Shown here in pieces: positions 1 through 64,000 of a stretch of DNA of 64,000 bases. The notes under the pieces are model-generated. The model saw only the letters and a list, made by a program, of their open reading frames with translations, was not told the origin of the DNA and ran no database searches. This stretch comes from a virus: the IMG/VR virus record IMGVR_UViG_3300013212_000061, positions 1 to 64,000 of that record; one strand, given 5' to 3'. How positions within the stretch are numbered: the first letter of the stretch is position 1; each line of letters begins with the position of its first letter. The translations under genes and the position numbers were made by a program.

Positions 1-267
1 GAAGAGTACATGATTTCTAACATGGGTAAATCTGATTTCGAAGAACTTAAAAATTGGTGGGAATCAAACGTAGCAGAATCAGTAGTTACTGAAGCTGAAG
101 TTAAATCTGACGAGGAATTTAAAGAATATGCAATGACTGTTTTAAAGAAAGCATTCGGAGATGACTTTGATGAGACTAAAGCTGGAGAAGTAGTAGATGG
201 TATTCTTAAAAAATGTGACGGAGACTATGGAGCATGTGTTGGAATGTTAACGAGCTCTTTAGGATAA
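1..267 (+). CDS. Hypothetical acidic protein, 5' end outside window
   Basis: The frame is open from the first base (reading EEY before the first ATG at 10), so the gene probably begins upstream of the window. The visible 88 codons are acidic and helical, with an SVVTEA segment that recurs just after the stop (around base 270). I do not recognise the family. The stop is followed by a disrupted region with related sequence, so this may be the N-terminal part of a longer protein that has decayed. Confidence 0.6.
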   Translation, partial: EEYMISNMGKSDFEELKNWWESNVAESVVTEAEVKSDEEFKEYAMTVLKKAFGDDFDETKAGEVVDGILKKCDGDYGACVGMLTSSLG

Positions 268-539
268 TCAGTTGTTACTGAAGCATTTGATGCAAACTAT
301 TGGGAAGATTACCATGAAGATGCCCCAAAAATTAACAAAACAATCCAAGCGGAATTCAACTACAACAAGAAGTAGAAGCTGCTGTTGAGGAGTAGAATGA
401 TAACAACGAAATGGGTGAAGAAAACGAGGTAACACCTGCTAGAGAAAAGACAGTCTTAAAATTGGCAAAAGAATACGTTAAAGCAAAAGGATATATTTGT
501 CACGACGTTATCGACGCAATGATTATGCAGGAATCTTAA
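268..539 (+). pseudogene. Degenerate coding remnant
   Basis: No intact long gene lies between 267 and 604. Directly after the upstream stop, the same frame reads SVVTEAFDANYWEDYHEDAP and then ends at a TAG near 373. Another frame continues with QQEVEAAVEE, a TAG near 393, and then an ATG-started 42-codon frame at 411-539 (MGEENEVTPAREK to MIMQES). The last part could be a real small gene. The protein-like pieces in shifting frames look like a gene broken by indels or stops. TAG is used as a genuine stop elsewhere in the window, so codon reassignment is unlikely. Confidence 0.5.
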
Positions 540-556
540 AAATAATCTAAATAAAT

Positions 557-589
557 AATACCTGATGTTTTACCATGCCAGGTATTTTT
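557..589 (+). terminator. Rho-independent terminator
   Basis: Perfect 8-bp stem AATACCTG (557-564) / CAGGTATT (579-586) followed by a T tract. It closes the leftmost unit just before the first capsid-targeting-motif gene. Confidence 0.75.
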
Positions 590-601
590 ATTATATTTAC
601 A
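589..601 (+). promoter_or_regulatory. 13-mer promoter-like motif, copy 1
   Basis: The exact sequence TATTATATTTACA occurs here, at 9467 and at 48471, each time after a T-rich tract. It resembles the Bacteroidota -7 element TAnnTTTG with A in place of G. Here it ends only 2 nt before the ATG at 604, so a transcript started from it would be leaderless or nearly so. Confidence 0.45.
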
Positions 602-603
602 CT

Positions 604-876
604 ATGAAACATATTAACTTATTTGAAGACTTCTTAAATGAATCTGACTATGCAGAAGCAAGGGCTGACCTTTCGCTAAAGGCATCCGATCTACTCGCAA
701 AAAGAAAAGAACTTAGAAATAAAGTTAATAACCTTAATCAAAATGCAGATGACCCAAAATCTGCAATTCAAGCCCAAATAGCAACCCTTAAAATGCAGGC
801 TCTGGATCTTGATAATCAAAAAATAAGAATCAATTCTAATATACTTGATTTAAGTAAAAAATTAGAAAGTTTATAA
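604..876 (+). CDS. Small coiled-coil protein with capsid-targeting-like leader
   Basis: A 90-residue protein starting MKHINLFEDFLNES. I chose the ATG at 604 over the in-frame ATG at 565 because the shared leader motif begins exactly there. The leader resembles the T4 IPIII capsid-targeting peptide, and FLNE|S fits the [LI]xE cleavage rule of the gp21 protease. The rest is a charged helix rich in K, L, N and D with heptad-like spacing, probably a coiled coil. The next gene follows after 2 nt. The likely role is an internal head protein; that is inference. Confidence 0.75.
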   Translation: MKHINLFEDFLNESDYAEARADLSLKASDLLAKRKELRNKVNNLNQNADDPKSAIQAQIATLKMQALDLDNQKIRINSNILDLSKKLESL

Positions 877-878
877 CT

Positions 879-2168
879 ATGAAAACCAAAATCCTTAATT
901 TTAATCAGTTCATAACTGAAAGGTATGAAGTTAAATTGAATAAGCAATTGTTATTAGAGGGTGGAGCAGCCGGACATATGTCCCATCCATTCGATAATAA
1001 TGACCTAACATTTGGAGACTTCAAGAATATGATTATTGGTGGACTTCAAGGTGAACTAAACTTTGAAGAGGAACCTACTGAAAAAACCGACGGTCAAAAC
1101 GTATTTGCAACTATTCAAAATGGTGAGGTTAAATTTGCCAGAAATAAAACTGAGTTGCAAAACCCTATGAGTCTTAAGGATTTCCAAAATAAATTTGAGG
1201 GACATGCAAGTAAACTGGTACAAGATACTTTTCAATTTGCAGCCGCTGATTTAGCAACCCTGCTCATAAAGTTACCGGCAAAAACACAAGAGGAAGTGTT
1301 CCAGAATGGGCTGAACTTCATGAATATGGAGTTGATATATTCTGCAAACCCTAATGTAATTCACTATGATGTTGATGTAATTCAATTCCATGGTATCAAG
1401 AAGACTGATGGAGCTGGAAATATAGTTGGAGATGACAATAACGCGGCAAAAAGTGTTAGTGGAGTTCTTAAATCTTTAAACGCTGATGTTGGAAAAACAT
1501 TTACAATAATTCCACCGCAAGTTATTAAACTACAAAAAGATATAAATTTTGAAGAGAATCAGTCTAAATTCTTAGGAAAACTTGATGCTCTTAAAAATCG
1601 ATATAATTTAACTGATGCTGATGCAGTTGCCCGCTACCATGAAATGTGGTGGAGAGAACAAATTGAAGCAGCATTCGGTGACCTACCACAAAATATTAAA
1701 GAGGGACTATTATTAAGATGGGCTTATGACGACAAGAAAACCCTAAATATGCGTTCATTAGACAAAGAATTAACTCCAGCACAGGCTGAAGCAGTTAAGA
1801 AGTTTGACAAAGAGGACGTTAAAAAGAAATTCAAAGAAAACATCCGCCCATTTGAAGACCTATTCTTAGAATTGGGAAGTGTTATCTTAAAGAATGCTAG
1901 TAATTTTGTTGCTGCCTCTCCAGATAAAGAAATGCAAAGGCTACATAACGAAATTAGAACTGAAGCCGACAAGATTAAATTAAATGGAGATGTAACTCAA
2001 ATCGAAAAGGTTGCAAAAGAACTTGATAGACTTGAAAGAATTGGAGGAATCCAATCTATTATACCGACTGAAGGTATTGTATTTTCATACAAAGGACACA
2101 TGTACAAATTAACAGGAACATTCGCTGCAATAAATTCACTACTAGGTATTATTAAATATGGAAGATAA
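879..2168 (+). CDS. Ligase-like nucleotidyltransferase with capsid-targeting-like leader
   Basis: A 429-residue protein starting MKTKILNFNQFITER, a leader of the T4 capsid-targeting type with a possible FITE|R cut. The sequence EKTDGQN (residues 68-74) matches motif I of covalent nucleotidyltransferases (RNA/DNA ligases), with K69 as the candidate AMP-accepting lysine. MELIYSANPNVIHYD fits the middle motifs. TEGIVF (397-402) and YKLTG (409-413) fit motifs IV and V. It ends in KYGR. The family is probably ATP-dependent RNA or DNA ligase-like; the substrate is unknown. It lies in an operon with the following ligase/NMNAT-like fusion. If the leader works, the enzyme is packaged in the capsid. 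Confidence 0.75.
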   Translation: MKTKILNFNQFITERYEVKLNKQLLLEGGAAGHMSHPFDNNDLTFGDFKNMIIGGLQGELNFEEEPTEKTDGQNVFATIQNGEVKFARNKTELQNPMSLKDFQNKFEGHASKLVQDTFQFAAADLATLLIKLPAKTQEEVFQNGLNFMNMELIYSANPNVIHYDVDVIQFHGIKKTDGAGNIVGDDNNAAKSVSGVLKSLNADVGKTFTIIPPQVIKLQKDINFEENQSKFLGKLDALKNRYNLTDADAVARYHEMWWREQIEAAFGDLPQNIKEGLLLRWAYDDKKTLNMRSLDKELTPAQAEAVKKFDKEDVKKKFKENIRPFEDLFLELGSVILKNASNFVAASPDKEMQRLHNEIRTEADKIKLNGDVTQIEKVAKELDRLERIGGIQSIIPTEGIVFSYKGHMYKLTGTFAAINSLLGIIKYGR

Positions 2169-2169
2169 A

Positions 2170-2235
2170 ATGAAACACATAAAATTATTTGAAGAGTTTG
2201 TTGAAGCTGAACTTAATGAATCAACAATTAATTAA
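2170..2235 (+). CDS. Leader peptide with capsid-targeting motif, out of frame with next gene
   Basis: ATG at 2170, one base after the previous stop, encodes MKHIKLFEEFVEAELNES and stops at 2235 after 21 codons. It is an almost perfect copy of the leader used by neighbouring genes. The large enzyme that should follow it lies in the +1 frame. Either a 1-nt indel has detached the leader from the enzyme, or a +1 frameshift near 2225-2235 joins them, or this is a sequencing error. Confidence 0.6.
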   Translation: MKHIKLFEEFVEAELNESTIN

Positions 2236-4120
2236 TAAAAACAAAGAGATGGCACTACAAAAATTAAGAGAGTATTTTAACGAAACCAATAGAGAAACCT
2301 TTATTGATATGTTAAAAAATAGGGTGTTAGTAACTGAGAAGGTTGCAGCTCCCACATTTCTTGTTAAAAGAAATCTTGATGGGTTTGAATATTTTAAATC
2401 TTCAAATTCAGACAAATTAAATCTAATTGATAGAACTATTATCTCCCTATATGAGATTGCAATCAATTACATGCAAAGTTTGCCAAGTGGAACTAAAAAC
2501 CAAATGCCAATTGATTGGAGATTTGGATTTGAATACCTACCTGAAGTTAAAGCATCTAAAATTAAATACGAAAGAACTCCAAAAAATAACCTGATCTTGA
2601 CTCACATTCAACAAATGGGAGAGGGCAATAAGGTTAAGAAAACTATAAATGACCCAGTTATTCTAAACAAATGGGCTAAAATTCTTGATGTTCAACCGCC
2701 AAGCATCTTATTTGACGGTTACCTATCTCAACTGCAGCGAGATGAACTATTAGAATTATTGTCAATGAGTGATAGACAATTTAGTGAATCATTCGACTAT
2801 TTAGAAGAAACAAAAGACAAATTAAGTTTTACTAGTAGAATTATTAAACTTTTTAATCCTAGCGCCTTTGAAACTGCCCTAAATCCTGACATTGATGCAG
2901 AATTTGATGGATTGGTTGTTAATTTTATTGATGAAAAATCTATAAAATCTTTTAAATTAGAAGATTTTATCAGAAAGTCTACTGTTGATAACTCTTCAAG
3001 CCACACGTATCAAATTGCAGTGACGGATTTCTTAGAATTTGCAACTCAATTTAAAATTGATGAAGTTCAATTAGAAGACGAAAGAGCTGACTACAGATAT
3101 CTTAAAATAATGTCAATAATGTTTAATGAATATGTTGACAAGAACTCATCTAAATATATTGGAGTTAATTTTGAAAGCGCTGAATTTTCATCAGCACAGT
3201 CTTTTAAATTAAATACAAAATATATTACCGATGAAAAGACACTTAAATATACGTCAAATGATATTTTAGCTGAACTACTAAAAATGGTTTTAAGTTCTTT
3301 TAGAAAGAAACGAACTAAGACTTCAGATTTAATAGATAAGGACACTATGGCACGCCTAAATGAAATCATCGAAAAAATTAATAAGAAAATATTTGTGGAA
3401 AGTACAGAAGAAAATGCAATATATGACTATCAAAACTTTATGTTGCGTGATAAAATAAAATCTTCAGTTAACCTAAACGAGGCGCTTAAACTTACACATG
3501 TTGAACAAGGAAAACAGCCAGTAAATATGTTTGTTGGGCGATTCCAGCCATTTACACTTGGACACGCTAAAGTTTTAGAGACTATTCATAAAGAGAATGG
3601 CTACCCAGTAGTTGTATTTCTTGTTAAAGCAAAAACCAAAAAGAAAGGTGATGAATTTAGCAGACCGTACGACGAAAAGACACAAATTGAAATGTTTAAA
3701 AACGTTCAAAAACAATATTCATTCCTTAAAGAGATATATGTAATTCCAACCGGAGGTATCGATATTATGTTTAATGAAATGAGACCTAAATACGAACCAG
3801 TACTTTGGGGAACGGGAAGTGATAGAATGACAAGTTATGGTTATCAAGTTAATAATGACGCTTACAGAGATCAATTAAACTGTAGAGCTGATTTTGGACT
3901 TTTTGAAATTCCAAGAACCGACGATGATATTTCGGCTACCGCAGTCCGAAATGCCCTATTAGACGGTGATGAGAAACTATTCAACAATTTAACGCCAAAG
4001 GCAGTTCATTCGATGTATAATGAACTTAAATCTAAAATTGAAGATGCTATGGGAGTAGTTGCTGAAGGATTTACCAATGAGATTATGACATTCAAACAAT
4101 ATATTAACAAAGATATATAA
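2216..4120 (+). CDS. Ligase-like domain fused to NMN adenylyltransferase-like domain
   Basis: A 634-residue protein from ATG 2216 (the frame is also open from a TTG at 2189). The N-terminal half looks like a covalent nucleotidyltransferase: NLDGFEYF near 53, EFDGLVVNF near 230, then KSFKLED. The motif I lysine is not in its usual place (NLDG rather than KxDG), so ligase activity is doubtful. The C-terminal part (about 436-600) is a cytidylyltransferase/NMNAT-type domain with GRFQPFTLGH and ISATAVR. It ends in MTFKQYINKDI, which itself resembles the leader motif. The pairing suggests nucleotide or NAD chemistry at RNA or protein ends; the actual reaction is unknown. The capsid-type leader is upstream in another frame. 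Confidence 0.75.
   Translation: MNQQLINKNKEMALQKLREYFNETNRETFIDMLKNRVLVTEKVAAPTFLVKRNLDGFEYFKSSNSDKLNLIDRTIISLYEIAINYMQSLPSGTKNQMPIDWRFGFEYLPEVKASKIKYERTPKNNLILTHIQQMGEGNKVKKTINDPVILNKWAKILDVQPPSILFDGYLSQLQRDELLELLSMSDRQFSESFDYLEETKDKLSFTSRIIKLFNPSAFETALNPDIDAEFDGLVVNFIDEKSIKSFKLEDFIRKSTVDNSSSHTYQIAVTDFLEFATQFKIDEVQLEDERADYRYLKIMSIMFNEYVDKNSSKYIGVNFESAEFSSAQSFKLNTKYITDEKTLKYTSNDILAELLKMVLSSFRKKRTKTSDLIDKDTMARLNEIIEKINKKIFVESTEENAIYDYQNFMLRDKIKSSVNLNEALKLTHVEQGKQPVNMFVGRFQPFTLGHAKVLETIHKENGYPVVVFLVKAKTKKKGDEFSRPYDEKTQIEMFKNVQKQYSFLKEIYVIPTGGIDIMFNEMRPKYEPVLWGTGSDRMTSYGYQVNNDAYRDQLNCRADFGLFEIPRTDDDISATAVRNALLDGDEKLFNNLTPKAVHSMYNELKSKIEDAMGVVAEGFTNEIMTFKQYINKDI
4112..4120 (+). promoter_or_regulatory. 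Late-promoter-like box GATATATAA
   Basis: The box overlaps the stop codon of the upstream gene (the codons for D, I and stop) and lies 23 nt before the ATG at 4144. The same box precedes many structural genes in this window. Confidence 0.5.
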
Positions 4121-4143
4121 ACATAAATAAATATAGAAATCCT

Positions 4144-5685
4144 ATGAATTTTAATGAATTCCTAAATGAAGGTAGTACTTTAATTAAAGAATCAGTAGTT
4201 AATAAAAGAAACATCACAATCAAAAGACAATATACTGATAAAAATCCTGCAATTACTGTAGGTAAAGCAGCTAACGTTCGTAACAGAATGCTAGAAGCTA
4301 TTAAAGATGGTAAACTTTCTCAAGAAGATTTTAATAATATTCTTAAAGAAATGACCACAGATTCTAAAAGATGGTTGAGAAGAAACGCTCAGTATTTTAA
4401 TGTATCTGAAGACGGAATTACCCTATCAAAAACAGGTTCAAGAATCCTTAAAAATGTTATGGTTTCCGAAGCAACTACAAAGGCACCAAAGATTTGGGTT
4501 CCTGGAGGATTTGATAAAGAAATTTCAAAATACCCAAATAGTAAAATTACTAGAAAAAACGTATTTGATGCGGCACTTAAATGGGATGTTAATCCTGAAG
4601 AAGCAATTTCTTACGTAGAATATGGTTGGGCAGTAAACTTAAGCGAAAACAAAAACGATATGAAAACAAAATTTATTTACGAATCTTTTACAGAATTTGT
4701 TAAAAACCGGTTAAACGAAGGTAACTTAAACGAGGCATTTAAAAGTGCTAAATTGGCTAATCTTTTTGCAGTAGGAAGTGCCGGTACTAAAAACCTTGCA
4801 GGAGCATTCTATAACTTCTCAAAACTTGCAATTGACCAAATTCAAGACTATGATATTATTGAAATGGACCCTCAAACTGCCCGTAAAGAAAAAAGAGCTA
4901 ATGGTATTTACTTTTATGTAGTAACTAATCAAAAGACAAATCCATTCGCTGAAACTAGTAACCCATCAACTTGGAATAATGGACTTATTCAATCAAATAC
5001 TCTATTAGCAATAACAAGTGGGCAAAACGAATGGTACTCAACCGCTTATAGTAAATACGCAGGAGGTACTGAAACTTTAAAAATTACTAAAACAAGAGAG
5101 GATGCATCTGGATTTGATAAAAGAGACAGTAAAAGATATGATGGTTCTGGAATTACATCTCTTACCAAAGTAGCTGAATTGGCCGATATTGCATATGTTA
5201 TTGACTTAGACGTTCTTAAGGCGCGCTATTCTACAGCATCATTAGTATCAAAAAGAGCTGCAGATAAAAGTGGAGCTACTGCCTTTCAAAACGACAAAGA
5301 TTTTAAAGCGGCAAACAAGGCGCGTTATAACGAAATCTTAGCCCAAAAAGCATCTGAACTTCCAATGGATTCACTTGTATTAGGGGCTATTGATACTCTT
5401 GCTACTCAAATCAAAGATGCCTTAACTAAAGGTGAAAAAGGAAGATATGGAGAACTTATTGTTGGATTAGACCCTAAAGGTAGAGAAATCAAAATGAGTG
5501 ATGCATCTAACCTAATGAGAAACATCCTAGACGAGTACAATAGATACGTTGGATACGCTGTTGAATCTGAAAAAGAAGTTTCAACTGGATATAGTGGAAA
5601 ATTCTACGAAGATAGAATAAAAGAAAGTGCTAAAACAATCACTGATTACGTTAAGAAAGTAGACGCTAAAAATTACGCTTGGTAA
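4144..5685 (+). CDS. Putative internal virion protein with two capsid-targeting-like motifs
   Basis: A 513-residue protein starting MNFNEFLNEGSTLIKES. A second leader-like segment, ESFTEFVKNRLNEGNLNEAF, begins just after an internal ATG at 4660 (residue 173). The protein therefore looks like two cargo modules in one frame: a basic N-terminal module (residues 1-170) and a larger C-terminal module (residues 200-513) with mixed helix and sheet. The internal ATG could also start a separate product. No enzyme motif was recognised. FLNE|G, RLNE|G and NLNE|A fit the gp21-type cleavage rule. It sits in a run of leader-bearing genes and has its own late-promoter-like box upstream. Confidence 0.65.
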   Translation: MNFNEFLNEGSTLIKESVVNKRNITIKRQYTDKNPAITVGKAANVRNRMLEAIKDGKLSQEDFNNILKEMTTDSKRWLRRNAQYFNVSEDGITLSKTGSRILKNVMVSEATTKAPKIWVPGGFDKEISKYPNSKITRKNVFDAALKWDVNPEEAISYVEYGWAVNLSENKNDMKTKFIYESFTEFVKNRLNEGNLNEAFKSAKLANLFAVGSAGTKNLAGAFYNFSKLAIDQIQDYDIIEMDPQTARKEKRANGIYFYVVTNQKTNPFAETSNPSTWNNGLIQSNTLLAITSGQNEWYSTAYSKYAGGTETLKITKTREDASGFDKRDSKRYDGSGITSLTKVAELADIAYVIDLDVLKARYSTASLVSKRAADKSGATAFQNDKDFKAANKARYNEILAQKASELPMDSLVLGAIDTLATQIKDALTKGEKGRYGELIVGLDPKGREIKMSDASNLMRNILDEYNRYVGYAVESEKEVSTGYSGKFYEDRIKESAKTITDYVKKVDAKNYAW

Positions 5686-5686
5686 A

Positions 5687-6202
5687 ATGAAACATATAAA
5701 ACTATTTAAACAATTTGTAAATGAATCTCTAAATGAAGGATTTTTGGTTGACATTAAAGATATTCACTTTGAAACAGATCCTGATAAACAAGAGCAACTT
5801 AAAAGGGCTTACGGTAAAAGTACTGGAGCAATGTCTACAAAGTCTCAAATAGAGTCTGCTGATTATGCTCTTGCTAAATTTAGAAGAGAAATTAAATATG
5901 ACAATGGCAAGTCAGGTAGTGAAGGTATTACCGACGTATTTATTCCAGGTTCATCAATGGCCGCATTCTCTACAATGGGAGATGGTCCCCATAAAAAAGC
6001 AATCAAGGCTAAAAAATGGAACCAAAAAGAATACAATCAATGGATTGAAGATATGGCCGGAAACGGAGGAGCAGAAAATGCATACGATATGGCACAAAAT
6101 GCTAAATTTGAACCGGGACTTATTGATTGGGTTAAGAAAAATGTAGCGTATGGCGAAAAACCCCTAGACCGAATTCAATACGATATTGAAGCATATTCAT
6201 AA
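5687..6202 (+). CDS. Hypothetical protein with capsid-targeting-like leader
   Basis: A 171-residue protein starting MKHIKLFKQFVNESLNEG, with a possible SLNE|G cut, one base after the previous stop. The mature part is hydrophilic with Gly-rich loops (DNGKSGSEG, GNGGAENAYD) and no recognised catalytic motif. Probably an internal head protein by leader and context. The function is unknown. Confidence 0.65.
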   Translation: MKHIKLFKQFVNESLNEGFLVDIKDIHFETDPDKQEQLKRAYGKSTGAMSTKSQIESADYALAKFRREIKYDNGKSGSEGITDVFIPGSSMAAFSTMGDGPHKKAIKAKKWNQKEYNQWIEDMAGNGGAENAYDMAQNAKFEPGLIDWVKKNVAYGEKPLDRIQYDIEAYS

Positions 6203-6216
6203 CAAAATAAAATATT

Positions 6217-6684
6217 ATGAAAAAATTATACATCTTATTGTTTTTATTATTAACATTTGTTGGGACTTCACAGAACCAACAAGCTACAACCATTAAAAAG
6301 GAATCTAATTCCCCTGGATTAATATGTTCTAATGAGAATAAAGATAAATGGTTTGCAATAATACCACATTTTGGAGAATACAATGGCATCTCTATACAAA
6401 ATTACCTAACAACGTTAAAATTAAATATTGGTAAATGCAGCAAAAGAGACGCAATAAGATTTACTTTTACTGATGGTAAATATATGACGATTCGATCAAA
6501 TATAGAATTAACATGCGAAGTACCAACAGAAATAACATTCCCTTTAAATCCAGTTCAATTGGCAGTTTTAGAAATGAAATCTATTAAATACATAAGATAT
6601 ACTAATGGAAATGATGGAAGCAATTTTTTATATTTGACAACAGAAGATAATAAAGACTATTTTAAACTTATATTAAAGAAATAA
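6217..6684 (+). CDS. Secreted protein with signal peptide
   Basis: A 155-residue protein starting MKKLYILLFLLLTFVGTSQ. This is a basic n-region, a leucine-rich h-region and a polar break, typical of Bacteroidota Sec signal peptides, giving a mature protein from about residue 19. It contains three cysteines and beta-rich stretches and no known domain. It lies between two leader-motif genes but lacks the leader itself, so it probably acts in the host periplasm. It could be a host-derived gene for envelope modification, exclusion or lysis control; none of these can be chosen from sequence. Confidence 0.65.
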   Translation: MKKLYILLFLLLTFVGTSQNQQATTIKKESNSPGLICSNENKDKWFAIIPHFGEYNGISIQNYLTTLKLNIGKCSKRDAIRFTFTDGKYMTIRSNIELTCEVPTEITFPLNPVQLAVLEMKSIKYIRYTNGNDGSNFLYLTTEDNKDYFKLILKK

Positions 6685-6689
6685 ACTAT

Positions 6690-7301
6690 ATGAAACACGT
6701 TAAAGAAGGAGAAGACCATGAGGTTGGAATGGCAATGAGTCAACTTAATGCAATTTCAAAAGCAGTTGGTGAATTACTTCAAAAAATTGGAAGAGAAGAA
6801 AAGGACTTACCGGGATGGTTGCAAGACCATATTTCACAGTCTTATAATTATATTAAACAGGCAAATGACGGTTATCATGAATTAGATGAGATGGTTTCTC
6901 CTGATAGTATTGGAGACATGGGAGCAACTGCTCTACCTTCACCGACTAAAGTAGGTTCCGGAGACGTTCCAAAGGGAAGAGGAGATGCTAGAGAAGAGGA
7001 GGAAGAGGAAAAGAAGAGACGTAAAGAGTTCTTAAAGAAGTTTAAATCCTTCGAACAATTCATGAATGAATCTGCGCAAAAAATCGTAGATTATAGTAAT
7101 TCTAAAAGTAAAATTTTAGTTGGTTTAAAAACTGATCTTTTGCGAAATATGAAAGAAAGATACGAATATAAAGAAGATGGAGATACCATTTATTTCTTTG
7201 ATAAAAATGGAAATCATTTCGGTACTCTTTTTGATTTAGGTAGTAGATACCAAGAACTTCGACATAATGGCAAATTAGATGATTACGGTTATTTAAAGTA
7301 A
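6690..7301 (+). CDS. Two-part protein with an internal capsid-targeting-like motif
   Basis: A 203-residue protein starting MKHVKEGEDHEVGMAMSQLN. The first ~95 residues (with LPGWLQDHISQSYNYIKQA) resemble a small conserved protein I associate with other T4-like phages. A low-complexity acidic/basic linker (EEEEEEKKRRKEF) follows. Then KKFKSFEQFMNES (about residues 114-127) repeats the leader motif in mid-protein. A ~75-residue tail domain (TIYFFDKNGNHFGTLFD) ends it. A gp21-type cut at FMNE|S would release the tail. It may be a fusion of two cargo genes. A terminator follows. Confidence 0.65.
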   Translation: MKHVKEGEDHEVGMAMSQLNAISKAVGELLQKIGREEKDLPGWLQDHISQSYNYIKQANDGYHELDEMVSPDSIGDMGATALPSPTKVGSGDVPKGRGDAREEEEEEKKRRKEFLKKFKSFEQFMNESAQKIVDYSNSKSKILVGLKTDLLRNMKERYEYKEDGDTIYFFDKNGNHFGTLFDLGSRYQELRHNGKLDDYGYLK

Positions 7302-7332
7302 CAAATAATAAAAATTGAAACAATATTCTAAA

Positions 7333-7359
7333 CCTCAGTATAACTACTGAGGTTTTTTT
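7333..7359 (+). terminator. Rho-independent terminator
   Basis: Perfect 8-bp stem CCTCAGTA (7333-7340) / TACTGAGG (7345-7352) with a 4-nt loop and seven T. It closes the leader-motif gene cluster. Confidence 0.9.
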
Positions 7360-7368
7360 AATTTAACA

Positions 7369-7644
7369 ATGATGCACTACTTTTTTAAACCAGACAACTT
7401 TGAAAAATGGTCAGAACTGGCCACTGAAAAAATCTGTGTAACAATTGACGAATGTGCCACACTAAGGCAACTAGAATCAGCCAAACAGATGATCGACACA
7501 TTCATAATGATTACTGCTCTTGAAGACAATATTCAAACAGAGGAGCTAGAATGGATTGTAAATCTATATTGGTTAAGAATAATTTTAAAAAAACAAATTA
7601 TTTTGAAACAAATTAAAAATCCTAAGTATAAACTACGAACTTAA
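7369..7644 (+). CDS. Small hypothetical protein
   Basis: 91 residues, helical, with a DECATLRQLESAKQMIDTF segment and a basic C-terminus (KKQIILKQIKNPKYK). It lies 12 nt before the TROVE/vWA-like gene and probably shares its transcript. No family recognised. Confidence 0.6.
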   Translation: MMHYFFKPDNFEKWSELATEKICVTIDECATLRQLESAKQMIDTFIMITALEDNIQTEELEWIVNLYWLRIILKKQIILKQIKNPKYKLRT

Positions 7645-7655
7645 AAATAAACAAA

Positions 7656-9083
7656 ATGGAATTCTTAGACGCATTAAGACAAGAAGATATGGTAACTGAA
7701 AACGGGATGGCGACAAACTCAACTTCGTTGAATGCATGTGTTGACCTTTTCTTTAACATTGGAGCTATGAGAGGACAAGACAAACAACGTTTGATTGCAA
7801 CGTTCTCTAAAGCATTTAATGAGGACCCTAAGCGCGCTATGAAATTACTTTTCTGGGCCAGAGATGTCCGTGGAGGAGCTGGAGAACGTCAAGTTTTCAA
7901 AGACATTTTAGTTTATTTGGCAGAAAACCATGACTTGGTACTTAAACCAAACTTACATTTAATTTCAGAGTATGGTCGTTGGGATGATTTATTATCTTTA
8001 GCAGGAACATATCTTGAAAAAGATGCATTCACCCTAATTTCAGATGCATTAATCAACGAAAATGGTTTATGTGCTAAATGGATGCCACGTAAAGGAGCTG
8101 TAGCCGAAAAGTTACGTAAATTTACTGGAATGTCCCCAAAACAGTACAGAAAATCTCTTGTAGGTTTAACTAGTGTTGTTGAAACTAAAATGTGTGCTGG
8201 AGACTGGAATTCTATCGACTTCGGTAAATTACCATCAGTCGCTTCAGCAAGATACCAAAAAGCCTTTGGTAAAAATGCATACGAAAGTTATTCAGCGTAC
8301 ATTGCTTCTCTTGTAAAAGGTGAGGCTAAGATTAATGCAGGTGCAGTTTATCCTTACGATATTATTACATCATTAGAACGTGGAAATGCAACCGTAGCAA
8401 ACGAACAATGGAAAGCCTTGCCAAACTATTTGGAAGGTGCAAACGATATGATTTTACCAGTAGTAGACGTTTCAGGTTCTATGTCAAGTCCAGCTGGTGG
8501 AAGTAAAACTGTAACTTGTATGAATGTTGCAATCTCATTGGGTCTTTATATTTCTGAAAGAAATGAAGGTCCTTTCAAAGATGCATTTATTACATTCTCA
8601 AGTAAACCACAGTTACAAGTATTAAGTGGTTCACTGAATGATCGCTACACACAGATGTCGGACTCTGATTGGGGAATGTCAACAGATCTTGAGGCTACAT
8701 TCAAACTGATTTTAAATCAGGCCACTAAGCACAAATTGTCTCAAGACAAAATGCCAAACAAAATCTTAATCCTATCGGATATGGAGTTTAACACGGCAAC
8801 TGGAAGGGGTTATAGAAGAGAAGGAGGTACATGGAATCCAACTGCTCAGCAGTTGATTGAGAAAATGTACAACGACGCAGGTTACAAAATTCCTCAAATT
8901 GTTTACTGGAATATTCAATCCCGAAACGGAGGAGTACCAGTTGCATTTGATGCTAAAGGAACTGCATTAGTTTCAGGATTCTCTCCAGCAATTATGACAA
9001 GTTTACTTGGAGGAGATATTGAATCTCCACAACAAATAATGGATAAAACAATTTTGAGTGAGAGATACGCTCCAATTGTATAA
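7656..9083 (+). CDS. TROVE/vWA-like (Ro60-related, DUF2828-type) protein
   Basis: A 475-residue protein. The N-terminal ~260 residues are helical repeats with signatures seen in the TROVE/DUF2828 group (LFWARDVRGGAGERQVF, YGRWDDLL). The C-terminal part is a von Willebrand A domain with an intact MIDAS, DVSGSMS, at about 270-277, and ILSDMEF further on. Ro60 proteins bind misfolded RNAs and Y RNAs and, in bacteria, often have a Y RNA gene next door. Here a gene-free, structured stretch of about 350 nt with its own terminator follows immediately. Assignment to this superfamily is fairly secure; RNA binding is inference. Confidence 0.75.
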   Translation: MEFLDALRQEDMVTENGMATNSTSLNACVDLFFNIGAMRGQDKQRLIATFSKAFNEDPKRAMKLLFWARDVRGGAGERQVFKDILVYLAENHDLVLKPNLHLISEYGRWDDLLSLAGTYLEKDAFTLISDALINENGLCAKWMPRKGAVAEKLRKFTGMSPKQYRKSLVGLTSVVETKMCAGDWNSIDFGKLPSVASARYQKAFGKNAYESYSAYIASLVKGEAKINAGAVYPYDIITSLERGNATVANEQWKALPNYLEGANDMILPVVDVSGSMSSPAGGSKTVTCMNVAISLGLYISERNEGPFKDAFITFSSKPQLQVLSGSLNDRYTQMSDSDWGMSTDLEATFKLILNQATKHKLSQDKMPNKILILSDMEFNTATGRGYRREGGTWNPTAQQLIEKMYNDAGYKIPQIVYWNIQSRNGGVPVAFDAKGTALVSGFSPAIMTSLLGGDIESPQQIMDKTILSERYAPIV

Positions 9084-9084
9084 G

Positions 9085-9093
9085 AATATATAA
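9085..9093 (+). promoter_or_regulatory. Promoter-like box AATATATAA before candidate RNA
   Basis: The same box found before late genes lies here directly after the stop of the TROVE/vWA-like gene and 8 nt before the first helix of the candidate RNA, with no gene downstream for about 400 nt. Confidence 0.45.
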
Positions 9094-9100
9094 AGAAAAT

Positions 9101-9447
9101 TGGTTCCTTACAGCAATCCATACAAGCAATTATAAATTACGCAAACATTGGAACCAGGTGGATCGGTACAGCAAAAAGTACAAACACAGCTATGATAGCC
9201 AGATGTATTACAGAGATAGTATCAAGTATAACAGGCAAATGGAAGTTTAACCAGGATAAAAAATGGATCGCAAGTCACACCACCCCAATAGGTAACCGGT
9301 AGGATGGGTCGAAGTTTAGTAGACGCTCGCGAAAGTAAATGCCGAAGACTATAAAATGGGTTATTCCGCCGGGAAGAAAATCACGAAAAACGATCCCGTA
9401 ATAATTTAATCCTGACAAAATTGTTAATAACTTTTTTAGTCAGGATT
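9101..9447 (+). ncRNA. Candidate structured RNA next to TROVE/vWA gene
   Basis: This stretch (gene-free from 9084 to 9502) is richer in G and C than its surroundings and lacks a start-codon-led gene of useful size. Helices I can pair by eye are TGGTTCC 9101-9107 with GGAACCA 9150-9156; GGATCG (9160 or 9265) with CGATCC 9391-9396; GTAACC 9292-9297 with GGTTAT 9359-9364; and TTCC 9364 with GGAA 9372 (an alternative to part of the previous helix). It ends in a strong terminator. By position it could be a Y-like RNA for the upstream Ro60-like protein, but I could not find a canonical tRNA-like T-loop. Two frames stay open for 50-70 codons without an ATG, so a coding remnant is the alternative. 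Confidence 0.5.
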
Positions 9448-9452
9448 TTTTT
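9408..9452 (+). terminator. Rho-independent terminator
   Basis: A 9-bp stem AATCCTGAC (9408-9416) / GTCAGGATT (9439-9447), then a run of T. It ends the candidate RNA unit. Confidence 0.8.
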
Positions 9453-9466
9453 ATGTCGATTTTTTG

Positions 9467-9479
9467 TATTATATTTACA
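9467..9479 (+). promoter_or_regulatory. 13-mer promoter-like motif, copy 2
   Basis: Exact TATTATATTTACA, 23 nt before the ATG at 9503 and right after the terminator. This is the best-placed copy of the three to act as a promoter. Confidence 0.5.
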
Positions 9480-9502
9480 TATCTAATTTAAACAAACATA
9501 TT

Positions 9503-9727
9503 ATGACTTCAATTTCAACACAAGAACGTTACAATCAAATTATGAATAACCAAACATACTTGACCCAAGAAGAGTATGATTTTTGTTTTAATATTAACCC
9601 ATCAGAAGTTCGCACATCGACTTCATATATTGGAGATTATTCAAAATATGGAGCTTACTTAAACTGTAATGTTTATAGTGAGCATGACCATGAAAAACGT
9701 CAGTTTGAAATGGAAACTGGTTGTTAA
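9503..9727 (+). CDS. Small hypothetical protein
   Basis: 74 residues from ATG 9503; the longer frame from a TTG at 9464 would run through the promoter-like motif and is unlikely. Polar and Tyr/Asn-rich, with NVYSEHDHEKRQFE near the end. No family recognised. It is the single gene of a unit bounded by a terminator upstream and a late-type box downstream (9750). Confidence 0.6.
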   Translation: MTSISTQERYNQIMNNQTYLTQEEYDFCFNINPSEVRTSTSYIGDYSKYGAYLNCNVYSEHDHEKRQFEMETGC

Positions 9728-9749
9728 TAAGTGCATAAAAAACAAAACC

Positions 9750-9758
9750 AATATATAA
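9750..9758 (+). promoter_or_regulatory. Promoter-like box AATATATAA
   Basis: 23 nt before the ATG of a truncated 15-codon gene copy at 9782, so the truncated copy appears to have kept its promoter. Confidence 0.4.
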
Positions 9759-9781
9759 CATATAATAACTAAACACAATTT

Positions 9782-9829
9782 ATGAATATTTTAGATGAAG
9801 CAAGCGGAATTGTAAATAACCGCTCATAA
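9782..9829 (+). pseudogene. Truncated 5' copy of the gene at 10583
   Basis: Encodes MNILDEASGIVNNRS and stops. The intact gene at 10583 begins MKNILEEANDIVNNRSEEAD. The two N-termini match at 11 of 15 residues, but the DNA differs at many third positions, so this is an old paralogue or remnant rather than a fresh duplication. The copy ends 5 nt before the hairpin of the GIY-YIG cassette, which suggests that insertion of the endonuclease unit truncated it. Confidence 0.6.
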
Positions 9830-9834
9830 TTTTT

Positions 9835-9901
9835 AAAGGTCCCTTTTACATAGATATTTATTTAGTTTGGTCGCTAAAATGATCTTCTTAAGGGACCTTT
9901 T
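9835..9901 (+). other. Hairpin element preceding GIY-YIG gene (copy 1)
   Basis: Perfect 11-bp stem AAAGGTCCCTT (9835-9845) / AAGGGACCTTT (9890-9900) with a 44-nt loop containing TTTGGTCG. A closely related element (11-bp stem, 45-nt loop, same TTTGGTCG) precedes the other GIY-YIG gene at 55855. It can act as a terminator, but the conserved loop suggests it is part of the mobile cassette. Confidence 0.65.
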
Positions 9902-9946
9902 ATTTAGATGATATATAGTATGACCAACTAAATAAAATTATATCAT

Positions 9947-10533
9947 ATGTACATCTATAAGATAACTAACCTCATCAATAACAAAATCTATATTGGTCTA
10001 TCTACAAAATCAGTAGAAGAATCAACCAAATACTACGGTTCCGGTATATTAATTAAAGAAGCTATCCAAAAATATGGCAAAGAAAACTTTACTAAAGAGA
10101 TTATTGAAAACCATATAGAGAATTTCGATACTCTTAAAGTTAGAGAAATCTATTGGATAGAGTATTTTAAATCATATGCATCTTATGATAATTATAACCT
10201 AACACTAGGCGGAGATGGCTCACTAGGATTAAGTCCAACTAAATTTACTAAAAATAAAATATCTAAAACTTTAAAAGGATATATCCATTCAAAAGAAACT
10301 AAAGAAAAAATGTCTAATTCTGGAAAAGGTAGACAATTCTCAGAAGAAACCAAAGATAAATTATCTAAATCAAATAAAGGTCAAAAAGATCAGAAAAAAC
10401 AAAAGAAAATATATCAAAATCTTTAAAAGGAGTACCAAATCCTAAAAAGAACGTTCAATGCACTTTTTGCAACAAAATCGGAGCAAGTAATAACATGAAT
10501 AGGTATCATTTTAATAATTGTAAAAATAAATAA
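9947..10533 (+). pseudogene. GIY-YIG homing endonuclease, frameshifted
   Basis: The N-terminus has the GIY-YIG fold signature MYIYKITNLINNKIYIGLS, then YWIEYF, followed by NUMOD-type repeats (SKETKEKMSNSGKGRQFS). The intact frame stops at 10426. Restoring one A in the A tract at 10383-10387 lets the frame continue as RSEKTKENISKSLKGVPNP and end in a zinc-finger-like CTFCNK...HFNNC tail at 10533. The gene is therefore probably inactivated by a 1-nt deletion, or the sequence has an error there. It is a free-standing endonuclease inserted next to a truncated gene copy. Confidence 0.8.
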
Positions 10534-10582
10534 AATTAAACTATTATAATATCCTACATATAAAAATAAAAATAATAAATTT

Positions 10583-10879
10583 ATGAAAAACATTTTAGAA
10601 GAAGCAAACGATATCGTTAATAATCGATCAGAAGAGGCAGATAGACAGTACGGAGAATTCTCAGAAGGCATGGACCGAGCTGCAATGATTTTTAAAGGTA
10701 TGACCGGACTTGAAGTTACTGGCGAACACATGTTTAAAGCACTAGTTGCACTTAAATTCTCGAGAGAATCATACAATCACAAGCGTGATAACTTATTAGA
10801 TGCAGTTGCATATATCCAAGGATTAGACAATTACATCGAAGAAAACAAGAATGATATAGATGATGCTTTCAATGGTTAA
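10583..10879 (+). CDS. Small phage protein (DUF6378-like)
   Basis: 98 residues. The segments MDRAAMIFKGMTGLEVTGEH and FSRESYNHKRDNLLDAVAYI match my memory of a small helical family common in phages (DUF6378). Function unknown. Its 5' end has a diverged truncated copy at 9782, on the other side of the GIY-YIG unit. The next gene overlaps its 3' end. Confidence 0.7.
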   Translation: MKNILEEANDIVNNRSEEADRQYGEFSEGMDRAAMIFKGMTGLEVTGEHMFKALVALKFSRESYNHKRDNLLDAVAYIQGLDNYIEENKNDIDDAFNG

Positions 10880-11921
10880 TATTTACGAAGTTTTAGAATC
10901 ATTAAAGGGCAAGAAAATTGCAATTGATGATGTTGTAACTACTTATAGCTCAAAGAAGGCCTCTCATAAAAGTGCATGGGCCTTCTTATTAGCTAATCAA
11001 TTGAGGTCTCTAGGATTAGAAGTTGAAGTACTTACAAAGTCAGAAGATATTCACCAATATGATATCTGGCTAGTAGCGCTTCCAATGGAATTCCAAGGTT
11101 CTTATAATCTATTTGGTGGAGCTACTGATGAACCGGCAGAGAGAATTAAAAGATTCTTAGATTTTAGTGGAACTATATATTGTTTGAATCGAGAAATGCC
11201 AAATGTTGGCCAATTTGCCCAAAGTCGAATGAAATCATGCTCCCCTCTATGGGCATCTCTTAATACAGCAGAGCTTACCAAAAGAAGTTTAGAAACCCAA
11301 ACAATTGAATTAAAATTAGATTCAAAAACATTTGTATTGGGAGATTCTCATTCAGTTTCAGTGTACCATCCTGGTGCAAATATCAGCAGAAATGATGGTA
11401 AAACCTTATTTGGTGTTATGAAAGAAGGAATGGCCTCATATATTCCTGAAGGAACTGAGCATTTGATTACTTACTTTGGAAACATCGACGTTAGGCATCA
11501 CCTATGTCGACAAGAAAAACCTGTCGATGCTGTTAAATCTCTAGTAACAAATTACTTTGAGCACCTTAAATCTCTAGGTATTAAAAAGAATTCGATTGTA
11601 AAATTATTGCCAATCGAATTTGAAGGTCGTAGAATTCCAAAAACCGGGTACTACAAAAATACTCCATTTATAGGAACTCAACGAGAACGGACTCAATTGA
11701 TGGAGATATTTAATGAAGAGGTTGACAAACTCTCGGCTATATATAATATGAACGTAATCGAATGGCCAATTCACTGGTACTCAGCAGACCCACAATATTT
11801 TGCCGATACTTACATGGAAAAGCCAGGTTCTGTTCACCTATCTAGAGAGTTTTACCAATATGATTTCGAGACGTCCGAAAAAAATGTTGTCCTAAAGAAG
11901 ACTATCAATACTCTTTTTTGA
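10860..11921 (+). CDS. SGNH/GDSL-hydrolase-like protein
   Basis: About 350 residues; starts are possible at ATG 10860 or 10872, both overlapping the upstream gene. The middle has LGDSHSVSVYHPG, which fits the GDS block of SGNH hydrolases; ITYFGNIDVRHH fits the G-x-N block; GSVHLS near the C-terminus could supply the catalytic His. The N-terminal ~150 residues look like a separate alpha/beta domain. If active it would be an esterase or acyl hydrolase, perhaps acting on surface polysaccharide. The assignment rests on short motifs. Confidence 0.55.
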   Translation: MMLSMVNIYEVLESLKGKKIAIDDVVTTYSSKKASHKSAWAFLLANQLRSLGLEVEVLTKSEDIHQYDIWLVALPMEFQGSYNLFGGATDEPAERIKRFLDFSGTIYCLNREMPNVGQFAQSRMKSCSPLWASLNTAELTKRSLETQTIELKLDSKTFVLGDSHSVSVYHPGANISRNDGKTLFGVMKEGMASYIPEGTEHLITYFGNIDVRHHLCRQEKPVDAVKSLVTNYFEHLKSLGIKKNSIVKLLPIEFEGRRIPKTGYYKNTPFIGTQRERTQLMEIFNEEVDKLSAIYNMNVIEWPIHWYSADPQYFADTYMEKPGSVHLSREFYQYDFETSEKNVVLKKTINTLF

Positions 11922-11971
11922 AACTTTTTAAATAAAACAAGTATAAAAATTATAAATTAAATTTTAAAAAA

Positions 11972-13159
11972 ATGAACAAAATTAAAGTAGGAATTATTGG
12001 AACTGGAAATTGCGCTAAATCTTTGGTTGAAGGTGTACAATATTACACAGAAAATCCAAATGATATTACCGGAATGATGAAGTCCGATATTGGAGGTTAC
12101 AAAGCAGAAAATATTGAATTTGTATGCGCCTTTGAAATTGATGAACGTAAAGTCAATCAAACATTAGGATATGCCTTAAAACAAAAACCAAACTGTGCTT
12201 ATGACATTGTTAATGTTATTACAAGCAAAGCACCGGTTTATGAATCACCTGTTATTGATGGTTATGCAGCTCTTATGGATAACTATCCAGAGCAAAATCG
12301 TTTCTTAGTTGACGAAAAACTAAGAAATTCTACAGACATGAATCGTACAGACTGGACACCAAAAAAATCACGCGAATGGAAGGACATTATTATTGCTAAA
12401 TTAAAAGACCATGGTGTTGAAGTACTTATTAATTACTTACCAGTAGGTTCTCAAAAAACAACTGAATTCTGGGCTGAAATTTGTCTTGAAACAGGAATCT
12501 CTTTAGTGAACTGTATTCCAGTTTTTATTGCATCTGATCCGGCTTGGGAGCAGCGATTTATCGATGCTGGAATTCCATTAATTGGCGATGATATGCGTTC
12601 TCAATTTGGAGCAAGTATTCTTTCTCAAATGCTACAAGAACTTGCCTTTGAAAGAGGACATCATGTAAAAGCACACATCCAAAGAAACGTTGGAGGTAAC
12701 ACAGACTTCTTGAACATGGAAGACAAATCTCGTCTAGCATCTAAAAAGATTTCTAAAGAAAACGTTATTCGTGCCCAAAACGAAATTCGTGGAATCTCAA
12801 CTGAAGATTCATTCTTACACGCAGGTCCTTCTGAATATATCGCATTCTATGGCGATAATAAAGTTGCTAACTTCCGTTTAGAACTTACAGGATTCGGTGG
12901 AGCACCAGTTCTTTTTGATGCTCAATTAAGTGTACAAGACTCTCCAAACTCTGCAGGAGTTGTAATCGACGCAGTTCGTTACTTAAGAGTTGCAAGAGAA
13001 TTAGGAGTTGTAGGAGCCTTAAGAGGTCCTTCAGCATTTACACAAAAAACCCCACCAGACCAAATGATGTTTGCTGATGCTGTTTATGAATGTACTGAAT
13101 TGGCTGCAAGACGCCTAACAGATTCTACAAGAAAACAGTTAGTTGCTAAAACAAAATAA
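11972..13159 (+). CDS. ino1: Inositol-3-phosphate synthase (myo-inositol-1-phosphate synthase)
   Basis: A 395-residue protein with an N-terminal Rossmann motif GIIGTGNCAKSL and the family signatures GDDMRSQFGASI, NVGGNTDFLNM (about 239-249) and QDSPNSAGVVIDAVRY. This matches the short prokaryotic type of the enzyme that converts glucose-6-phosphate to 1L-myo-inositol-3-phosphate using NAD. It is complete in length. It has its own terminator, so it may be expressed alone. Such an enzyme is rare in phages. Possible uses are changed phospholipids, an inositol-based solute, or a sugar for DNA or surface modification; none is shown here. Confidence 0.85.
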   Translation: MNKIKVGIIGTGNCAKSLVEGVQYYTENPNDITGMMKSDIGGYKAENIEFVCAFEIDERKVNQTLGYALKQKPNCAYDIVNVITSKAPVYESPVIDGYAALMDNYPEQNRFLVDEKLRNSTDMNRTDWTPKKSREWKDIIIAKLKDHGVEVLINYLPVGSQKTTEFWAEICLETGISLVNCIPVFIASDPAWEQRFIDAGIPLIGDDMRSQFGASILSQMLQELAFERGHHVKAHIQRNVGGNTDFLNMEDKSRLASKKISKENVIRAQNEIRGISTEDSFLHAGPSEYIAFYGDNKVANFRLELTGFGGAPVLFDAQLSVQDSPNSAGVVIDAVRYLRVARELGVVGALRGPSAFTQKTPPDQMMFADAVYECTELAARRLTDSTRKQLVAKTK

Positions 13160-13180
13160 GTCTAACAATTTAATTAACCT

Positions 13181-13210
13181 AAAGGGAGAGAAATAACTCT
13201 CCCTTTTTTT
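13181..13210 (+). terminator. Rho-independent terminator
   Basis: Perfect 10-bp stem AAAGGGAGAG (13181-13190) / CTCTCCCTTT (13197-13206), 6-nt loop, T tract. Confidence 0.9.
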
Positions 13211-13225
13211 ATCAAAACTTTAAGC

Positions 13226-13624
13226 ATGTTAAATATTTTTAAAACAAAACAACCAAGCGATATCTACGGATATGATTTTGACGGAGTGGTATCAATTGGA
13301 ATAACTCCAAGAGCCACCACTGATTTTATTATCACTGGAAGATGCATTGATGAAAAGGACGAAGTTCGTGCAATCCTTAAAGAGAGAGGAATTAAATGCA
13401 AGGTCTATTTTAATCCAATGACTCTTGAAGAACGTGGAAACCACACAGTTGCTGCAAGAAGACATTCTGGACATCACAAAGCCCATACAATTAATCGTTT
13501 AAAAGGTGAAGGAGTTATTGTTTCTCGTTTTTTCGAAGATGACCCAATACAATATCAAATCCTTCAGGAAAATTGTCCTGACGTCGAATTGGTTAACATT
13601 GTGTCAAAATTAGTACAAAAATAA
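13226..13624 (+). CDS. HAD-superfamily phosphatase
   Basis: 132 residues. YDFDGVV (about 15-21) is HAD motif I with the nucleophilic Asp; FIITGR is motif II; the Lys of GHHKAHTINRL fits motif III; FFEDDP is motif IV. The short length means little or no cap domain, as in polynucleotide 3'-phosphatase-like or other small-substrate HAD enzymes. It precedes the nucleotide-metabolism genes by 8 nt. Substrate unknown. Confidence 0.75.
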   Translation: MLNIFKTKQPSDIYGYDFDGVVSIGITPRATTDFIITGRCIDEKDEVRAILKERGIKCKVYFNPMTLEERGNHTVAARRHSGHHKAHTINRLKGEGVIVSRFFEDDPIQYQILQENCPDVELVNIVSKLVQK

Positions 13625-13632
13625 AATACAAA

Positions 13633-14820
13633 ATGACTTCAAATAAACAACTGCTTGAGATGGATTCTCAGGCACTGTTGGATTTAATACCAGCAGAAAA
13701 AAAGCAGCTTATTCGAGATTTTATTCATGAAATGAATCGAAGAGAATATGAGGTTCGTTTTGCAAAAACATGTACCTTTGATACCTTTAGACATCGAGAA
13801 GGTACTGGAGAGGACATCTTTGGCCATGGATTTATAGTAGAGGGACGTTCAGTTCCATACTTCCATCCAAATCGTTCGTTTCATGATGAGATTATTTGGT
13901 TAAATGAAAATGTGTTCTACAATCCAGAATGTACGTTTGAAGACCGTCTAATTAATGCAGCGATTGTAAAGTTCTATGGACCGTCAAACACAATTAGTCT
14001 ATTAACGCATGACACTGGATTTCCATTTGTCAAATATGACCGACTTGTTAATGATGAGAAATATGTTCTACAGTGCATGGTTAATATGGAAAATGCCAGA
14101 AGACGTGGAGAAAAGATTTACGGCACTACAGAATTACGAACAAGTCTTCAAACTGAATCGAGAAACCATGCAAGGGTTCTTAAAACTCCTTATGATGTAT
14201 TAATTGGTGCCGAACCGGATCCAACTAGACAGAGCCGAACAAGTGATATGTTTTTTTGGTTTACTCTATTGGGCCCACGTTTTGCAGAATTTTATGCTAA
14301 AAAGCCGACAATGGAAGAGTCGTTTGATTTCTTAACATCTCATCGAGGAATTGGAAACTATTATGGGTACCATTTTAGCACTAACCTTGCCCGAATGCCA
14401 GAAATCGGTACTCCTGACTTATTAAGACCAAATAGTCTATCCGGAAATCTTAACGAAGACGATGACTTTGTTGCACCTGGAGTTGGAGCGATGACCACAA
14501 TCAACTGGTTCTATGAAGACTTAGGTTTTTCAATTTCATCAGACGTTGGAGCTAAAGTAATCAGACAAATCCGGGACACTCAGCACGAATTCTTTGATTT
14601 TACTGGAGAGAACCTTGACTATTTAGAAACAATCACAGAGACCGGAAGGTTTACAACCTTTGGTACTGAAATTAGTTGTTGTCAATTTGGTGTATTTTTA
14701 AGATTGAGAGATAGTAAAAAGATGGCCTTAAACCGTGCAAATGCTCCAATTTCAAAAGAACAAATTGGCGAATCTTGTGAGATTGAAGCTCCATCATTTA
14801 AAAGTTCATGTTTATTTTAA
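13633..14820 (+). CDS. Putative thymine-hypermodification protein (5-hmdU kinase helical / aGPT pyrophosphorylase-like)
   Basis: A 395-residue, mainly helical protein. The block HRGIGNYYGYHFSTNLARMP followed by DDFVAPGVGAMTTINWFYE resembles the glycosylase-like helical domain of phage 5-hydroxymethyluracil DNA kinases and of alpha-glutamyl/putrescinyl-thymine pyrophosphorylases (a helix-hairpin-helix, then a pGpGa...G-n segment). Those enzymes remodel pyrophosphorylated hydroxymethyl-uracil in DNA. I judged this by pattern only. No thymidylate hydroxymethylase is in this window. It sits next to a dUTPase and the polymerase, which suits a role in modified pyrimidines. Confidence 0.45.
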   Translation: MTSNKQLLEMDSQALLDLIPAEKKQLIRDFIHEMNRREYEVRFAKTCTFDTFRHREGTGEDIFGHGFIVEGRSVPYFHPNRSFHDEIIWLNENVFYNPECTFEDRLINAAIVKFYGPSNTISLLTHDTGFPFVKYDRLVNDEKYVLQCMVNMENARRRGEKIYGTTELRTSLQTESRNHARVLKTPYDVLIGAEPDPTRQSRTSDMFFWFTLLGPRFAEFYAKKPTMEESFDFLTSHRGIGNYYGYHFSTNLARMPEIGTPDLLRPNSLSGNLNEDDDFVAPGVGAMTTINWFYEDLGFSISSDVGAKVIRQIRDTQHEFFDFTGENLDYLETITETGRFTTFGTEISCCQFGVFLRLRDSKKMALNRANAPISKEQIGESCEIEAPSFKSSCLF

Positions 14821-14862
14821 ACAAGTTCAAAATTACCTATAAAACTATTATATAAAAAACTT

Positions 14863-15330
14863 ATGGCAAATATAGACAATCAATGTAAAGACCTGGAAGT
14901 TAATGACTTCTATTCAGATTCGACCACTCACTTGGCGGATATCATGGAAAACCAAAAGAAAATGCAAGAGCAAACTTACGGTTTTAATTTCGAAAACATG
15001 ACACTTAGAGAGATTATGAACTTTTGGCATGTCAACACTCATGCTGTTATTGATGAAATTCATGAAATGACCGATGCCCTTGGAGGTATTAAAGATGGCA
15101 GTGGAAATGCAGTTTGGAAATACTGGAAAAAAGACTTTTCAAAATATGAAACCATGAAAATCAGCGACCTATCAGAAGGTGATAAAAAGGAATTGTATAT
15201 GGAATGGGTTGACATAATGCACTTCTTTATAAATTATGCAGCATCTATTGGATTAGACGCGAAAACAGCCTACAATTATTACTTTGCGAAAGCAGAAGCA
15301 AATGTTCAACGTCAGAAAAATAACTATTAA
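14863..15330 (+). CDS. dUTPase, all-alpha dimeric type
   Basis: 155 residues. The pattern WHVNTHAVIDEIHEMTDAL, then KKELYMEWVDIMHFFINYA and a KAEANVQRQ tail matches the all-alpha NTP pyrophosphatase (dUTPase_2/MazG-like) family, with the Mg-binding ExxE...ExxD spacing. It would hydrolyse dUTP (or dCTP) to the monophosphate. The ATG of the polymerase gene shares the last base of its stop codon, so the two are translationally coupled. Confidence 0.75.
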   Translation: MANIDNQCKDLEVNDFYSDSTTHLADIMENQKKMQEQTYGFNFENMTLREIMNFWHVNTHAVIDEIHEMTDALGGIKDGSGNAVWKYWKKDFSKYETMKISDLSEGDKKELYMEWVDIMHFFINYAASIGLDAKTAYNYYFAKAEANVQRQKNNY

Positions 15331-16727
15331 TGATACTCGACATCGAACAGCGTGAAAAAGATGTTATCATTTCATACTACAATGACAAGGGAGAAGTAGC
15401 ATTCAAACAATACCCAGTGGATAAATTCCAAAATTGGTATGTTTGTGATGACAAAGACAAAGCGGCCAGTCCAGACTATAAAAACTGGGATGGCCGCCCT
15501 GTTAAACTAGGATATGGAAAACAATTCAATAAGTTTTCTATTCTTTATTTTTTAGATAATCTTTCAGAGAAGGACAAAAAAGACCTAACAGCATATAATA
15601 TGCCAAAAACCTATTTTGTCGATATTGAAACTGAAATTGTTGACGGCTTTCCAAAAGCCGAAGAGGCCAAAAGTAGAATTCTTTCATTCTCAATAATTAC
15701 TCCAGACCGTAAAGCAATCGTGCTTGGACTGGAAGATATGGCTTCAGATAAAATCCAAAAGATTCAAGATGATACTAATGAGTATTTCAAAGACTTTGAC
15801 CAGGACTGGGAATTTAAGTACCATAAGTTCAAGTCTGAGTACGACATGGTTTACACATTCTTAATGAAATTCTTACCAAAGTTTCCAATGATGACTGGGT
15901 GGAATTTTATCAACTATGACTGGCAATATATTGTTAATCGTTGTAAAAGACTTCAAATTGATATTAAAGAAGTTGGTATGACAAATTCAATCGATCATAC
16001 TGATGGTCGACCTCTTCATATCGGAATTCTTGACTACATGCAATTGTATGACAAATATGACCGAACGGTAAAAGTTAAAGAATCCAACTCATTAGATTAT
16101 GTTTCTAGTCAAGTTTTGAATGTTAACAAAATCAAGTTCACTGGTTCACTACAGGACTTATACCGTGATAACTTTGTTAAGTACATATATTATAACGTTG
16201 TCGATTCAGTGCTTGTGTATTACATTGACCAGAAGTTGAAGTCGATGGAGGTACTATTAACACTGGCAAATATTACAAATATGCCCTTATATAAAGCAAG
16301 TTCTCCAGTGGCAGTTACTGAATCTATTATGGCCAGAAAATTGGCTGAGCAAGGAATGCGAATTGGAAGTGAAGAGAAATCTGATAGTCAAAAAGATGGC
16401 CAATACGCTGGAGCATTCGTAAAAGAACCAATCTTAGGATTCTATGAAGGTGTAAGTGCATTCGATTTTGCTTCACTGTATCCTTCGATCATGAGACAAT
16501 TCAATATATCTCCAGATGCATACATCGAAAAGATTTATAAGAGTGAAATTGATGAACGTAGAAAGAACAAAGAGGTTATAGTTTGTGATAATGGTGTAGT
16601 TTACAAAACTGAAGATTCAATCTTAAGAAAGATATTAAGTGACCTATATGCACAGCGTAAAGATTATAAAAAAACTTCTTATGAATACTTCACAAAAGCT
16701 GACCGGTTGAAAAAACTGCTCCAATAA
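15330..16727 (+). CDS. 43A: DNA polymerase family B, N-terminal part (gp43-like, split gene)
   Basis: A 465-residue protein with the 3'-5' exonuclease motifs FVDIETE (about 97-103), GWNFINYDWQYI, and NVVDS, followed by polymerase motif A, DFASLYPSI (about 378-386). It ends in the fingers region (YFTKADRLKKLLQ) and lacks motifs B and C. Those are encoded 6.4 kb downstream at 23148. The two parts together (863 residues) are close to T4 gp43 (898). The break falls between motifs A and B. No intron or endonuclease remnant lies at the break; ribonucleotide reductase follows. Confidence 0.9.
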   Translation: MILDIEQREKDVIISYYNDKGEVAFKQYPVDKFQNWYVCDDKDKAASPDYKNWDGRPVKLGYGKQFNKFSILYFLDNLSEKDKKDLTAYNMPKTYFVDIETEIVDGFPKAEEAKSRILSFSIITPDRKAIVLGLEDMASDKIQKIQDDTNEYFKDFDQDWEFKYHKFKSEYDMVYTFLMKFLPKFPMMTGWNFINYDWQYIVNRCKRLQIDIKEVGMTNSIDHTDGRPLHIGILDYMQLYDKYDRTVKVKESNSLDYVSSQVLNVNKIKFTGSLQDLYRDNFVKYIYYNVVDSVLVYYIDQKLKSMEVLLTLANITNMPLYKASSPVAVTESIMARKLAEQGMRIGSEEKSDSQKDGQYAGAFVKEPILGFYEGVSAFDFASLYPSIMRQFNISPDAYIEKIYKSEIDERRKNKEVIVCDNGVVYKTEDSILRKILSDLYAQRKDYKKTSYEYFTKADRLKKLLQ

Positions 16728-16733
16728 CATGTA

Positions 16734-16742
16734 TATATATAA
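16734..16742 (+). promoter_or_regulatory. Promoter-like box TATATATAA
   Basis: In the short gap after the polymerase N-terminal gene, 29 nt before the nrdB ATG. Similar to the late-type box but with T in place of G, so weaker support. Confidence 0.35.
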
Positions 16743-16771
16743 ACCGCGAAACTTAAAAAAATAATTACTAA

Positions 16772-17749
16772 ATGAGCAATATCTTTGAAAAAAGGGTAAA
16801 CATTTTACCCTACGAATACCCATCCCTATTAGCATACAAAGACGCAATCCGCCATTCATACTGGATTCACACAGAATTTAACTTTACAACAGATATTGAT
16901 GACTTTATGACTAAAGTAACTGAATCAGAGCGTGAAGTAATTAAAAGATCGATGCTTGCAATCGCACAAATCGAGGTTAACGTTAAAACATTTTGGGCAG
17001 ATCTTTATAAAAGAATGCCAATCACTGAAATTGGAGATGTTGGAATGACATTTGCCGAAAGTGAAGTGCGACACAAAGATGCTTACGCACAATTATTAAG
17101 AGTCCTAGGATTAGAAGACGAATTCCAACATGTAGTAGAAATTCCAGCAATTAAAGATAGAATTGCATACTTAAGTAAGTATTTGGATGGTACAAGAAGT
17201 AAGGACAATAAAATGTATACGAAATCCGTACTGTTATTTTCATTGTTTATAGAACATGTTAGTCTATTTAGCCAATTCTTTATTATGATGTCCTTTAACA
17301 AAGAGAAAAACCTTTTTAAAGGTATTTCAAATGTAGTTGAAGCGACAAGTAAAGAGGAGGAAATCCACGGTAACTTCGGATCTGAATTGATTAACATTAT
17401 TAAGAGAGAGAATCCAGAATGGTTTGATGAGGAATTCGAACAACTTATAGATTCTGCCTGTAAAAAAGCGTACCTAGCAGAGGTTAAAATTCTTGATTGG
17501 ATTTTTGAAAAGGGTGAACTTGATTTCCTATCAAAGGAGACTATTAAACAATTTATCCAAAACCGTTTTAATAATTCCCTACAAAGAATTGGAATGAAAC
17601 CTGTATTTGATGTTGATTTTACAGAAATTGAAAAGTCCCTATGGTTTGACGTTGAGATTCTTTCAACTAAAGAGGGAGACTTTTTTTACAAGAAGCAAAT
17701 CGATTATTTTAAGAAAGGTAAGTCAATAACTGAAGACGATTTATTTTAA
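16772..17749 (+). CDS. nrdB: Ribonucleotide reductase class I beta subunit
   Basis: A 325-residue protein. E98, H101 and Y105 in SEVRHKDAY have the same spacing as E115, H118 and Y122 of E. coli NrdB, so the metal site and radical tyrosine look intact. EEEIHGNFG supplies the second Glu/His pair. The C-terminus SITEDDLF would bind the alpha subunit. It forms a pair with nrdA 21 nt downstream. It lies inside the split polymerase gene, providing dNTPs for phage replication. Confidence 0.92.
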   Translation: MSNIFEKRVNILPYEYPSLLAYKDAIRHSYWIHTEFNFTTDIDDFMTKVTESEREVIKRSMLAIAQIEVNVKTFWADLYKRMPITEIGDVGMTFAESEVRHKDAYAQLLRVLGLEDEFQHVVEIPAIKDRIAYLSKYLDGTRSKDNKMYTKSVLLFSLFIEHVSLFSQFFIMMSFNKEKNLFKGISNVVEATSKEEEIHGNFGSELINIIKRENPEWFDEEFEQLIDSACKKAYLAEVKILDWIFEKGELDFLSKETIKQFIQNRFNNSLQRIGMKPVFDVDFTEIEKSLWFDVEILSTKEGDFFYKKQIDYFKKGKSITEDDLF

Positions 17750-17770
17750 AATTTAAAAACAAAGAACAAA

Positions 17771-19396
17771 ATGGAATATCAAAAGAATTACTGGCTTAAT
17801 GAAGACAGTAGAACATTTTTATCTAGAGGTTATATCACAGAATCTCCAGAGCAGCGAATTAAAGATGTAGCAAATACCGCAGAAAGAGACTTAAAAATTG
17901 AAGGATTTGCAAAAAAGTTTGAGGACTATATGACTAGAGGATTCTATAGTTTATCAACTCCAGTTTGGATTAATTATGGAAAAGACAAGGGACTTCCGGT
18001 TAGTTGTTATGGAAGTAACGTAGATGATACTTTAGATAGTATCTTAAATGGAAGTAGAGAAGTTGGAATGATGTCAAAATACGGAGGAGGAACTTCGGCA
18101 TTTTTAGGAAACATCAGGGCAAGAGGTACTAAAATTTCAACAGGTGGAACTGCAGATGGTCCAGTACATTATGCCAGATTATACGATACAACAGTTGATG
18201 TATGCAAACAATCAGAGGCCAGAAGAGGCGCATGTGCAGTTTGGTTACCAGTAGAACACAATGACATTCTAGAATTTTTAGATATCGGAACCGATGGTAA
18301 TCCAATTCAAAACCTACAATATGGTGTTACTGTCACCGACGCTTGGATTGCTGAGATGAAAGCAGGAGACGCAGATAAACGTAAAATCTGGGCTAAAATA
18401 ATCCAAAGACGTAATGAGTTTGGTTTTCCTTACATTATGTTTAAGGACAATACCAATAACAATTCGCCATATAAAGAATTGGGACTTGAAATTACCGCAA
18501 GTAACCTTTGTAGTGAAATTCAATTACCAACAGACAGTTTTAATTCATTTGTTTGTTGTTTAGGTTCTATCAATTTATTACATTGGGAAGAAATTAAAGA
18601 GACTGATGCAATCGAAGTTTATGTTCAGTTCTTAAACGCAGTTATGGACGAATTCGTCAACAAGTCTTATAATATGCCTGGAATGAAAAGAGCATGGAGA
18701 TTTGCAAATGACCACAGATCGTTAGGTCTTGGAGTATTGGGTTATCATTCACTATTTCAGGCTAAATTAATTAGCTTTGATTCACTTCAAGCAAAACAAT
18801 TAAACCATGAAATCTTTTCAACAATAAAAGAACGTAGCGAGGCGGCTTCAAGATGGTTGCACGATGAGAAAGGTTACCGTTCAATCCGTCCAGGTTATGC
18901 AAACACTACCCTAGTTGCGATTGCTCCTACAAAAAGTAGTTCATTTATCCTAGGACAGGTAAGTATGGGAATTGAACCAATCAAATCTAATTATTTTATT
19001 AAAGATTTGGCCAAGTCAAAAACAATTTATAAGAACCCTTTCTTAATTCAAGAGCTGGACAAATATGGTTTAAATACACCAGATGTTTGGGAAGGAATCT
19101 TAAAACGTGACGGGAGTGTACAACATTTAGACTTTCCAACTAAAGAGGTTTTTAAATCTTTTGTTGAAATCAGTCCAAAGGAAATAGTACTACAAGCGGC
19201 TCAAAGACAACAATTTATTGACCAATCACAGTCACTAAATTTAATGATACATCCATCAGTTTCGGCTAAGGACATTAATACACTATACCTTTACGCACAT
19301 GAGGAAGGGGTTAAAACCCTATACTATCAATTTAGTCAAAGTTCAGCCCAGTCTTTTGCAAGAGACATTCTTGAATGCACAAGCTGCGAGGCGTAA
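17771..19396 (+). CDS. nrdA: Ribonucleotide reductase class I alpha subunit, short form
   Basis: A 541-residue protein. VSCYGSN holds the first redox Cys; NLCSEIQLP (about 244-252) the catalytic Asn, thiyl Cys and Glu; VCCLGSI the second redox Cys; KTLYYQF the paired radical-transfer tyrosines; CTSCEA the C-terminal CxxC that takes electrons from thioredoxin or glutaredoxin (a thioredoxin is encoded at 63647). It is much shorter than E. coli NrdA and begins without an N-terminal ATP-cone, so dATP inhibition is probably absent. A terminator follows after about 60 nt. Confidence 0.92.
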   Translation: MEYQKNYWLNEDSRTFLSRGYITESPEQRIKDVANTAERDLKIEGFAKKFEDYMTRGFYSLSTPVWINYGKDKGLPVSCYGSNVDDTLDSILNGSREVGMMSKYGGGTSAFLGNIRARGTKISTGGTADGPVHYARLYDTTVDVCKQSEARRGACAVWLPVEHNDILEFLDIGTDGNPIQNLQYGVTVTDAWIAEMKAGDADKRKIWAKIIQRRNEFGFPYIMFKDNTNNNSPYKELGLEITASNLCSEIQLPTDSFNSFVCCLGSINLLHWEEIKETDAIEVYVQFLNAVMDEFVNKSYNMPGMKRAWRFANDHRSLGLGVLGYHSLFQAKLISFDSLQAKQLNHEIFSTIKERSEAASRWLHDEKGYRSIRPGYANTTLVAIAPTKSSSFILGQVSMGIEPIKSNYFIKDLAKSKTIYKNPFLIQELDKYGLNTPDVWEGILKRDGSVQHLDFPTKEVFKSFVEISPKEIVLQAAQRQQFIDQSQSLNLMIHPSVSAKDINTLYLYAHEEGVKTLYYQFSQSSAQSFARDILECTSCEA

Positions 19397-19490
19397 GAAA
19401 CCGGCAATCTGAAACATGATTGCATTTTAGGACCGGGACTAGTTCACGGAGGTGTAAAGCAGGGAATTCGCTACTCCCTGCTTTTTTATG
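19397..19490 (+). ncRNA. Possible small structured RNA or 3'UTR after nrdA
   Basis: Between the nrdA stop and the terminator lies a GC-richer segment with a hairpin GCAATC/GATTGC (within 19406-19426) and a CCG...CGG pair (around 19432-19449). It could be a processed 3'UTR RNA. It may also be just the end of the nrdA mRNA. Confidence 0.25.
19456..19488 (+). terminator. Rho-independent terminator
   Basis: Perfect 10-bp stem AAAGCAGGGA (19456-19465) / TCCCTGCTTT (19475-19484), then T. Closes the nrdBA unit. Confidence 0.9.
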
Positions 19491-19503
19491 TTTAAAATCT
19501 AGG

Positions 19504-19512
19504 GATATATAA
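19504..19512 (+). promoter_or_regulatory. Late-promoter-like box GATATATAA
   Basis: 22 nt before the ATG at 19535 and just after the nrdA terminator, so the ATP-grasp and dehydrogenase pair has its own late-type promoter. Confidence 0.5.
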
Positions 19513-19534
19513 ATAAAATAAAAATCTTTTGCAA

Positions 19535-20617
19535 ATGATTCCAATCAAGCTTTTCGAAGAATTCTTATACGAAGAAAATCTTAAAAACAAATACGCTAAG
19601 AAAGTGGCATGGATTATGAAGTCTCATGATATTCATGCAACTTCAGGCGATGTTAATGGCCGCGAAAAGAAATACAATATCGCCGCTAAAGGTAACCTAT
19701 TCTTAAACTATGCAACCAAAGAGGACTTTAAAGATGATGCAGTTGTAGTACCTGGAAATGTTCCAATACTTAATTATGGAGGAGCAGTAGACCCGGAGGC
19801 TATTGGATTCTTAAAGAATAAAGGAATCAACAATGATAATCTATACAACAAAAGAGAATTACTTCCACTATCAGGAGACAAGATAAAATTTGCTAAAGCA
19901 GCCGCAAAATTTGATTGGCTTCCAAAAACAGTTTTTACAAAAGAGGATGCCATTAAAGGAGACGTTGGTTTCCCGGTAATTGCAAAAATAAAAGATGGAC
20001 ACAGTGGAGTTGGAATTCAAAGGTTTGACACCGCCAAAGAATTAGAAGAGAGCAAAGATACATTCGATATCTTTTGTCAATTTATAGATTTTGCAAGAGA
20101 ATATAGAGTAATGTTTTGTAGAGACAAGATATTTGTTATCAACGAAAGAGTACCTAGAATTGAGGACGACCGTTCAATCAAAACTAAAACTGCCGATGAA
20201 AAAATCAGTTTTACTTATGTTTATCAAGACAGAAAGAAAGTTGACCCTGAATTTATTGAAAATGTGTTATCAATTTGCAAAGACGTTAAAACATTCTTAG
20301 ACCTAGACTTATGGGCCCTAGATATTGTAGTAGATAAAAAGGGTAAAATGTGGATTATGGAAACATCATCTGCTACCGGACTTGGAAGTGTTAAAATGTG
20401 CGAAGTTTATAAGGCAATGTATGAAGATTTTTACGGAGAAGCAATAGATGACGAATTCTTAGAGGACATTTACCTAAAATACGTAGTTCCTGGACATCAA
20501 AATTATTACCCAAAATTTAAAAAAGAAATCGATTCATCACAATGGCCGATGGATTACAAAATATTGACTGATCCGAAAGCAAAAGATGGATATAGATATT
20601 TTTTTAATTTAGATTAA
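19535..20617 (+). CDS. ATP-grasp ligase with capsid-targeting-like leader
   Basis: A 360-residue protein from ATG 19535 (the frame is open from a TTG at 19529). It starts MIPIKLFEEFLYEE, the shared leader with a possible FLYE|E cut. GFPVIAKIKDGHSGVG (about 144-160) is the ATP-grasp nucleotide-binding strand pair, and LDIVV...MWIMETSSATGLG (about 264-284) the metal-binding site. ATP-grasp enzymes join a carboxylate to an amine or thiol through an acyl-phosphate. It lies 1 nt before a carboxyethyl-ornithine-synthase-like gene, which could supply or use its substrate. The leader suggests packaging in the head. Confidence 0.75.
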   Translation: MIPIKLFEEFLYEENLKNKYAKKVAWIMKSHDIHATSGDVNGREKKYNIAAKGNLFLNYATKEDFKDDAVVVPGNVPILNYGGAVDPEAIGFLKNKGINNDNLYNKRELLPLSGDKIKFAKAAAKFDWLPKTVFTKEDAIKGDVGFPVIAKIKDGHSGVGIQRFDTAKELEESKDTFDIFCQFIDFAREYRVMFCRDKIFVINERVPRIEDDRSIKTKTADEKISFTYVYQDRKKVDPEFIENVLSICKDVKTFLDLDLWALDIVVDKKGKMWIMETSSATGLGSVKMCEVYKAMYEDFYGEAIDDEFLEDIYLKYVVPGHQNYYPKFKKEIDSSQWPMDYKILTDPKAKDGYRYFFNLD

Positions 20618-20618
20618 T

Positions 20619-21677
20619 ATGAAAACAGGAATATTTAAAACATCGCTAAAGGAAAACGAAAAACGAATTCCAATCCACCCAGCCCATATTGAAAGGCTAT
20701 CCGGAGAAATAATTAAAGAACTCTTATTTGAAGAGGGATATGGAGATGACTATGGCTATTCAGACTCTCAACTCGAACAAATGGGTTGCAAGTTTGCCAG
20801 TCGTGCGGATCTTTTTAAAGAGTGCAACATAATTATATTACCAAAACCACTCGCTGAAGACCTAAAACAAATACAGGATGGTGCAACTCTATGCGGTTGG
20901 ACCCATGCAGTTCAACAGAGGGACATTACAGACATTGCTATCGAAAAAGGGTTAACACTTATTGCTTGGGAAGAGATGAACAGTGTTTCCAAAAACCAAA
21001 AGTTGCATACATTCTATCGGAACAATGAACTTGCTGGATACGCTGGCGTTATACATTACCTACAATTAGCAGGTCTTGATGGACACTATGGAGACCGTAA
21101 GAAGGTTGTTATTTTTGGATTTGGTTCTGTAAGTAAAGGAGCAATCTATGCCCTACAGGGTAGAGGTTTTAATAACATTACCGTTTATACTCAAAGACCT
21201 ACACACTTAGTTGCCGACAAAAATCCTGACGTCTGGTACAAAAACTTTAATGACGATGACGTTTGGGAAGACATGTATTCTGCCAATATTATATTTAATG
21301 GAGTCTTACAGGATGTAAATAATCCACTAATGTTTATTAAAGATTTGAATCAATTGGATCAACTACGCAGAAACTGCGCAATTATCGATATCAGTTGTGA
21401 CAGGGGAATGGGATTCTTTTTTGCAGAACCTACATCATTTGAAAATCCAATTATAAAATTAAGAAGAGGGATACAGTACTATTCAGTCGATCATACTCCA
21501 ACATACTTATGGAATGCAGCATCTAGAGAAATCTCTGCCGCGCTTGTACCTTACTTAGATACTATAATAGAACCTCAAAAATGGAAAGACAATCCAGTTA
21601 TTAATGCTTCTATCGATATTGCATGTGGAACTATTATTAATCAAAACATAAACAAATTTCAAAAAAGGAATATATAA
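20619..21677 (+). CDS. N5-(carboxyethyl)ornithine synthase-like dehydrogenase
   Basis: A 352-residue protein of the alanine dehydrogenase/PNT fold. The N-terminal FKTSLKENEKRIPIHPAHI block, GWTHAVQQRDITD, AWEEMNS, NNELAGYAGVIHYL, the NAD(P) motif FGFGSVSKGA (about 167-176), IIDISCDR, SVDHTPTYLW and a final NQNINKFQKR all align by memory with lactococcal N5-(L-1-carboxyethyl)-L-ornithine synthase. That enzyme reductively condenses pyruvate with the side-chain amine of ornithine or lysine using NADPH. The match is strong for the family; substrate is inferred. Very unusual in a phage. Confidence 0.75.
   Translation: MKTGIFKTSLKENEKRIPIHPAHIERLSGEIIKELLFEEGYGDDYGYSDSQLEQMGCKFASRADLFKECNIIILPKPLAEDLKQIQDGATLCGWTHAVQQRDITDIAIEKGLTLIAWEEMNSVSKNQKLHTFYRNNELAGYAGVIHYLQLAGLDGHYGDRKKVVIFGFGSVSKGAIYALQGRGFNNITVYTQRPTHLVADKNPDVWYKNFNDDDVWEDMYSANIIFNGVLQDVNNPLMFIKDLNQLDQLRRNCAIIDISCDRGMGFFFAEPTSFENPIIKLRRGIQYYSVDHTPTYLWNAASREISAALVPYLDTIIEPQKWKDNPVINASIDIACGTIINQNINKFQKRNI
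21669..21677 (+). promoter_or_regulatory. Late-promoter-like box AATATATAA
   Basis: Overlaps the stop codon of the upstream gene (codons for N, I and stop) and lies 23 nt before the ATA start at 21701. Confidence 0.45.
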
Positions 21678-21700
21678 ATAAAAAAAAATAAAAAACGATA

Positions 21701-22144
21701 ATAAAACACATTAAACTATACGAAGAATTTGTAAACGAAGACTTAGGAATAATTGACATTGCATTAGGAGCCGCAGTTGGAGTTGCAGGTCTATTGGCAT
21801 TAGTTCAAGGTTTACCGGTAGTAGGTAGGGTTCTTGGAGATGCTGCTGAAGCATTAGCAAATAGGACTGAAGCAAAAGCTAAGCAAGCAGCAAAAGGTAA
21901 AAGAAAAGAATTAATTGGAGAAATCATTAAGAAATTTGAAGGAGATACAAAACTTAAACAAATGTATCAAGACTTGCCTGAGTATGGCGCAATGGGAAGT
22001 AGTCAAAAAACACTTAAAGCCAATAGTGAAAGAAGAAACCAATTAACAACAATCGGAAATTATATTAAATCTAAACTAACACAAGAGGAAATGGAATACT
22101 TTACCGATATTTCTTCTATGCTAAGAACTGGAGACGTAAGATAA
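21701..22144 (+). CDS. Small membrane-associated protein with capsid-targeting-like leader and ATA start
   Basis: The frame reads (ATA)KHIKLYEEFVNEDLG from 21701, an exact match to the shared leader except that the start codon is ATA. The next possible starts are inside the protein (TTG 21794), which would remove the leader. After the leader comes a hydrophobic segment (IIDIALGAAVGVAGLLALV), then a basic helical part (RTEAKAKQAAKGKRKE) and a soluble C-terminus, 147 codons in all. Either ATA is used as a rare start or the ATG has mutated. Function unknown; it could be a head-packaged protein that inserts in the host membrane. Confidence 0.65.
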   Translation: MKHIKLYEEFVNEDLGIIDIALGAAVGVAGLLALVQGLPVVGRVLGDAAEALANRTEAKAKQAAKGKRKELIGEIIKKFEGDTKLKQMYQDLPEYGAMGSSQKTLKANSERRNQLTTIGNYIKSKLTQEEMEYFTDISSMLRTGDVR

Positions 22145-22161
22145 AAATATCATTTAATGTA

Positions 22162-22254
22162 ATGGACCCAGCGCCAAATTGCCTACCCTTCTTTATTGGA
22201 ATAATTGGTATATTTTTTATAGTCATGATACTTAATGAATTTAAAAAAAATTAA
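22162..22254 (+). CDS. Single-span membrane microprotein
   Basis: A 30-residue frame: MDPAPNCLPFFIGIIGIFFI, then VMILNEFKKN. A polar N-terminus, one hydrophobic helix and a short basic tail give a plausible N-out/C-in membrane peptide. It is too short to be sure it is translated. A terminator follows, so it is the last gene of the unit. Confidence 0.45.
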   Translation: MDPAPNCLPFFIGIIGIFFIVMILNEFKKN

Positions 22255-22263
22255 ATAATTAAC

Positions 22264-22332
22264 CTCTCCTCAGGATAGAATCGGAGGACCGACTCATACG
22301 AGTTTAACCTGTCAGTAATGGCAGGTTTTTTT
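22264..22332 (+). ncRNA. Possible small RNA with terminator
   Basis: Three hairpins in a row: CCTC/GAGG (around 22266-22286), ACTC/GAGT (around 22292-22303) and AACCTG/CAGGTT. It is GC-richer than its flanks. It could be a 3'UTR-derived or independent small RNA; no promoter was recognised. Confidence 0.3.
22306..22332 (+). terminator. Rho-independent terminator
   Basis: Stem AACCTG (22306-22311) / CAGGTT (22322-22327) followed by seven T. Confidence 0.7.
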
Positions 22333-22357
22333 ATGTGAAACAAAACCCCCTTTTTGT

Positions 22358-22370
22358 CTATAATACTTAA
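22358..22370 (+). promoter_or_regulatory. Promoter-like CTATAATACTTAA
   Basis: Follows a TTTTTG stretch and lies 18 nt before the ATG at 22389, just after a terminator. A similar TTATATAATACC lies before the clamp-loader gene (46668). Candidate early or middle promoter for the replication operon. Confidence 0.4.
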
Positions 22371-22388
22371 ATAATTTAAACACTAAAT

Positions 22389-23144
22389 ATGAAAATTAAA
22401 ATTGACAAAGTAGACCAAAACAATTTCATCGGTTTTGTGAATAGACTTAAGGTTATAGATACCTTTATCTACTTTAAAATCAAGGATGAAGTGGTACAGG
22501 CATCCGCCTATCTTCCACAAAGAGATGCTGTTAAACATCACAGAATTCCAGTGTCGCAAGTATTCCAATTAGAAGACGGTGCTATTAACACATCAAAAGA
22601 ATTAAAAATTGCCTTCTTTGATGCTGGTCGTTTAACTGACGCATTTAAACAATTTGAATTTGGAAACATCCAAGCTGAAATTGAATTCGTAGAAAATGAC
22701 GAGGATTTCGTAGCAACTGAGTTCCGTATTTTCAACAATGAATTGGAAATTAAACTTGCATGTTCTGAGCCTTCATTAGGTTATAAAGACCTTACAGATG
22801 CTCAAATTGCAGGAATCTTTAATATTGACGCAGCAAACTATGTATTTGACATGGATTATACTGCAACTTCAAAAGTTCGTTCTCTTTTTGGATTGGACAA
22901 AGAAGAAACTTTCACTATCTCAACTAATGCAGAAGGTGTCCGAATGAAAGGTAAAACTTACAACTACCTTGTAACCGATTCATTCCAAGGAACCAATCCT
23001 GGAAATGTAACTCTTTTCAAAAAATATTTAAACCTATTAGACAAAGAAGATTATTCAGCAAATGTTATGGATAACCGAGTAGTATTACGCTCAAAAGATT
23101 CAGAAACATTACTAACTATCGCTACTTGCCAAACAGCTGAATAA
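22389..23144 (+). CDS. Putative sliding clamp (gp45-like)
   Basis: A 251-residue protein made of alternating beta strands with no catalytic motif, acidic overall. Its length and strand pattern fit a phage PCNA-type clamp (T4 gp45 is 228 residues). It sits 3 nt before the second part of the polymerase, as gp45 sits near gp43 in T4-like replication clusters. Sequence similarity to gp45 is not visible by eye, so the call rests on size, fold pattern and position. Confidence 0.5.
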   Translation: MKIKIDKVDQNNFIGFVNRLKVIDTFIYFKIKDEVVQASAYLPQRDAVKHHRIPVSQVFQLEDGAINTSKELKIAFFDAGRLTDAFKQFEFGNIQAEIEFVENDEDFVATEFRIFNNELEIKLACSEPSLGYKDLTDAQIAGIFNIDAANYVFDMDYTATSKVRSLFGLDKEETFTISTNAEGVRMKGKTYNYLVTDSFQGTNPGNVTLFKKYLNLLDKEDYSANVMDNRVVLRSKDSETLLTIATCQTAE

Positions 23145-23147
23145 TTT

Positions 23148-24344
23148 ATGACAATCGAAGAACTAATACTAAAACCAGAGAGTGATTTATCACAAGATGA
23201 AATTAAAACATTGGTTGAGCATTATTCTATGTTGTCAGCAAAGTTTGGAGCCTATGAACAAGCAGTAAAAGTAATGCTTAACTCGATCTATGGCGCCTTC
23301 GGTAACAAATGGTTTCACTTTTTTAATATAGACATCGCAGAATCTATTACCCTACAGGGACAGTCTGCGATTCTATATTCTGAGAAGATACTAAATAAGT
23401 ATTTTCAAGAGTTTTGGACTAAAGACAAGGCAGTTCATGAGTTTTTTAACATTCAAGTTAAAAATAAACTTGTGCGACCTTCAGTAGTCTATATTGATAC
23501 CGATTCTTGTTATGTACAGTTTGAAGAGATGTATGAATCTATTGAATGGCTTGGAGACAAGATATCGATTGACCAATTCATTATGAAATTGTATAACTTT
23601 AGACTTAAAGATTATATTTTTAAGTGTATGGAGAAATATGCAGAAGCCACTAATACTGAAAACTTCCTCCAGTTTGAATTGGAAACGATTGCCTACTCTG
23701 GAATTTGGTTAGCTAAGAAAAAATACCTGCAAAATATTGCTTGGGAAGATAAAATTGGAATTGAAGAACGTTACCCTTCACTTAAGAAGGTTAAAACTAT
23801 TGGTTTTGATACAATTCAAAGTTCAACACCAGCTCTTGCAAGAAAGCAGTTGACCGATATTCTTAAATTGATTCTTTCAGAAAAACCTACAGCGTCCCTA
23901 TTAAAAAGACTAGTAGATTATTTGAAACAATGTAAAAAAGAATTCCAATTAGCAAGTGTTGATGAGATATGTTTTAATAAAAGAACTAACAATATCGAAA
24001 AATATATTGTAGATGATACGGTAGAATTTCAATATGGTTTAAAATGTCCACCAAACGTTAAAGCTGCAGGATTTTATAATTTCTTAATGAATCAAAATCC
24101 AAAGTTCAAGAACAAGTATAAGATGATTGGTAATGGTGAAAAGCTAAAACTATATCATTGTAAACATGGGACATGTGAAATATTTGCATACCAACCAGGA
24201 GCTCATCCTTATGAAATTGCCCCTCAAGTTGACTATGAAACACAATTCGAAAAGAGTGTTATAGATCCATTGAACCGGGTTCTTACCGCAGTTGGTTTAC
24301 ATACACTAAATAGAAACTTAATTTATTCAACTTCATTATTTTAA
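23148..24344 (+). CDS. 43B: DNA polymerase family B, C-terminal part (gp43-like, split gene)
   Basis: A 398-residue protein starting with a short new N-terminus (MTIEELILKPESDLSQDE). It then carries motif B, NSIYGAFGN (about 45-53), motif C, YIDTDSCYV (about 115-123), and the thumb, with a C-terminal NRNLIYSTSLF that may bind the clamp. It lacks the exonuclease and motif A, which are at 15330-16727. The two proteins must assemble for activity. It is in an operon behind the putative clamp. Confidence 0.9.
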   Translation: MTIEELILKPESDLSQDEIKTLVEHYSMLSAKFGAYEQAVKVMLNSIYGAFGNKWFHFFNIDIAESITLQGQSAILYSEKILNKYFQEFWTKDKAVHEFFNIQVKNKLVRPSVVYIDTDSCYVQFEEMYESIEWLGDKISIDQFIMKLYNFRLKDYIFKCMEKYAEATNTENFLQFELETIAYSGIWLAKKKYLQNIAWEDKIGIEERYPSLKKVKTIGFDTIQSSTPALARKQLTDILKLILSEKPTASLLKRLVDYLKQCKKEFQLASVDEICFNKRTNNIEKYIVDDTVEFQYGLKCPPNVKAAGFYNFLMNQNPKFKNKYKMIGNGEKLKLYHCKHGTCEIFAYQPGAHPYEIAPQVDYETQFEKSVIDPLNRVLTAVGLHTLNRNLIYSTSLF

Positions 24345-24345
24345 T

Positions 24346-24537
24346 ATGGATATAGATATCGATGACTTAACATCAGACCAAAAATACTACGTCAATCAAT
24401 ACAAGAGAATTAATTCTAGACTAGAATCTCTTATGGCGCAAATGGCAATAATACAAAAGGAAACTAAAGGACTAATAGAGGAACTTGAAGACCTTAGAAA
24501 AAAAGAAACAAAACAATACAAAAATGGCAAAAAATAG
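24346..24537 (+). CDS. Small coiled-coil protein
   Basis: 63 residues, one long charged helix (RINSRLESLMAQMAIIQKET) ending in a lysine-rich tail. It lies 1 nt after the polymerase part and overlaps the start of uvsX by 14 nt, so it is translationally coupled to both. No known homologue recognised; it could be a replisome accessory peptide. Confidence 0.6.
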   Translation: MDIDIDDLTSDQKYYVNQYKRINSRLESLMAQMAIIQKETKGLIEELEDLRKKETKQYKNGKK

Positions 24538-25642
24538 ATTTACATTTGACGATTTAAACGCAGAACTTGCAGGATTAAATCCACTAGGTTCTGTTATGGA
24601 TAAATCAGACTTTTCGGAAGTTACTGAATGGATTCATACTGGAAACTATCATTTAAACGCATGTCTGTCTGGGGATTTATTTGGTGGATGGCCAAATAAT
24701 AGGTCTTGCTCGATTGCTGGACCATCAGGAACAGGTAAAACTTTCTTGACACTGAATTCAGTTCGAGAGGCAATCAACATGGGTTATTACGTAATCTATT
24801 ATGATTCAGAAGCTGCAGTTGACAAAGACCAAATGGTAAAATTTGGTATTGATGTAACTAAAGTAAACTACCAACCTGTAAATACAGTACAGGCATTTAG
24901 AACTTCGGTAACCTCAATTACCCAAAAAATGCAAGAGGTTAAAAGAAAAGGTGGAGAGATTCAAAAGATTATGATTATCTTAGATAGTGCCGGTAACCTT
25001 GCAACACAAAAAGAAATTGATGATGCTGCAACTGGAAGTGAGAAGGCAGATATGACACGTTCTAAAATGTTAAAGTCAATCTTTAGAATTATCATGACGC
25101 CATTGGCTGACTTAAAGATCCCGTTCTTATTTACAAATCACACATACCAAACCCAAGATTTCATCTCACGTCAGGTTGCCGGAGGTGGTACTGGACCAGA
25201 GTATGCCGCTTCAATAGTTCTTATGTTAAATAAGGCGCAATTGAAAGATGGTGATAAAAAAGTTGGTATCGTTGTAACCGCCAAGCCTGACAAGAATCGT
25301 TTCGCAAAACCCCACCCAATTAAATTCCACCTCGACTTTACTAAAGGTATGAATCCTTACGTTGGATTAGAACAATATGCTACATGGGATATTTGTGGAA
25401 TCACAAGAGGTTCTATTGAAAAGGGTGTTAAAACTCCTAAATCAACTGCAAGAGGATGGATTTGTAAACACCTTGATGAGACTGTTTCTAATGCAGAATT
25501 CTTTACTGAAAAGGTATTTACAAGAGAGGTGCTTGAACAAATTAATGAGTACCTTAAGCCAATTTTTAATTATAATACTTCGGCTGAAACTCTTAATAAT
25601 GAAATTGGAGACTTATTAAACGAGGACTTAGATACTGAATAA
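24524..25642 (+). CDS. uvsX: UvsX-like RecA-family recombinase
   Basis: A 372-residue protein from ATG 24524 (a longer TTG frame at 24485 lies inside the upstream gene). GPSGTGKT (66-73) is Walker A; IMIILDSAGN is Walker B; LFTNHTYQ and the Gly-rich GGGTGPEYA segment match UvsX/RecA L2-type features. It would coat ssDNA and drive strand exchange for recombination-dependent replication. The acidic C-terminus (DLLNEDLDTE) is typical. Confidence 0.88.
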   Translation: MAKNRFTFDDLNAELAGLNPLGSVMDKSDFSEVTEWIHTGNYHLNACLSGDLFGGWPNNRSCSIAGPSGTGKTFLTLNSVREAINMGYYVIYYDSEAAVDKDQMVKFGIDVTKVNYQPVNTVQAFRTSVTSITQKMQEVKRKGGEIQKIMIILDSAGNLATQKEIDDAATGSEKADMTRSKMLKSIFRIIMTPLADLKIPFLFTNHTYQTQDFISRQVAGGGTGPEYAASIVLMLNKAQLKDGDKKVGIVVTAKPDKNRFAKPHPIKFHLDFTKGMNPYVGLEQYATWDICGITRGSIEKGVKTPKSTARGWICKHLDETVSNAEFFTEKVFTREVLEQINEYLKPIFNYNTSAETLNNEIGDLLNEDLDTE

Positions 25643-25643
25643 T

Positions 25644-25955
25644 ATGGAAGTGAATCTTAATCGACTAGATGAAGACAAACTACCCATTAAATATATTTTA
25701 GGCATCCATGAACAACTAGAAAGTTTTCCGGATGCCTTTGATATTATACATGTTTATGTTGTCGAAACTATGAAAAAACCAGACCGACCACGAATCAATT
25801 TTACAAAACACTCATTGATGACATATCATGCATGCGGTAATATTGAAAATGCGGAGAAAGGTTTAGAACAGGCAATTGGCCTAGGTTTAATTGAGCAAAC
25901 CCATTTTGAAGATGGAAAAGAAACATACAAAATATTAATGAACCCGTTCCAATAA
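25644..25955 (+). CDS. Hypothetical protein, possible winged-helix
   Basis: 103 residues directly after uvsX. Two helices and an EQAIGLGLIEQTHFEDGKET segment that could be the turn of a winged-helix DNA-binding fold. In T4 the recombination mediator and helicase-loading proteins lie in such positions, but I see no match to UvsY or gp59. Unassigned. Confidence 0.55.
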   Translation: MEVNLNRLDEDKLPIKYILGIHEQLESFPDAFDIIHVYVVETMKKPDRPRINFTKHSLMTYHACGNIENAEKGLEQAIGLGLIEQTHFEDGKETYKILMNPFQ

Positions 25956-25995
25956 GAAACTTTACCCCAAACAGGCTTATAATCTAAAAAAATAT

Positions 25996-27309
25996 ATGAA
26001 ATTCGGACAAGATTTTGAAAAAATATTCTTTAAGTTATCTTTGGCAAAACCAAAGTACTTAGAAAAAATACATAAAGGTTTTTATACTTCAGATGAAATA
26101 GATACGATGCACTTTTTAGCAACGAAGTTCTATGAGAAATTCCATGAAGCGCCAAAAGCAGATCAGATGAAAATCCTTTCTCAAAGTCCTAAATTTAAAG
26201 GAAAAGTAGATGAGAATATTATTGAATTGGTTTATAAAACGGACCTTACCCAATATGATGATGAATGGTTAGTTTCTACTGCTGAAGCCTGGATTAAATG
26301 GAGAACATTCGATACTACTTTAATAGACACTATTGAGTATATTAAAACAACTGAAGTTACTCCAGAGAATGCTGATTCAATCATCTCAAAAGTTAAAAGT
26401 TTAATTAATGACCGAAATTCAATTGTATTTAACTCAGATATTGGATTAGATTTCTTTAATGCAGGAGACCACTATCAAGAGGGTAGAGCTAAATTTTCAA
26501 CTGGATATAACTTTTTAGACCGATTACTTTCCGGAGGTTATGACAAAGATGGTTCATTAATAGTTTATGTTGGAGAACAAAATATCGGTAAGTCTATTTT
26601 CTTAGCAAATGATGCCGCAAATTTTGTTAAAATGGGAGTTAACACTGCATTTGTTTCAGCAGAGATGGCAGCTCATAAAGTTCTTAAAAGAATTGGAGCA
26701 AACCTACTTACAATTCCAATGAATGAATATGATGCAAAAGCCCAAAATAAAGACTTGATTAAAAGAAAGCTTGAAAATGTAGGTGATGGTTTAACACCAC
26801 CTGGAAATCTTTTTGTAAAACAATTTCCAACATCTCAAGCTACCGTACCAGATATTGAAGCCCATCTAAAACAAATCGAAGAGGAACGTAAAATAAAACT
26901 AGGAGCTATTGTTATTGACTATATAAATATCCTAGCAAATTATAGAAATCCAAACTCTGAAAATATGTACCTTAAAATCAAGCAAATTGCTGAAGATTTA
27001 CGTGCAATGGGAGTAAGAAATAATTGGTTGATAGTTACTGCAACACAGATTAATCGAAATAATTATAATTCAAGTGATATTGGAATGGGAGATGTTGCAG
27101 AATCCGCAGGACTTTCACATACCGCAGATTTAATGCTTGGAATTATTCAAGATGATATTATGCGAGCATCATTTGAATATTGGCTTAAAGTCTTAAAAAT
27201 TAGAGATGGTGAAGGTAAGGGTGTTAAATGCCGATTAGATATTAATTATCAATATATGAGACTTACCGAAACAGATGACGTTACAAATTCAAACATACAC
27301 AACTTATAA
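25996..27309 (+). CDS. 41: Replicative DNA helicase (gp41/DnaB-like)
   Basis: A 437-residue protein. VGEQNIGKS (about 192-200) is Walker A; KLGAIVIDYINIL is Walker B with the DnaB-type following segment; IVTATQINR is the H3 motif; a conserved arginine-rich C-terminal block follows. It is a RecA-fold hexameric 5'-3' helicase. The N-terminal 150 residues would form the collar. It lies between uvsX and the gp47/gp46 pair. Confidence 0.85.
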   Translation: MKFGQDFEKIFFKLSLAKPKYLEKIHKGFYTSDEIDTMHFLATKFYEKFHEAPKADQMKILSQSPKFKGKVDENIIELVYKTDLTQYDDEWLVSTAEAWIKWRTFDTTLIDTIEYIKTTEVTPENADSIISKVKSLINDRNSIVFNSDIGLDFFNAGDHYQEGRAKFSTGYNFLDRLLSGGYDKDGSLIVYVGEQNIGKSIFLANDAANFVKMGVNTAFVSAEMAAHKVLKRIGANLLTIPMNEYDAKAQNKDLIKRKLENVGDGLTPPGNLFVKQFPTSQATVPDIEAHLKQIEEERKIKLGAIVIDYINILANYRNPNSENMYLKIKQIAEDLRAMGVRNNWLIVTATQINRNNYNSSDIGMGDVAESAGLSHTADLMLGIIQDDIMRASFEYWLKVLKIRDGEGKGVKCRLDINYQYMRLTETDDVTNSNIHNL

Positions 27310-27312
27310 AAA

Positions 27313-27756
27313 ATGAGAACACAAAGAGACAAAATATTCGACAACACATTTGCTGAGAGTGAATTTGAATTAGACAGTTCATTTTCTTTTGAAATTGCTC
27401 CAAGCTACTTAGACAATCGAGATGAAGAGGACAAAATTGAAACACAAATCATAATCACAAAGATTCATGAGTTAATTGAATCCTCAAGATTCAAACACTT
27501 CAATAACATTAATGAATTTAACGAGACTGTTAAATTAAAAAAGAATGAAATTAACGAAATCTATGAATTTATTTCAGATGAGCTCCGACCAAATCATTCA
27601 ATCATTGAAGTATTTTCAGAATTGTGTGATTACTTTAATGTTAATCCAACAAAATTCTACCAGTCACTAGGAAACAAATTTAAAGAGGAACTAATCGAGG
27701 TATTAGACAAGAAGACAAACGTACTTAAGAAAAAGCATATAAATAGATTATTCTAA
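27313..27756 (+). CDS. Hypothetical protein in replication operon
   Basis: 147 residues, acidic N-terminus, helical C-terminus ending in KKKHINRLF. It has 3-nt spacing to both the helicase and the gp47-like gene, so it is part of the operon. No family recognised. Position suggests a replication or recombination accessory factor. Confidence 0.6.
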   Translation: MRTQRDKIFDNTFAESEFELDSSFSFEIAPSYLDNRDEEDKIETQIIITKIHELIESSRFKHFNNINEFNETVKLKKNEINEIYEFISDELRPNHSIIEVFSELCDYFNVNPTKFYQSLGNKFKEELIEVLDKKTNVLKKKHINRLF

Positions 27757-27758
27757 CT

Positions 27759-28871
27759 ATGATTCAACAAGCAAATTTAAACAAGCCAGTTAAAAGAATT
27801 TGGATTCTAGGTGATATGCACTTAGGAGTCCGATCAAGTTCATTGGAATGGTTAGAAATGCAAAAGGATTTTTATGACAATCAATTTATTCCGACTCTAT
27901 TAGAAAACTATGAAGATGGAGATATATTGGTTCAAGTTGGAGACGCTTTCGATAATAGACAAAGTGTAAACATTAGAGTTCTACATTATGCAATCGATCT
28001 TTTTGAAAGACTTGGAAATATTCTACCAACCCATATAATTTGTGGAAACCATGATATATGGGCAAAGAAAAGCAATGATGTAAGTTCTATTGATGCTCTT
28101 AAATGGATTCCAAATGTAAGCATCTATAAAGAACCTCAAACATTTCATTGGGGTGGAACAGAAGTCCTATTGATGCCATGGAGGAGAGACGTTGAACATG
28201 AAGTAGAAACTTTAGATTTGTTTCCAAACTCTGAAATTGTATTTTGCCATTCAGAAGTGCGAGGTATTAAATTAAATAAGAAGGTTGATAATCACCACGG
28301 TACTGATTCAACTACTTATGACCGATTTACTGCAGTTTATTCAGGACATATTCATTATAGACAGCGCCGAGGCCAGTTGCGAATGGTTGGTACCCCTTAT
28401 GAATTGACGCGATCTGATATGGACAATACTAAAGGATTTGACCTTGTTAATTTAGAAGACATGCAGGAAACTTTCTTTGAGAATACAATATCACCAAAGT
28501 TTGTTAAATTTAATCTAACTAATCTTTACAATACACCTCTTGGAGAATTTAAAGATGCTATTAGAAATAATTTTGTAGACCTTTATGTCCCATCAAATAT
28601 TGCAACTACATCTGCTCTTTCCAGACTTATTAATAAAGTACAAACAATAAGTAGAAAAATAGACCCTAATATCTACGAGCAAGACACGTTCTTAGACGAG
28701 GATTCATACGACATGGACCAAATCGAAGACCTATACAAAAACTATAATATCTTACATCTTTGTAATATCTATGTAGACAATACAATGCATGCTGAAGATG
28801 TTAAAATACAAATCAAAGATCGTTTGAAGAAACTTCATGATTTTTATGCATATAATAATCAAATGGATTAA
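27759..28871 (+). CDS. 47: Recombination nuclease subunit (gp47/SbcD/Mre11-like)
   Basis: A 370-residue protein with the calcineurin-type phosphoesterase motifs in order: GDMHLG (about 18), GDAFDNRQ, CGNHDIW, CHSEVRG and SGHIHY. These place the two metals of the Mre11 active site. It forms a pair with the ATPase subunit 2 nt downstream. The complex trims DNA ends for recombination-dependent replication and degrades host DNA. Confidence 0.9.
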   Translation: MIQQANLNKPVKRIWILGDMHLGVRSSSLEWLEMQKDFYDNQFIPTLLENYEDGDILVQVGDAFDNRQSVNIRVLHYAIDLFERLGNILPTHIICGNHDIWAKKSNDVSSIDALKWIPNVSIYKEPQTFHWGGTEVLLMPWRRDVEHEVETLDLFPNSEIVFCHSEVRGIKLNKKVDNHHGTDSTTYDRFTAVYSGHIHYRQRRGQLRMVGTPYELTRSDMDNTKGFDLVNLEDMQETFFENTISPKFVKFNLTNLYNTPLGEFKDAIRNNFVDLYVPSNIATTSALSRLINKVQTISRKIDPNIYEQDTFLDEDSYDMDQIEDLYKNYNILHLCNIYVDNTMHAEDVKIQIKDRLKKLHDFYAYNNQMD

Positions 28872-28873
28872 AT

Positions 28874-30547
28874 ATGAAAATACAAAGTATTGAACTAAAA
28901 AACTTTGCATCTTACGGTAATCAAGTTCAAACTATAAAATTTGAAGATGATAAATCTGAGCTATTTTTAACCTTAGGAAAAAATGGTGAAGGCAAAACAA
29001 CTATTGCTAACGCGATAGTTTTTGCGCTTTACGGTAAAGTTGAAGGTGTTAAAATGTCCGACCTTCCAAATAGAATTAATAAAGAACTTTGGGTCAGAAT
29101 AACCTTACAATGTAAAAGTGTTGAGGTTGTTATTGAGCGTGGTTTGGCTCCTGGAATTTTTAAAGTTCTCCTTAATGGAATTGAATTCGACAAGGCAGGA
29201 AAACGTTCAGTACAAGAATACCTTGAAGAGGAAATCTTTGGTATTCCATACCATGTATTTAAAAACATTATCATTCTCTCTGTTAATGACTTTAAGTCTT
29301 TTTTAACAATGAGTAATAGTGACAAGCGCCAGATTATTGATAAAATGTTTGGATTTTCTATCTTAAATGATATGCAAAATGCACTTAAAGAAGAGAGAAG
29401 AACTCTTAAAAGCGATATTGATGCATTTGGCAGAGAGTTAGGCCAAATAAATGAGAATATAAAACAAGTTCAAATTAAGCTAGACCAGTTGATGGTTGAA
29501 AGCCAAGAAAAGGACAAAAAGAAAATTCAACATCTTAAAGATTCTCTTGTTAAATATGACGAGAATAAAAAGAAGTTGGAAGAGGCCCAGGGTAAAATCA
29601 CTGCAAGCATTAAGGGTTTAAATTTGGATCTACAATCAAATCAGTCGACCGAAACTGAATTAAAGTTTAAAATAGCAGAACTTAAAAAGAAATTGGAGTT
29701 GTATGAAAATAATTCATGTCCAACTTGCGAACATGAGCTTACTGGAGAGTTTCACAACTCTAGACGGGATGAACTTGAATCTGAACTAAAAGATATTCCA
29801 AATCAACTAGAAGAGGTTACACAAGAAGTGTCAACTATTAAAACACAAATCAGCGATCTTAGAGATAAAGATAGTGTTGTTCGTGATAGGGTATCTTCAT
29901 TAAATATAAACATTGCAAACTTTAAAAAAGAACTCTTAGCAATTTCAGCATCAATTAAAGGTACAACTGATTTTTCTCACATGGAGCAAATTATATCTGA
30001 CTTTGAAACACAAGAGCTGGAGAAGGGAAATCTTAAAGATACTAAAACTATTGACTACAATTTCTTAGAAATGGTTGAAGAGGTTCTTGGAGAGGATGGA
30101 GTTAAAAATCTTGCAATCAAGACTATATTACCCGGGTTGAATGCAAATATCGCAGCTATGACCCAGACAATGCACCTTCACTTCCACCTCCGATTTGATG
30201 AGAAATTCAATTGTATTATCAATCACTTAGGAGAGGAAATAAATCCAATGACCCTTTCAACAGGTGAACGAAAGAAGGCAGACTTTATAATTATTATTGC
30301 AATTATAAAAATTTTAAAATTAAGATTCCCACAACTAAACCTGTTATTCTTAGATGAGTTGCTAAGTTCTGTCGATCAAGATGGAATCCACAATATCCTA
30401 AAAATCTTAAGTGGAGTAATTAAAGAGAGCAAAATTAACTGTTTTGTTATCAACCACACCCCCTTACCTCATGAAATCTTTGACAAAAAAATTCAAATCT
30501 TCAGAGAAAATGGATTCTCCAAATTTAATATTGAGCTAATAGAATAG
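28874..30547 (+). CDS. 46: Recombination ATPase subunit (gp46/SbcC/Rad50-like)
   Basis: A 557-residue protein. GKNGEGKTT (about 35-43) is Walker A; two coiled-coil arms flank the zinc-hook CPTCEH (about 282); TLSTGERKKAD is the ABC signature; LLFLDELLSSVD is Walker B and D-loop. The frame ends in TAG, showing that TAG is a true stop in this phage. Partner of the gp47-like nuclease. Confidence 0.92.
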   Translation: MKIQSIELKNFASYGNQVQTIKFEDDKSELFLTLGKNGEGKTTIANAIVFALYGKVEGVKMSDLPNRINKELWVRITLQCKSVEVVIERGLAPGIFKVLLNGIEFDKAGKRSVQEYLEEEIFGIPYHVFKNIIILSVNDFKSFLTMSNSDKRQIIDKMFGFSILNDMQNALKEERRTLKSDIDAFGRELGQINENIKQVQIKLDQLMVESQEKDKKKIQHLKDSLVKYDENKKKLEEAQGKITASIKGLNLDLQSNQSTETELKFKIAELKKKLELYENNSCPTCEHELTGEFHNSRRDELESELKDIPNQLEEVTQEVSTIKTQISDLRDKDSVVRDRVSSLNINIANFKKELLAISASIKGTTDFSHMEQIISDFETQELEKGNLKDTKTIDYNFLEMVEEVLGEDGVKNLAIKTILPGLNANIAAMTQTMHLHFHLRFDEKFNCIINHLGEEINPMTLSTGERKKADFIIIIAIIKILKLRFPQLNLLFLDELLSSVDQDGIHNILKILSGVIKESKINCFVINHTPLPHEIFDKKIQIFRENGFSKFNIELIE

Positions 30548-30556
30548 GATATATAA
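30548..30556 (+). promoter_or_regulatory. Late-promoter-like box GATATATAA, close to start codon
   Basis: The box begins one base after the gp46 stop and ends 3 nt before the ATG at 30560. A transcript from it would be leaderless or start inside the gene. Confidence 0.4.
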
Positions 30557-30559
30557 TCC

Positions 30560-33055
30560 ATGGCAAGTTACAATCAAAAATTTAATTCCGATGATAGTGT
30601 AGTTAGACACATCATTATAGGTTTTTTAGCCGATTTGAATACCAAATTGTATTTTCATCGACAAATAACCAATGACGAAAGAGTAGTAGTGGATGTTCCA
30701 TTTTATTACTCAATAACAGGGGATGACCAATTCCTTAGAGACAATTTTCTATTTTCAACACCATCAGGACCAAATTGTACTCCAGATAAAGCGCATGCGG
30801 ATGCAAACTATGATGTTGTACCAAGAGGAATTGTAAACTTTTCAGGACTTGCTATTGATTCTGGAAAATTAGTCAATAAAAGAACTACAGGTCAGTACAC
30901 TAAAATGAACTCTGAAGGGATCATTGAATCTTATGTTGCTGAATTTGACATGATTCCAATAACTATTAGTTTTGATGTTGAAATCCTAGTATCTTCAACA
31001 CTTGATTCTTTTAAAATCACTGAGGCAATAATCAAAAGAATGTACAAATCCAACTATTTTAATGTTGAAGTTGGGCATTTAGAGGAGGGTAATTATAGAA
31101 TCGCATCTTATTATGCACTACCTGATGATTACACTCTTGAAAGACCTGTTGGATTTACATATGATGACAAAGACCGATTTAAAATAACTTTTCCTATTGA
31201 AGTTAATTCATTTATACCTTCATTTCATTTAGGTAATGAAGAAGGTTTTGGATCAAATCAACTTTCTACTGAGCGTTTTGCTGGAAACAGAATGTTTACT
31301 ATAGATGCTATTATAAACTCTACTGATGTTAATCAAATTACTTCCGGACAATATTTCGGAGATATTGTAGAAGTTCCAGGAACATCGCAACCTGGCGGAA
31401 GTTCTCTATTTGGAACCCAAGGTCCTGTAGGACCTGCAGGGGATAGAGGACCTCAAGGACGTCAAGGAACGCAAGGAGCACAAGGTACTCAAGGTTACCA
31501 AGGTACCCAAGGAAACCAAGGAACACAAGGTTACCAAGGAGACCAAGGAACACAAGGTTACCAAGGAGACCAGGGAACTCAAGGTTACCAAGGAGACCAG
31601 GGAACTCAAGGTTACCAAGGAGACCAGGGAACTCAAGGAACACAAGGTACTCAAGGAGACCAAGGAACACAAGGTTACCAAGGAGACCAGGGAACTCAAG
31701 GTTACCAGGGAGACCAAGGAACACAAGGTTACCAAGGAGACCAGGGAACTCAAGGTTACCAGGGAGACCAGGGAACTCAAGGTACTCAAGGAGACCAAGG
31801 AACCCAGGGATTCCAAGGTGCTCAAGGATTCCAAGGTGCTCAAGGAGTTCAAGGTGCTCAAGGTGCTCAAGGAGTTCAAGGTGCTCAAGGAGTTCAAGGA
31901 GTTCAAGGTGCTCAAGGAGTTCAAGGTGCTCAAGGTGCTCAAGGAGTTCAAGGTGCCCAAGGAGTTCAAGGCTTACAGGGAATTCAAGGTGCCCAAGGAT
32001 TTCAAGGTGCTCAAGGAGTTCAAGGCTTACAGGGAGTTCAAGGTGCTCAAGGACGCCAAGGTTCTCAAGGGTTTCAAGGACAAAAAGGTGAAACTGGATC
32101 TTTCGGTGGTGCAACATTTGAGTTCTATTATGATAATGACACAACAGATCCCGTAAATTTGACACCAGGGCATGTAAGAATTAATGAATTTGGTACGGAA
32201 ATGTACATTTCATATTTAGACATTAACTCTATAAGTATTCAATCATTTTTACAAACAATTGATGATTCAACTTCTCAAATTAAAGGTTTATTTAAACTAA
32301 CATCATATACTGACCCGTTACTTTATGCAATATTTAATATAGTAGGTAGCCATACAGAGCATACAGACCATTTCAATGTTCCAGTTGCATTTATTTCCAG
32401 TCCTATTGCTGGAACTGTTCCTCCCGACCAATTAGCATATATTACTTTCCAAAGAACAGGAGACATTGGAGATAGAGGACCTCAAGGTTTTCAAGGTGCC
32501 CAAGGAACGCGAGGTTTTCAAGGAGCCCAAGGTTTTCAAGGAGTACAAGGAGCCCAAGGTTTTCAGGGAATACAAGGAGTACAGGGTGCCCAAGGAACTC
32601 AAGGTTTCCAGGGAATACAAGGAACTCAAGGAACTCAAGGAGTACAAGGATTCCAAGGTGCTCAAGGAGTACAAGGATTCCAAGGACCTCAAGGTTTTCA
32701 AGGAGCCCAAGGTACTCAAGGAACTGGAGCCCAAGGGTTTCAAGGTGTTCAAGGACCCCAAAGTTCAGGTGCAGGTGGAAGTATTAAATCAATAAATGTA
32801 ATAAGTAGCAACACCACCGCCGGAAGCAATGCAAGTACTGAATATACATATCTTGCTTCAGGAACTATTGATATTACTCTTCCAACTGCCGTAGGAAATA
32901 CAAATAACTATTACATTAAAAATACCGGAACCGGCACAGTAACAATTAAAACAACTTCAACTGAAACAATAGATGGAAGTTTAACAGCCCCATTGCGGGT
33001 TCAATACACAGCATTAACATTAGTAAGCGATGGTACAAACTGGTTTATAATATAA
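30560..33055 (+). CDS. Collagen-like virion fibre protein
   Basis: An 831-residue protein. Residues 1-280 form a globular virion-attachment-type domain (NQKFNSDDSVVRHIIIGFL). Residues ~286-510 are Gly-X-Y repeats dominated by GTQ, GYQ, GDQ, GAQ and GVQ. A ~125-residue globular domain follows (510-635). A second collagen block spans ~636-735, and a ~95-residue beta-rich tip ends it (about 736-831). Collagen-like trimeric stalks are known in phage fibres and adhesins. The C-terminal tip probably trimerises or binds receptor. The first gene of the fibre group; the start has a late-type box only 3 nt upstream. Confidence 0.85.
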   Translation: MASYNQKFNSDDSVVRHIIIGFLADLNTKLYFHRQITNDERVVVDVPFYYSITGDDQFLRDNFLFSTPSGPNCTPDKAHADANYDVVPRGIVNFSGLAIDSGKLVNKRTTGQYTKMNSEGIIESYVAEFDMIPITISFDVEILVSSTLDSFKITEAIIKRMYKSNYFNVEVGHLEEGNYRIASYYALPDDYTLERPVGFTYDDKDRFKITFPIEVNSFIPSFHLGNEEGFGSNQLSTERFAGNRMFTIDAIINSTDVNQITSGQYFGDIVEVPGTSQPGGSSLFGTQGPVGPAGDRGPQGRQGTQGAQGTQGYQGTQGNQGTQGYQGDQGTQGYQGDQGTQGYQGDQGTQGYQGDQGTQGTQGTQGDQGTQGYQGDQGTQGYQGDQGTQGYQGDQGTQGYQGDQGTQGTQGDQGTQGFQGAQGFQGAQGVQGAQGAQGVQGAQGVQGVQGAQGVQGAQGAQGVQGAQGVQGLQGIQGAQGFQGAQGVQGLQGVQGAQGRQGSQGFQGQKGETGSFGGATFEFYYDNDTTDPVNLTPGHVRINEFGTEMYISYLDINSISIQSFLQTIDDSTSQIKGLFKLTSYTDPLLYAIFNIVGSHTEHTDHFNVPVAFISSPIAGTVPPDQLAYITFQRTGDIGDRGPQGFQGAQGTRGFQGAQGFQGVQGAQGFQGIQGVQGAQGTQGFQGIQGTQGTQGVQGFQGAQGVQGFQGPQGFQGAQGTQGTGAQGFQGVQGPQSSGAGGSIKSINVISSNTTAGSNASTEYTYLASGTIDITLPTAVGNTNNYYIKNTGTGTVTIKTTSTETIDGSLTAPLRVQYTALTLVSDGTNWFII
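31416..32088 (+). repeat. Collagen-like coding repeat, block 1
   Basis: Nine-base units of the type CAAGGTACT/CAAGGAGTT encoding GXQ triplets. The longest homogeneous runs are GTQGYQGDQ (27 nt period) near 31500-31780 and GAQ/GVQ near 31815-32040. Such DNA can change length by slippage. Confidence 0.9.
32466..32764 (+). repeat. Collagen-like coding repeat, block 2
   Basis: A second run of GFQ, GAQ, GTQ, GVQ and GIQ triplets, separated from block 1 by a globular coding segment. It opens with GDIGDRGPQGFQ and ends at QGPQSSGAGG. Confidence 0.9.
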
Positions 33056-33067
33056 AAACAAAACAAT

Positions 33068-33514
33068 ATGGCATATAATCCTAATAATCCAAACGGACAA
33101 GCTACGTCAGCAAATTCAGCTCCTGTCGTAATTGCATCAGATCAAACCGCAGTTAATACATCCCTACAGGAAGTAGCAACAGGAGGAGCAAGTGTGTTTC
33201 ACCTGGTATCAACTGCATCAACTAATGCAACCAACATTAAGGCATCCGCTGGAAAGGTGACCGGTTGGTACATTTTTAATTCAAACGGATCTGCTAGAAA
33301 AGTAGCATTTCATAACACGGCTGGTACTCCTACCGCAGGTGCTTCCGTTTATTTTTCTATTGTAATCCCTGCGCTATCAGGTGCAAACTGTCCCTTCCCA
33401 GCTGGAATAAATTTTAGCACAGGTATTGCAATAACAACCGCAACTGGACTTGCAGATAGTGATGCTGTAGCAGTAGCTGCAAATGATTTAATAATTAATA
33501 TATTTTACAAATAA
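33068..33514 (+). CDS. Virion-associated beta-rich protein
   Basis: 148 residues, low in charge and rich in Ala, Ser, Thr and Asn. The N-terminus NPNNPNGQATSANSAPVVIA looks like an extended attachment arm; the rest is beta strands. Located between two fibre genes, so probably a small fibre or decoration protein. No family assigned. Confidence 0.6.
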   Translation: MAYNPNNPNGQATSANSAPVVIASDQTAVNTSLQEVATGGASVFHLVSTASTNATNIKASAGKVTGWYIFNSNGSARKVAFHNTAGTPTAGASVYFSIVIPALSGANCPFPAGINFSTGIAITTATGLADSDAVAVAANDLIINIFYK

Positions 33515-33515
33515 A

Positions 33516-33839
33516 ATGAAAATTCAACAAACACAGTCAGTTCAGCTTCCCTTATTAGGAATAGCTGATACCCTAGAGATTAGGGTTAATTCATTCCCTC
33601 TATTTCCATCCTCAATTGAAGTGTTTTGGAAAGTAAGTGGTGATGTAATAAGTAAGGAAGGGACAATTGTTCTTCCTCAAGAAATAGTACAAAACTGGGG
33701 AACAGACGATACCATAGTAAAAGAGTATATACTTCAACAATTGGGTCTCGTAGAGGACACAACGCCAGATCCTGTGGTAACCTCGCCATTACAGGGTCCT
33801 GTAGATGACACTGCTCTAACAGAAGAAACTCCACAATAA
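33516..33839 (+). CDS. Small hypothetical virion protein
   Basis: 107 residues. A beta-sandwich-like N-terminal 70 residues (TLEIRVNSFPLFPSSIEVFW) followed by an acidic, proline-rich tail. It follows the previous gene by 1 nt and precedes the large fibre gene, so it is likely a linker or chaperone in the fibre group. Confidence 0.55.
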   Translation: MKIQQTQSVQLPLLGIADTLEIRVNSFPLFPSSIEVFWKVSGDVISKEGTIVLPQEIVQNWGTDDTIVKEYILQQLGLVEDTTPDPVVTSPLQGPVDDTALTEETPQ

Positions 33840-33850
33840 AAAGTTATTAA

Positions 33851-36541
33851 ATGGCAGCTAAGTATTGGTATGTAGCAGGTAATGGAAGTGCAGATTGGAG
33901 TGTCGCAGCTAATTGGTATTTAGGATCTGGGGGTACTGGAGGCGCTGCAGGTTTACCAACAGCATCCGATACAGTGTACTTAAGCCAGGCATCTGGTAGC
34001 GGTACATTAACAATTGGAAGTGGTACTACTGCATCGTGCAACGGTTTAATATGTACGGGTTTTATAGGAACACTAGCTGGAGCAACTTCATTGACTATAA
34101 CCGATACAACATCACCTGTAACACAACTACTTGAGTTTTCTCCTACTATGGGTATAACTTATAGCGGAACCTTTACAATTAATGGATCAGGAAATGGGAG
34201 TAATATTATTTTTAACGGACAAACTTTTCCTGGTAATATTACATTAGCCAAAAGTTCAACTACAGGTACTACACAGGTTACTTTTGTTGACACAGCAAGA
34301 ATTACTGGTCTTTTAACAATATCAAGTGGGTTTATATTTTTAACATCTCAGTTATTTACAGGAAGGTTTTCTATGTCCGGCACAGGTTCATCAACCAATA
34401 GAGATATATTCGGTGGAACTATATATTTAACAGGATCTGGCGCAGTATTAACAGTATCAACAACTGGAACATATAGCAATAACCTTTCATATGAACTTAC
34501 TGATACTACAAGTAATACAAAGACCGTAGTATCTACTGTTACTACGGCATCTGGGTTTGAACCCTTTATAAATATAACAGGTGGAGGTACTGGTAGTTAT
34601 TCATTAACAGGAAATTTTGCTAATATATCTGTTAATAATTCAGGAGGTGCTACTTTTAGTTTTGGCGCATCTAATATATGGGCACTATTCTTTAATAATT
34701 CAAATGTAAATTGGAATAATGCTGTTGTAGCCCTTGCAATTCGTGATGCTTTATACCTTAGTTCTAATATGACGGTAACTGCCACACCGACAATTACTTT
34801 TAATGGTCAAAGCAGAGTACGATGTAATACTAAAAGATTAACAGGTGCAGTATCTGTAACTTTAGGAAATATTTTAACAGCAGAAGATGATTTTCGTTTA
34901 GCTAATACATTAACTTTAACTAATGGTTCATTTGCTGGTGGAGATGCGTACATAAATTCTATATCATCATCAAGTAGTAATTTTAGAGATATTACGATAA
35001 CTAACTTATATCTTACCGGTACTGGTACTTTAGCTACTACTACTACTGCAACAAATTTAACCGTTACGATAGTTGCGATATACATACAAGATACATCTAA
35101 CACGGGTCAAACTAAAACGCTAACATTTGGTTCTGTATTTGGGTCACCTATTGTTTATATAGCAGGAACCGGCACCGGTCTAATTACTTTAGCGCCGGCT
35201 AATACGCTCGTACCGTATGTATATGTAACTAATATAGGAGGAAGCGTATCTTTTGCATCTGGTACTATTGGTAATTTGGTATTTGTTGATGGGACTACAT
35301 GCACATGGTCAAACGCAATTACTCAAACACTAAATATAGTTAATGATTTAACTTTTGCGGTTGGTCAGCCATTAAGCACCGTAACGCCAGCATTAGTATT
35401 TAATCAAGGAGTTTCAATTATAACAATGAATGGTAACCGTTTAGTTGCAGGAGCACTTACAGCCGGTTATACTAGTGGCGCAACAGTATTTACTGACAAC
35501 TTTACCACTAATGCAGCCGTAACAATTACCGACACATATACCGATTCAGCAGCCGCAGGTAATTTTACTTGTTCTACTCTTACTCTAACTGGTTCAGGAG
35601 TTTTCACATTTAAAAAAAATCTAACTGCAACTGTAACTGCCATTAGTGGAAACGCTGGAGTATCTATAGCAGGACTTATTTCACCCGGGGTTTACTTTCA
35701 ATCAGTTGTTAATATAACTACGCTTACCGTTAGTTCTGCTAATTCAGACCCTCTTACTATAAATGGTGGAACTTTTACATGCACATCGATATCTAATTCA
35801 AGTACATATCCTATCGCAATCAATAGTGGCTCCACTTTAAATTGCTCATCTATTTCTTTAACGGCTGGCTCAAGTTTAAATGCATCCGGAAATAGCATTA
35901 TCAGATGTAATGGTGCATTTCTTAGTACCGCTGGTAATGTTAATTTTACAAATTCTACTGCTACTTTTTTAACTTTTGGTTTAAGTGGAGTCACTAGCAA
36001 TTATAATGTGAACAATAGTAAAATTTATATAACTGGTGCCACAACTACTGCCTTTTCATTAGCTGCTACTATAGCATCTTACACATCAAGTCAAACATCA
36101 ATAGAATTTACTAATAACACAAATGCAAATACTACGTTTGCAGGAGGAGGATTTACATACTATGAATTGATATTCAATAGAGGAGCAGTCACCGGTTTTA
36201 ATAATGTTATAACCGGAAGTAATACATTTACCAATCTCAGAGACTTTGGCACAGCGGCTCATTTTTTGCTATTTCCTTCAGGTGGAACAACCAATATAGG
36301 ACATCTAGATGTTCATGGAGCTCCGGGTGCTGTAATAACCATCGGAAGAACTTCAACAACTGCTACCCTATTAACTAAATCTCCAGCGGGTCTTGTTATT
36401 TGTGATTATGTTGCAGTAGTTAATGTTCCTGTTAGTGAAACTAACACATTTTATGCTGGACCAAATAGTACAGTGACTACTTCTGCTAACTGGATAAATT
36501 CTGGTAAGGTAAGAAATCAAGGTGCCCTAGGTGTAGGATAA
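33851..36541 (+). CDS. Large beta-solenoid-like fibre or adhesin
   Basis: An 896-residue protein, Ser/Thr/Asn/Gly-rich with many short beta strands (TLTIGSGTT, LTISSGFIF) in an irregular repeat typical of right-handed beta-solenoids. The N-terminus KYWYVAGNGSADWSVAANWY resembles a domain I associate with phage and metagenomic adhesins. Almost no Lys, Glu or Asp runs; base composition differs from the enzymes around it. It probably forms part of a tail fibre or head fibre that contacts the host surface. Confidence 0.65.
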   Translation: MAAKYWYVAGNGSADWSVAANWYLGSGGTGGAAGLPTASDTVYLSQASGSGTLTIGSGTTASCNGLICTGFIGTLAGATSLTITDTTSPVTQLLEFSPTMGITYSGTFTINGSGNGSNIIFNGQTFPGNITLAKSSTTGTTQVTFVDTARITGLLTISSGFIFLTSQLFTGRFSMSGTGSSTNRDIFGGTIYLTGSGAVLTVSTTGTYSNNLSYELTDTTSNTKTVVSTVTTASGFEPFINITGGGTGSYSLTGNFANISVNNSGGATFSFGASNIWALFFNNSNVNWNNAVVALAIRDALYLSSNMTVTATPTITFNGQSRVRCNTKRLTGAVSVTLGNILTAEDDFRLANTLTLTNGSFAGGDAYINSISSSSSNFRDITITNLYLTGTGTLATTTTATNLTVTIVAIYIQDTSNTGQTKTLTFGSVFGSPIVYIAGTGTGLITLAPANTLVPYVYVTNIGGSVSFASGTIGNLVFVDGTTCTWSNAITQTLNIVNDLTFAVGQPLSTVTPALVFNQGVSIITMNGNRLVAGALTAGYTSGATVFTDNFTTNAAVTITDTYTDSAAAGNFTCSTLTLTGSGVFTFKKNLTATVTAISGNAGVSIAGLISPGVYFQSVVNITTLTVSSANSDPLTINGGTFTCTSISNSSTYPIAINSGSTLNCSSISLTAGSSLNASGNSIIRCNGAFLSTAGNVNFTNSTATFLTFGLSGVTSNYNVNNSKIYITGATTTAFSLAATIASYTSSQTSIEFTNNTNANTTFAGGGFTYYELIFNRGAVTGFNNVITGSNTFTNLRDFGTAAHFLLFPSGGTTNIGHLDVHGAPGAVITIGRTSTTATLLTKSPAGLVICDYVAVVNVPVSETNTFYAGPNSTVTTSANWINSGKVRNQGALGVG

Positions 36542-36570
36542 CTAATAGACAAAAACTATTTTAATAAAGA

Positions 36571-36579
36571 GATATATAA
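36571..36579 (+). promoter_or_regulatory. Late-promoter-like box GATATATAA
   Basis: 22 nt before the ATG at 36602, in the intergenic gap after the fibre gene. Confidence 0.5.
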
Positions 36580-36601
36580 ATAAAATAAAATAATAAACAA
36601 T

Positions 36602-37681
36602 ATGACAACTAATATTCTTGCACCATTTGTTAAATTAGATGAATCTTTCCAATTTTATGTAAGCGGAAGACTTTTCGAAATGAATGAAACTGAAATTAAA
36701 GAAGTTGAAGGAACAGACAACTCAACCTTAATTAATGCAATTAATGCATTTGAATCTTTTCAATTTACTGAAGATTCTGTTAGATGGTTCCATGGGCCAA
36801 GTAAATTCATCTACAATTTAGCTGAAGGTATTTTTCAACACAACAATTCAGAAATTATTGGAAGCACATTTTCAAATCATATCATGGCCGCCGGTCATAT
36901 CAGATATGCTGAAAAACCGATTGCTGAATTATTTGAATCACTTCCTACCCTATTAGAAAATTTTGTAACTCTTGATTTTGCTGCAACATTTGAAGGAAAC
37001 AACACAACTGTAAATCTTTTTGTATTAAACGAAAATGTTTACGTTGCACGTAATAACCACTCAAATAAAATTGCAAAATTCTTTAAAGCAAACAGTGCTA
37101 ATGAAGCTGCTGAATATGTTACTAAGGAGACTGGAGAATCTGCCCTTTCTTTCTTAAAAGAGATGGTTGAAGGAGAATCTGCTGAACTTGCAATTAAAGA
37201 GGAAAAACTCCAAACTTACGAATCAATTATTTCTTTCTTAAAAGACCAAAAGGGTTTATTGGCAAACGCTGATAGAAACGATGAGGCTATTAAAGAAGCT
37301 GAATCTTTAATCAATGGAGAAATTAAAGCATGGAAGGACAAGATTACCCAATTAGATGAAGCCGTTAAGTTTATTGATTTTCGTTTTAATTCACATCTAG
37401 ACCATAACCCATCATGTGATATTTTAGAAGGACACTTGGACAAAGATACCTTTATAACTTATGGAATCTATGTTAAAGACGCTGGCTCTAGAAAAGTTGG
37501 AGATGAATTTATGGAATATTACACAGGTGGTAATTACGTGCCTACTTCATTAAAGACAAGCCGATCGATGTTTTACACTGTTGATAAAATACCAGCAAAG
37601 TATAAAGCTGCTTGGGAAGAATTGCGCACTACTTACCAAAATGAATATAAAGGTTCAGGAGTATCGACAAGAAATAGATAA
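36602..37681 (+). CDS. Hypothetical late protein with central coiled coil
   Basis: A 359-residue protein from a late-type promoter. The first ~170 residues are mixed alpha/beta; residues ~185-260 are a charged coiled coil (EEKLQTYESIISFLKDQK); the C-terminus ends basic (GSGVSTRNR). No family recognised. Its own promoter and place between fibres and head genes suggest a virion protein. Confidence 0.6.
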   Translation: MTTNILAPFVKLDESFQFYVSGRLFEMNETEIKEVEGTDNSTLINAINAFESFQFTEDSVRWFHGPSKFIYNLAEGIFQHNNSEIIGSTFSNHIMAAGHIRYAEKPIAELFESLPTLLENFVTLDFAATFEGNNTTVNLFVLNENVYVARNNHSNKIAKFFKANSANEAAEYVTKETGESALSFLKEMVEGESAELAIKEEKLQTYESIISFLKDQKGLLANADRNDEAIKEAESLINGEIKAWKDKITQLDEAVKFIDFRFNSHLDHNPSCDILEGHLDKDTFITYGIYVKDAGSRKVGDEFMEYYTGGNYVPTSLKTSRSMFYTVDKIPAKYKAAWEELRTTYQNEYKGSGVSTRNR

Positions 37682-37717
37682 TATAAATAAGATAGTAGTA
37701 TAAATATATTAAATTTT

Positions 37718-37742
37718 AAAGGGGTCGCCAAGCGTCCCCTTT
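37718..37742 (+). other. Hairpin in leader of late sigma factor gene
   Basis: Stem AAAGGGG (37718-37724) / CCCCTTT (37736-37742) with an 11-nt loop, followed by only three T and then GG, so a weak terminator at best. About 65 nt of untranslated sequence separates it from the gp55 start. It may attenuate or regulate expression. Confidence 0.45.
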
Positions 37743-37809
37743 GGTGTCTAAACTGGAATTGAAACAGAATCAACACTTCGTTATATAAGATTAAACTAAA
37801 AGAATTAAA

Positions 37810-38181
37810 ATGGCTAAAACTAAAAACTATTTAAACAATAAGGACCTTCATGATGCAATGAGTGAATCCAAAAATCTGGATAAACTAACTCCAACTGCAG
37901 AGAAAATGTTAATCCTATTAGCAGAACGTGCAATTAATAGAATGTCCTATGTTAATAAAGACGACCGAGATGATTGTCTTCAGTTTGCAATGTTAGACCT
38001 CTTAAAATACTGGAGAGGATTTAACCCAGTATATCCAAACGCATTTGCCTATTTTACAGAAATTGCAAAGAGAGGATATGCAAAAGGTTGGAATAAAATT
38101 CACCCACAAAAATACAAAGGTACCATCTCTATGAGCAGAACATCAGGTGATGATGATAGCGGCGGGATTTATTCTATTTAA
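37810..38181 (+). CDS. 55: Late-transcription sigma factor (gp55-like)
   Basis: A 123-residue protein. The N-terminal YLNNKDLHDAM matches the YVNNKELLQAI of T4 gp55. A helical core follows with DDRDDCLQFAMLDLLKYWRG and NAFAYFTEIAKRGY, the sigma region 2 pattern that binds RNA polymerase and melts the late promoter. It is shorter than T4 gp55 (185), lacking much of the C-terminal part that contacts the sliding clamp, although a short hydrophobic end (GIYSI) remains. It would recognise the GATATATAA-type boxes. The next gene starts at the last base of its stop codon. Confidence 0.8.
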   Translation: MAKTKNYLNNKDLHDAMSESKNLDKLTPTAEKMLILLAERAINRMSYVNKDDRDDCLQFAMLDLLKYWRGFNPVYPNAFAYFTEIAKRGYAKGWNKIHPQKYKGTISMSRTSGDDDSGGIYSI

Positions 38182-38669
38182 TGTCGATTAAGAATTTAAA
38201 ACCAACCAAAAAGTCCGGATTTAATCAAGGATATTTTAATCCCAAGAACCTTGAAAAATATATAGGTCCATCACCTATTATTTACAGGAGCTCTTGGGAA
38301 TATAAGTTTATGATATGGTGTGACATCAATGACAAAGTCCTTTGTTGGTCGAGTGAACCAGTTGAAATTAAATATTGGTCACGCCAGGGAAATAAGCAGC
38401 GAACATACCACCCAGACTTTTACTTTAAAATCTTAAAACAGGATGGCTCAAACGAAGAGTTTCTTGCCGAAATCAAGCCAAAAAATCAAATACAAAAGCC
38501 AAAACCTCCGACAAATCCAACTAAAAAAAGTGTTGCATCTTATAAGTTTCTTACAGAACAATACATAAAAAATATGGATAAATATAATGCTGCTAAAGAA
38601 TACGCAGCAAGTCGTTGTTGGCGATTTATTGTCCTAACAGAAGATACTATTAAAAATGGGTTACATTAA
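38181..38669 (+). CDS. 4: Head completion protein (gp4-like)
   Basis: 162 residues. YRSSWEYKFMIWCD, WSSEPVEIKYW and TYHPDFYF with a following EIKPKNQ match T4 gp4, a head-completion protein with a nuclease-like fold (PDF...E-x-K). In T4 it acts at the portal before tail joining. It overlaps the next gene by 14 nt. Confidence 0.8.
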   Translation: MSIKNLKPTKKSGFNQGYFNPKNLEKYIGPSPIIYRSSWEYKFMIWCDINDKVLCWSSEPVEIKYWSRQGNKQRTYHPDFYFKILKQDGSNEEFLAEIKPKNQIQKPKPPTNPTKKSVASYKFLTEQYIKNMDKYNAAKEYAASRCWRFIVLTEDTIKNGLH

Positions 38670-39291
38670 GAAGAGAATAGCCGAGTTAAGCAAAGAATTT
38701 GGAGGTAAAATAAGAGCCTCTCGAGCATGTATGGATTGGTATGAGGCTGGAATTAAATCTAAAAGTGTAGCTGAGGCTAAACTAACCCGATCGCGCTTTC
38801 AACCTGGAAAGATTTATGTTTTTAAATACGATCCAAAATATGCAAAAAAACTTCCATGGTTTGATGCAAATCCAGTAGTATTAGCCATTGAACAAGTTAA
38901 TAATAATGACCTTGGAATTAATTTAAACCTGCTACCAGTTCCTTATAAAGAGAAATTGTTGGATGAGTTATTTACCCGTATGAATATAAAAGTAGATGTA
39001 CAAGAAACAAACATAATTTCAGAAATTCTTGGAATTGAAACACCGAGTGGAATTGATGCACTTAAAGAAAAACCTCTCCGGATAACTTATGCAGGAATTA
39101 AAGCATACCTTGAAAAAGATGGATATGATTTTGCCATAAGACAATATATACCTTCAAGAAAGAGTAACCAAGCAGTTGTTAGTTATTCAAAATGGCCAGA
39201 AATAGCACTATGTGATTTTATGGATTTTAACAAAACAAATGTAATGAAGGTCAGATTAATGTTTAATGACTATTTAAAAAAGAATATATAA
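38656..39291 (+). CDS. Conserved T4-like phage protein, unassigned
   Basis: 211 residues. The block FQPGKIYVFKYDPKYAKKLP, then FDANPVVLAIEQ and GINLNLLPVPYKEKLLDEL resembles a family I recall from other T4-like phages near head and neck genes, but I cannot give it a T4 number. Likely virion assembly. Ends at a late-type box (39283) that overlaps its stop codon. Confidence 0.6.
   Translation: MGYIKKRIAELSKEFGGKIRASRACMDWYEAGIKSKSVAEAKLTRSRFQPGKIYVFKYDPKYAKKLPWFDANPVVLAIEQVNNNDLGINLNLLPVPYKEKLLDELFTRMNIKVDVQETNIISEILGIETPSGIDALKEKPLRITYAGIKAYLEKDGYDFAIRQYIPSRKSNQAVVSYSKWPEIALCDFMDFNKTNVMKVRLMFNDYLKKNI
39283..39291 (+). promoter_or_regulatory. Late-promoter-like box AATATATAA
   Basis: Overlaps the stop codon of the upstream gene and lies 22 nt before the portal ATG. 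Confidence 0.5.
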
Positions 39292-39313
39292 CTTAAATTA
39301 ATATAATAATATA

Positions 39314-40912
39314 ATGGCAGGATTTGTACAAAGAAATGGTCCATTGACTAAACAACCATTCAACTTAAGTAGCACCCTTAAGAAGTTATCTTCTTTCGGT
39401 ATGTACTATGATGATTTGGTGCTTAGACAATCTCAAGCAATCGGACCGGTAGAAGATGCAATTGGTTACGGTCAAATGAACCCAACAGGTCTCGATAGCG
39501 ATGATATGTATGGAGCATTTGCAGCCCTTTCGATGGCTGATACTACAATGCGTAAAAATATTCCATTTTTTGACCAAGCATATCGTGGTAAAAGAGATGA
39601 ACTTAGAGCATTTGCACAGCATGACGAAATTGAAGACATCTTAGATATACTCTGTGATGAGTCAATTGTATATGATAGCAAAAACTTCATGGCCAATCCA
39701 GAGATTATCGGTATGGAAGTTTCTGAAGATGTGCAGAAATATCTTAATAAAGCATATAGAGACCTCTATCAATATTTTGGATTCAATCTAGACCAATCAG
39801 CTTGGTACTTCTATAGAAAATGGTTAATTGATGGTTACCTATCGTTTGAGATTATTTATAATCCTGAAATGTCGGAAGTTATTGGATTTAAAGAAATTGA
39901 TCCAATCACATTGGTCCCAGGATATAACCATGAAGATGGTAAAAAAGTTTGGATTCAGTTTAAAGACGATCCAGTTAAACAGAGAAAATTGTATGATTCA
40001 CAGATTGTGTACATATCATACTCTTCAATTACTACAGCATCAAGGGTTTCTTACCTTGAGCGACTTGTAAGAGCATTCAACTTAATGAGAATTATGGAAC
40101 ATACCAGAGTTATTTGGGCTGTGACAAATTCATCTTATAGAATGAAATTTATTATACCAGTTGGTGGTAAATCTAAAACCAGAGCAAAACAATCCCTTGC
40201 TCAATTAATGAATAACTATAAAGAAGTTGTAGATTTTGATTGGGACAGTGCATCTCTTACAACTAATGGTAAACCAATGTTACAATTTAACAAAGAATAT
40301 TGGTTACCTAGCAAGGACGGAGAACAACCTGAAATTGAAACCTTAGGTGGAGAAGGTCCAGAATTAAGCGACACTGAATCATTAAAATACTTCTCAGATA
40401 AACTTAAAGCAGTTTCAAAAATTCCTTACAATAGATTCATGTATGAAGATGGTGGAGGAGATTTCAATCTAGCTGCCGATGGTATGATTAGAGATGAGAT
40501 TAAATTCAGCAAATTTATTAATCGTTTACGTAGTTCATTCCAAGAGATATTGATTAAACCCTTATGGATTCAAATGTGTCTTAAATTTCCAGAATTTAAG
40601 GAGGATGCAGGATTTAGAACCCAAATTGCACTCCGATTTAATGAGGATAATATGTTCTCTGAATTAAAGACAATGGAAATCATGCAAAAGAGACTTGATT
40701 TTATTACTACAATGAAAGATTCACTGGTTAAAACAGATCCAATGACAATGGAAGAAACTCCATATTTTGACATGGACTTCTTAGTTGATAGATACCTTAA
40801 ATTAAGTCCAGATGATAAAGCAGCTAATGATGCATATAAAGCCCGAACTGCTGCTGCCAAAGCTGCCGAACCAGAAGTAGAGGATCCAATGGGCTTAGGA
40901 ATGGGAATGTAA
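39314..40912 (+). CDS. 20: Portal protein (gp20-like)
   Basis: A 532-residue protein, close to T4 gp20 (524). DILCDESIVYD, WLIDGYLSFEIIY and the long central KEIDPITLVPGY segment match the T4 portal family. It forms the dodecameric ring at the capsid vertex, docking site for terminase and tail. A low-complexity Ala/Glu/Met C-terminus ends it. It opens the head gene run in T4 order. Confidence 0.88.
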   Translation: MAGFVQRNGPLTKQPFNLSSTLKKLSSFGMYYDDLVLRQSQAIGPVEDAIGYGQMNPTGLDSDDMYGAFAALSMADTTMRKNIPFFDQAYRGKRDELRAFAQHDEIEDILDILCDESIVYDSKNFMANPEIIGMEVSEDVQKYLNKAYRDLYQYFGFNLDQSAWYFYRKWLIDGYLSFEIIYNPEMSEVIGFKEIDPITLVPGYNHEDGKKVWIQFKDDPVKQRKLYDSQIVYISYSSITTASRVSYLERLVRAFNLMRIMEHTRVIWAVTNSSYRMKFIIPVGGKSKTRAKQSLAQLMNNYKEVVDFDWDSASLTTNGKPMLQFNKEYWLPSKDGEQPEIETLGGEGPELSDTESLKYFSDKLKAVSKIPYNRFMYEDGGGDFNLAADGMIRDEIKFSKFINRLRSSFQEILIKPLWIQMCLKFPEFKEDAGFRTQIALRFNEDNMFSELKTMEIMQKRLDFITTMKDSLVKTDPMTMEETPYFDMDFLVDRYLKLSPDDKAANDAYKARTAAAKAAEPEVEDPMGLGMGM

Positions 40913-40933
40913 TTAAATAAAAATATAAATAAA

Positions 40934-41275
40934 ATGAAAATAATTAAAACATTTGAGGAATTTACAAGTTCACTTCAAGAAGATGCAATTGATGCAGGAG
41001 AAGATTCAAAAGTAGTAATTGATGATGTCACACTTGACTCAGGAAAAGAAATTAAATCTACTGAAATTTTAGGGACTATTCTGTCTTCAAAAAGTGAAAA
41101 AGAATTTAAAGAATATTTCTACAGTGAATATGGAAATACTGCATTTACCGAAGAGGATATGTTTACTCTAGTTAAATTTTATAGCGATTATCAAGAAGAA
41201 ACTGCTCAAAAAGAAAAGGATGCTGAAAAAGATGCAGAAGGTGGCGAAGAAAAAGATCCACTAGCCGATCTATAA
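40934..41275 (+). CDS. Prohead core protein (gp67/gp68-like) with leader motif
   Basis: A 113-residue, very acidic protein starting MKIIKTFEEFTSSLQED, the shared leader with a possible SLQE|D cut. It lies between portal and protease, exactly where T4 has the small core proteins gp67 and gp68. The C-terminus is a charged repeat (KEKDAEKDAEGGEEKD). A core component that is digested during head maturation fits both leader and place. Finding the motif on a core gene supports reading it as a head-targeting signal in the other genes. Confidence 0.75.
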   Translation: MKIIKTFEEFTSSLQEDAIDAGEDSKVVIDDVTLDSGKEIKSTEILGTILSSKSEKEFKEYFYSEYGNTAFTEEDMFTLVKFYSDYQEETAQKEKDAEKDAEGGEEKDPLADL

Positions 41276-41312
41276 AAATTTAAAATTTTTAAAAATCTTC
41301 AAAAATTAACTG

Positions 41313-41321
41313 GATATATAA
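41313..41321 (+). promoter_or_regulatory. Late-promoter-like box GATATATAA
   Basis: 25 nt before the protease-scaffold ATG at 41346. Confidence 0.5.
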
Positions 41322-41345
41322 TAGAAATATAATAAAATAATACTT

Positions 41346-43265
41346 ATGACTAATAACTTACTGATCTTAGAAAGATCGTCAACGGAATTAGAGTTTAAAC
41401 AAGATGGTGGAACCTATGTTCTAGAGGGTATCTTTGGAGAAATCGATAAGAAAAATCGTAATAACCGAATCTATACTGAATCTGAATACTTACCACAGAT
41501 TGAAGCTCTACAGGCAAAAATTAAATCATCAAAGTTACTAGGTGAATTAGATCACCCACAAACATTTGATGTTTCCTTAAAAAATGTGTCACACATTATT
41601 GAAGAGCTTACTTATGATACCAATACAAAGCAAGTTAAAGGACGTATTAGACTATTAGATACTGATGCTGGAAGACAGGCAAAAGCCCTTGTAGACGCTG
41701 GTGTTCCCCTACAAATTTCAAGTAGAGCAGCTGGTGCAGTTGAATCTAATGGAACTGTAAAAATCAAACAATTGTTTACTTATGATTTAGTTGCAGACCC
41801 TGGGTTTGAAAATGCTGAATTGAAAAGAGTTAATGAATCTTATGGATTTGTTAATGAAGGAAACGACCTATTTATTTACGAGATAAATAATACAAATGAA
41901 AAACAATCAATCGAAAATATAAACGAAACAAAAATGGCAGAGTCTAAATTTATTACGACTGAGGATTTTAATAAGTACTCTAAATATCTTTCTGAAGAAA
42001 TCAAATCTATTAAAGAAAGTATGAATTCTTTAACAGAATCAGAGTCTACTAGTTCTCAATTAGAAACACTTAAAGAATACACTGATTATTTAGCTAAGAA
42101 ATTAGATGAATCAATCGCATATTCAGAACACATTGCTGAAAAAGCAGACCAAGGTATTCAATACTCAGAAAATCTTGCAGAGAAAGTTGACCAAGGTATT
42201 CAATATTCTGAGCATATCGCTGAAAGCGTTGATGCTATTAAAAACTACACTAACTATTTAGCTGAATCTTATAATGAAGGTTCTACTTCTTACGATAACT
42301 TAATTAAATATACTGAATATTTAAGAGAAAACTTAGAGAAAGTAACTGAATATGCAGAATACGTTGCAGAAACTGTTAACACTAACCTATTATTAGAAGA
42401 CGAAGCAGGTTTACCAGCTGAAGACCTTAAAGATGAAACAGAAGATGTTTCTCCAGATGTAGTAGATGCTGATGGTAACGTAATCACTGGAAAACCAGAA
42501 GATGTAGAAGGTGAATTAGACCTTAAAGGAGTAGACGGTGCCGGTAAAGAAGTTACTGAAGCAAATGATGGAACTGAAGCAGGTTTACCAGCTGAAGACA
42601 TTAAAAAAGCTACTAAAGATGTTACAGTAGATGTAGTTGATGCTGATGGTAATGTAATCACTGGAAAACCAGAAGATGTAGAAAAAGACTTAGAACTTGC
42701 TGGTAAAGGAGACGCTGCTGGTAAACAAGTTGACCAGATGGAGGCTTACAAAAATTCAATCACTTCTAAATTAGAAGCTATTGTTGAAAAAGTAAATGCT
42801 AAAAAATCAGAAAATCCAGCATTCTTTAAATTTATCTCTGAAGAGAAAGTAAATGAATTTAATGCATTATCTACTGAAGAAAAATCTAAAGTTGTAACTG
42901 CTGTTGAAGGTCGCGGTTACCTTACTGAAGGACAAATATTAGCCCTATGGAACACTTCATTATCAGGAGTTGTAGAAACTAATAATGCTCCTACAGTTAT
43001 TAAATTAATGCCAACTGAATACCATGATACTTGGGCTAAATGTTCTGAAGGTAAGAAAAATCAAATCATAGCACAATCTAAATATCACAAACTAGAAACA
43101 CCTTACCAAGTTGCAAACTTCTGGCAAACTAGAGACCTTAGAGAGGTTGCTCCAGTAATGGAAAAAATTGCTATGGTAAATGAATCTACTGTTGAAGAAG
43201 TTAAAACTTTAGGTTATGATGCATCTGAATTAGGAGCTGAAATTGCAAAAAGATTTAGAAAATAA
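41346..43265 (+). CDS. Prohead protease fused to scaffold (gp21-gp22-like)
   Basis: A 639-residue protein. The first ~180 residues are a gp21-type serine protease: GELDHP with His70, and ISSRAAG with the nucleophile Ser at 125 or 126. After a linker comes a scaffold: coiled-coil repeats (YSEHIAEKADQGIQYSENLA, about 250-340), two 58-residue acidic repeats (about 353-465), and a helical C-terminus. T4 encodes protease and scaffold as separate adjacent genes 21 and 22; here they share one frame. It would act inside the prohead, cut itself and clip leader-bearing proteins after [LI]xE. A separate scaffold start inside cannot be excluded (ATG at 41935). Confidence 0.8.
   Translation: MTNNLLILERSSTELEFKQDGGTYVLEGIFGEIDKKNRNNRIYTESEYLPQIEALQAKIKSSKLLGELDHPQTFDVSLKNVSHIIEELTYDTNTKQVKGRIRLLDTDAGRQAKALVDAGVPLQISSRAAGAVESNGTVKIKQLFTYDLVADPGFENAELKRVNESYGFVNEGNDLFIYEINNTNEKQSIENINETKMAESKFITTEDFNKYSKYLSEEIKSIKESMNSLTESESTSSQLETLKEYTDYLAKKLDESIAYSEHIAEKADQGIQYSENLAEKVDQGIQYSEHIAESVDAIKNYTNYLAESYNEGSTSYDNLIKYTEYLRENLEKVTEYAEYVAETVNTNLLLEDEAGLPAEDLKDETEDVSPDVVDADGNVITGKPEDVEGELDLKGVDGAGKEVTEANDGTEAGLPAEDIKKATKDVTVDVVDADGNVITGKPEDVEKDLELAGKGDAAGKQVDQMEAYKNSITSKLEAIVEKVNAKKSENPAFFKFISEEKVNEFNALSTEEKSKVVTAVEGRGYLTEGQILALWNTSLSGVVETNNAPTVIKLMPTEYHDTWAKCSEGKKNQIIAQSKYHKLETPYQVANFWQTRDLREVAPVMEKIAMVNESTVEEVKTLGYDASELGAEIAKRFRK
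42402..42740 (+). repeat. Tandem 174-nt coding repeat in scaffold
   Basis: Copy 1 starts at 42402 and copy 2 at 42576. Both encode EAGLPAED then a VVDADGNVITGKPEDVE segment. The repeats are acidic and probably flexible. Confidence 0.85.
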
Positions 43266-43306
43266 TCTTATTTTTGGGTTTTTTTAAAAAAATCAAAAAA
43301 AACGTA

Positions 43307-43315
43307 GATATATAA
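43307..43315 (+). promoter_or_regulatory. Late-promoter-like box GATATATAA of capsid gene
   Basis: 112 nt before the major capsid ATG, giving an unusually long leader compared with about 20 nt for other late genes. Confidence 0.5.
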
Positions 43316-43331
43316 TACTTATTAAAACATA

Positions 43332-43374
43332 TTCGATGCTCAGTTAAGAAGCAAAAAACTGAAATTATATCGAA
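43332..43374 (+). promoter_or_regulatory. Structured 5' leader of major capsid mRNA
   Basis: Outer stem TTCGAT (43332-43337) / ATCGAA (43369-43374) and inner stem CAGTT (43341-43345) / AACTG (43357-43361). It begins about 17 nt after the late-type box, so it would be at or near the mRNA 5' end and could stabilise an abundant message. Confidence 0.4.
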
Positions 43375-43426
43375 AACTCGTAATATACGAAAAACATAAA
43401 ACCATTAAAAAAAAATAAATTTACAA

Positions 43427-44929
43427 ATGGCAAATTTAATTAATGAAGCAGAAATCAGAGCAACGTGGGCTCCGATTATCGAATCTGCGACAGGTATCAA
43501 CGATGCAAGCAAATTAGCTTGGATGTCAGAATACTGTCACAACCACAAATTATACGAAGATGCTTCTCAAATGAGCTTAGGTACTGCTGGTAACATCTTT
43601 GGTATGGGTGCTACAACTTTACCTGGTAATACATTCTCAAATGGTATGTCTACTACTAAAGGTTCTGGTGATAAAGCTCCTTCTTTACTTCCTTTAGCAA
43701 TGCAAGTTGCTGCTCAAACTATCGGTCTTGACTTAGTACCAGTAGTTCCTATGGCTGGTCCAATGGGATTATTGTCTTACTTAGACTTCGTTTACGAAGG
43801 TGGTAAATTAGGTGGAACTGTTGCTCCAACTTACATTAAAGCTAACCCAGTTGCTGGTGTTATTGATATCGCTGCTGCTACTTCTGGTACTCCAGCTGTT
43901 GCAATCTCAGCTGCATATACTTTCATTGGAAAATCTCGTATCGATGGTTATTCAATCTTCAAAGTAGTTGGTGCACCTGTTGCTGCTAACGTTGCTGCGG
44001 ATTTATTAATCGCAGTAAATGCTGTATTATCTCCTGATACTACTGCTACAATCTTAGATGTACAATTAGTAAAAGCTTTAGAGGATCACGTTAAAGGATT
44101 CGCTGCTTCTACTGCTACTGGTACTCCATTCTCAAGAGAAGCTGGAGAACAAACTCCAGATAAAATCATGGGATTATCTTTATTCTCTAAAAGCGTTACA
44201 GCTGAAACTTTCCAAGTTGCTGCTGCCGTTACAAGAGAACAAGTTCAAGATTTAAAACAATTCGGAGTTGATGCTGTTGCTCAAGTTGAAGCTGTTTTAA
44301 CTAATGAATTAACTCAAGGTATTAACCAATACATCTTAGGAAGAATCAGAACATTAGGTGCTCTTAACGTTACTAGAGCGTTCAGTTCTAATGCATTTGA
44401 CTTAAGCTTACCTACTGCTGCATCTTTATCAGGTGGAGAAACTTTACCTTCTGTTCACAGAAGAATTCTTTCTCAAATCTTAGCTTCTGCTAACTTGATC
44501 GCTAACAGAGGTAGAAGAGGTGCTGGTAACTTCGCAGTATGTGGACCACAAACTGCTACAGTTTTACAATCAATTGCTGGTTTCGTTGCAAACCCAATGG
44601 CAAATACTTTCGCACAAGCTGCTGGAGCTATCTACCCATTAGGATCTGTTGCTGGAATTAACATTTATACTGACCCTACAATGGACTGGTTTGATTATTC
44701 AATCGCAGTTGGTAGAAAAGGAGACGGAAACGGACCTGGTATCGTATTCATGCCTTACTTAATGGCTGAATCAGTTCAAGCAATTGCTGAAGGAACTATG
44801 GCTCCTAAAGTAGCTGTTAAATCTAGATTCGCTCTAGTTGATGCAGGATTCCACCCTGAAACTCAATACGTTGAGTTTAACGTAACTGTTGCAGGTAGTG
44901 CTACAGCTAACTTATTAACATTAGCTTAA
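43427..44929 (+). CDS. 23: Major capsid protein (gp23-like)
   Basis: A 500-residue protein. The N-terminal MANLINEAEIRATWAPIIES, then LAWMSEYCHNH, the GMGAT...LPGN region and VKSRFALVDAGF match T4 gp23. Codon use is strongly biased to GCT, GGT and TTA, as expected for the most abundant protein. LINE|A near the start fits the protease rule, though T4 gp23 is cut further in. A long structured leader precedes it and a perfect terminator follows. Confidence 0.92.
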   Translation: MANLINEAEIRATWAPIIESATGINDASKLAWMSEYCHNHKLYEDASQMSLGTAGNIFGMGATTLPGNTFSNGMSTTKGSGDKAPSLLPLAMQVAAQTIGLDLVPVVPMAGPMGLLSYLDFVYEGGKLGGTVAPTYIKANPVAGVIDIAAATSGTPAVAISAAYTFIGKSRIDGYSIFKVVGAPVAANVAADLLIAVNAVLSPDTTATILDVQLVKALEDHVKGFAASTATGTPFSREAGEQTPDKIMGLSLFSKSVTAETFQVAAAVTREQVQDLKQFGVDAVAQVEAVLTNELTQGINQYILGRIRTLGALNVTRAFSSNAFDLSLPTAASLSGGETLPSVHRRILSQILASANLIANRGRRGAGNFAVCGPQTATVLQSIAGFVANPMANTFAQAAGAIYPLGSVAGINIYTDPTMDWFDYSIAVGRKGDGNGPGIVFMPYLMAESVQAIAEGTMAPKVAVKSRFALVDAGFHPETQYVEFNVTVAGSATANLLTLA

Positions 44930-44966
44930 TATTTTAAATTAGAACTAACATTCTAATTATATTTAA

Positions 44967-44996
44967 AGGGAACTGAGAAATCAGTTCCCTTTTTTT
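44967..44996 (+). terminator. Rho-independent terminator
   Basis: Perfect 10-bp stem AGGGAACTGA (44967-44976) / TCAGTTCCCT (44981-44990) with a 4-nt loop and T tract after the capsid gene. Confidence 0.92.
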
Positions 44997-44998
44997 GT

Positions 44999-45007
44999 GA
45001 TATATAA
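44999..45007 (+). promoter_or_regulatory. Late-promoter-like box GATATATAA
   Basis: Begins 2 nt after the capsid terminator T tract and 23 nt before the ATG at 45031. Confidence 0.5.
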
Positions 45008-45030
45008 TCTATAACAAAATAAATTAAAAT

Positions 45031-46140
45031 ATGGACGCATTTGAAAATTGGTATACTAATATACTTGAAGAGGTTGCAACAGCACCTGCTAAAACACTAG
45101 CAGGAGATGTCGATACTATTATAAATTCTTTAGATACTCTTGTTAAAGAATTGACTGAAGAACTTGATTCTCCAGAATTTAATGAATTAAATGAAGCTGG
45201 TGAAGAAGGTCCAAGTAAAGTTTGGCAATGGATTTGGTGGATGCCAAAAGCCAGAAAGGCACAGCAAAAGGTTAATAAAATAAAATTGAATGTTGCTGAT
45301 ATGGAATCCGCGGCTGAAGATGCTAAAGATGCAGAACAAAAGGCAAAAATTAATGCAAAAGCAACAATGACAAAGGATCAGGCAAATGAACTTCAAAGAT
45401 TAGTTGATGACAAATACAGTGCAAAAGGAGAACTTGTTGCAAAGGCACTTCATACTGAAAAAATCCTAGGGCAAATTGCATCAATTAAAAGAGTTTCAGG
45501 ATTAGAAGACGATCCGGAAAAAAAGGCTAGTTATAAAGAAAAAATGGCCGAACTTCAGCAAAAATGGAAAGAGGATCAGATTGCAATTAAAGAACTTGAA
45601 CCTTCCGAGGAGGATAAAGCTGCTGAAATTGAAAAAAAGAAAGAAGAGCAAAGACTAGCAAAAGAAAAACAAGATAAATTAGATGCTGATGCCGAATCGG
45701 CTAAAAAAGAAAAAGAGGAAGAGCCTAAAGAAGAACCAAAGGAAGAGCCAGAATCTACTGAAAAAGACCCAAAGGTAAAAGCGTTAGAGGATGAAATTAC
45801 TAAATTAGAACAACAATTAGCAGATTCTGAAAAATCTCCAGATAAGAATAAAGAAGGAATTGAAACACTTAAAGGTGCAATTGTAGGTAAAAAGAATGCA
45901 TTACAAAAATTAAAAGATAAAACAGAACCAAAAGAATCTTTAGTTAATAGAGCCACTGCCTCCGGTTTAGATGAATTAGCATCTGAAATCGCTTCTAAAC
46001 TTGATTGGCAATTAGATGAAGGAACTGTCTTATATCAAAAATATGACAATATCATTAAAAAGACTGAATACTCAAAATCTTTAAATGAGTCAAAGTACCA
46101 AAATCTAAGTGTTAAAGATAGATTCTCTAGATTACTATAA
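45031..46140 (+). CDS. Charged coiled-coil late protein, possibly internal head protein
   Basis: A 369-residue protein starting MDAFENWYTNILEEVATAP, which may be a diverged form of the head-targeting leader (ILEE). Most of the sequence is Lys/Glu/Ala-rich coiled coil with a KEEEPKEEPKEEPES linker near 230-245. The C-terminus SLNESKYQNLSVKDRFSRLL is more ordered. It follows the major capsid gene with its own late-type promoter. Scaffold-like or core-like role is plausible; unproven. It converges with the only minus-strand gene, overlapping by 6 nt. Confidence 0.6.
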   Translation: MDAFENWYTNILEEVATAPAKTLAGDVDTIINSLDTLVKELTEELDSPEFNELNEAGEEGPSKVWQWIWWMPKARKAQQKVNKIKLNVADMESAAEDAKDAEQKAKINAKATMTKDQANELQRLVDDKYSAKGELVAKALHTEKILGQIASIKRVSGLEDDPEKKASYKEKMAELQQKWKEDQIAIKELEPSEEDKAAEIEKKKEEQRLAKEKQDKLDADAESAKKEKEEEPKEEPKEEPESTEKDPKVKALEDEITKLEQQLADSEKSPDKNKEGIETLKGAIVGKKNALQKLKDKTEPKESLVNRATASGLDELASEIASKLDWQLDEGTVLYQKYDNIIKKTEYSKSLNESKYQNLSVKDRFSRLL

Positions 46141-46635
46141 TTTAGAATTCTTTCTAGCAATATTTAAAAACTCCTTTTGTTGATTCAATAGGAGTTTTTT
46201 TACGTGTTGTTGGAAGGCAACCGAAGATTTTAGGATTCTACCATCCACCATCTTACCACCAAGAGTATCGTGATAGTCAGGATGGACAAAGTTTTCCGCT
46301 CCAAAGTTATTTATATTAGACCTGATAGGTTCTCCAGAAAGGGCACAAGTCCAATCAATTGTATCGTAACTATCCGAAAGCTCTTCGCTCTTCATTAGTT
46401 CCCCAGTAGACCAATCATAATAATACCTGTCCCGTTTTGAATCGTTTTTATGCTTACACATTTCAAAGATAATATGTAGGAACTTGTCAGATTGGGCCCT
46501 TTCTTTTATTAGTGGATTCTCTAGTAGTAATCGACGCTGTTGCCGTGAGAGTCCTTCATAACATACACCATATCTATTCCTTGGATAGGGTCCTCCAGTT
46601 CGACGAATCTTTGGGTATTTGTTATTAAAAGCCAT
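46135..46635 (-). CDS. Hypothetical protein, only minus-strand gene
   Basis: A 166-residue protein, ATG at 46635 reading leftward, stop TAG at 46135. Basic N-terminus (NNKYPKIRRTGGPYPRNRYG), SRQQRRLLLE, then WTCALSGEPI and a helical Lys-rich end. It covers a stretch with no + strand gene, and its composition is protein-like, so I think it is real. No family recognised. Its last 25 codons contain a strong inverted repeat that acts as terminator for the convergent gene. Confidence 0.65.
   Translation of the reverse strand: MAFNNKYPKIRRTGGPYPRNRYGVCYEGLSRQQRRLLLENPLIKERAQSDKFLHIIFEMCKHKNDSKRDRYYYDWSTGELMKSEELSDSYDTIDWTCALSGEPIRSNINNFGAENFVHPDYHDTLGGKMVDGRILKSSVAFQQHVKKLLLNQQKEFLNIARKNSKL
46166..46203 (+). 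terminator. Bidirectional terminator inside minus-strand gene
   Basis: Perfect 10-bp stem AAAAACTCCT (46166-46175) / AGGAGTTTTT (46190-46199), T tract on the + side and matching A tract at the start, so it can work in both directions. It lies within the 3' coding part of the minus-strand gene. Confidence 0.8.
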
Positions 46636-46667
46636 AAGATATTTATCTGAAACTTATTGGTTCTGTC

Positions 46668-46677
46668 TTATATAATA
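46668..46677 (+). promoter_or_regulatory. Promoter-like TTATATAATA
   Basis: 22 nt before the clamp-loader ATG, after a TTGG...TCTG stretch, in the divergent gap with the minus-strand gene. Confidence 0.4.
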
Positions 46678-46699
46678 CCTATAAACTTAAACCTAAAAA

Positions 46700-47650
46700 A
46701 TGATTCAAGCACTTTTTACAGAAAAATATAGACCAAAAAATCTAGAAGATTTAATCCTTCCAGAACGTGTAATGTCAAAATTTGAAAATGGATTAACACA
46801 GAACATGCTATTAGCAGGTAGTCCTGGAACTGGTAAAACTTCAACTGCAAAAGCTATTGTTAACCAATTTGGATTACCATACCTTTATATTAATGCATCT
46901 ACTGATACTTCAGTTGATGTAATTAGAACCCGGATCACTGATTTCTGTTCAACGATGTCAATCCTAGATGACCAAGGAAAATTTAAGGTTGTAATATTAG
47001 ATGAGGTTGATGGTGTATCTGACCAATTCTTTAAAGCGCTTCGTGCAACCATGGAGCAGTTTGCAAGTAACTCCCGTTTTATTGCAACTTGCAATTATGT
47101 TAATAAAATCCCAGATCCAATTCTTTCCAGGTTTGAAGTTATTAATTTTGACTTTGATAAATCCGAAGAGAATGAATTGACCAAGAAATATATTAGAAGG
47201 GTTTATGATATTTGTGGAAAGGAAGGAATGACAATTGAAAAACCTGCATTGGTAGAATTTGTTAAAAGAAACTTTCCGGACCTAAGAAGTACTCTTAATA
47301 AATTACAAGGTTATAAAACGCAAGGTACTCAAAACATTACAGTTGATGATGTTAAAAAGTTTAATTCAGTCTATAAAGACATGTTTGACCTTATTTTTAA
47401 TCAAATGGACCCTGTAGTTAACTATAAGTATATTGTAGGAGAATATTCAAATAGGGTAGATGATGTGTTGCAAACGCTTGGTCAAGAATTTATTGAGTAC
47501 ATACAAACAGAAAAACCTCAAAATGCTCGACACATTCCACAAATTGCAATTTGCGTTGCAGAACATCAAGCACAGAGAACATTAGTAATCGATCCGGTTA
47601 TTACATTGCTTTCATGTGTTTATAAAATTCAAACAATAGTTAACGGTTAA
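46700..47650 (+). CDS. 44: Clamp loader large subunit (gp44/RFC-like)
   Basis: A 316-residue protein (T4 gp44 319). GSPGTGKT (about 40-47) is Walker A; VVILDEVDG is Walker B; FIATCNYVNKIPDPILSRF holds sensor 1 and the SRx arginine finger motif of RFC-type loaders. It opens the sliding clamp with a small partner (see 49881). It is split from that partner by a glycosyltransferase and a nuclease gene. Confidence 0.9.
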   Translation: MIQALFTEKYRPKNLEDLILPERVMSKFENGLTQNMLLAGSPGTGKTSTAKAIVNQFGLPYLYINASTDTSVDVIRTRITDFCSTMSILDDQGKFKVVILDEVDGVSDQFFKALRATMEQFASNSRFIATCNYVNKIPDPILSRFEVINFDFDKSEENELTKKYIRRVYDICGKEGMTIEKPALVEFVKRNFPDLRSTLNKLQGYKTQGTQNITVDDVKKFNSVYKDMFDLIFNQMDPVVNYKYIVGEYSNRVDDVLQTLGQEFIEYIQTEKPQNARHIPQIAICVAEHQAQRTLVIDPVITLLSCVYKIQTIVNG

Positions 47651-47651
47651 G

Positions 47652-48440
47652 ATGGAAAAAGTAGCAATAATTTGCCCAATCAAAGATGAAAATACATTTA
47701 TTCATAAATTCTTTGAGTATTACAAGCAACATTTAGATAGTAAGGATATTTATATTCTAGATTTTGGTTCGTCTGAAGAGTATATAAAAGATGTAATTAG
47801 TCCCAATGCAAATGTAATCCATACCAATGCTGATATTCTAGATGCACCTGGAGTTTTTAATGAAATAAAAAGGCAAATGGTATTGTTAAAATCTAATGGA
47901 TATGATTTTGTGATTCCATTAGATGTTGATGAGATATTATGCTATCATGAAGAGGGAGGACTAAAAGGATTCTTACAAGGTTTAACAAAATCTGACAATA
48001 TAGCTACATGTAGAGGTTATGAAGTAATCCACATTCCAACCCTACAAGAAGACCTAAAAAAGGATGAACCATGGGCACCTCAAATTAAATACTGGTACCC
48101 TGACCAACAGTGGTATGGAAAAACTTTAATTTCAAGAGATCAATTAGATTGGGGAATAGGTTTCCATAAGTATAAAATAAATAATGTTTGGCAACCTGAT
48201 ACAATGGTTGATAATAGATTATTTTTAATTCACATGCATAAAAGTGATTTTAAAACAACAATTGAACGTCACCAAAAATGGTCTTCAATGACTTGGTCCG
48301 ATGAAACTATCGAAAATGGTTACAACTACCATTATAGAATGACCGAAAAGCAAAAAATAATAGATTGGTATTTTGAACCAATCTTAAACAATCCAATATA
48401 CGAAATTCCAGAGATAATAAAAAATAACATAAAAATATAA
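47652..48440 (+). CDS. Glycosyltransferase, family 2-like
   Basis: A 262-residue protein. N-terminal VAIICPIKDENTFIHKFFEY and LDFGSSE match the start of GT-A fold enzymes of the family-2 (Glyco_tranf_2_4) type. LDVDEIL (near 88-94) is the DxD metal/sugar-nucleotide motif. The C-terminal half with HKSDFKTTIERHQ resembles related polysaccharide enzymes. It is 1 nt after the clamp loader, so co-expressed with replication genes, which hints at transfer of a sugar to DNA or to host surface; no substrate can be read from sequence. Confidence 0.7.
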   Translation: MEKVAIICPIKDENTFIHKFFEYYKQHLDSKDIYILDFGSSEEYIKDVISPNANVIHTNADILDAPGVFNEIKRQMVLLKSNGYDFVIPLDVDEILCYHEEGGLKGFLQGLTKSDNIATCRGYEVIHIPTLQEDLKKDEPWAPQIKYWYPDQQWYGKTLISRDQLDWGIGFHKYKINNVWQPDTMVDNRLFLIHMHKSDFKTTIERHQKWSSMTWSDETIENGYNYHYRMTEKQKIIDWYFEPILNNPIYEIPEIIKNNIKI

Positions 48441-48471
48441 CACAAAATATTTTACCGTGTCAGATTTTTTT
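48438..48471 (+). terminator. Weak terminator
   Basis: TAACAC (48438-48443) / GTGTCA (48457-48462) with one mismatch, followed by eight T. It overlaps the stop of the glycosyltransferase. Confidence 0.35.
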
Positions 48472-48483
48472 ATTATATTTACA
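48471..48483 (+). promoter_or_regulatory. 13-mer promoter-like motif, copy 3
   Basis: Exact TATTATATTTACA, 18 nt before the ATG at 48502. The ~20 bases before it also resemble those before copy 1 (TTTTACC, then TG, then CAG and a T tract), so the conserved unit is longer than the 13-mer. Confidence 0.5.
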
Positions 48484-48501
48484 TAAATAAATTATAGAAC
48501 T

Positions 48502-49734
48502 ATGAAACTAGGAAAACACACACTTATTATCGACGGAAATTACTTCGTGCATAGCAGACTTTTTGTACTTCCACGCCCTAAAAAAGAACAATTATTAGGA
48601 GACAGAGATGGACAAGAACAATTCATGCGAAAACTATGTATTGACTTTGCATCAGAGGTCCGAAAAATGACTCCATTTGTCGACCAAATTGTGGTTGCAG
48701 TCGATTCAAAATCATGGCGTAAAGACCTGTTTCCAACAGCAGAATATAAAGGTACCCGAGTTGCTGATAGTTCAGTTAACTGGGAAAATGTATTTAATGT
48801 TTACACAGAATTCCAAGACATTCTTGCAAAGCAAGGTGTTATTATACATAAAGTTCCTGGTGCAGAAGCTGATGATATTCTATTCGGTTGGTCGACCCAA
48901 TTAAACAATGAAGGTAAAAACTGTATCGTTTGGACTGGTGACCGTGACCTTATTCAATTAGTTAATTATAATGAAGCTACAGATGCATATACCCTATGGT
49001 ATTACAATTCTAAACGTAGATTGTTAGCATTTGAAGGTTTCGAAAACCTTATTAATAAACCTAATGAGGTAGAAATTTCAAATGATGACCTATTATTTAA
49101 CATGGGTTCTGCTGATGTACTTAATAACCAACTTAAAGGTGATTTTATTAGTTGGATAGCTAAAAATGGTGTTGAGATTGAAGAGATTAATTGTGATGAT
49201 TTTATCTTCTCTAAAATCTTACAGGGAGATAAAAGTGATAACATCCAATCTGTAGTTTCATGGACTAAAAGAACTAGTACTGGTTCTATCCGAAACTATT
49301 CAATCACTGAAAAGCAGGCAATTCAAATCCTAGAAAAATATCGTGAAATTGAAGGTAACTTCCACATTGACCATTTTTTCTCTGAGGAACAGGTTAAAAC
49401 AATAGTTGATATGATTCATGATGTTGTTGGTAAATCTACAATTGATGAAATACGTCTACGATTTAACCAAAATCTTGACTTAATGCTCCTGCATTATAAC
49501 ACAATACCTGGTGGAATTCAAAAAGCAATATATAATGAAATTGAGAAAGATTTTACAGTTGAAACTCGATTGGCCGGACTAACTCAGATGGAAAAGATAT
49601 TGGAAGGATCTCAGTGGAATTCTAAAGGTTCAGCCGGAAGTGGAGCTCCAAAAAGTTTTGACCCATTTGCAACGTTGCAATTAGACAAAGTCTCTCAACT
49701 ACCTGAAACTAAAAAAATAAATACACTATTTTAA
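48502..49734 (+). CDS. rnh: 5'-3' exonuclease / flap endonuclease (T4 RNase H-like)
   Basis: A 410-residue protein of the FEN/5'-3' exonuclease family: LIIDGNYFVHS at the start, AVDSKSWRKDLF with EYKGTR, GAEADDI (about 120), WTGDRDLIQLV (about 144), and QGDKSDNI (about 241) supply the metal-binding acidic residues. T4 RNase H is 305 residues; the extra length is mainly C-terminal, ending in a possible clamp-binding tail (KKINTLF). It would remove RNA primers. It has its own 13-mer promoter-like motif. Confidence 0.88.
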   Translation: MKLGKHTLIIDGNYFVHSRLFVLPRPKKEQLLGDRDGQEQFMRKLCIDFASEVRKMTPFVDQIVVAVDSKSWRKDLFPTAEYKGTRVADSSVNWENVFNVYTEFQDILAKQGVIIHKVPGAEADDILFGWSTQLNNEGKNCIVWTGDRDLIQLVNYNEATDAYTLWYYNSKRRLLAFEGFENLINKPNEVEISNDDLLFNMGSADVLNNQLKGDFISWIAKNGVEIEEINCDDFIFSKILQGDKSDNIQSVVSWTKRTSTGSIRNYSITEKQAIQILEKYREIEGNFHIDHFFSEEQVKTIVDMIHDVVGKSTIDEIRLRFNQNLDLMLLHYNTIPGGIQKAIYNEIEKDFTVETRLAGLTQMEKILEGSQWNSKGSAGSGAPKSFDPFATLQLDKVSQLPETKKINTLF

Positions 49735-49735
49735 A

Positions 49736-49906
49736 ATGACTAGCGAGGATATTTTAACAGAAATCTTAATTGAAGCTCATAAAGACGGTGACTTTGACAA
49801 AGTTATTGCAGAGGTAAACAAATTAAAAAAAACCGATATAAAAAGTACACAACTTGAACTTTTTGAAAAAGCAATAAAAAATGTTAGACGAAACAAAACT
49901 GTTTGA
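49736..49906 (+). CDS. Small acidic/basic helical protein
   Basis: 56 residues: MTSEDILTEILIEAHKDGDF to NVRRNKTV. It starts 1 nt after the nuclease stop and overlaps the next gene by 26 nt, so it is translationally coupled. Helical with a charged end. No family recognised; it could be part of the clamp-loader or replisome set. Confidence 0.6.
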   Translation: MTSEDILTEILIEAHKDGDFDKVIAEVNKLKKTDIKSTQLELFEKAIKNVRRNKTV

Positions 49907-50309
49907 TTTTATAAAAATCTTATTTACCAAGCCTGCTGAATACAAAAAAATAAGTAACCATAATAAGAAGCGACATCATTTCATGATTAATCGCTTCTTT
50001 TCGATTCAATACCCTACAAATGCCCAATTATTTAATAAAAATGGGATTAATCCACTTGCAGTAATTGATAGTTGGTCTCTTGTTGCAGCCAGATTTAAGA
50101 GTGTGCCCGCTTGGATTTATACCAAGACCAAAAAGTCCGAAAAAGAAGTGACTTCAAAAAGCAAATATATACCATCAGAAGAGGCCATCTCATTCTTTAT
50201 GCAAAGAAATGAAATTGGCAAAAGAGAATTTAAAGAACTTGAAAAATTTGCTAAAGAAGAACTTTATATCTCTTTACAGAGGATAGAGAATTCGATGCAG
50301 GTATATTAA
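49881..50309 (+). CDS. Possible clamp loader small subunit (gp62-like)
   Basis: 142 residues. KRHHFMINRFFSIQYPTNAQ and the following FNKNGIN resemble the start of gp62-type small subunits (in T4 YSKFMVENALSQFPE, in cyanophages a PF-NR-LSYF pattern). It is shorter than T4 gp62 (187). The place downstream of gp44 and in the same strand supports this, though a glycosyltransferase and nuclease lie between. Treat as a candidate. Confidence 0.5.
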   Translation: MLDETKLFDFIKILFTKPAEYKKISNHNKKRHHFMINRFFSIQYPTNAQLFNKNGINPLAVIDSWSLVAARFKSVPAWIYTKTKKSEKEVTSKSKYIPSEEAISFFMQRNEIGKREFKELEKFAKEELYISLQRIENSMQVY

Positions 50310-50318
50310 TATCCGACT

Positions 50319-50963
50319 ATGCAACAATTTGAATTTAGTTCGATGCCAACGGCGATCGACGTTACACTATACAAATATAATTACATTGATAATAAATTAT
50401 GGGCACAAATCCAAAACGATACTGATTTTATCGAACTTGGGAATGACTCTATAATGATATCGTCAACTCAATTAAAATTTGTACTAGATAAATATTATCA
50501 AAGTTCTATCAATAAAATTAAATCAGTTGGTTCTGATTTTATCCATAAGGAAATCAATACAGTGTTTTTTCTTTTTCAAATTCTACTAGAAATGGAGAAT
50601 TTGCAATATATTAAATTAACGCTTAACAAGGATAAAAAGTACTCTAGAATAATTGAAACTGATGGTGTAAAAATGATTCAATTCAGTTTTAAGTTACTAA
50701 CAGCGACTCTAAGACTTTATGATTTATATGAAGATGATGAACTTCCACTGGTTAATAAAATTCTAGAAGAACTTGAAGTATTTGAAGAGGGAATTCCATA
50801 TGTCAGACTTAATGCAAAAGAACTTTATGATAGTATACTTTTCTATCTTGAAGAAAAAGACCCAGAAGATCTGGAGGCTGGAATAGTTACTGACATTTTA
50901 GATATACTTGAGTCTAAAATTGAGAAAGAGGACCCATTAATCCTATTAATTACTGACTACTAA
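50319..50963 (+). CDS. Hypothetical acidic protein
   Basis: 214 residues, very acidic in the C-terminal half (LEEKDPEDLEAGIVTDILDI). Mixed alpha/beta N-terminus (SMPTAIDVTLYKYNYIDNKL). No family recognised. It follows the gp62-like gene by 9 nt and precedes a late-type promoter, so it ends the replication-type unit. Confidence 0.55.
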   Translation: MQQFEFSSMPTAIDVTLYKYNYIDNKLWAQIQNDTDFIELGNDSIMISSTQLKFVLDKYYQSSINKIKSVGSDFIHKEINTVFFLFQILLEMENLQYIKLTLNKDKKYSRIIETDGVKMIQFSFKLLTATLRLYDLYEDDELPLVNKILEELEVFEEGIPYVRLNAKELYDSILFYLEEKDPEDLEAGIVTDILDILESKIEKEDPLILLITDY

Positions 50964-50972
50964 TATTTCGTG

Positions 50973-50981
50973 AATATATAA
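50973..50981 (+). promoter_or_regulatory. Late-promoter-like box AATATATAA
   Basis: 16 nt before the ATG at 50998. Confidence 0.45.
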
Positions 50982-50997
50982 AAGAAAAACATTTGAT

Positions 50998-51402
50998 ATG
51001 AATTTCTTTAGTAATTTTGGTAAAAGAGAAGCATTAATCTATATTATAGTCGCTCTTTGGGTAGGGATGGGACTTTTTGGAGCCTTTAAAGAGGCAAGCT
51101 TTACAGACCTTTCGATATATTTTGGATCCCTAACCGCATACGCTGCAACTTATATATGGGCTGAATCTAAAAAACCAAGTTCAAAATCATCAATTCTTAA
51201 AAAGGGACCAAATTCCAGAAAAGAGGTAATGATCTATGTTATTGTTATTCTTTGGGCTATCGCAGGATGCGGAGCCATTTACTTTAAAGCAAACTTAGGA
51301 GAACTTGCACTTTATTTTGTATCATTAACTGGATTTGTAGCATCTTGGCTAGCTGGAGAGGTTTATGCTCCACAAGACACGATAAATAAAAATAAAGACT
51401 AA
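50998..51402 (+). CDS. Four-helix membrane protein with internal duplication
   Basis: 134 residues in two related halves. Each half has a KREALIYIIV/RKEVMIYVIV start, a hydrophobic helix ending near LW, a short acidic loop, then YFGSLTAYAATYIWAE / YFVSLTGFVASWLAGE. Two helices per half gives four membrane spans. The linker is Ser/Lys-rich. It is 2 nt before a large virion gene. A holin or a membrane protein for entry are possible roles; small late membrane proteins are often holins, but nothing decides this. Confidence 0.6.
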   Translation: MNFFSNFGKREALIYIIVALWVGMGLFGAFKEASFTDLSIYFGSLTAYAATYIWAESKKPSSKSSILKKGPNSRKEVMIYVIVILWAIAGCGAIYFKANLGELALYFVSLTGFVASWLAGEVYAPQDTINKNKD

Positions 51403-51404
51403 TA

Positions 51405-53339
51405 ATGGTAACTAAATATACAGCAAATGAATATGGTGATTTTTTTGTCGCATCTATTCAACAACCATATCTTAATGTAATTCGCGTACTTGATTGGAAC
51501 ATCGTTGCGGGTGTTAAAAAAAGAAACATGACTGGTAATGTAACCGGATCAAGCGCATCAACTCATGTCTATGGATATGAAACTCAATTTGATACATCAT
51601 TTGCTGGTGGAGATTCTATAATTATTGGTAATATAACATATCAAATAGATGTTGTTATTAGCAATACTGAATTGACTGTTACTGAACCTTTACAATATAA
51701 TTTTACAAATGCTCAATACTATACAACACCAGATACTGTAACTTTTTTTGAGTATGAATTTAGATGGTCCACAACCGGCAAATCTTTTTCTGAGTTTGTT
51801 CCATTAAATCATGAAATAGGACCTGGAGACATACAAGGAATTACATTTGACCACCTAAAACCTCTTTACATTGATGTTAAGTCTGAAGTTGCTGGATTAG
51901 CTACTGGAAATACTATAACATTCCTTTCAATAGAATTTACAATTGAAACTGAGGCCGGAATAATTGAATCATGTCCTAATTTTTGTACTGATTGTACCGA
52001 CCCTTTTGCAATGAATGGTTGTGCAAATATTCAAGTTACATGCAATACATTAAATCAATTCAATCCTTATGCTCTTACCAAATCGGTTAAAATGTATAAG
52101 CAACTTGTCAATATTGTTAATGGCATCTTTGGACATCAAGTTACTTATTTTAAGACAGAACCCGATGCAAGAACAACGGATGTTATTTTAATGGAATATT
52201 CATTGCATAACGTAACCGACAAGCAAACAATAAAGATAATGGTTCCAGATAATGAATTTCCAACTGAATCACATACTTATGATATATTTGGAATTGAATT
52301 AGAGGATTTTGAAATTCATATAACTGCTGAAGAATTTGAAACACATTTTGGAGCAGGAAAATATCCAAGAAACAAGGACTATATGTTTATTCCGATCATT
52401 AATAAAATGTACGAAATAAATTCTGTTTCCCTAGCAGATGAATTTAATAGAAGCCACTCATATTGGAAAGTTAAACTTGTTAAATATCAAGACCGCGGGG
52501 ATGTTATCAAAGGACAATTTGATGATGACACTGACGTGCTAATAACTGGAATTGAAGAAATATTTGGAGAGAGAATTCAAGACGAATATAAAAAGAATCT
52601 TAAGCCGGAAATATTCCAAACAGTTATTGATAAACATCACGATGGAATCCGAACTTTTGTTGATAGAAAACTTAGAATAGTTGATTATGAATTAAAAAAT
52701 AGATGGACTATTGTCAGCAAAAATCATTACAATTTTTTAAATATGACAACAGGAGATTCTGCTGTAATTTATGAAGCACAATCCGAAGTTAAGTCTGGAA
52801 ATAGTATTGCATTCTCTTCATGGTTTGCCCCTCGATTTGCAACAAATTCAACTTTAAATTACAGATTAATTGGAGATACTGCAGATAAGTTTGAAATAAC
52901 AATAAGTAATACTGAATTAGTTGTTACAACTCCACAAGGTACACAATACTTTATGCATGGAATAACGTTTAACCCTGCAAAATGGTATGGCTATGTTGTT
53001 AATATCAATAATGAATTTCTTCAAATGTCTGCATCAATATACAGTCTTGATACTTCAAACAATATGATGCTTCCTCAAAGTGCTGAAAATAATTTAACTA
53101 ATGAATTTACTCAGATAGTACCTCAACTTGAAGAGCAAATCTGGACTTCTCAAGCAAAATTTGAATTAGTTGCAAATCAAATGTTAATGACAAACATTAG
53201 AGTATTTAGTACTCCTATTGAATTTGAACAGCATTCAAATATTTTAAATCAATATGTTGTGCGAGATAATCAACTTGCAATTATTGTTGATAATGCAATT
53301 CCAAGCATAGGATTCCAAAAATATGCCAACCCTCGTTAA
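51405..53339 (+). CDS. Large virion structural protein, unassigned
   Basis: A 644-residue beta-rich protein. A cysteine cluster CPNFCTDCTDPFAMNGC (about 188-204) could bind metal. It has an N-terminal TANEYGDFFVASIQQPYLNV segment and a C-terminal half with jelly-roll-like strands (SIAFSSWFAPRFATNSTLNY). It lies before the terminase genes and is expressed late. Candidate neck, baseplate or fibre-attachment protein. Confidence 0.6.
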   Translation: MVTKYTANEYGDFFVASIQQPYLNVIRVLDWNIVAGVKKRNMTGNVTGSSASTHVYGYETQFDTSFAGGDSIIIGNITYQIDVVISNTELTVTEPLQYNFTNAQYYTTPDTVTFFEYEFRWSTTGKSFSEFVPLNHEIGPGDIQGITFDHLKPLYIDVKSEVAGLATGNTITFLSIEFTIETEAGIIESCPNFCTDCTDPFAMNGCANIQVTCNTLNQFNPYALTKSVKMYKQLVNIVNGIFGHQVTYFKTEPDARTTDVILMEYSLHNVTDKQTIKIMVPDNEFPTESHTYDIFGIELEDFEIHITAEEFETHFGAGKYPRNKDYMFIPIINKMYEINSVSLADEFNRSHSYWKVKLVKYQDRGDVIKGQFDDDTDVLITGIEEIFGERIQDEYKKNLKPEIFQTVIDKHHDGIRTFVDRKLRIVDYELKNRWTIVSKNHYNFLNMTTGDSAVIYEAQSEVKSGNSIAFSSWFAPRFATNSTLNYRLIGDTADKFEITISNTELVVTTPQGTQYFMHGITFNPAKWYGYVVNINNEFLQMSASIYSLDTSNNMMLPQSAENNLTNEFTQIVPQLEEQIWTSQAKFELVANQMLMTNIRVFSTPIEFEQHSNILNQYVVRDNQLAIIVDNAIPSIGFQKYANPR

Positions 53340-53343
53340 TTTC

Positions 53344-53352
53344 GATATATAA
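53344..53352 (+). promoter_or_regulatory. Late-promoter-like box GATATATAA
   Basis: 19 nt before the small terminase ATG. Confidence 0.5.
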
Positions 53353-53371
53353 TTTAATAAAACAAATTTAT

Positions 53372-54016
53372 ATGTCAGAAAATAAAAGTATAAAAGACCA
53401 GGCAGAGGATATCCGAAAGGACCTAGATGAGTTAATTGGAGCCAGCGCCGGAGAAATATCTCAAGTAATCGAAACTGATGTAGAACTTCCAGCAAGAAGA
53501 CCTCAAAATCATGTCAGTTTTGCTGAACTTAAAGAGAGCTCTACCAGAAAGGCTAAGAAAACTATTACCGCCTTAATGAAGTTCTACTTAGACGCAGATA
53601 TTATAGAGCAAGACGAGTATATTCAAGCTAAAAAGAAGATGGACGAAATGACAATGAGTTCATTAGTCTATCAACTTCAAGCCGGAGAGCGGGCTCTTAC
53701 AACCCTATTGGATGCTATTGAAGATGGAGAAGTTGCACCAAGAATGTTTGAAGTACTGGCAACACTACAAAAATCAATGCTCGATATAATCAAATCTCAA
53801 ACAATGTATTTAATGGCAACTGAAGAAAGTGCCAAAAGAATTGCAAGAGATATTGAGATATACAGAAAACGAGATAACATCAGAGAAATAGAAGTTTCAG
53901 GTGGAGACCCAGGCTCAGGAAATGTTCAAAGAGGTACTAAAGACCTAATGAGAATGATTCGCGAAGGAATTGATTCTGCCGAAACTGACGTTCAAGATGT
54001 TGAAATAACCGAATAA
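53372..54016 (+). CDS. 16: Small terminase subunit (gp16-like)
   Basis: 214 residues. A long helical core (KKTITALMKFYLDADIIEQD, then SSLVYQLQAGERALTTLLDA and QKSMLDIIKSQTMYL) fits the coiled-coil oligomerisation region of T4 gp16. Acidic N- and C-terminal tails. It is 1 nt before the large terminase, the T4 arrangement. Recognises DNA and regulates packaging. Confidence 0.75.
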   Translation: MSENKSIKDQAEDIRKDLDELIGASAGEISQVIETDVELPARRPQNHVSFAELKESSTRKAKKTITALMKFYLDADIIEQDEYIQAKKKMDEMTMSSLVYQLQAGERALTTLLDAIEDGEVAPRMFEVLATLQKSMLDIIKSQTMYLMATEESAKRIARDIEIYRKRDNIREIEVSGGDPGSGNVQRGTKDLMRMIREGIDSAETDVQDVEITE

Positions 54017-54017
54017 T

Positions 54018-55853
54018 ATGTCAAATGAAAACTATATAGGTGATAATAAATGGATCCCTAGTGGAGATTCAGAAAAGGATGCACAAAAACTAGTATGGTC
54101 AACTAAGATTATTAATGACTTAATGGTTGCCTTGGATAAAGGTTATAGACCCCAAGTCAGTATGCCTTTCTACGAAGGAAAACAATTCTTACGTAGAGGT
54201 AATATTGTATTTGAGTATACTGAAGCAGAACTTAAAGAAATTACAAAGTGCGCAAATGATATTGTTTACTTTGCAGAGAAATATGCAGTTGTAATGACTG
54301 ATAATGGTATTCAACAAGTAAAACTTAGAGAATACCAAAAAGACCTATTAAGGGACTTTCAACACAACCGATTTAATATTGTCCTAGCATCCAGACAGAT
54401 GGGTAAAACTGTAACTGCCAGTATTTTTAATGCATGGTACCTTACATTTAACTATGACAAAACAACCTTACTACTTGCAAATAAATCTGAATCAACAAAA
54501 GAGATTATTGACAAGGCTAAAGTTGTAATTGAGAACCTTCCATTCTTTATGAAGCCGGGAATTATCAAATATGATGTAATGAACGTAAGGGCTGATAATG
54601 GTTGTAGACTTGTTGGTCAGTCAACTACAGCTAAGTCAGGTATTGGTTTTACTATTCACAATTTATATCTTGATGAGTTTGCTCACGTTCATCCAACGAT
54701 TGTAAACTCATTCTATGAAAACGTTTACCCTACACTTTCTGCCTCAAAGATTTCTAGAATCAATATTACCAGTACACCAAATGGATTTAATAAGTTCTAT
54801 GAAATTTATTCCGATGCTGAAAAAGGTAATAATGAGTACAAAGCAACCCGAATAGATTGGTGGCAACATCCTGATAGGGACGATGCTTGGTATAAAAGAG
54901 AACTTGGAAACTTAGGTTCTGAGGATGCTTTTAATAGACAATATGGTAATGAGTTTACCAGCTCATCTAGTTTATTGCTAAGTCCTGGTACGATGAAAAA
55001 TATCAGAAAGAATGCTAAGAAATTTGTTTGGCATGATATTGAAGAGTTTGAAAATGCCCATATTGATACTCAAGGATTCCTTTCATTTAACCCTGGCTTT
55101 GATATTGAAGAGGCCGCAAACGAAGAAAAATATTACCTATTTACAGTTGATATTGCAGAAGGGAATGGAGGAGACTATTCGGTTATAAATATGTTTGAAG
55201 TTGAACCACTTCCGGATAAAGACATAGAAAATTATATTAATCCAGGAGCGATGTATGATTTTTTTAGAATTAATCAAGTTGGAATATTCCGAAGCAATGA
55301 GCATCCAATCGAAGACTTTGCAAAAATCTTATACATATTGGCCCTTGATGTATTTAATGCTGAAAATGTTAAATTGATTATTGAATATAATACTTATGGA
55401 AGTATCTTATTACAGTACCTTTCAACAGTTTTCCCAGGGAGAAATGAATTTGAAGATGAATTGGTCCTAAGATTTAAACATCGACATGATGCAAAAGCAC
55501 CAAAACCTGGAATTAGATTAAAGTCTGATAATAAATCAGTTTTCTGTCAAAACTTTAAAAAGTTTATAGAAATTAATCGCGTTAAGATAAATGATATACA
55601 AACAGTCCAAGAGGCCAGTCTTTTTGGAATCGTTAAAAATGGAAGCTATGGAGCCCAGATGGGAAATGATGATTCAATCATGACATGCATTACAGCAACT
55701 GAATTTTTTACAACGGTAGATTATGCAGATTATGTTGAAGAGCTATTGGATATTATAGAACCTGAAAAGCACTCACTTATGGAAAAAATATTATATAAAA
55801 ATAATGATTTTCAAGGAGATTTACAATTTGATATTTATTCATTACTAGACTAA
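54018..55853 (+). CDS. 17: Large terminase subunit (gp17-like)
   Basis: A 611-residue protein, same size as T4 gp17 (610). ASRQMGKT (about 124-131) is Walker A; LYLDEFAHV is Walker B with catalytic Glu; ITSTPNG is the coupling motif; FTVDIAEGNGGDYS (about 374-387) opens the RNase H-like nuclease domain, with further acidic residues downstream (DDSIMT). It pumps and cuts DNA during headful packaging. A GIY-YIG cassette follows directly. Confidence 0.93.
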   Translation: MSNENYIGDNKWIPSGDSEKDAQKLVWSTKIINDLMVALDKGYRPQVSMPFYEGKQFLRRGNIVFEYTEAELKEITKCANDIVYFAEKYAVVMTDNGIQQVKLREYQKDLLRDFQHNRFNIVLASRQMGKTVTASIFNAWYLTFNYDKTTLLLANKSESTKEIIDKAKVVIENLPFFMKPGIIKYDVMNVRADNGCRLVGQSTTAKSGIGFTIHNLYLDEFAHVHPTIVNSFYENVYPTLSASKISRINITSTPNGFNKFYEIYSDAEKGNNEYKATRIDWWQHPDRDDAWYKRELGNLGSEDAFNRQYGNEFTSSSSLLLSPGTMKNIRKNAKKFVWHDIEEFENAHIDTQGFLSFNPGFDIEEAANEEKYYLFTVDIAEGNGGDYSVINMFEVEPLPDKDIENYINPGAMYDFFRINQVGIFRSNEHPIEDFAKILYILALDVFNAENVKLIIEYNTYGSILLQYLSTVFPGRNEFEDELVLRFKHRHDAKAPKPGIRLKSDNKSVFCQNFKKFIEINRVKINDIQTVQEASLFGIVKNGSYGAQMGNDDSIMTCITATEFFTTVDYADYVEELLDIIEPEKHSLMEKILYKNNDFQGDLQFDIYSLLD

Positions 55854-55854
55854 T

Positions 55855-55925
55855 AAAGGTCTCTGATACTACGTTATATTTGGTCGTTCTTTGTTTCATA
55901 AGTATACCTCCAGAGACCTTTTTAA
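55855..55925 (+). other. Hairpin element preceding GIY-YIG gene (copy 2)
   Basis: Perfect 11-bp stem AAAGGTCTCTG (55855-55865) / CAGAGACCTTT (55911-55921), 45-nt loop with TTTGGTCG, followed by T. It starts 1 nt after the terminase stop. Same design as copy 1 at 9835, including the TTTGGTCG in the loop. Confidence 0.65.
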
Positions 55926-55980
55926 TTTCAATAAGGAAATAAAGATATATAGAATAACGACTAAATATAATTATTAACTT

Positions 55981-56583
55981 ATGATAAAATATCACTATGT
56001 GTATAGAATAACTAACACAAAACTCAACAAACACTATTATGGTTCAAGAACATCTCAAATAGAACCTGCAAAAGATTTGGGACATAAGTACTTTTCAAGT
56101 TCTTTTGATAAAGAATTTATCAAAGACCAAAAGAACAATCCACAGGATTATAAATACGTGATAGTTTCTAAATTTAATTCACGAAAAGAGGCTCTAGAAT
56201 TAGAAGTTAAACTACACACAAAATTTAACGTAGGAGTTAACAATAATTTTTATAATAAAGCTAGAGCAACTTCTTCAAAATTCACAATGGAAGGAACCAA
56301 AATATCGGAAGAAACTAGACTAAAGCATATTGGCGAAAATAATGGAATGTATGCTAAAAATCATACAATTGAATCTAGAATTAAAATGAGTCAATCTAGT
56401 AAAAATCCATCCGAAGCTACTCGAAAAAAAATGTCTGAAAATCATGCGGACGTTTCAGGAGATAAAAATCCAATGTATAATAAAAATCATACAATTGAAT
56501 CTAGAATTAAAATGTCAAAGCCAAAGACCGAAGAACATCGTCGCAAAATGTCCGAAGCGGCAAAAAGAAGATACTCTAAATAA
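55981..56583 (+). CDS. GIY-YIG homing endonuclease
   Basis: A 200-residue protein. YHYVYRITNTKLNKHYYGSR carries the GIY-YIG core in the form YVY...YYG with the catalytic Arg; Glu follows in ALELEVKLH. The C-terminal half has NUMOD3-type repeats (NNGMYAKNHTIESRIKMS and NPMYNKNHTIESRIKMS). Free-standing between terminase and sheath genes, with the same upstream hairpin and AT-rich leader as the copy at 9947. Unlike that copy, it is intact. Confidence 0.85.
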   Translation: MIKYHYVYRITNTKLNKHYYGSRTSQIEPAKDLGHKYFSSSFDKEFIKDQKNNPQDYKYVIVSKFNSRKEALELEVKLHTKFNVGVNNNFYNKARATSSKFTMEGTKISEETRLKHIGENNGMYAKNHTIESRIKMSQSSKNPSEATRKKMSENHADVSGDKNPMYNKNHTIESRIKMSKPKTEEHRRKMSEAAKRRYSK

Positions 56584-56661
56584 AAAGACATATACGATTT
56601 ATTGGTATAAAATCCATTTTAATTTAGATATCTAATAAAAGAAAAAAATATAATTAAAATT

Positions 56662-58941
56662 ATGGCACTAAGTCCGCAATTATTAAATTTTAAGAGCTCA
56701 GGAGTTTATAGACTTGAGTTTGATAAATCTCAAACAGCAAATATAAATGTTGAGACTCTTAGATTAATGGTAGGTCACTCTAAAAAAGGTCCTTACAACA
56801 CACCAGTTTTGATTGATTCAGTTGAGACACTTACTAATGTGTTTGGAAACATTGATAAAAGTTTAGAAAAAAAAGGAATGTTTTTCCACAGATCGTGTAT
56901 CGAAGCTCTTTCAAGAGGTCCTATATTGGCCTTAAATCTTGAACAATTCACAAACTTAGATATTACATCTTACCAAAGTCCAGTAACTTGTGGAGGCGCT
57001 GGAGCAGTTAACATTACATCAGACAGTGGTACTGATGAATATAGCAAGTTTTTTGATAATGATAAATTCATGGTTCCTTCAGATACTGCTACACTAGCAA
57101 CTATTAACCCTGATAACGATCACATTTTAAACTTTGTAAATATTAAACAAGATTCAATTACAATTATTGTAAGACAAGCACAAGACGTTAAAGAATTTGA
57201 CTTAACTGCAAGAGAATGGTATGGTGTTGGAAATGTCCCAGAATACTTAAATGATTTTGACAAAATGTCAGATTTTATGATTGACGTATTCGTATTCAAA
57301 GGAGAATTTGATGCTGCAACAATGGCAAATGACCCGATTTATTCTGCTTACTTTACAGCAGACGGTTTAGATAAAACAAAACTTGCACAATTTGCAAACT
57401 TAAGACAAGTTAGTTTAATTGCACAATACACCGGTTCTATCTTACCAGGATTTAAAGACCTTGAAGGTAGAAACTTATACATTGAATCAACTATTAATGC
57501 AGAGGCCAGAAGAACTGGTTTATTCTGTGCAGTTAATGAAGATGCAGTTATGGACGAACAAGGAACTCAAGTTGATTTTGTTGGACATGTACATAATAGT
57601 GCTAATAGTTACGAACTACTATCTCACTATGTTCCTGTAGGTGATAGAGAAACTACTGAAACTTTTGTTGATGGTACTATTGGAACTAATACTTCTTTAG
57701 GTTTTTCAAATTTCACTGTAACTTATGCAACAGGAGATGAACCTACAACATTCCCAATTACAGTTGGACAATATGTTGATGCCGCTACTACTGATAGACT
57801 TGCAAGAGTTAATAGAGTTGCAAAAGCAATCGATGGTGGAGATACTATTTTTACAGTTTATACTGATGTAGAACCTGCTTATAATGATAGAATTATTGAA
57901 TCTTATGAAGCTGCTTCTCTAGTTTATAAAACTTTTGTATTGACAAAAGCATCTATAACTGGAAAAGAAATAAGCGACTATTTATCAGTTCTTTCTGGTG
58001 GTAATGGAATCTATGATGCCTTAGTTGACAAAGACATTATCGATTTTAGATATGTCGTAGATACTTTTACATCTTTTGATGAGAATGGATTAAATAACAA
58101 ACGTAATCTTTCTCAATTAGCAAAAGACAGACAAAATGCTGCTGCAATCTTAAATGCACCAACAATTGAAGATTTCAAAAAATCTACAGACCCATCTTTC
58201 ACCGATGAGAATTTAGCATTTGATACAGCTTATATCGCATCAGGTGGTAATCAAGATAAAAACCCAACCAAAATATATGCCCTACCAAGTATTAATGAAG
58301 GTGCAAATTATGCATTCTACTACGGACCTGGTTTAATCGTAAGTGACAATGGAAAAGACATTATTGTTCCTCCAGCTGCTTATGTTGCTAACAACTATAT
58401 CGACAAATACACGAATGCTCTTCCATGGTCAATCGTTGCTGGTCCAAGAAGAGGAGTTGTTGCAGGTACTAATGTTAAAGGAGTTGAGTATTCATTTGAT
58501 AAAGGTGATAGAGATATTCTAGAGCCATTCGGAATTAACCCAATTGTATTCCAAAGAGGAACAGGTTTAACTATCTTAGGTAATAAAACTGCTCAACAAT
58601 CTATTAAATCTGCGCTTTCTTCTGCTCACGTAAGAGAGGTACTTATTTATATCCAAGACGGTATGGCAAATATTCTTAAAGATTACATATTTGAATTTAA
58701 TACTGCACAAACAAGACTTGAAATCAAGACCCTTGCAGATGCGTTCTTACAAGGTGTTAAACAAGATAATGGTGTTTATGAGTTTAAAAATGTAATGGAC
58801 TCAACAAACAATACAAATGAGGTTATTGATAATAATATTGGTATAATTGATACTTACGTAGAACCTGTTAAAGGTTTAGAAATTGTAGTTCACAGAACAA
58901 CAGTTTTAAATACTGGAGAAATTCAATCAGGTAACCTATAA
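56662..58941 (+). CDS. 18: Tail sheath protein (gp18-like)
   Basis: A 759-residue protein (T4 gp18 659). The N-terminal LSPQLLNFKSSGVYRLEFD, then MVGHSKKGPYNTPVLIDS and the C-terminal AHVREVLIYIQDGMANILKD match contractile sheath proteins. The extra ~100 residues lie in the variable outer part. It shares T4 order with the tube gene next. Confidence 0.9.
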   Translation: MALSPQLLNFKSSGVYRLEFDKSQTANINVETLRLMVGHSKKGPYNTPVLIDSVETLTNVFGNIDKSLEKKGMFFHRSCIEALSRGPILALNLEQFTNLDITSYQSPVTCGGAGAVNITSDSGTDEYSKFFDNDKFMVPSDTATLATINPDNDHILNFVNIKQDSITIIVRQAQDVKEFDLTAREWYGVGNVPEYLNDFDKMSDFMIDVFVFKGEFDAATMANDPIYSAYFTADGLDKTKLAQFANLRQVSLIAQYTGSILPGFKDLEGRNLYIESTINAEARRTGLFCAVNEDAVMDEQGTQVDFVGHVHNSANSYELLSHYVPVGDRETTETFVDGTIGTNTSLGFSNFTVTYATGDEPTTFPITVGQYVDAATTDRLARVNRVAKAIDGGDTIFTVYTDVEPAYNDRIIESYEAASLVYKTFVLTKASITGKEISDYLSVLSGGNGIYDALVDKDIIDFRYVVDTFTSFDENGLNNKRNLSQLAKDRQNAAAILNAPTIEDFKKSTDPSFTDENLAFDTAYIASGGNQDKNPTKIYALPSINEGANYAFYYGPGLIVSDNGKDIIVPPAAYVANNYIDKYTNALPWSIVAGPRRGVVAGTNVKGVEYSFDKGDRDILEPFGINPIVFQRGTGLTILGNKTAQQSIKSALSSAHVREVLIYIQDGMANILKDYIFEFNTAQTRLEIKTLADAFLQGVKQDNGVYEFKNVMDSTNNTNEVIDNNIGIIDTYVEPVKGLEIVVHRTTVLNTGEIQSGNL

Positions 58942-58945
58942 TCGT

Positions 58946-58954
58946 GATATATAA
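58946..58954 (+). promoter_or_regulatory. Late-promoter-like box GATATATAA
   Basis: 21 nt before the tail tube ATG. Confidence 0.5.
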
Positions 58955-58975
58955 AAAAATAAAAATTAATTAAAC

Positions 58976-59530
58976 ATGGGATTACCACACTATAATCAAG
59001 ACCAAACGTCTAGAAAAGGTAGAAATTTTGAACCAATCCAGCCTAACCTGTTTGAAGTTACCGTACTTCCACCAGCTGGTGTTGCAGATGCTCCACTACT
59101 TTTACAGCACGTTAATTCAATCTCAGGATTAGAATTATATAAAGAAATTGCTGCAGTAGAACAAAAATACAAATGGGTTACTAGATCTTTTGCTGGTATG
59201 CCTGACGAAACTGCAGTTGATGTAACTATTAACTTCTCATTAAACTTAAATGAAGCAAATCAGGCTTATTTATACAAGTCAATGAGACAATGGTATAACT
59301 TAAGATATGACCCTCAAACAGGTACAATGGGACTTAAAAAAGATTACGTAGGTACTATTGTTATTGTACAGTTCAACAGAGCTGGAGATATTTATAGAAC
59401 AGTAACTTTAGAAGATTGCCAAATTTCTTCAGCTTTAGGTTTTACTACTGAATTAAACTACGAAACTAAAGATGCAGCTGCGTTAGAAGTAACATGGAGA
59501 TGTGATGCTTGGAAAGAAATACTAGCATAA
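58976..59530 (+). CDS. 19: Tail tube protein (gp19-like)
   Basis: 184 residues (T4 gp19 163). FEPIQPNLFEVTVLPPAG at the N-terminus, LLQHVNSISGLEL and the C-terminal LEDCQISSALGF segment match T4-type tube proteins. Forms the stacked hexamer rings inside the sheath. Own late-type promoter and terminator, as expected for a high-copy protein. Confidence 0.88.
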   Translation: MGLPHYNQDQTSRKGRNFEPIQPNLFEVTVLPPAGVADAPLLLQHVNSISGLELYKEIAAVEQKYKWVTRSFAGMPDETAVDVTINFSLNLNEANQAYLYKSMRQWYNLRYDPQTGTMGLKKDYVGTIVIVQFNRAGDIYRTVTLEDCQISSALGFTTELNYETKDAAALEVTWRCDAWKEILA

Positions 59531-59544
59531 TTATTTAACAAAGT

Positions 59545-59578
59545 ATAGGGAATGATTGATTTGTTCCCTATATTTTTT
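59545..59578 (+). terminator. Rho-independent terminator
   Basis: Perfect 8-bp stem ATAGGGAA (59545-59552) / TTCCCTAT (59564-59571), then T. Confidence 0.85.
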
Positions 59579-59616
59579 GAAACAAAAACATAATATAATG
59601 ATAATATAATATATTG

Positions 59617-59832
59617 ATGGATAAACTAACCAAGAAGTTACAGGTCCTATTATCAGAAGATGAAGTAGCTTTAATTAATCGAATAATACTCACTGAAGCT
59701 ATCGAAAACGGACAGCGACCAATTTCAATTTCAGCATTTATTAGAGATGTTATAAGGACCGAAATAGACAAAAGATCAGAAACAATCACAAAATTTAATA
59801 AAATCGACATTAAAAAACTTAAAAACAAATAA
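59617..59832 (+). CDS. Small ribbon-helix-helix-like protein
   Basis: 71 residues from ATG 59617. A beta-like KKLQVLLSEDEV start, two helices and SISAFIRDVIRTEIDKR fit the ribbon-helix-helix (Arc/CopG) pattern of small DNA-binding repressors. It lies between tail genes, after a terminator, and 3 nt before a baseplate gene. A regulator of late tail expression is possible. The fold call is by eye. Confidence 0.5.
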   Translation: MDKLTKKLQVLLSEDEVALINRIILTEAIENGQRPISISAFIRDVIRTEIDKRSETITKFNKIDIKKLKNK

Positions 59833-59835
59833 TTT

Positions 59836-60813
59836 ATGAGTACAGAAACCGATTCAAATCTAGAAGAACAATATAAAAATATGGTTCAATCTGTCGAAAA
59901 CCAAGAAGTTCCACAAAATGCAGTTCCGGAACCAGTACAAGAAGCACCTTTAAATTTAGGAAAGGTTAACATGGAAAGATTTACTGGTGAAAAGGCCGAA
60001 GATGCAGATTTCCACCTAGGTTATCATACAATTCCATTACTTTCACTACCTTCAGGAGGTATGTTTTACCCAGAAGGAACTCAACTTTCAATTAGATCTG
60101 CAAAAGTTGCAGAAGTTAGACATTTTTCAACTATCGATGAGACAAATGTTTTAGATATTGATGAGAAATTAAATACAATTGTAGATTCTTGTACAAGAAT
60201 TACATGTACATCAAAAAGATTATCTTATAAAGACCTTTTAGAAGAGGACCGTTTTTATGTTATTCTTTCTATTAGAGACCTAACTTTTCCAGAGCCAGAA
60301 TCAAGTTTAAAAATTGAGCACACTAGCAAAAAAGGAGAGAAACACGACATTGAAATTAAAAAAGACTATTTTCAATACTTTAAAATTCCAACAGAACTTG
60401 ACAAGTATTATGATTCTGAGTCAAAATCTTTCTTAGTTGAAACTCGATCATTTGGTACTATTGAAATGAAACCGCCTGCTATCGGAGTTATGCAAAAAAT
60501 TACTGCATATATTAAAGAGAAACAGCAAAAAGGACTTAAAGTTGACCAGTCAGTACTTCAAATTATTCCATACTTGCACAAGGATTGGAGAACTTTTAGT
60601 GATAAAACAATTTTTGAATTTGAAATTGAATTAAACGGATGGACTAATAAAAAATACAATTTGGTTTATACATTGGCTGAAAAAATGAAAGTTGGAATTC
60701 AACCAAATATGCTAGTACAATTAGGGGACGAGGAGGAAGAGGTTCCCATCAGTTTTCGCGACGGAATCAAATCTCTTTTCATTGTTCAAGATATCGCTGG
60801 AGAACTTCTTTAA
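59836..60813 (+). CDS. Baseplate hub protein (gp26-like) or tail assembly chaperone
   Basis: A 325-residue protein. After an acidic flexible N-terminus, LSLPSGGMFYPEGTQLSIRS and VDSCTRI match the T4 gp26-type baseplate family (T4 gp26 is 208 residues). The C-terminus ends GELL and the stop lies in CTT CTT TAA A, a possible +1 slip site, with a second frame overlapping it by 32 nt. Such overlaps are typical of tail assembly chaperones ahead of tape-measure genes. Confidence 0.55.
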   Translation: MSTETDSNLEEQYKNMVQSVENQEVPQNAVPEPVQEAPLNLGKVNMERFTGEKAEDADFHLGYHTIPLLSLPSGGMFYPEGTQLSIRSAKVAEVRHFSTIDETNVLDIDEKLNTIVDSCTRITCTSKRLSYKDLLEEDRFYVILSIRDLTFPEPESSLKIEHTSKKGEKHDIEIKKDYFQYFKIPTELDKYYDSESKSFLVETRSFGTIEMKPPAIGVMQKITAYIKEKQQKGLKVDQSVLQIIPYLHKDWRTFSDKTIFEFEIELNGWTNKKYNLVYTLAEKMKVGIQPNMLVQLGDEEEEVPISFRDGIKSLFIVQDIAGELL

Positions 60814-61030
60814 AACGAAGTTTCAAATATATCTTAAACTACATATGCAACCATCGGAGCTTGAGAGATTGGAATACTATGAATTCCATTATCTTGTTAA
60901 AGACTTGATAGAGCATATCAAAGAGGAGAATAAACAGAACCAAGGTCAAAATGATGCAACATCTGGCATGATGGGTAACATGAAAATGCCAAACATGAAA
61001 ATGCCAAACATCAGTATGCCGAAAATGTAA
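60782..61030 (+). CDS. Small tail/baseplate assembly protein, possibly expressed by frameshift
   Basis: The + frame is open from 60782 (TTG) to 61030; the first ATG is at 60845 (MQPSELERLEYYEFHYLVKD). Translation could start there or by a +1 shift from the upstream gene. The family type (E-RLEYYE...) is that of small assembly factors beside gp26/gp51 genes. The C-terminus is Met-rich (NMKMPNMKMPNISMPKM). No catalytic motif. Confidence 0.6.
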   Translation: MFKISLENFFKTKFQIYLKLHMQPSELERLEYYEFHYLVKDLIEHIKEENKQNQGQNDATSGMMGNMKMPNMKMPNISMPKM

Positions 61031-61033
61031 AAT

Positions 61034-61060
61034 AAAGGGTCCCTAATCGGGCCCTTTTTT
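61034..61060 (+). terminator. Rho-independent terminator
   Basis: Stem AAAGGGTCC (61034-61042) / GGGCCCTTT (61049-61057, one GU pair) with a T tract. Confidence 0.85.
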
Positions 61061-61065
61061 ATTTG

Positions 61066-61074
61066 GATATATAA
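61066..61074 (+). promoter_or_regulatory. Late-promoter-like box GATATATAA
   Basis: Just after the terminator and 37 nt before the GTG start at 61112. Confidence 0.5.
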
Positions 61075-61111
61075 CAAAGATAAAGATTTATCTTAAAAAA
61101 ATCGACAATAG

Positions 61112-63604
61112 GTGACTCAAAACGTTAAACAACTTTCGCTACTAACAAGCCCTTTAAATAAAATTCAAGACGCTACCGAAGCAACTGCAGTTATTCTTAA
61201 TAGAATTGCTGAAGTTATTCTTAATGGAGCAAGTAGTAAATCAGGAGAAACCACTTCAGATGAGCTTAAAAAACAAACAACAATACTTACCGATATTCGA
61301 AGCATCTTAAGGGAGCAGAATAAAGTATTAGCAAGAGGAACTGGAGCTAAAGGCGGAGCCAGTGGTGGAATGTTTTCCCCGATGTCAGCCAAAGATACTG
61401 GATTAACTGCATTGATGATAGTTGGAGTTGCTGGAGCAATTGTTGGAGCAGCTGCATTATTTACATTAGTTCCGGTTATTTCAATAGGACAGTTGCTTAC
61501 TATACTTGCAGTTGCAGGAATTTTTGCACTTATTGCACCTACGTTTGTTAGAATAGCAGAAATACTCAGTGGACAAACCGATCTTGCTGGAAATGGAAAA
61601 GTAGGAGATTTAAGTAAGCCAAAATCTATGTTTGCACTTGCCGGTGCAACAACGCTTGCAATGGTAGGAATTGCAATATCTATAGTATTAAGTGGAGCAA
61701 TTTTTACACTAATGCCAGTTATTACAGGTGGTCAGTTTTTAACAGCATTGGCAGTTGCACTTATATTGATTCCAGCTGCGTTTGCATATTCATTAATTCT
61801 TAAAGCAACCAAAGGCCTTAAAAAAGAACAATTATTATTTGCAGCAGTTGCAATTCCATTAATAGCACTTGGTATTGTTGCAGCGGCTTATATATTCATG
61901 GCTCTTCCAGAAGGAGACAATTTAATGGCGCCAGACCCTTTATGGACTCTTAAATCTGCTTTTGCAATTGGACTATTTGCAGTTGGTTTTTATTATATTA
62001 TGAAAGCAATTAAAGGTTCTAAACCGGAAGAAATTGCATTTGGAGCTTTTGCAATTCCATTAATTGCAATTAGTATTCTTCTAGTATCTTATATTTTTAT
62101 GGCTCTTCCACAAGGAGACAATGTGATGGCACCAGACCCTCTATGGGTTCTTAAAGCTGGTTTTGCCATGCTTATTTTTGCAATTCCTTTTTATATAGTT
62201 TCAAAAGCCATTAAAGGAATGGGAATTAAAGAGATGTTATTTATGGCATTTGCAATTCCAATAATTGCATTTGGAATTCTTGCAACCGCATGGATTTTCC
62301 AAGGACTTGCTGGAATTGCATTCCAAGCACCTGACCCTATTTGGAGTCTTAAAGCAGCGCTTACTGTTATATTATTTGGCGCTGTGATGTATCTTTCAAG
62401 TAAAACTATTGGAAAATTAAGCATGCCTGACATGCTTAAATCCCTATTAGGAGTCGTTGTAACATCATTTGCAATACTTGCAACTGCATGGCTATTTCAA
62501 CTTTTACCAAGCACATTCACTGCCCCACCCATGGATTGGACATTAGCAGCTGCTCTTTCAATTGGAGCTTTTGCAGTTGTTATCAAAGAAGTTGGTATAG
62601 CTATACAAGCATTGACTCCTGCAACACTTCTTTTAGGAGCATTGGGTATTATAGTAATTGCAATAACTATTGTGGCAGTCGGTTGGATTCTTTCCCTATT
62701 AGAACCGGCGATGCCAGCACTTAAAGGAGTTGCAAGTGGATTTGTAGATATTGTAATGATGCCAGTACATGCTATTATTAGTGCATTTGCCCGATTTAAA
62801 GATGAAATTGGAATTGAAAATATGATTCCTCTTGCTATTGGTGTTGCCGCTTTAGGTGGTGCATGGTTAATATTTTCTGCAGCAGTAGCAGGTGGGGATG
62901 TTGCAGGATTACTTGGTTCCGCCGCTGGAGCAATTGGAGCAATTTTTAATGGAATTGGTTCTCTTTTTGGAGGAGACCAACCATCACCTTTAGATATATT
63001 AAAAGAACTTGCAGTGCTTGGACCTCAAATACAAACACTTGCAAAACCACTGGTTGCAGTTGGAACTGGATTTGCTCTTATTAATAAATCAGCAAACGGA
63101 GTTTCTAAAGCATTTACAAGTGTTACCAAATTTGTTGGAGATACCGATACCGATGATTTAACAGCAAATGCAAAATCATTAAGTAGCATCGCAAATTCTT
63201 ATGTTAAAATTTCAAATGCAAGTAGAACATTAAATGTAAAAGCAATTGAATCTACTACAAACATGTTTAAAGCCCTTACAGATCTTGCCAAAAATAATGG
63301 ACAATCTGCAATGGGAATCTTGGCCGATAAATTACTAGTTGCTGTTAAAGAACTTACCGGAGCCGCTAAAAATCTTGAAGACAGCGTTTCAAAACAAGGT
63401 GATAATACTAGTGCTGCCGCAGATGTGTTGTCCGGAACGTTTAACAATATTAAAGAAACTGTTACTGGAGTTAAGAAAGATGTTAGTAAAATGACAGCAG
63501 ATGCAAAAGGAGTCTTAGACATTCAACCACTTATTGATGCAATAACATCATTAGAAGAACGTTTCGACACATTTATTACTGTTAAAATTAAACCGGAAGA
63601 ATAA
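61112..63604 (+). CDS. Membrane-rich probable tail tape-measure protein
   Basis: An 830-residue protein from a GTG start. Residues 1-90 are soluble and helical. Residues ~95-560 hold many hydrophobic helices, with at least three clear tandem units of about 65-70 residues that share MALPxGDNxMAPDPLWxLK and end KAIKG. The rest is Ala/Gly-rich helix. Large proteins with hydrophobic central repeats next to tube and chaperone genes are usually tape measures, which set tail length and can line a channel in the host membrane. Exact T4 equivalent not identified. Confidence 0.65.
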   Translation: MTQNVKQLSLLTSPLNKIQDATEATAVILNRIAEVILNGASSKSGETTSDELKKQTTILTDIRSILREQNKVLARGTGAKGGASGGMFSPMSAKDTGLTALMIVGVAGAIVGAAALFTLVPVISIGQLLTILAVAGIFALIAPTFVRIAEILSGQTDLAGNGKVGDLSKPKSMFALAGATTLAMVGIAISIVLSGAIFTLMPVITGGQFLTALAVALILIPAAFAYSLILKATKGLKKEQLLFAAVAIPLIALGIVAAAYIFMALPEGDNLMAPDPLWTLKSAFAIGLFAVGFYYIMKAIKGSKPEEIAFGAFAIPLIAISILLVSYIFMALPQGDNVMAPDPLWVLKAGFAMLIFAIPFYIVSKAIKGMGIKEMLFMAFAIPIIAFGILATAWIFQGLAGIAFQAPDPIWSLKAALTVILFGAVMYLSSKTIGKLSMPDMLKSLLGVVVTSFAILATAWLFQLLPSTFTAPPMDWTLAAALSIGAFAVVIKEVGIAIQALTPATLLLGALGIIVIAITIVAVGWILSLLEPAMPALKGVASGFVDIVMMPVHAIISAFARFKDEIGIENMIPLAIGVAALGGAWLIFSAAVAGGDVAGLLGSAAGAIGAIFNGIGSLFGGDQPSPLDILKELAVLGPQIQTLAKPLVAVGTGFALINKSANGVSKAFTSVTKFVGDTDTDDLTANAKSLSSIANSYVKISNASRTLNVKAIESTTNMFKALTDLAKNNGQSAMGILADKLLVAVKELTGAAKNLEDSVSKQGDNTSAAADVLSGTFNNIKETVTGVKKDVSKMTADAKGVLDIQPLIDAITSLEERFDTFITVKIKPEE

Positions 63605-63620
63605 ACAAATTCAGCGTTTT

Positions 63621-63628
63621 TTATATAA
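63621..63628 (+). promoter_or_regulatory. Promoter-like TTATATAA
   Basis: 18 nt before the thioredoxin ATG. Confidence 0.35.
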
Positions 63629-63646
63629 TATAAAAATATAAAATCT

Positions 63647-63901
63647 ATGAAATATCTCTATTTTAGTGCACCTTGGTGCGGACCTTGTAAACAATTAGCG
63701 CCAAAAATGGAATTGGTTGCAGAACAAATTGCTGTTGAAAAAATCTTAGTAGATTCAGATGCAGAAACAACACAAAAGTATGGAATCCGAAATATTCCAA
63801 CAGTAGTATTAATTGATGAGAATGGAGTTGAACTTGAAAGATTCGTAGGAGTTAATCCAGTTGAGTTCTATCTTGAAAAATGGGAGAATCATGTTAACTA
63901 A
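63647..63901 (+). CDS. Thioredoxin/glutaredoxin-like protein
   Basis: 84 residues with FSAPWCGPCKQLAPKM; CGPC (11-14) is the redox active site, and the cis-Pro is in IRNIPTVVLID. Shorter than E. coli thioredoxin (108), lacking the first strand and helix. Could reduce the phage ribonucleotide reductase, whose C-terminal CxxC is intact. Confidence 0.85.
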   Translation: MKYLYFSAPWCGPCKQLAPKMELVAEQIAVEKILVDSDAETTQKYGIRNIPTVVLIDENGVELERFVGVNPVEFYLEKWENHVN

Positions 63902-64000
63902 AGCATCTATTGTTCAAAGATTATTGGACGAGAAACTAATAACTACCGAAGAGGCAGTGGTCCTGTTAAAAGGAGAAGATTTTAATGGAATAAAATACGT
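63891..64000 (+). CDS. Hypothetical protein, 3' end outside window
   Basis: ATG at 63891 overlaps the thioredoxin stop by 11 nt and the frame stays open to the window edge: MLTKASIVQRLLDEKLITTE and on. Helical start, coupled to thioredoxin. Too short to identify. Confidence 0.6.
   Translation, partial: MLTKASIVQRLLDEKLITTEEAVVLLKGEDFNGIKY

Follow-up and report, generated by a model that had tools for sequence, protein, structure and literature searches.

A conserved RNA-ligase-like and NMNAT-type gene pair as a candidate head-packaged RNA end-repair module of a large T4-like phage

Two adjacent genes in the 64,000 nucleotides of viral DNA analysed here (positions 1 to 64,000 of IMG/VR record IMGVR_UViG_3300013212_000061, hereafter the window) encode an RNA-ligase-like protein (gene 1) and a fusion of a ligase-fold domain with an NMNAT-type nucleotidyltransferase (NTase) domain (gene 2). 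We hold with moderate confidence that together they form a head-packaged, protease-matured module for the repair of RNA (tRNA) ends, in which the NTase may supply NAD+. The joining of the gene 1 ligase, in relatives, to an enzyme that restores the ends of tRNAs suggests an RNA-repair kit that reaches the cell as infection begins. The initial annotation of the locus, made from the letters alone, was largely right: both open reading frames exist and its account of the motifs and of the pair was sound, while the start of gene 2, its leader and its motif numbering are revised here (Table 1).

Table 1. Features of the gene pair and related genes in the window (the arrow marks a protease-like site; h, hydrophobic position of the hxE pattern)
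Feature	Coordinates	Strand	Description
Gene 1	879..2168	+	429 aa; RNA-ligase-like covalent nucleotidyltransferase; motifs K69xDG, R88, E151, E398, K410
Gene 1 leader, MKTKILNFNQFITE↓...LLLE↓GGA	879..959	+	Capsid-targeting-like peptide with two protease-like sites (hxE)
Orphan leader ORF, MEDKMKHIKLFEEFVEAELNESTIN and stop	2158..2235	+	25 codons, between genes 1 and 2, in a frame different from gene 2
Gene 2, corrected start	2249..4120	+	About 623 aa; Rnl2-like N-domain, NMNAT-type HIGH NTase domain and C-terminal tag
Gene 2 N-domain	2249..3388	+	Folds like T4 RNA ligase 2 (Rnl2); VTEK51 (motif I), DGLV (IV), K256 (V)
Gene 2 disordered linker, LNE↓AL	3458..3487	+	Predicted protease cut between domains
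NMNAT-type HIGH nucleotidyltransferase domain	3506..4054	+	GRFQPFTLGH ... ISATAVR
C-terminal leader-like tag of gene 2, AEGFTNEIMTFKQYINKDI	4058..4120	+	F..F[LIVM] at the C-terminus in 77/84 homologues
Next leader-bearing gene, MNFNEFLNE↓G	4144..5685	+	Leader motif
T4-type head maturation protease fused to scaffold-like region	41346..43265	+	phrog_207, 2.5e-44

Results

Gene 1 carries motifs I, Ia, III, IV and V in the order of the ligase superfamily, all of them invariant or nearly so. The stretches EKTDGQN and TEGIVF...YKLTG, already read as covalent-nucleotidyltransferase motifs in the initial annotation, correspond to motif I (E68-K69-T-D-G) and to motifs IV (E398-G-I-V-F) and V (K410-L-T-G); motif I reads EK[TLM]DG in 116/116 homologues, motifs IV and V are present in the same number, and motifs Ia (R88-N89) and III (E151) complete the set. 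A helical insert occupies about residues 186-397. The AlphaFold (AF2) model, for which 3 rows from the phages collection were left out of the alignment (1 such row for gene 2), has a pLDDT of 87, and its 18 best Foldseek matches in the PDB are RNA or DNA ligases, with RNA ligases ranking first. The best of them, 9qw7, has E=5.6e-4 and a probability of 0.99, yet a TM-score of only about 0.22, and it is the single PDB match to pass 1e-3, which counts against the ligase reading, as does the threonine that replaces the second Lys of motif V. Because sequence searches of Pfam, PHROGs and the PDB gave no significant match, the assignment of gene 1 rests on motifs, fold and context. Pfam returned no NAD+-dependent DNA ligase domain (Ia NAD-binding or adenylation), and hhalign gave no significant similarity either to the T4 Rnl2 profile (E about 0.1, with motifs I and Ia aligned) or to the N-domain of gene 2. 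In one homologue (L032) a split intein falls exactly between K69 and T70, and inteins favour such sites in active enzymes. The family has several hundred relatives in viral contigs.

For gene 2, the listed frame (2189-4120, from a TTG at 2189) begins too early: M21-A22-L23 are invariant and residues 1-20 unmodelled, and the start is therefore placed at about 2249. In the predicted structure the N-domain has the fold of Rnl2 (Foldseek 2hvr, E=2e-7, probability 1.00); the hhalign comparison with the Rnl2 profile gave no significant match (E=0.14). The previously noted EFDGLVV and KSFKLED are indeed ligase-type motifs, namely IV and V, and motif I is instead VTEK51, whose lysine is kept in 99/107 rows of an alignment that holds a few sequences twice and is N, D or Q in the other 8/107, with replacements in several lineages, including a relative at 78% identity. 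A ligase-type fold is predicted for the N-domain of gene 2 and, tentatively and at a low TM-score, for gene 1; catalytic residues are all retained across the homologues of gene 1, whereas the N-domain of gene 2 has lost the motif I lysine in those lineages. The fusion to an NMNAT-type domain, first recognized from GRFQPFTLGH and ISATAVR, was confirmed by Pfam (PF01467, CTP_transf_like, 1.8e-7), by the best PDB sequence matches, which are NMNATs (1f9a, 2.6e-5; 2qjo, 5.9e-4), and by Foldseek (NadM 2qjo, 3.6e-6; 1m8g, TMt 0.71). Pfam found no Nudix domain in gene 2. The C-domain may make NAD+.

Conservation of the pair, which the initial annotation had proposed as a check, is extensive: the genes are adjacent in nearly all relatives, lying less than 100 bp apart in 91 loci and within 3 kb in 55, with no pair in 5. 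The HIGH NTase and the gene 1 domain, in that order, are one protein in Mel-JY01, LR756508, L153-L180 and L246. In one lineage a CCA-adding enzyme (tRNA nucleotidyltransferase), the HIGH NTase and gene 1 form a single protein in 13/20 loci and neighbouring genes in 6/20, the 20th contig being cut by its end; where the genes are separate, an HD domain is present on the CCA protein as well. These fusions belong to one related contig group, 66-99% identical in the query domain, which counts against the RNA-repair reading. Gene 1 homologues are also joined to a HAD phosphatase in some phages (phrog_415, 9e-12), to an RNase_T domain, and in L168 to a DEDD exonuclease of DNA-polymerase type (phrog_192, 2e-12). 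Since phrog_415 has matches among other HAD proteins too, the partner in L160 and L246 is only tentatively called a polynucleotide phosphatase. No KptA/ART partner is put forward: in L162 the ART-like stretch is a sub-threshold hint (PF15633, E=0.0036), and the middle region of L242 received no assignment. Domains fused in a head polyprotein may have been joined for co-packaging and need not belong to a single pathway, a point against the proposed module.

The gene 1 leader, modelled with pLDDT below 50 at residues 1-6 and 14-34, resembles that of T4 ipII/ipIII (MKTYQEFIAE). A leader of this type (MK..F..FLxE) is present on 89/89 stand-alone gene 1 homologues, and the site [ILV]xE↓GG in 114/116 homologues, including those with unrelated sequence upstream of it. 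Within the window, F..F[LIVM].E occurs near the N-terminus of 5/65 genes, more often than expected by chance: 1000 shuffles gave 0.28 on average and never more than 2. The leader had been ascribed to both genes; this holds for gene 1, and gene 2 has no in-frame leader upstream, its tag (...ES..MTFEQFINK) sitting at the C-terminus. Protease-like sites (hxE↓G/A) lie at domain borders: the linker site of gene 2, [LIVMF]xE↓[AGS], is kept in 82/84 homologues, with pLDDT below 50 at 404-431. The orphan leader ORF is probably what is left of a gene with a leader, which in L008 (7280-7759) has 159 aa. Relatives of the next leader-bearing gene have longer, exchanged N-terminal modules. The scaffold-like region fused to the protease contains repeated [YF]..[YF][LV].E sites, and this protease is the presumed processing enzyme for the leader-bearing proteins. 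Capsid genes of T4 type are also encoded in the window, and in L245 the genes next to a gene 1 homologue are those for the protease and the major capsid protein, and leader-bearing genes surround it.

Discussion

We propose that both proteins would be internal head proteins of a large T4-like phage, brought into the prohead by the leader-type peptide, N-terminal in gene 1 and C-terminal in gene 2. A T4-type protease would trim them at hxE↓G/A, splitting gene 2 into its Rnl2-fold and NMNAT-type domains, and the mature proteins would enter the cell together with the DNA. There, gene 1 would act as an RNA ligase, auto-adenylated on K69, that seals breaks in RNA; its likeliest substrates would be tRNAs of the host or the phage that anti-phage nucleases have cleaved. 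Relatives would contribute CCA rebuilding, phosphatase and exonuclease steps, and the NMNAT-type domain would make NAD+ or a similar dinucleotide, feeding an NAD-dependent step or offsetting NAD depletion. It is plausible, as proposed earlier, that the pair acts on RNA ends or on NAD as soon as infection begins. A conventional RNA ligase (PF09414) that the genome already encodes counts against RNA repair. A wider version, in which a virion-packaged polyprotein system injects heal-and-seal enzymes with their own NAD+-making enzyme and reverses tRNA breakage before phage gene expression, is more tentative, and we regard it as possible rather than probable; its heal-and-seal set would be the RNA ligase and, by lineage, the CCA-adding/HD, HAD phosphatase or exonuclease partners.

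Since covalent nucleotidyltransferase motifs alone do not tell RNA from DNA, gene 1 could belong to a head-delivered DNA ligase module that seals nicks or ends of the incoming genome, with the NMNAT turning NMN back into NAD+ should the ligase depend on NAD+. The exonuclease fused in L168 and the direct NTase-ligase fusion, which fits cofactor recycling, speak for such a module; we nevertheless find it unlikely, given the rank of RNA ligases among the structural matches, the lack of an NAD-ligase domain in Pfam and the CCA-adding partner of one lineage. Synthesis of both proteins in the cell during infection, unpackaged, with the leaders as a shared N-terminal feature of another role, would suit the distance of about 39 kb between the pair and the protease and capsid genes in the contig. 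It appears quite improbable in view of the leader conserved in every stand-alone homologue and its likeness to those of T4 internal proteins, of the sites at domain borders, and of a homologous leader-bearing NTase found in virions (PMC10665884).

The module might also serve mainly as an NAD+ countermeasure, the NMNAT restoring NAD+ depleted by defences and the ligase domains being bystanders or nucleotide-binding carriers. NMNAT-like proteins do recur in cyanophage virions (PMC9602691, PMC10665884), and four near relatives encode NadV, gene 2 being their only PF01467 protein. We think this doubtful, because the active site of gene 1 is complete and does not vary and because the module is maintained in W01, W03, G005 and G006, contigs in which NadV was not found, unlike the phages with NadM, every one of which is reported also to have NadV (PMC9503650). 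The NTase of gene 2 therefore behaves differently from NadM, and an ordinary NadV-NadM salvage role for the NMNAT was not accepted, because several large records keep the module and show no detectable NadV.

The proposed RNA end-repair module bears on the timing of infection. Known phage RNA repair, such as T4 Rnl1/Pnkp, needs expression after infection, whereas early action is possible for anticodon nucleases and for defences that deplete NAD. A ligase/NTase module delivered from the head would be the first to act, and would account for the repeated NMNAT-like proteins of cyanophage virions. The analysis also names an RNA-ligase-like family, represented by several hundred proteins in viral contigs and recurrently linked to a CCA-adding enzyme, and the leader together with hxE sites offers a simple rule for finding other injected enzymes.

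Comparison with known systems

Head delivery of an enzyme has a precedent in Alt of T4. With Alt and the internal proteins IPI-III, which have a capsid-targeting sequence and are cleaved by gp21, the present system shares the MK..F..F(I/L)xE leader, an encoded T4-type protease and a cluster of small leader-bearing genes; it differs in its presumed cargo, an RNA-ligase-like protein together with the NMNAT-type fusion, in one tag being C-terminal, and in sites that also part enzyme domains. In the order of its motifs and the ranking of its fold matches gene 1 resembles RNA ligases such as Rnl2, Rnl1 and fungal tRNA ligase (EKIHGTN in Rnl2, EKTDGQN in gene 1), but has a helical insert of ~200 residues, one motif V Lys and no significant profile match, and the N-domain of gene 2, unlike Rnl2, is without a universal catalytic Lys.

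The initial statement that no system with this pair had been described holds within the literature searched, in which no publication on the ligase partner or the whole set was found; the NMNAT-like proteins of cyanophage virions had already been reported (PMC9602691, PMC10665884). Among these NMNAT-like/cytidylyltransferase proteins (S-CREM2 gp154, S-SCSM1 ORF91, S-CBWM1), for which no ligase domain or partner is reported, gp154 is a leader-bearing HIGH NTase (MKNFSSFLTE) detected in virions by mass spectrometry (PMC10665884). It matches PHROGs 395 and 3041, as does the NTase of gene 2 (phrog_395 at 2.4e-59 for gp154), and its leader is of the type seen here, and a direct comparison with the gene 2 NTase profile gave no match. 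NadM/NadV salvage (PMC9503650) has in common a NadM-type HIGH adenylyltransferase and, in some relatives, NadV; here there is no Nudix domain, the enzyme is fused to ligase domains and several records are without NadV. Loci similar in arrangement, by motif, occur in Campylobacter phage (CPt10_0251), Xanthomonas X1 and Stenotrophomonas Marzo: a KxDG ligase-like domain lies next to a HIGH NTase or in one protein with it. They are very diverged and unannotated, and Pol-beta-like and ParB-like genes are also present in X1 and Marzo.

The locus and its gene pair

The sequence, positions 1-64000 of an 80-kb IMG/VR contig, is T4-like in encoding a portal protein, a head maturation protease, a major head protein and a tail sheath. 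The initial annotation had described two adjacent ORFs here, a ligase-like gene (gene 1) and a ligase-like domain fused to an NMNAT-type nucleotidyltransferase (HIGH NTase; gene 2), and both are indeed present. Because M21-A22-L23 of the gene 2 ORF read from its TTG start are invariant and residues 1-20 were unmodelled, the true start lies downstream of that codon. Between the two genes is an orphan leader ORF, in a frame different from that of gene 2, whose position is occupied in the related locus L008 by a 159-aa leader-bearing gene. The DUF2828/DUF7788 protein encoded 3.5 kb downstream of the pair is presumably kin of the Ro60/TROVE proteins that accompany bacterial RNA repair. A separate conventional RNA ligase is encoded on the same contig beyond the window, and the DNA polymerase is apparently in two genes, with ribonucleotide reductase and other genes between them.

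Coordinates of features in the window, its contig (G000) and related loci
Feature	Record	Position	Details
Gene 1	Window	879-2168 (+)	429 aa
Orphan leader ORF	Window	2158-2235	MEDKMKHIKLFEEFVEAELNESTIN, then stop
Gene 2	Window	near 2249 to 4120 (+)	
Next leader-bearing gene	Window	4144-5685	
DUF2828/DUF7788 protein	Window	7656-9083	phrog_850 'RNA-binding protein', 8e-155
DNA polymerase, N-terminal	Window	15330-16727	phrog_2062
DNA polymerase, C-terminal	Window	23148-24344	phrog_1918
Conventional RNA ligase	G000	72696-73289	PF09414, 1.3e-19
Interrupted ligase gene	L032	508-3012	
Tandem gene pairs	L044	5986-13227	
Split gene 2	L126	9423-13363	
Ackermannviridae-like operon	L193	1477-5164	
Ackermannviridae-like operon	L195	1128-6001	
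CCA-adding enzyme/HIGH NTase/gene 1 fusion	L242	516-6239	1907 aa

Domains of the two proteins

Ligase-like motifs and their conservation are evident at the level of sequence, EK[TLM]DG and the motif IV-V pair being kept in 116/116 unique gene 1 homologues, with R88, N89 and E151 likewise invariant in the alignment. In one relative (L032), a split intein and an intervening endonuclease-like ORF cut the ligase gene within its active site, exactly between K69 and T70. The AlphaFold model of gene 1 (59 sequences; pLDDT 86.8), whose leader is disordered and which contains a large helical insert, modestly supports a ligase fold: ligases top the Foldseek list against the PDB, but with low TM-scores, including the adenylyltransferase domain of a fungal tRNA ligase (9qw7, E=5.6e-4, prob 0.99), T4 Rnl1 and an archaeal RNA ligase. 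Against viral models, 'cytidyltransferase-like' phage proteins (1.7e-37) and several uncharacterised families precede the RNA ligases. Profile comparison of gene 1 with T4 Rnl2 gave no significant match; EKTDGQNVFATIQNGEVKFARNK nonetheless aligned with a 24-letter stretch.

The gene 2 model (pLDDT 80.1) resembles T4 Rnl2 in its N-domain (2hvr, E=2e-7) and NadM/NMNAT in its C-domain (2qjo, 3.6e-6; 1m8g, TMt 0.71) by Foldseek, the latter assignment also being reached by sequence profiles (1f9a, 2.6e-5). Its motif I is VTEK51, with K in 99/107 rows (a few sequences double-counted) and N, D or Q instead in L017, L002, L137, L141 and the huge-phage proteins L190 and L192. Since this lysine is not universal, some phages may have an active N-domain and others an inactive one.

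Probable RNA end repair and possible NAD salvage

NadV occurs in four near relatives, in which gene 2 is the sole PF01467 protein. It was not detected in Mel-JY01 and LR756508, nor in the 212- and 175-kb contigs (possibly incomplete), and because the module thus occurs without detected NadV, ordinary NadV-dependent salvage misfits some cases. In locus L184 (record G003) a macro-domain-like ORF, recognised by eye, adjoins NadV, suggesting further NAD/ADP-ribose functions in that phage group.

The domain associations of gene 1 favour RNA end repair, given its links with CCA-adding, HD, HAD, exonuclease and other domains, although such modules could also meet through co-packaging. In the partly redundant IMG/VR loci, the two genes lie <100 bp apart in 91, within 3 kb in 55, and 5 have no such partner; one locus (L044) carries the whole pair twice in tandem, the copies having diverged. 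Larger proteins of more distant phages combine an N-terminal HIGH NTase with a C-terminal gene 1 part (Mel-JY01, LR756508, L153-L180 and L246, a 400-kb rumen contig). A single protein of L242 joins gene 1 to a HIGH NTase and a CCA-adding tRNA nucleotidyltransferase (PF01743, 1.5e-29; phrog_2244, 1.6e-57). L242 further has ParB-like modules and others that match no assigned family. A search with its CCA domain retrieved 20 contigs (L242 and L250-L268), 13 with the same fusion, 6 with its domains encoded in adjacent genes and 1 cut by the contig end, so that the group is fused or adjacent in 19/20; in the split form the CCA protein has an HD domain. A HAD domain (phrog_415) occurs in L160 and relatives, a DEDD exonuclease in L168 and a ParB-like module in four proteins, and, by motif, ligase-like and HIGH domains stand together in Campylobacter phage CPt10 and X1/Marzo loci. 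The Marzo HIGH NTase is annotated 'ADP ribosyltransferase'. The operons of L193 and L195 encode a Pol-beta-like NTase, a KxDG ligase-like protein, a HIGH NTase, a restriction-endonuclease-like protein (by eye) and a ParB-like 'virion-associated protein'.

In L126, L051, L070, L076 and L079, gene 2 is split and its NMNAT domain lies in a neighbouring gene, joined through an INE|ALK site to the N-terminal module that elsewhere belongs to the next leader-bearing gene, as if modules had been swapped at protease sites.

Leaders and proposed head packaging

Packaging in the head is strongly suggested. The pattern F..F[LIVM].E occurs near the N-terminus of 5/65 window genes (0.28 expected), and a leader is present in 89/89 stand-alone gene 1 proteins. 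The site [ILV]xE|GG marks the gene 1 domain start in 114/116, even where the upstream sequence is wholly different, while [LIVMF]xE[AGS] is found in the disordered linker of gene 2 in 82/84 and a leader-like C-terminus in 77/84. The head protease of the window is itself fused to a region of repeated [YF]..[YF][LV].E. On the 410-kb contig L245, gene 1 (leader MKSLIQYISE, also on its neighbours) adjoins the protease and major capsid genes. There, the T4-type protease and major capsid gene are encircled by MKSxxxYIxE leader genes. L245 and L246 are binned as rumen Firmicutes/Erysipelotrichaceae MAGs; they appear to be huge phages placed in bacterial bins. S-CREM2 gp154, a HIGH NTase with the N-terminus MKNFSSFLTE, belongs to PHROGs 395 and 3041, both matched by gene 2, and was detected in CsCl-purified virions, with carry-over considered possible by its authors (PMC10665884); NMNAT-like proteins have been repeatedly reported in cyanophage virions (PMC9602691).

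The gene pair most probably forms an RNA (tRNA) repair module that has an NMNAT-type partner, is packaged in the head and is matured by protease; we infer the substrate and products of its enzymes. Searches of the open-licence literature turned up no published account of the ligase partner, nor of the CCA fusion or C-terminal tag. In T4, capsid-targeting sequences bring internal proteins into the core (PMC3012670), and the gene 1 leader may be compared with MKTYQEFIAE, the N-terminus of T4 ipII and ipIII.

Follow-up and report, generated by a model that had tools for sequence, protein, structure and literature searches.

The enzyme types considered here are each already known in phages. Ligase-type proteins, NMNAT-like proteins and virion-delivered enzymes have all been described, and phage NAD salvage, in which NadV occurs with NadM or NadR, brings an NMNAT-like enzyme into T4-like phages (PMC9503650). 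Cyanophage homologues of this NMNAT-like type have been detected in virions by mass spectrometry, T4-GC190 in those of S-SM1 and a cytidylyltransferase in those of S-CREM2 (PMC3037559, PMC10665884), with the caution from the authors that an abundant non-virion protein could contaminate such preparations. The features of the T4 capsid-targeting sequence (CTS), which underlie our leader assignments, are taken from PMC9026906. Here we describe two adjacent genes, A and B, that unite these themes in an uncultured, T4-like phage. The analysed stretch, referred to as the window, comprises 64,000 nucleotides (positions 1 to 64,000 of IMG/VR record IMGVR_UViG_3300013212_000061). The apparently new part is the conserved partnership between a ligase-type and an NMNAT-like enzyme.

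Results

Organization of the locus

Both open reading frames, and all the motifs quoted for them in a preliminary description of this DNA, are present in the sequence (Table 1). Folds, motifs, conservation, pairing and the leader were computed here, the folds from AlphaFold2 models compared by Foldseek/VIA. The pair is conserved: in almost all loci of this lineage, gene B comes directly after gene A. In a sister lineage (L079, L051, L122, L128 and L140) the NMNAT domain lies in the N-terminal module of gene C, not in gene B.

Gene B starts at ATG 2249 (MALQKLREYF), where M1-A2-L3 is invariant among 44 relatives (alignment A3); a start at TTG 2189 is ruled out by frame and conservation. A capsid-targeting leader had been proposed for both genes. 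The proposal stands for gene A and falls for gene B, as the leader ahead of gene B belongs to a separate ORF (2170-2235) that lies in another frame and has its own stop, ruling out a fusion. In relatives, this slot holds full hypervariable leader-bearing genes.

No tRNA genes or Rfam matches occur in the window; three tRNAs lie at the far end of the record. T4 late-promoter boxes (TATAAATA) number 17 in the window against 10.2 expected, slightly above chance, and a window scan placed none at gene A or gene B. Because the boxes are near chance and absent from both genes, late expression of the pair is something we can only infer. An origin of the two genes as cellular imports was weighed and rejected; among 11.3 million cellular contigs, only a single fragment encodes a gene A relative.

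Table 1. Features of the gene A/gene B locus, with positions in the window
Feature	Position	Strand	Basis
Small gene directly upstream of gene A, leader MKHINLFEDFLNE	604..876	+	Homologues in 18 loci
Gene A, 429 aa, predicted stand-alone RNA-ligase-fold covalent nucleotidyltransferase	879..2168	+	Fold search, conservation
Gene A capsid-targeting-like leader MKTKILNFNQFITE, (L/I)xE site at residue 14	879..920	+	Leader pattern
Gene A EGGxxGHMxHPFDxxxLTFxDFK segment (aa 27-49), upstream of motif I	957..1025	+	Conservation
Gene A motif I EKTDGQN, catalytic Lys69 at 1083-1085	1080..1100	+	K69, D71, G72, N74 invariant
Gene A motif III N149-M150-E151	1323..1331	+	Invariant in 60 sequences; model strand 146-153
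Gene A motif IV E398-G-x-V-F and motif V K410-L-T412-G	2070..2117	+	Model strands 399-404, 407-411
21-aa ORF MKHIKLFEEFVEAELNESTIN, remnant of hypervariable leader-gene slot, unfused to gene B	2170..2235	+	Sequence
Gene B, 623 aa, predicted Rnl2-like ligase domain plus NMNAT-like HIGH adenylyltransferase	2249..4120	+	Conserved start MAL, fold search
Gene B ligase-like region, aa 1-400	2249..3448	+	Motif residues; T4 Rnl2 2hvr E 4.9e-7
Gene B motif I TEKVAAPTF, Lys31	Lys 2339-2341	+	K31 in 42/44
Gene B motif IV EFDGLVV	2897-2926	+	Acid in 41/44
Gene B motif V KSFKLED	2942-2965	+	K236 in 41/44
Gene B NMNAT-like HIGH domain, aa 422-602	3512..4054	+	PF01467, fold
GRFQPFTLGH of HIGH domain	3536-3565	+	Conserved
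D505/N509/R512 of HIGH domain	3761-3784	+	Pocket residues
GTGSDR of HIGH domain	3809-3826	+	Conserved
ISATAVR of HIGH domain	3929-3949	+	Conserved
Gene B C-terminal leader-like peptide IMTFKQYINKDI	4082..4117	+	Conservation
Gene C, leader MNFNEFLNE	4144..5685	+	Homologues in 135 loci

Gene A encodes a predicted ligase-type nucleotidyltransferase

Members of the gene A family occur on more than 540 viral contigs. Searches of Pfam, PHROGs, NCBIfam and PDB sequences with the gene A sequence returned no match, so its assignment rests on fold and motifs. The model lies among RNA ligases: every one of its top Foldseek PDB matches is a ligase of RNA or DNA, the best at E 5.5e-3, and the VIA Z scores reach 9.5 for Naegleria RNA ligase, 8.6 for T4 Rnl1 and 7.8 for Rnl2. 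Independent support for the pairing comes from viral cytidyltransferase-fused proteins among the structure matches of gene A, that of S-PM2 included at E 6e-4. Among the 48 ORFs of the window, gene A is the sole match to the ligase signature.

The motifs EKTDGQN (aa 68-74) and TEGIVF...YKLTG (aa 397-413) were followed through 60 diverse relatives with identities down to 41%. E68, K69, D71, G72, N74, R88, E151, E398, G399, K410, T412 and G413 are invariant and L411 is nearly so; within the upstream segment, E27, G28, G29, G32, H33, M34, H36, P37, D39, L43 and F45 are invariant as well (alignment A2). Invariance of this kind among relatives argues that the motifs quoted in A and B are not due to chance. 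The relative in L032 carries an intein exactly after K69, a placement typical of active sites. Thus neither the ligase fold nor the catalytic residues, whose loss would have spoken against the initial proposal, are lost in gene A.

By its motifs I, III, IV and V and its modelled fold, gene A is placed in the covalent (ligase-type) nucleotidyltransferase superfamily, and it is probably active as an enzyme. It falls outside both the T4 Rnl1 and the Rnl2 family in motif V and the C-terminal domain. Motif V reads K-L-T, not K-x-K/R, the second basic residue being missing; in the model, a helical insertion of 200 residues separates motifs IIIa and IV, and only 16 residues follow motif V, with no OB domain there. 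Comparison by hhalign did not join gene A to the ligase half of gene B. Gene A also gave no Pfam match to DUF6267 (PF19782) and an hhalign probability of 0.2%, its likeness to that family being one of fold only. On these hhalign results the three are separate families at the sequence level, and we do not claim them as one.

Gene B fuses a ligase-like half to an NMNAT-like domain

The ligase half of gene B is modelled as T4 Rnl2-like, with Rnl2 itself (2hvr) as its best Foldseek match, and is atypical in part. Its predicted fold agrees with the initial proposal, but its catalytic residues are not kept in every relative. In 44 relatives, K50 and the motif III acid are each present in 43; the motif I lysine is replaced by Asn or Gln in two, and by Asn in the huge phage LR756500, and the acids of motifs III and IV are often Asp. 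PF09414 gave no match to the gene B protein of the window, and weak matches in its relatives in L141 (E 0.023) and CPt10 (E 0.03).

The fused NMNAT-type domain proposed earlier is well borne out. PF01467 matches above its cut-off (E 1.8e-7), the model places this part among NMNAT/PPAT folds, and the M. jannaschii NMNAT superposes with Z 15.4 (rmsd 2.5 over 154 residues). All 44 relatives share GRFQPFT, GH, G-x-DR and SAT-x-VR without change. Of the NMN pocket D-x3-N-x2-W, D505 and N509 are kept, and the Trp position is Arg512 in 44/44. TIGR01527 matches at E 8e-9, its 35 bits lying below the curated NMNAT cut-off of 181 bits. Whether this domain makes NAD is, on its sequence, uncertain.

Leaders and probable virion carriage

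A strict form of the leader pattern is found at 8 of 91 N-termini in this record and at none of 21,162 interior residues. By its leader, gene A would be a T4-type capsid-targeted internal protein. The same leader is found on a gene at 40934-41275 that occupies the gp67/gp68 position, and a further link to the virion is that HIGH-A fusions in other phages directly precede terminase and portal genes. Gene B has no capsid-targeting leader at its invariant N-terminus; its C-terminal leader-like peptide MTFKQYI is conserved in 44 sequences, T614 being invariant and F615 present in at least 90%. By analogy with the cyanophage HIGH protein in purified virions, the A/B set probably rides in the virus particle and acts at the start of infection.

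Distribution of the pairing

A HIGH adenylyltransferase and a KxDG ligase-like protein are neighbours or fused in many unrelated phages, which fall into at least nine groups, namely this lineage, the HIGH-A fusions beside terminase and portal genes, the Microcystis phage Mel-JY01, huge phages, cyanophages, and Campylobacter, Vibrio, Stenotrophomonas and Xanthomonas phages. The arrangements vary. HIGH-A fusions occur in L154-L186, Mel-JY01 and LR756508, and ligase-like/HIGH fusions in Campylobacter CPt10 and Vibrio pv27; overlapping or adjacent genes are found in Xanthomonas X1, Moby, Marzo, P-RSM4, S-PM2 and S-SSM4. The fusion in L184 additionally bears a HAD domain of the polynucleotide kinase family (phrog_415, E 9.4e-12), a link to nucleic-acid end healing. 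The HIGH gene stands without a ligase-like neighbour in Lak-B5, Munch, Callisto and Cr30, and is separated from DUF6267 in ACG-2014f and S-CREM1. Of about 50,700 phage records, 470 contain DUF6267 and 557 the cyanophage cytidyltransferase.

Both fold and pairing are well supported. The preliminary description knew of no system with this pair, and we likewise found none in the literature, RNA-repair surveys being represented in part; within that coverage the partnership appears to be undescribed so far.

Discussion

From these observations we infer a virion location for A and B in this phage, the timing of their expression, a substrate and a role in repair. Our preferred reading, held tentatively and at a little under even confidence, is that they are this lineage's version of a virion-delivered module for end processing or ligation, probably of RNA. 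That module would be widespread in phages and join two enzymes, a covalent nucleotidyltransferase of the ligase type and an adenylyltransferase of the HIGH superfamily. AMP would be loaded onto Lys69 of gene A and Lys31 in the Rnl2-like part of gene B, and the ligases so charged would activate and seal 5'-phosphate ends of nucleic acid, most likely RNA, for example nuclease-cut tRNA. The HIGH half would move AMP from ATP to a phosphate-bearing partner; this may be NMN, in which case NAD+ results, or one end of the broken RNA itself. The gene A protein would be made late. Its N-terminal leader would bring it into the prohead, where the prohead protease would cut after ITE14, and it would be injected along with the genome. 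The gene B protein might enter by means of the leader-like peptide at its C terminus or bound to A, and the two could act before phage gene expression. Several observations count against this reading. The phage separately encodes an ordinary Rnl2-type ligase (72696-73289), which may already take care of plain RNA repair; gene A departs from Rnl1 and Rnl2 in its motif V and its helical insertion; the ligase lysine of gene B is replaced in some relatives; the pairing is not universal; and gene B lacks an N-terminal leader. A more specific proposal seems rather unlikely: that the HIGH domains are a branch of the NMNAT superfamily acting on nucleic acid, that they adenylylate RNA 5'-phosphates (to AppRNA, which is the intermediate of ligases, or to a cap) for sealing by the partner ligase, and that virions of many phage groups carry this two-enzyme system to act before phage expression.

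Unlikely too, though the strongest of the rivals, is the possibility that the HIGH domain truly acts as an NMN adenylyltransferase, restoring NAD+ during infection or against NAD-depleting defences, with the ligase-like domains using or sensing NAD+ or recycling NMN. Its nearest solved folds are archaeal NMNATs, the TIGR01527 match and the retained D-x3-N of the pocket point the same way, and NAD+ synthesis is also what the cyanophage authors suggest for the NMNAT-like proteins of virions. NMN-making NadV is present in 5 of 18 relatives, and in the four NadV-bearing records searched the gene B domain is the sole CTP_transf_like match. However, NadV was not found in the other 13 records, many of them incomplete, nor in the incomplete 80 kb record of this phage; the pocket Trp of archaeal NMNATs aligns with the invariant Arg512, the curated cut-off is far from reached, pockets differ in paired HIGH domains elsewhere, and the constant ligase partner is left unexplained. 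Because NadV is inconstant and the Trp replaced, we do not regard NAD salvage as explaining the pair by itself.

A DNA substrate, with the enzymes acting on phage DNA ends in packaging, repair or hypermodification, would suit the HIGH-A fusions lying just upstream of terminase and portal genes, and the gene A fold is common to DNA ligases. Against this, RNA ligases consistently outscore DNA ligases (Z about 7-9.5 vs 5-7) and gene A lacks an OB domain past motif V, making such a role improbable. Covalent nucleotidyltransferases can pass NMP to non-nucleic-acid acceptors, and likely virion delivery, together with the precedent of T4 Alt with its leader and C-terminal processing, would fit enzymes that adenylylate or otherwise tag host proteins early; this is quite improbable given that the fold neighbours are nucleic-acid ligases and that a HAD domain of polynucleotide-kinase type, fused in one relative, speaks for nucleic-acid ends as the target. 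Finally, A and B might be prohead-core components keeping their enzymatic sites for binding only, as the leader-bearing core-type genes and the drift of the gene B ligase lysine and acids in some relatives could suggest, but the catalytic residues of gene A and the HIGH motifs of gene B are invariant over deep divergence and render this highly improbable.

The pairing is of wider interest. It offers a function open to testing for several of the most frequent phage genes that lack an explanation (DUF6267, the cyanophage cytidyltransferase and the gene A family), and suggests enzymes that T4-like phages may inject at time zero, the moment at which NAD loss, or damage done to RNA by host defences, would first matter.

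Compared with known systems, gene A shares its core fold and motifs I, III, IV and V with T4 RNA ligase 1, Naegleria RNA ligase and the adenylyltransferase domain of fungal Trl1. Unlike these, it has an insertion between motifs IIIa and IV, a chain that ends just past motif V, an HPFD segment before motif I and no second motif V lysine. The ligase half of gene B resembles T4 RNA ligase 2 (PF09414) in fold, EK-xx-[AG] motif I and strand order, but escapes the PF09414 profile, has mostly Asp or mixed residues for the motif III/IV Glu, and is fused to a HIGH domain. That domain has the fold, GRFQPF-TxGH, ISATxVR and D-x3-N pocket of archaeal NMNAT/NadM, whereas its invariant Arg, score below the curated cut-off, ligase partner and lack of a Nudix or kinase domain set it apart. 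Phage NAD salvage is alike in placing an NMNAT-like enzyme in a T4-like phage and differs in that the present module has no Nudix/kinase fusion, inconstant NadV and a ligase partner. Like gene A, T4 Alt and IPI-III carry a short N-terminal leader with an (L/I)xE processing site, have hypervariable leader-bearing neighbours and are delivered at infection, as A and B may be; Alt is an ADP-ribosyltransferase, while the enzymes here are of ligase and HIGH type. Comparable in arrangement is the cyanophage T4-GC190 cytidyltransferase with its neighbour T4-GC71 (DUF6267, PF19782). The sequences of DUF6267 and gene A are dissimilar, and DUF6267 carries no assigned function, but there too a HIGH enzyme stands beside or fused to a KxDG ligase-like protein, with a leader-like N-terminus (MKKFNAFLIEA) and the HIGH protein found in virions.

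Results

The ligase-type assignment proposed for gene A in the preliminary description is supported by both the predicted fold and the catalytic residues. No profile library searched names gene A; its relatives number more than 540 in viral contigs, with one fragment only in cellular genomes. All ligase-type motifs are kept in 60 relatives, at identities down to 41%, and a ligase signature expression matches gene A alone among the 48 ORFs of the window. AlphaFold2 gives a good model (pLDDT 89, pTM 0.83), whose best PDB matches are ligases without exception, RNA ligases leading: the adenylyltransferase domain of Candida tRNA ligase by Foldseek (E 5.5e-3) and, by VIA Z, Naegleria RNA ligase (9.5), T4 Rnl1 and editing ligase 1 (8.6 each) and T4 Rnl2 (7.8), against about 5-7 for DNA ligases. 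Single E-values being modest, the assignment draws on the consistency of this list and on motifs lying on the expected strands. Furthermore, an intein splits one relative (locus L032) exactly after K69 (EPTEK/CLSENT ... GILVHN/TDGQN), a placement typical of inteins at active sites.

Gene B had been described as a ligase/NMNAT-like fusion, which holds for both folds. Its N-terminal 400 residues resemble T4 Rnl2 (structure search, E 4.9e-7; motif I TEKVAAPTF), and its C-terminal HIGH domain resembles NMNAT, with a PF01467 match above cut-off and M. jannaschii NMNAT as structural match (Z 15.4, 154 residues). Confidence is lower for the model of the whole protein (pLDDT 81.6, pTM 0.57). Catalytic positions of the ligase half are mostly, not fully, kept among 44 relatives: K31 in 42, K50 in 43, K236 in 41, the motif III acid in 43 (about half Asp) and the motif IV acid in 41 (mostly Asp). 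This half is atypical as a ligase and possibly weak. In the HIGH domain, GRFQPFT-x-GH, G-x-DR and SAT-x-VR are invariant across the same relatives, which makes an active adenylyltransferase very probable. However, where archaeal NMNAT has the pocket D-x3-N-x2-W, gene B has D505-x3-N509-x2-R512, with Arg in 44 of 44, so that NMN is not secure as its substrate.

Features of the record
Feature	Position	Length	Remarks
Gene A	879-2168	429 aa	real gene; kept in 60 relatives: E68-K69-T-D71-G72-x-N74; R88; N149-M-E151; F170-H171; E398-G-x-V-F; K410-L-T-G
Small ORF	2170-2235	21 aa	all that is left in the A-B slot
Gene B	2249-4120	623 aa	real gene; TTG start at 2189 rejected, relatives starting MALQKLREYF
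Gene B C-terminal end	4082-4117		conserved TFxxF[IL], resembling leader core
DUF2828/DUF7788 (TROVE/vWA-like)	7656-9083		3.5 kb downstream of gene B; homologues at 26 loci
GIY-YIG-type homing endonuclease-like	9947-10426		
GIY-YIG-type homing endonuclease-like	55981-56583		directly after large terminase gene
Family B DNA polymerase, seemingly two ORFs	15330-16727; 23148-24344		~6.4 kb apart; ribonucleotide reductase, sliding-clamp-like and other genes between
ATP-grasp-like enzyme	19535-20617		capsid-targeting-like leader MIPIKLFEEFLYEE; TATAAATA precedes, at 19508
Alanine-dehydrogenase-like	20619-21677		follows ATP-grasp-like gene
Collagen-like GxQG repeats, long protein	30560-33055		adjoins putative tail-fibre genes
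Gene between portal and protease	40934-41275		same leader type
tRNA genes x3 (Cys, Gly, Gln)	79213-79913		record end (80,024 bases; window 1-64000); none within window

The pairing of a ligase-like protein with a HIGH enzyme is general. At almost every locus of the window's lineage gene A is followed by gene B. In a sister group (L051, L070, L076, L079, L122, L128, L140) the ligase half of gene B stands alone, and the NMNAT domain is found joined to the N-terminal module of gene C, one gene on. Elsewhere gene A carries the HIGH domain as an N-terminal fusion (the large group L154-L186, Microcystis phage Mel-JY01, LR756508), or the HIGH domain is joined to a ligase-like half (Campylobacter CPt10, Vibrio pv27); a ligase-like gene (KLDG or KMDG ... 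EGV[VI]) overlaps the HIGH gene in Xanthomonas X1 and Stenotrophomonas Moby and Marzo; and DUF6267 (KWDGAPA ... HEGFV) adjoins a cytidyltransferase in cyanophages P-RSM4, S-PM2 and S-SSM4, phrog_455 covering both. Cytidyltransferase-fused proteins top the list when gene A is compared with viral structure models, and the S-PM2 protein is among the matches at E 6e-4. Since sequence comparison does not join the ligase-like families to each other, the HIGH enzyme appears to have teamed up with several of them. There are exceptions to the pairing: no ligase-like neighbour of the HIGH gene was seen in Lak-B5, Munch, Callisto or Cr30, and in ACG-2014f and S-CREM1 DUF6267 and the HIGH gene lie far apart. 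Among the HIGH-A fusions, one carries an HNH-like insert (L166:5084-8281) and another an inserted polynucleotide-kinase-family HAD domain (L184:5699-8287), the latter pointing to nucleic-acid end repair.

Portal, prohead protease, major capsid, terminase and sheath genes, read from the ORFs, mark a T4-like phage. In T4, capsid-targeting sequences are N-terminal leaders of about 10 residues that the prohead protease cuts off; Alt undergoes processing at both ends (PMC9026906). In this record 8 of 91 ORF starts fit a strict leader pattern, which has no match among 21,162 interior residues. Leaders had been reported on both genes: that of gene A, ending ITE, is present, whereas the one supposed for gene B belongs to the separate small ORF between them. 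The C-terminal peptide of gene B, which is similar to the leader core, may serve in capsid targeting. The leader-bearing gene between portal and protease occupies the gp67/gp68 position, and HIGH-A fusions lie directly upstream of terminase and portal.

Discussion

HIGH enzymes transfer AMP from ATP to a phosphate, and ligases transfer AMP to a 5'-phosphate before sealing. That the two are coupled repeatedly, that one fusion includes a HAD domain and that the folds are those of RNA ligases speaks for a role of the pair in nucleic-acid end processing early in infection, probably on RNA. The NMNAT fold of the HIGH domain and NadV in 5 of 18 relatives leave room for an NAD role. The phage's separate Rnl2 ligase argues against routine RNA sealing as the task of the pair. 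TROVE proteins, which the DUF2828/DUF7788 protein encoded downstream resembles, are elsewhere tied to RNA repair.

A virion-borne NMNAT-like enzyme is prior art. The cyanophage homologue T4-GC190 was detected in S-SM1 virions (PMC3037559), and a cytidylyltransferase in those of S-CREM2, with contamination as a caveat, in a paper that cites S-CBWM1, S-SZBM1 and S-SCSM1 and proposes virion delivery (PMC10665884); the relevant passages of both papers leave a ligase partner unmentioned. In relatives, the A-B slot is occupied by small genes of hypervariable sequence that all open with a capsid-targeting-like leader (L004, L005, L007, L008, L017, L021, L035, L047, L051, L054, L058, L063, L070), as do the variable internal-protein genes of T4; at L029 it holds a GIY-YIG-type homing endonuclease. 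Gene A departs from known ligases in that a helical stretch of about 200 residues separates motifs IIIa and IV, motif V is followed by no further domain and has Thr for its second lysine, and a strongly conserved EGGxxGHMxHPFD segment precedes motif I.

Follow-up and report, generated by a model that had tools for sequence, protein, structure and literature searches.

We found that two homing endonuclease genes of an uncultivated T4-like virus are each preceded by a terminator-like hairpin whose loop is an antisense copy of the gene's own 5' leader, and often of its start codon too, a feature absent from the preliminary description of this DNA. A promoter-like box, GATATATA, sits between the stem and the leader in both cases, and the same element is found ahead of both GIY-YIG and HNH homing endonucleases in related viruses. 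The element is likely to be an expression lock of the free-standing endonuclease gene, made of a terminator and a translational lock. Across this uncultivated T4-like group, it would probably allow expression only when transcription begins at the gene's own late promoter. It is the complementarity of the loop to the leader and start codon, across the promoter, that points to expression control.

The stretch analysed, hereafter the window, comprises 64,000 nt of the 80-kb viral record IMGVR_UViG_3300013212_000061, which belongs to a T4-like virus as judged by its terminase, sheath, portal, capsid and protease. Its terminase shares 45% identity with that of an uncultivated 462-kb phage and about one third with those of named Bacteroidota and Sphingomonas phages. 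The relatives used for comparison (L numbers) are metagenomic contigs, many of them short, located via protein search.

Anatomy of the two elements

The features of the two elements are as follows.

9835..9900, + strand: stem S1 of element 1, terminator-like, exact arms 9835-9845 and 9890-9900 (AAAGGTCCCTT/AAGGGACCTTT), loop 44 nt; supported by covariation
9847..9872, + strand: loop anti-leader of element 1, complementary to 9922-9951, start codon included; predicted RNA duplex -23.0 kcal/mol, z -4.4 against shuffles
9910..9917, + strand: promoter-like box GATATATA of gene 1, from the box distribution in the window
9918..9946, + strand: leader of gene 1, predicted mRNA 5' end as placed from the box, by analogy with T4 late promoters; would be paired by the anti-leader in read-through RNA
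9947..10426, + strand: gene 1, GIY-YIG/NUMOD3 homing endonuclease, frameshifted (phrog_314, 8e-37; NUMOD3)
55855..55921, + strand: stem S1 of element 2, terminator-like, exact arms 55855-55865 and 55911-55921 (AAAGGTCTCTG/CAGAGACCTTT), loop 45 nt; supported by covariation
55873..55888, + strand: loop anti-leader of element 2, complementary to 55956-55971 in 16 contiguous pairs, one of them G-U; predicted duplex -18.6 kcal/mol, z -3.7
55944..55951, + strand: promoter-like box GATATATA of gene 2, from the box distribution in the window
55952..55980, + strand: leader of gene 2, predicted from the box position and the duplex
55981..56583, + strand: gene 2, GIY-YIG/NUMOD3 homing endonuclease, intact, 200 aa (phrog_314, 5e-26; NUMOD3)

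The 11-bp perfect stem and the 44- or 45-nt loop that had been reported ahead of both GIY-YIG genes are exact, and the motifs named for loop, box and leader are present, with TTTGGTCG in both loops (at 9866 and 55879) and ACTAAATA common to both leaders. The compensated differences between the two stems amount to two pairs (columns 8 and 11), so that their earlier rendering as "CCCTT versus TCTCTG" was slightly overstated. The arrangement AAGGTC-N30..58-GACCTT occurs twice in the window against 0.07 expected, and a search of the 80-kb record with a longer form of the motif returned only these two elements. The encoded proteins are ordinary members of their families, the HNH relatives matching phrog_655. 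Gene 1 carries a frameshift near 10383-10395, missed by the preliminary description, so its second half, a zinc-finger-like tail (CTFCNKIG...RYHFNNC), continues in another frame to 10533; this reflects either decay or a sequencing error.

The form of S1, an A-tract, a GC-containing stem and a U-tract, matches that of the phage's ordinary terminators except for the length of the loop. Intrinsic terminators of T4 have loops of about 4 nt (PMC2988022), and the ordinary terminators in the window have loops of 4-22 nt, as compared to 44-45 nt in the S1 elements; among the seven terminator-like sites on the + strand of the window, only the two at the endonuclease genes have a loop above 22 nt. Insulation of the neighbouring genes by the stem, as proposed earlier, is plausible from this form. 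Elsewhere in the window, the box comes after ordinary short-loop terminators.

The significance of GATATATA, which is a phage-wide box, had been overlooked. There are 12 copies on the + strand of the window and none on the - strand, nearly all of them directly ahead of gene starts, mostly 25-46 nt upstream. Among the genes behind the box or a close variant are those for the head protease, major head protein, tail tube, sheath and a tail fibre, and because these are virion genes, we infer that GATATATA is probably the late promoter of the phage. In every element, the box is placed such that the predicted RNA would start without the upstream antisense strand. For the sheath gene, the box at 56627 is GATATCTA in the window, and almost every relative has GATATATA there.

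An antisense copy of the leader in the hairpin loop

In both elements and in their relatives, the stretch from GATATATA to the start codon recurs in the loop as its reverse complement. The antisense is bipartite, with one part pairing the first nucleotides after the box (core TAACNACAAA) and the other the start-codon region, while the leader stretch between the two paired parts is looped out. A loop-leader RNA duplex was predicted in all 19 elements (z -2.7 to -8.7 against shuffles); it covers the AUG in eight of them and stops a few nucleotides short in the remainder.

Because the antisense is part of the S1 loop while its leader partner follows S1, the two helices would have a pseudoknot topology if they form together. 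Fitting an anti-leader duplex of more than 20 bp into the loop while S1 is closed may meet steric difficulty, and S1 and the antisense helix are therefore perhaps alternatives. Nested folding by itself is unable to represent both at once; for some elements it gave S1 with a local hairpin, for others the antisense helix. For every element, the start codon was less open than in the late RNA, and many elements with S1 formed have a second structure that closes the start region. The predicted cost of opening the start codon was 7.9 kcal/mol in read-through RNA versus 1.1 in late RNA for the endonuclease genes, and 4.2 versus 1.4 kcal/mol for other genes, several of which also differ between the two RNAs. 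Start-codon accessibility alone splits the two classes less sharply than the anti-leader does. The duplexes, the opening energies and the covariation described below all predict an RNA structure that occludes the start. A box-driven gene at 53372-54016 of the window (MSENKSI...), with relatives in L188, L191 and L196, also has a start that is clearly less accessible in read-through RNA, and a strong anti-leader is absent there.

Covariation of the two helices

The claim that the pairing is conserved although the sequence is not was borne out over 16 distinct elements, for which we scored the 11 pairs of S1 and the 10 pairs of the TSS-proximal core of the loop-leader helix, S2. Plain MAFFT alignment of whole elements put S1 out of register, and helix blocks were aligned instead. 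In these blocks, 98.2% of cells were paired, as compared to 71.4% when shuffled and 34-49% with the partner slid; because the manual block alignment was guided by the pairing and excluded the bulges of W1 and L165, this percentage is biased towards the structure. Changes on both sides were found in 15 of the 21 pairs, and several positions use all four Watson-Crick pairs. The covariation score was 0.740, against 0.170 for shuffles and 0.047-0.134 for slid partners, and swapping the 3' halves among elements lowered the number of paired cells from 330 to about 240 of 336. Inside the helices, cells that are not Watson-Crick are mostly G-U, while true mismatches are found at helix ends, as expected for RNA pairing. 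At position N of TTTGTNGTTA/TAACNACAAA all four Watson-Crick pairs occur, a result independent of the hand alignment, given that N was unconstrained in both strands of the search pattern.

Association with homing endonuclease genes

Two patterns were used to examine which genes the element accompanies. The first included the anti-leader, assumed no gene and left N free on both sides; it was found in 17 contigs, all with a homing endonuclease (two HNH, the others GIY-YIG), and N was complementary at every endonuclease locus with four different bases used. The second, GATATATANNNTAACNACAAA, assumes neither anti-leader nor gene. Here, the antisense was present at 15 of 15 distinct endonuclease loci (energy -19.7 or lower) and at none of eight other distinct loci (-9.3 or higher), including two related loci at which a non-endonuclease gene has the same leader core. 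In these two (L318 and L320), the gene (MERI.TFKTF...) carries the core GATATATAAGTTAACGACAAA without antisense. When 79 non-redundant genes with the GATATATA box were scored for an anti-leader, 18 of 27 endonuclease genes and none of 52 others reached at least the cut-off of 25.1 (p = 5e-8). The first pattern had zero matches in cellular genome contigs.

The preliminary description had made the presence of the hairpin at other GIY-YIG loci a test of its proposal, and the outcome is mixed: many have the element and some are without it. Endonuclease genes with the box and no lock are found in L086 (at the same terminase site), L118, L270, L278 and L176, and a related gene of the huge phage LR756500 likewise has the box without the lock. 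The element is absent from six named T4-like and other phages that were checked (RB16, phiKT1024, Lw1, nt-1, ACP17 and ValKK3), the RB16 locus having an ordinary short-loop terminator instead. Another form of lock, in which a plain stem encloses the box and its 3' arm reaches the start codon, occurs at other endonuclease genes of related viruses, in L268, L272 and L294. Such other forms were recognised by eye on the sequences, these three also by score. A further lock arrangement is seen at endonuclease genes of the cyanophage-like viruses L265, L266 and L279, where an outer stem surrounds a short terminator and an TATAAATA box. No Rfam 15 family matched above its gathering score in the window, and around element 1 the scores were at chance level.

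Insertion of the element and gene as one unit

Comparison of occupied with empty loci, as proposed earlier, identified the following features at the two sites.

9782..9829, + strand: stranded remnant of the resident DUF6378 gene, its 5' end (MNILDEASGIVNNRS-stop), on the left side of insertion 1, junction 9826/9827; nearly identical to the intact gene of the empty-site relatives L295-L297 up to CGCTCA, then diverged
10583..10676, + strand: recoded DUF6378 5' end carried in by insertion 1, right boundary approximate; first ~92 nt strongly diverged from L295, then nearly identical
55830..55853, + strand: recoded terminase 3' end (DIYSLLD-stop) carried in by insertion 2; DIYDLLG-stop in empty-site relatives
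56587..56610, + strand: stranded original terminase 3' end (GACATATACGATTTATTGGTATAA), on the right side of insertion 2; agrees with the terminase end found in empty-site relatives, e.g., L187

At site 1, 14 loci, some of them from near-identical genomes, have an uninterrupted DUF6378 gene and no hairpin. In the window, this gene is broken after codon 15 (NRS), with the fragment left on the upstream side of the hairpin; downstream of the endonuclease stands a complete DUF6378 gene whose first ~92 nt are recoded. At site 2, about 40 relatives have a terminase-sheath junction with a short spacer and neither gene nor hairpin, whereas in the window a recoded terminase tail stands directly before the hairpin and the original tail downstream of the endonuclease. 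L186 keeps the recoded tail while hairpin and gene are both gone, as expected after loss.

The occupied and empty sites and their altered flanks are those of free-standing homing endonuclease insertions, and the sequences fit homing with conversion of the flanks from a diverged donor. No empty site has the hairpin. The hairpin, box, leader and gene behave as one inserted unit, and the suggestion that they move as one element is supported by their co-insertion at both sites and their joint loss in L186; a role of the hairpin in mobility, suggested at the same time, found no support. In L016 and L018, a related GIY-YIG gene without hairpin lies just downstream of a DUF6378-like gene, which suggests that this endonuclease family repeatedly visits DUF6378 genes.

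Proposed mode of action and alternatives

In the proposed lock, S1 and its U-tract would act as a terminator, possibly a leaky one, for transcription from upstream, which would also limit transcription between neighbouring genes. RNA that reads through would hold both strands, and the start codon would be occluded on folding, either in a pseudoknot with S1 or with S1 opened. RNA begun at GATATATA, between the strands, would lack the antisense, leaving the start codon free and translatable. Early or read-through RNA would then leave the gene off, and only its own late promoter would turn it on, with two barriers (the S1 terminator and the closed start) against upstream promoters and none against its own. 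Lock, promoter and gene would travel together as a homing unit.

The antisense sits inside a terminator-like hairpin, where it would be exposed as a loop, and its complement is the extreme 5' end of the predicted late mRNA. These two features would also suit an action in trans, in which upstream transcripts end at S1 and the hairpin-protected 3' loop pairs with the late endonuclease mRNA, limiting translation even late. The terminated upstream RNA would itself be the regulator of a self-limiting selfish gene, and its RNA lock would be exchanged between unrelated nuclease families. We regard this as unlikely; the plain hairpins around the box in L268, L272 and L294 can work only in cis on read-through RNA. 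Since inverted repeats flank the box, and since I-TevI uses an operator to repress the late promoter of its own gene (PMC2988022), the repeats might alternatively act as DNA, binding the endonuclease or another protein, which would repress the endonuclease promoter. This is improbable: the same leader core precedes GIY-YIG and HNH genes despite their different nuclease families, the mostly G-U departures inside the helices would be meaningless for a DNA palindrome, and RNA pairing accounts better than a dyad operator for the bulges and for the uneven spacing of the two parts.

It is very improbable that S1 is only an insulator, a terminator that shields the neighbouring genes with an incidental loop sequence. 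Its stem and U-tract are indeed like those of the phage's ordinary terminators, but its loops are longer, at 44-45 nt against 4-22 nt, and the covariation between loop and leader already contradicts an incidental loop. We give still less credence to the hairpin as a recombination or transposition signal that aids movement of the unit. It does border the insert on the left at both sites; however, homing with conversion of the target-gene ends accounts for the ends, the stem sequences vary widely among elements, and the related gene at the same site in L086 has no hairpin.

Relation to known systems

The expression lock that we favour resembles those of I-TevI, I-TevII, I-TevIII, segB and Aeh1 mobE, whose early RNA is held off by structures missing from the late RNA (PMC2988022, PMC3014915). 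As in those systems, the putative promoter lies between the two strands of the predicted inhibitory structure, such that the long RNA would be locked and the late-promoter RNA open, and a homing endonuclease gene lies downstream. In the I-TevI-type lock, a simple hairpin takes up the start region in its 3' arm, whereas here the antisense is bipartite and located in the loop of a separate terminator-like stem, with a putative pseudoknot topology; the plain form is that of L268, L272 and L294. Furthermore, one leader core recurs here before GIY-YIG and HNH genes, the box is GATATATA rather than TATAAATA, and Shine-Dalgarno sequestration is not visibly applicable.

The T4 genes e, soc and 49, which are late genes locked on early RNA (PMC3014915), follow the same off/on logic by promoter position, but they are phage genes with simple hairpins, not mobile elements. 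The PeSLs (promoter-early stem-loops) of T4-like phages (Arbiol 2010; Comeau 2014), as described in PMC4503421, share a terminator-like stem-loop followed by a promoter and a link to gene shuffling; the promoters described there are early. The present element differs in its probably late box, its long antisense loop and its association with endonuclease genes. Termination also lowers endonuclease RNA in mobE and segF (PMC2988022), where the terminators are located within the coding sequence and no antisense loop has been reported for them. In open-licence papers, we found no description of antisense in a terminator loop for homing endonuclease genes. What is known is the off/on logic; what appears new is the predicted terminator-loop pseudoknot architecture that recurs across two nuclease families.

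Only a handful of homing endonuclease genes, in T4 and related phages, had previously been known to be controlled by a sequestered start. The present element is a recurrent, covarying RNA element of uncultivated viruses, in two nuclease families, in which termination and an antisense lock would be combined in one hairpin, and it provides a well-defined case in which to test how a selfish gene keeps down the burden that it places on the phage. The box provides a sequence signature for putative late promoters in this phage group and predicts the 5' ends of late RNAs, while the insertions give fine detail of how such elements restore the end of an invaded gene. Several related endonuclease genes (L004-L010, L272, L276 and L278) are located directly behind tRNA genes, comparable to segB, which lies in the tRNA cluster of T4.
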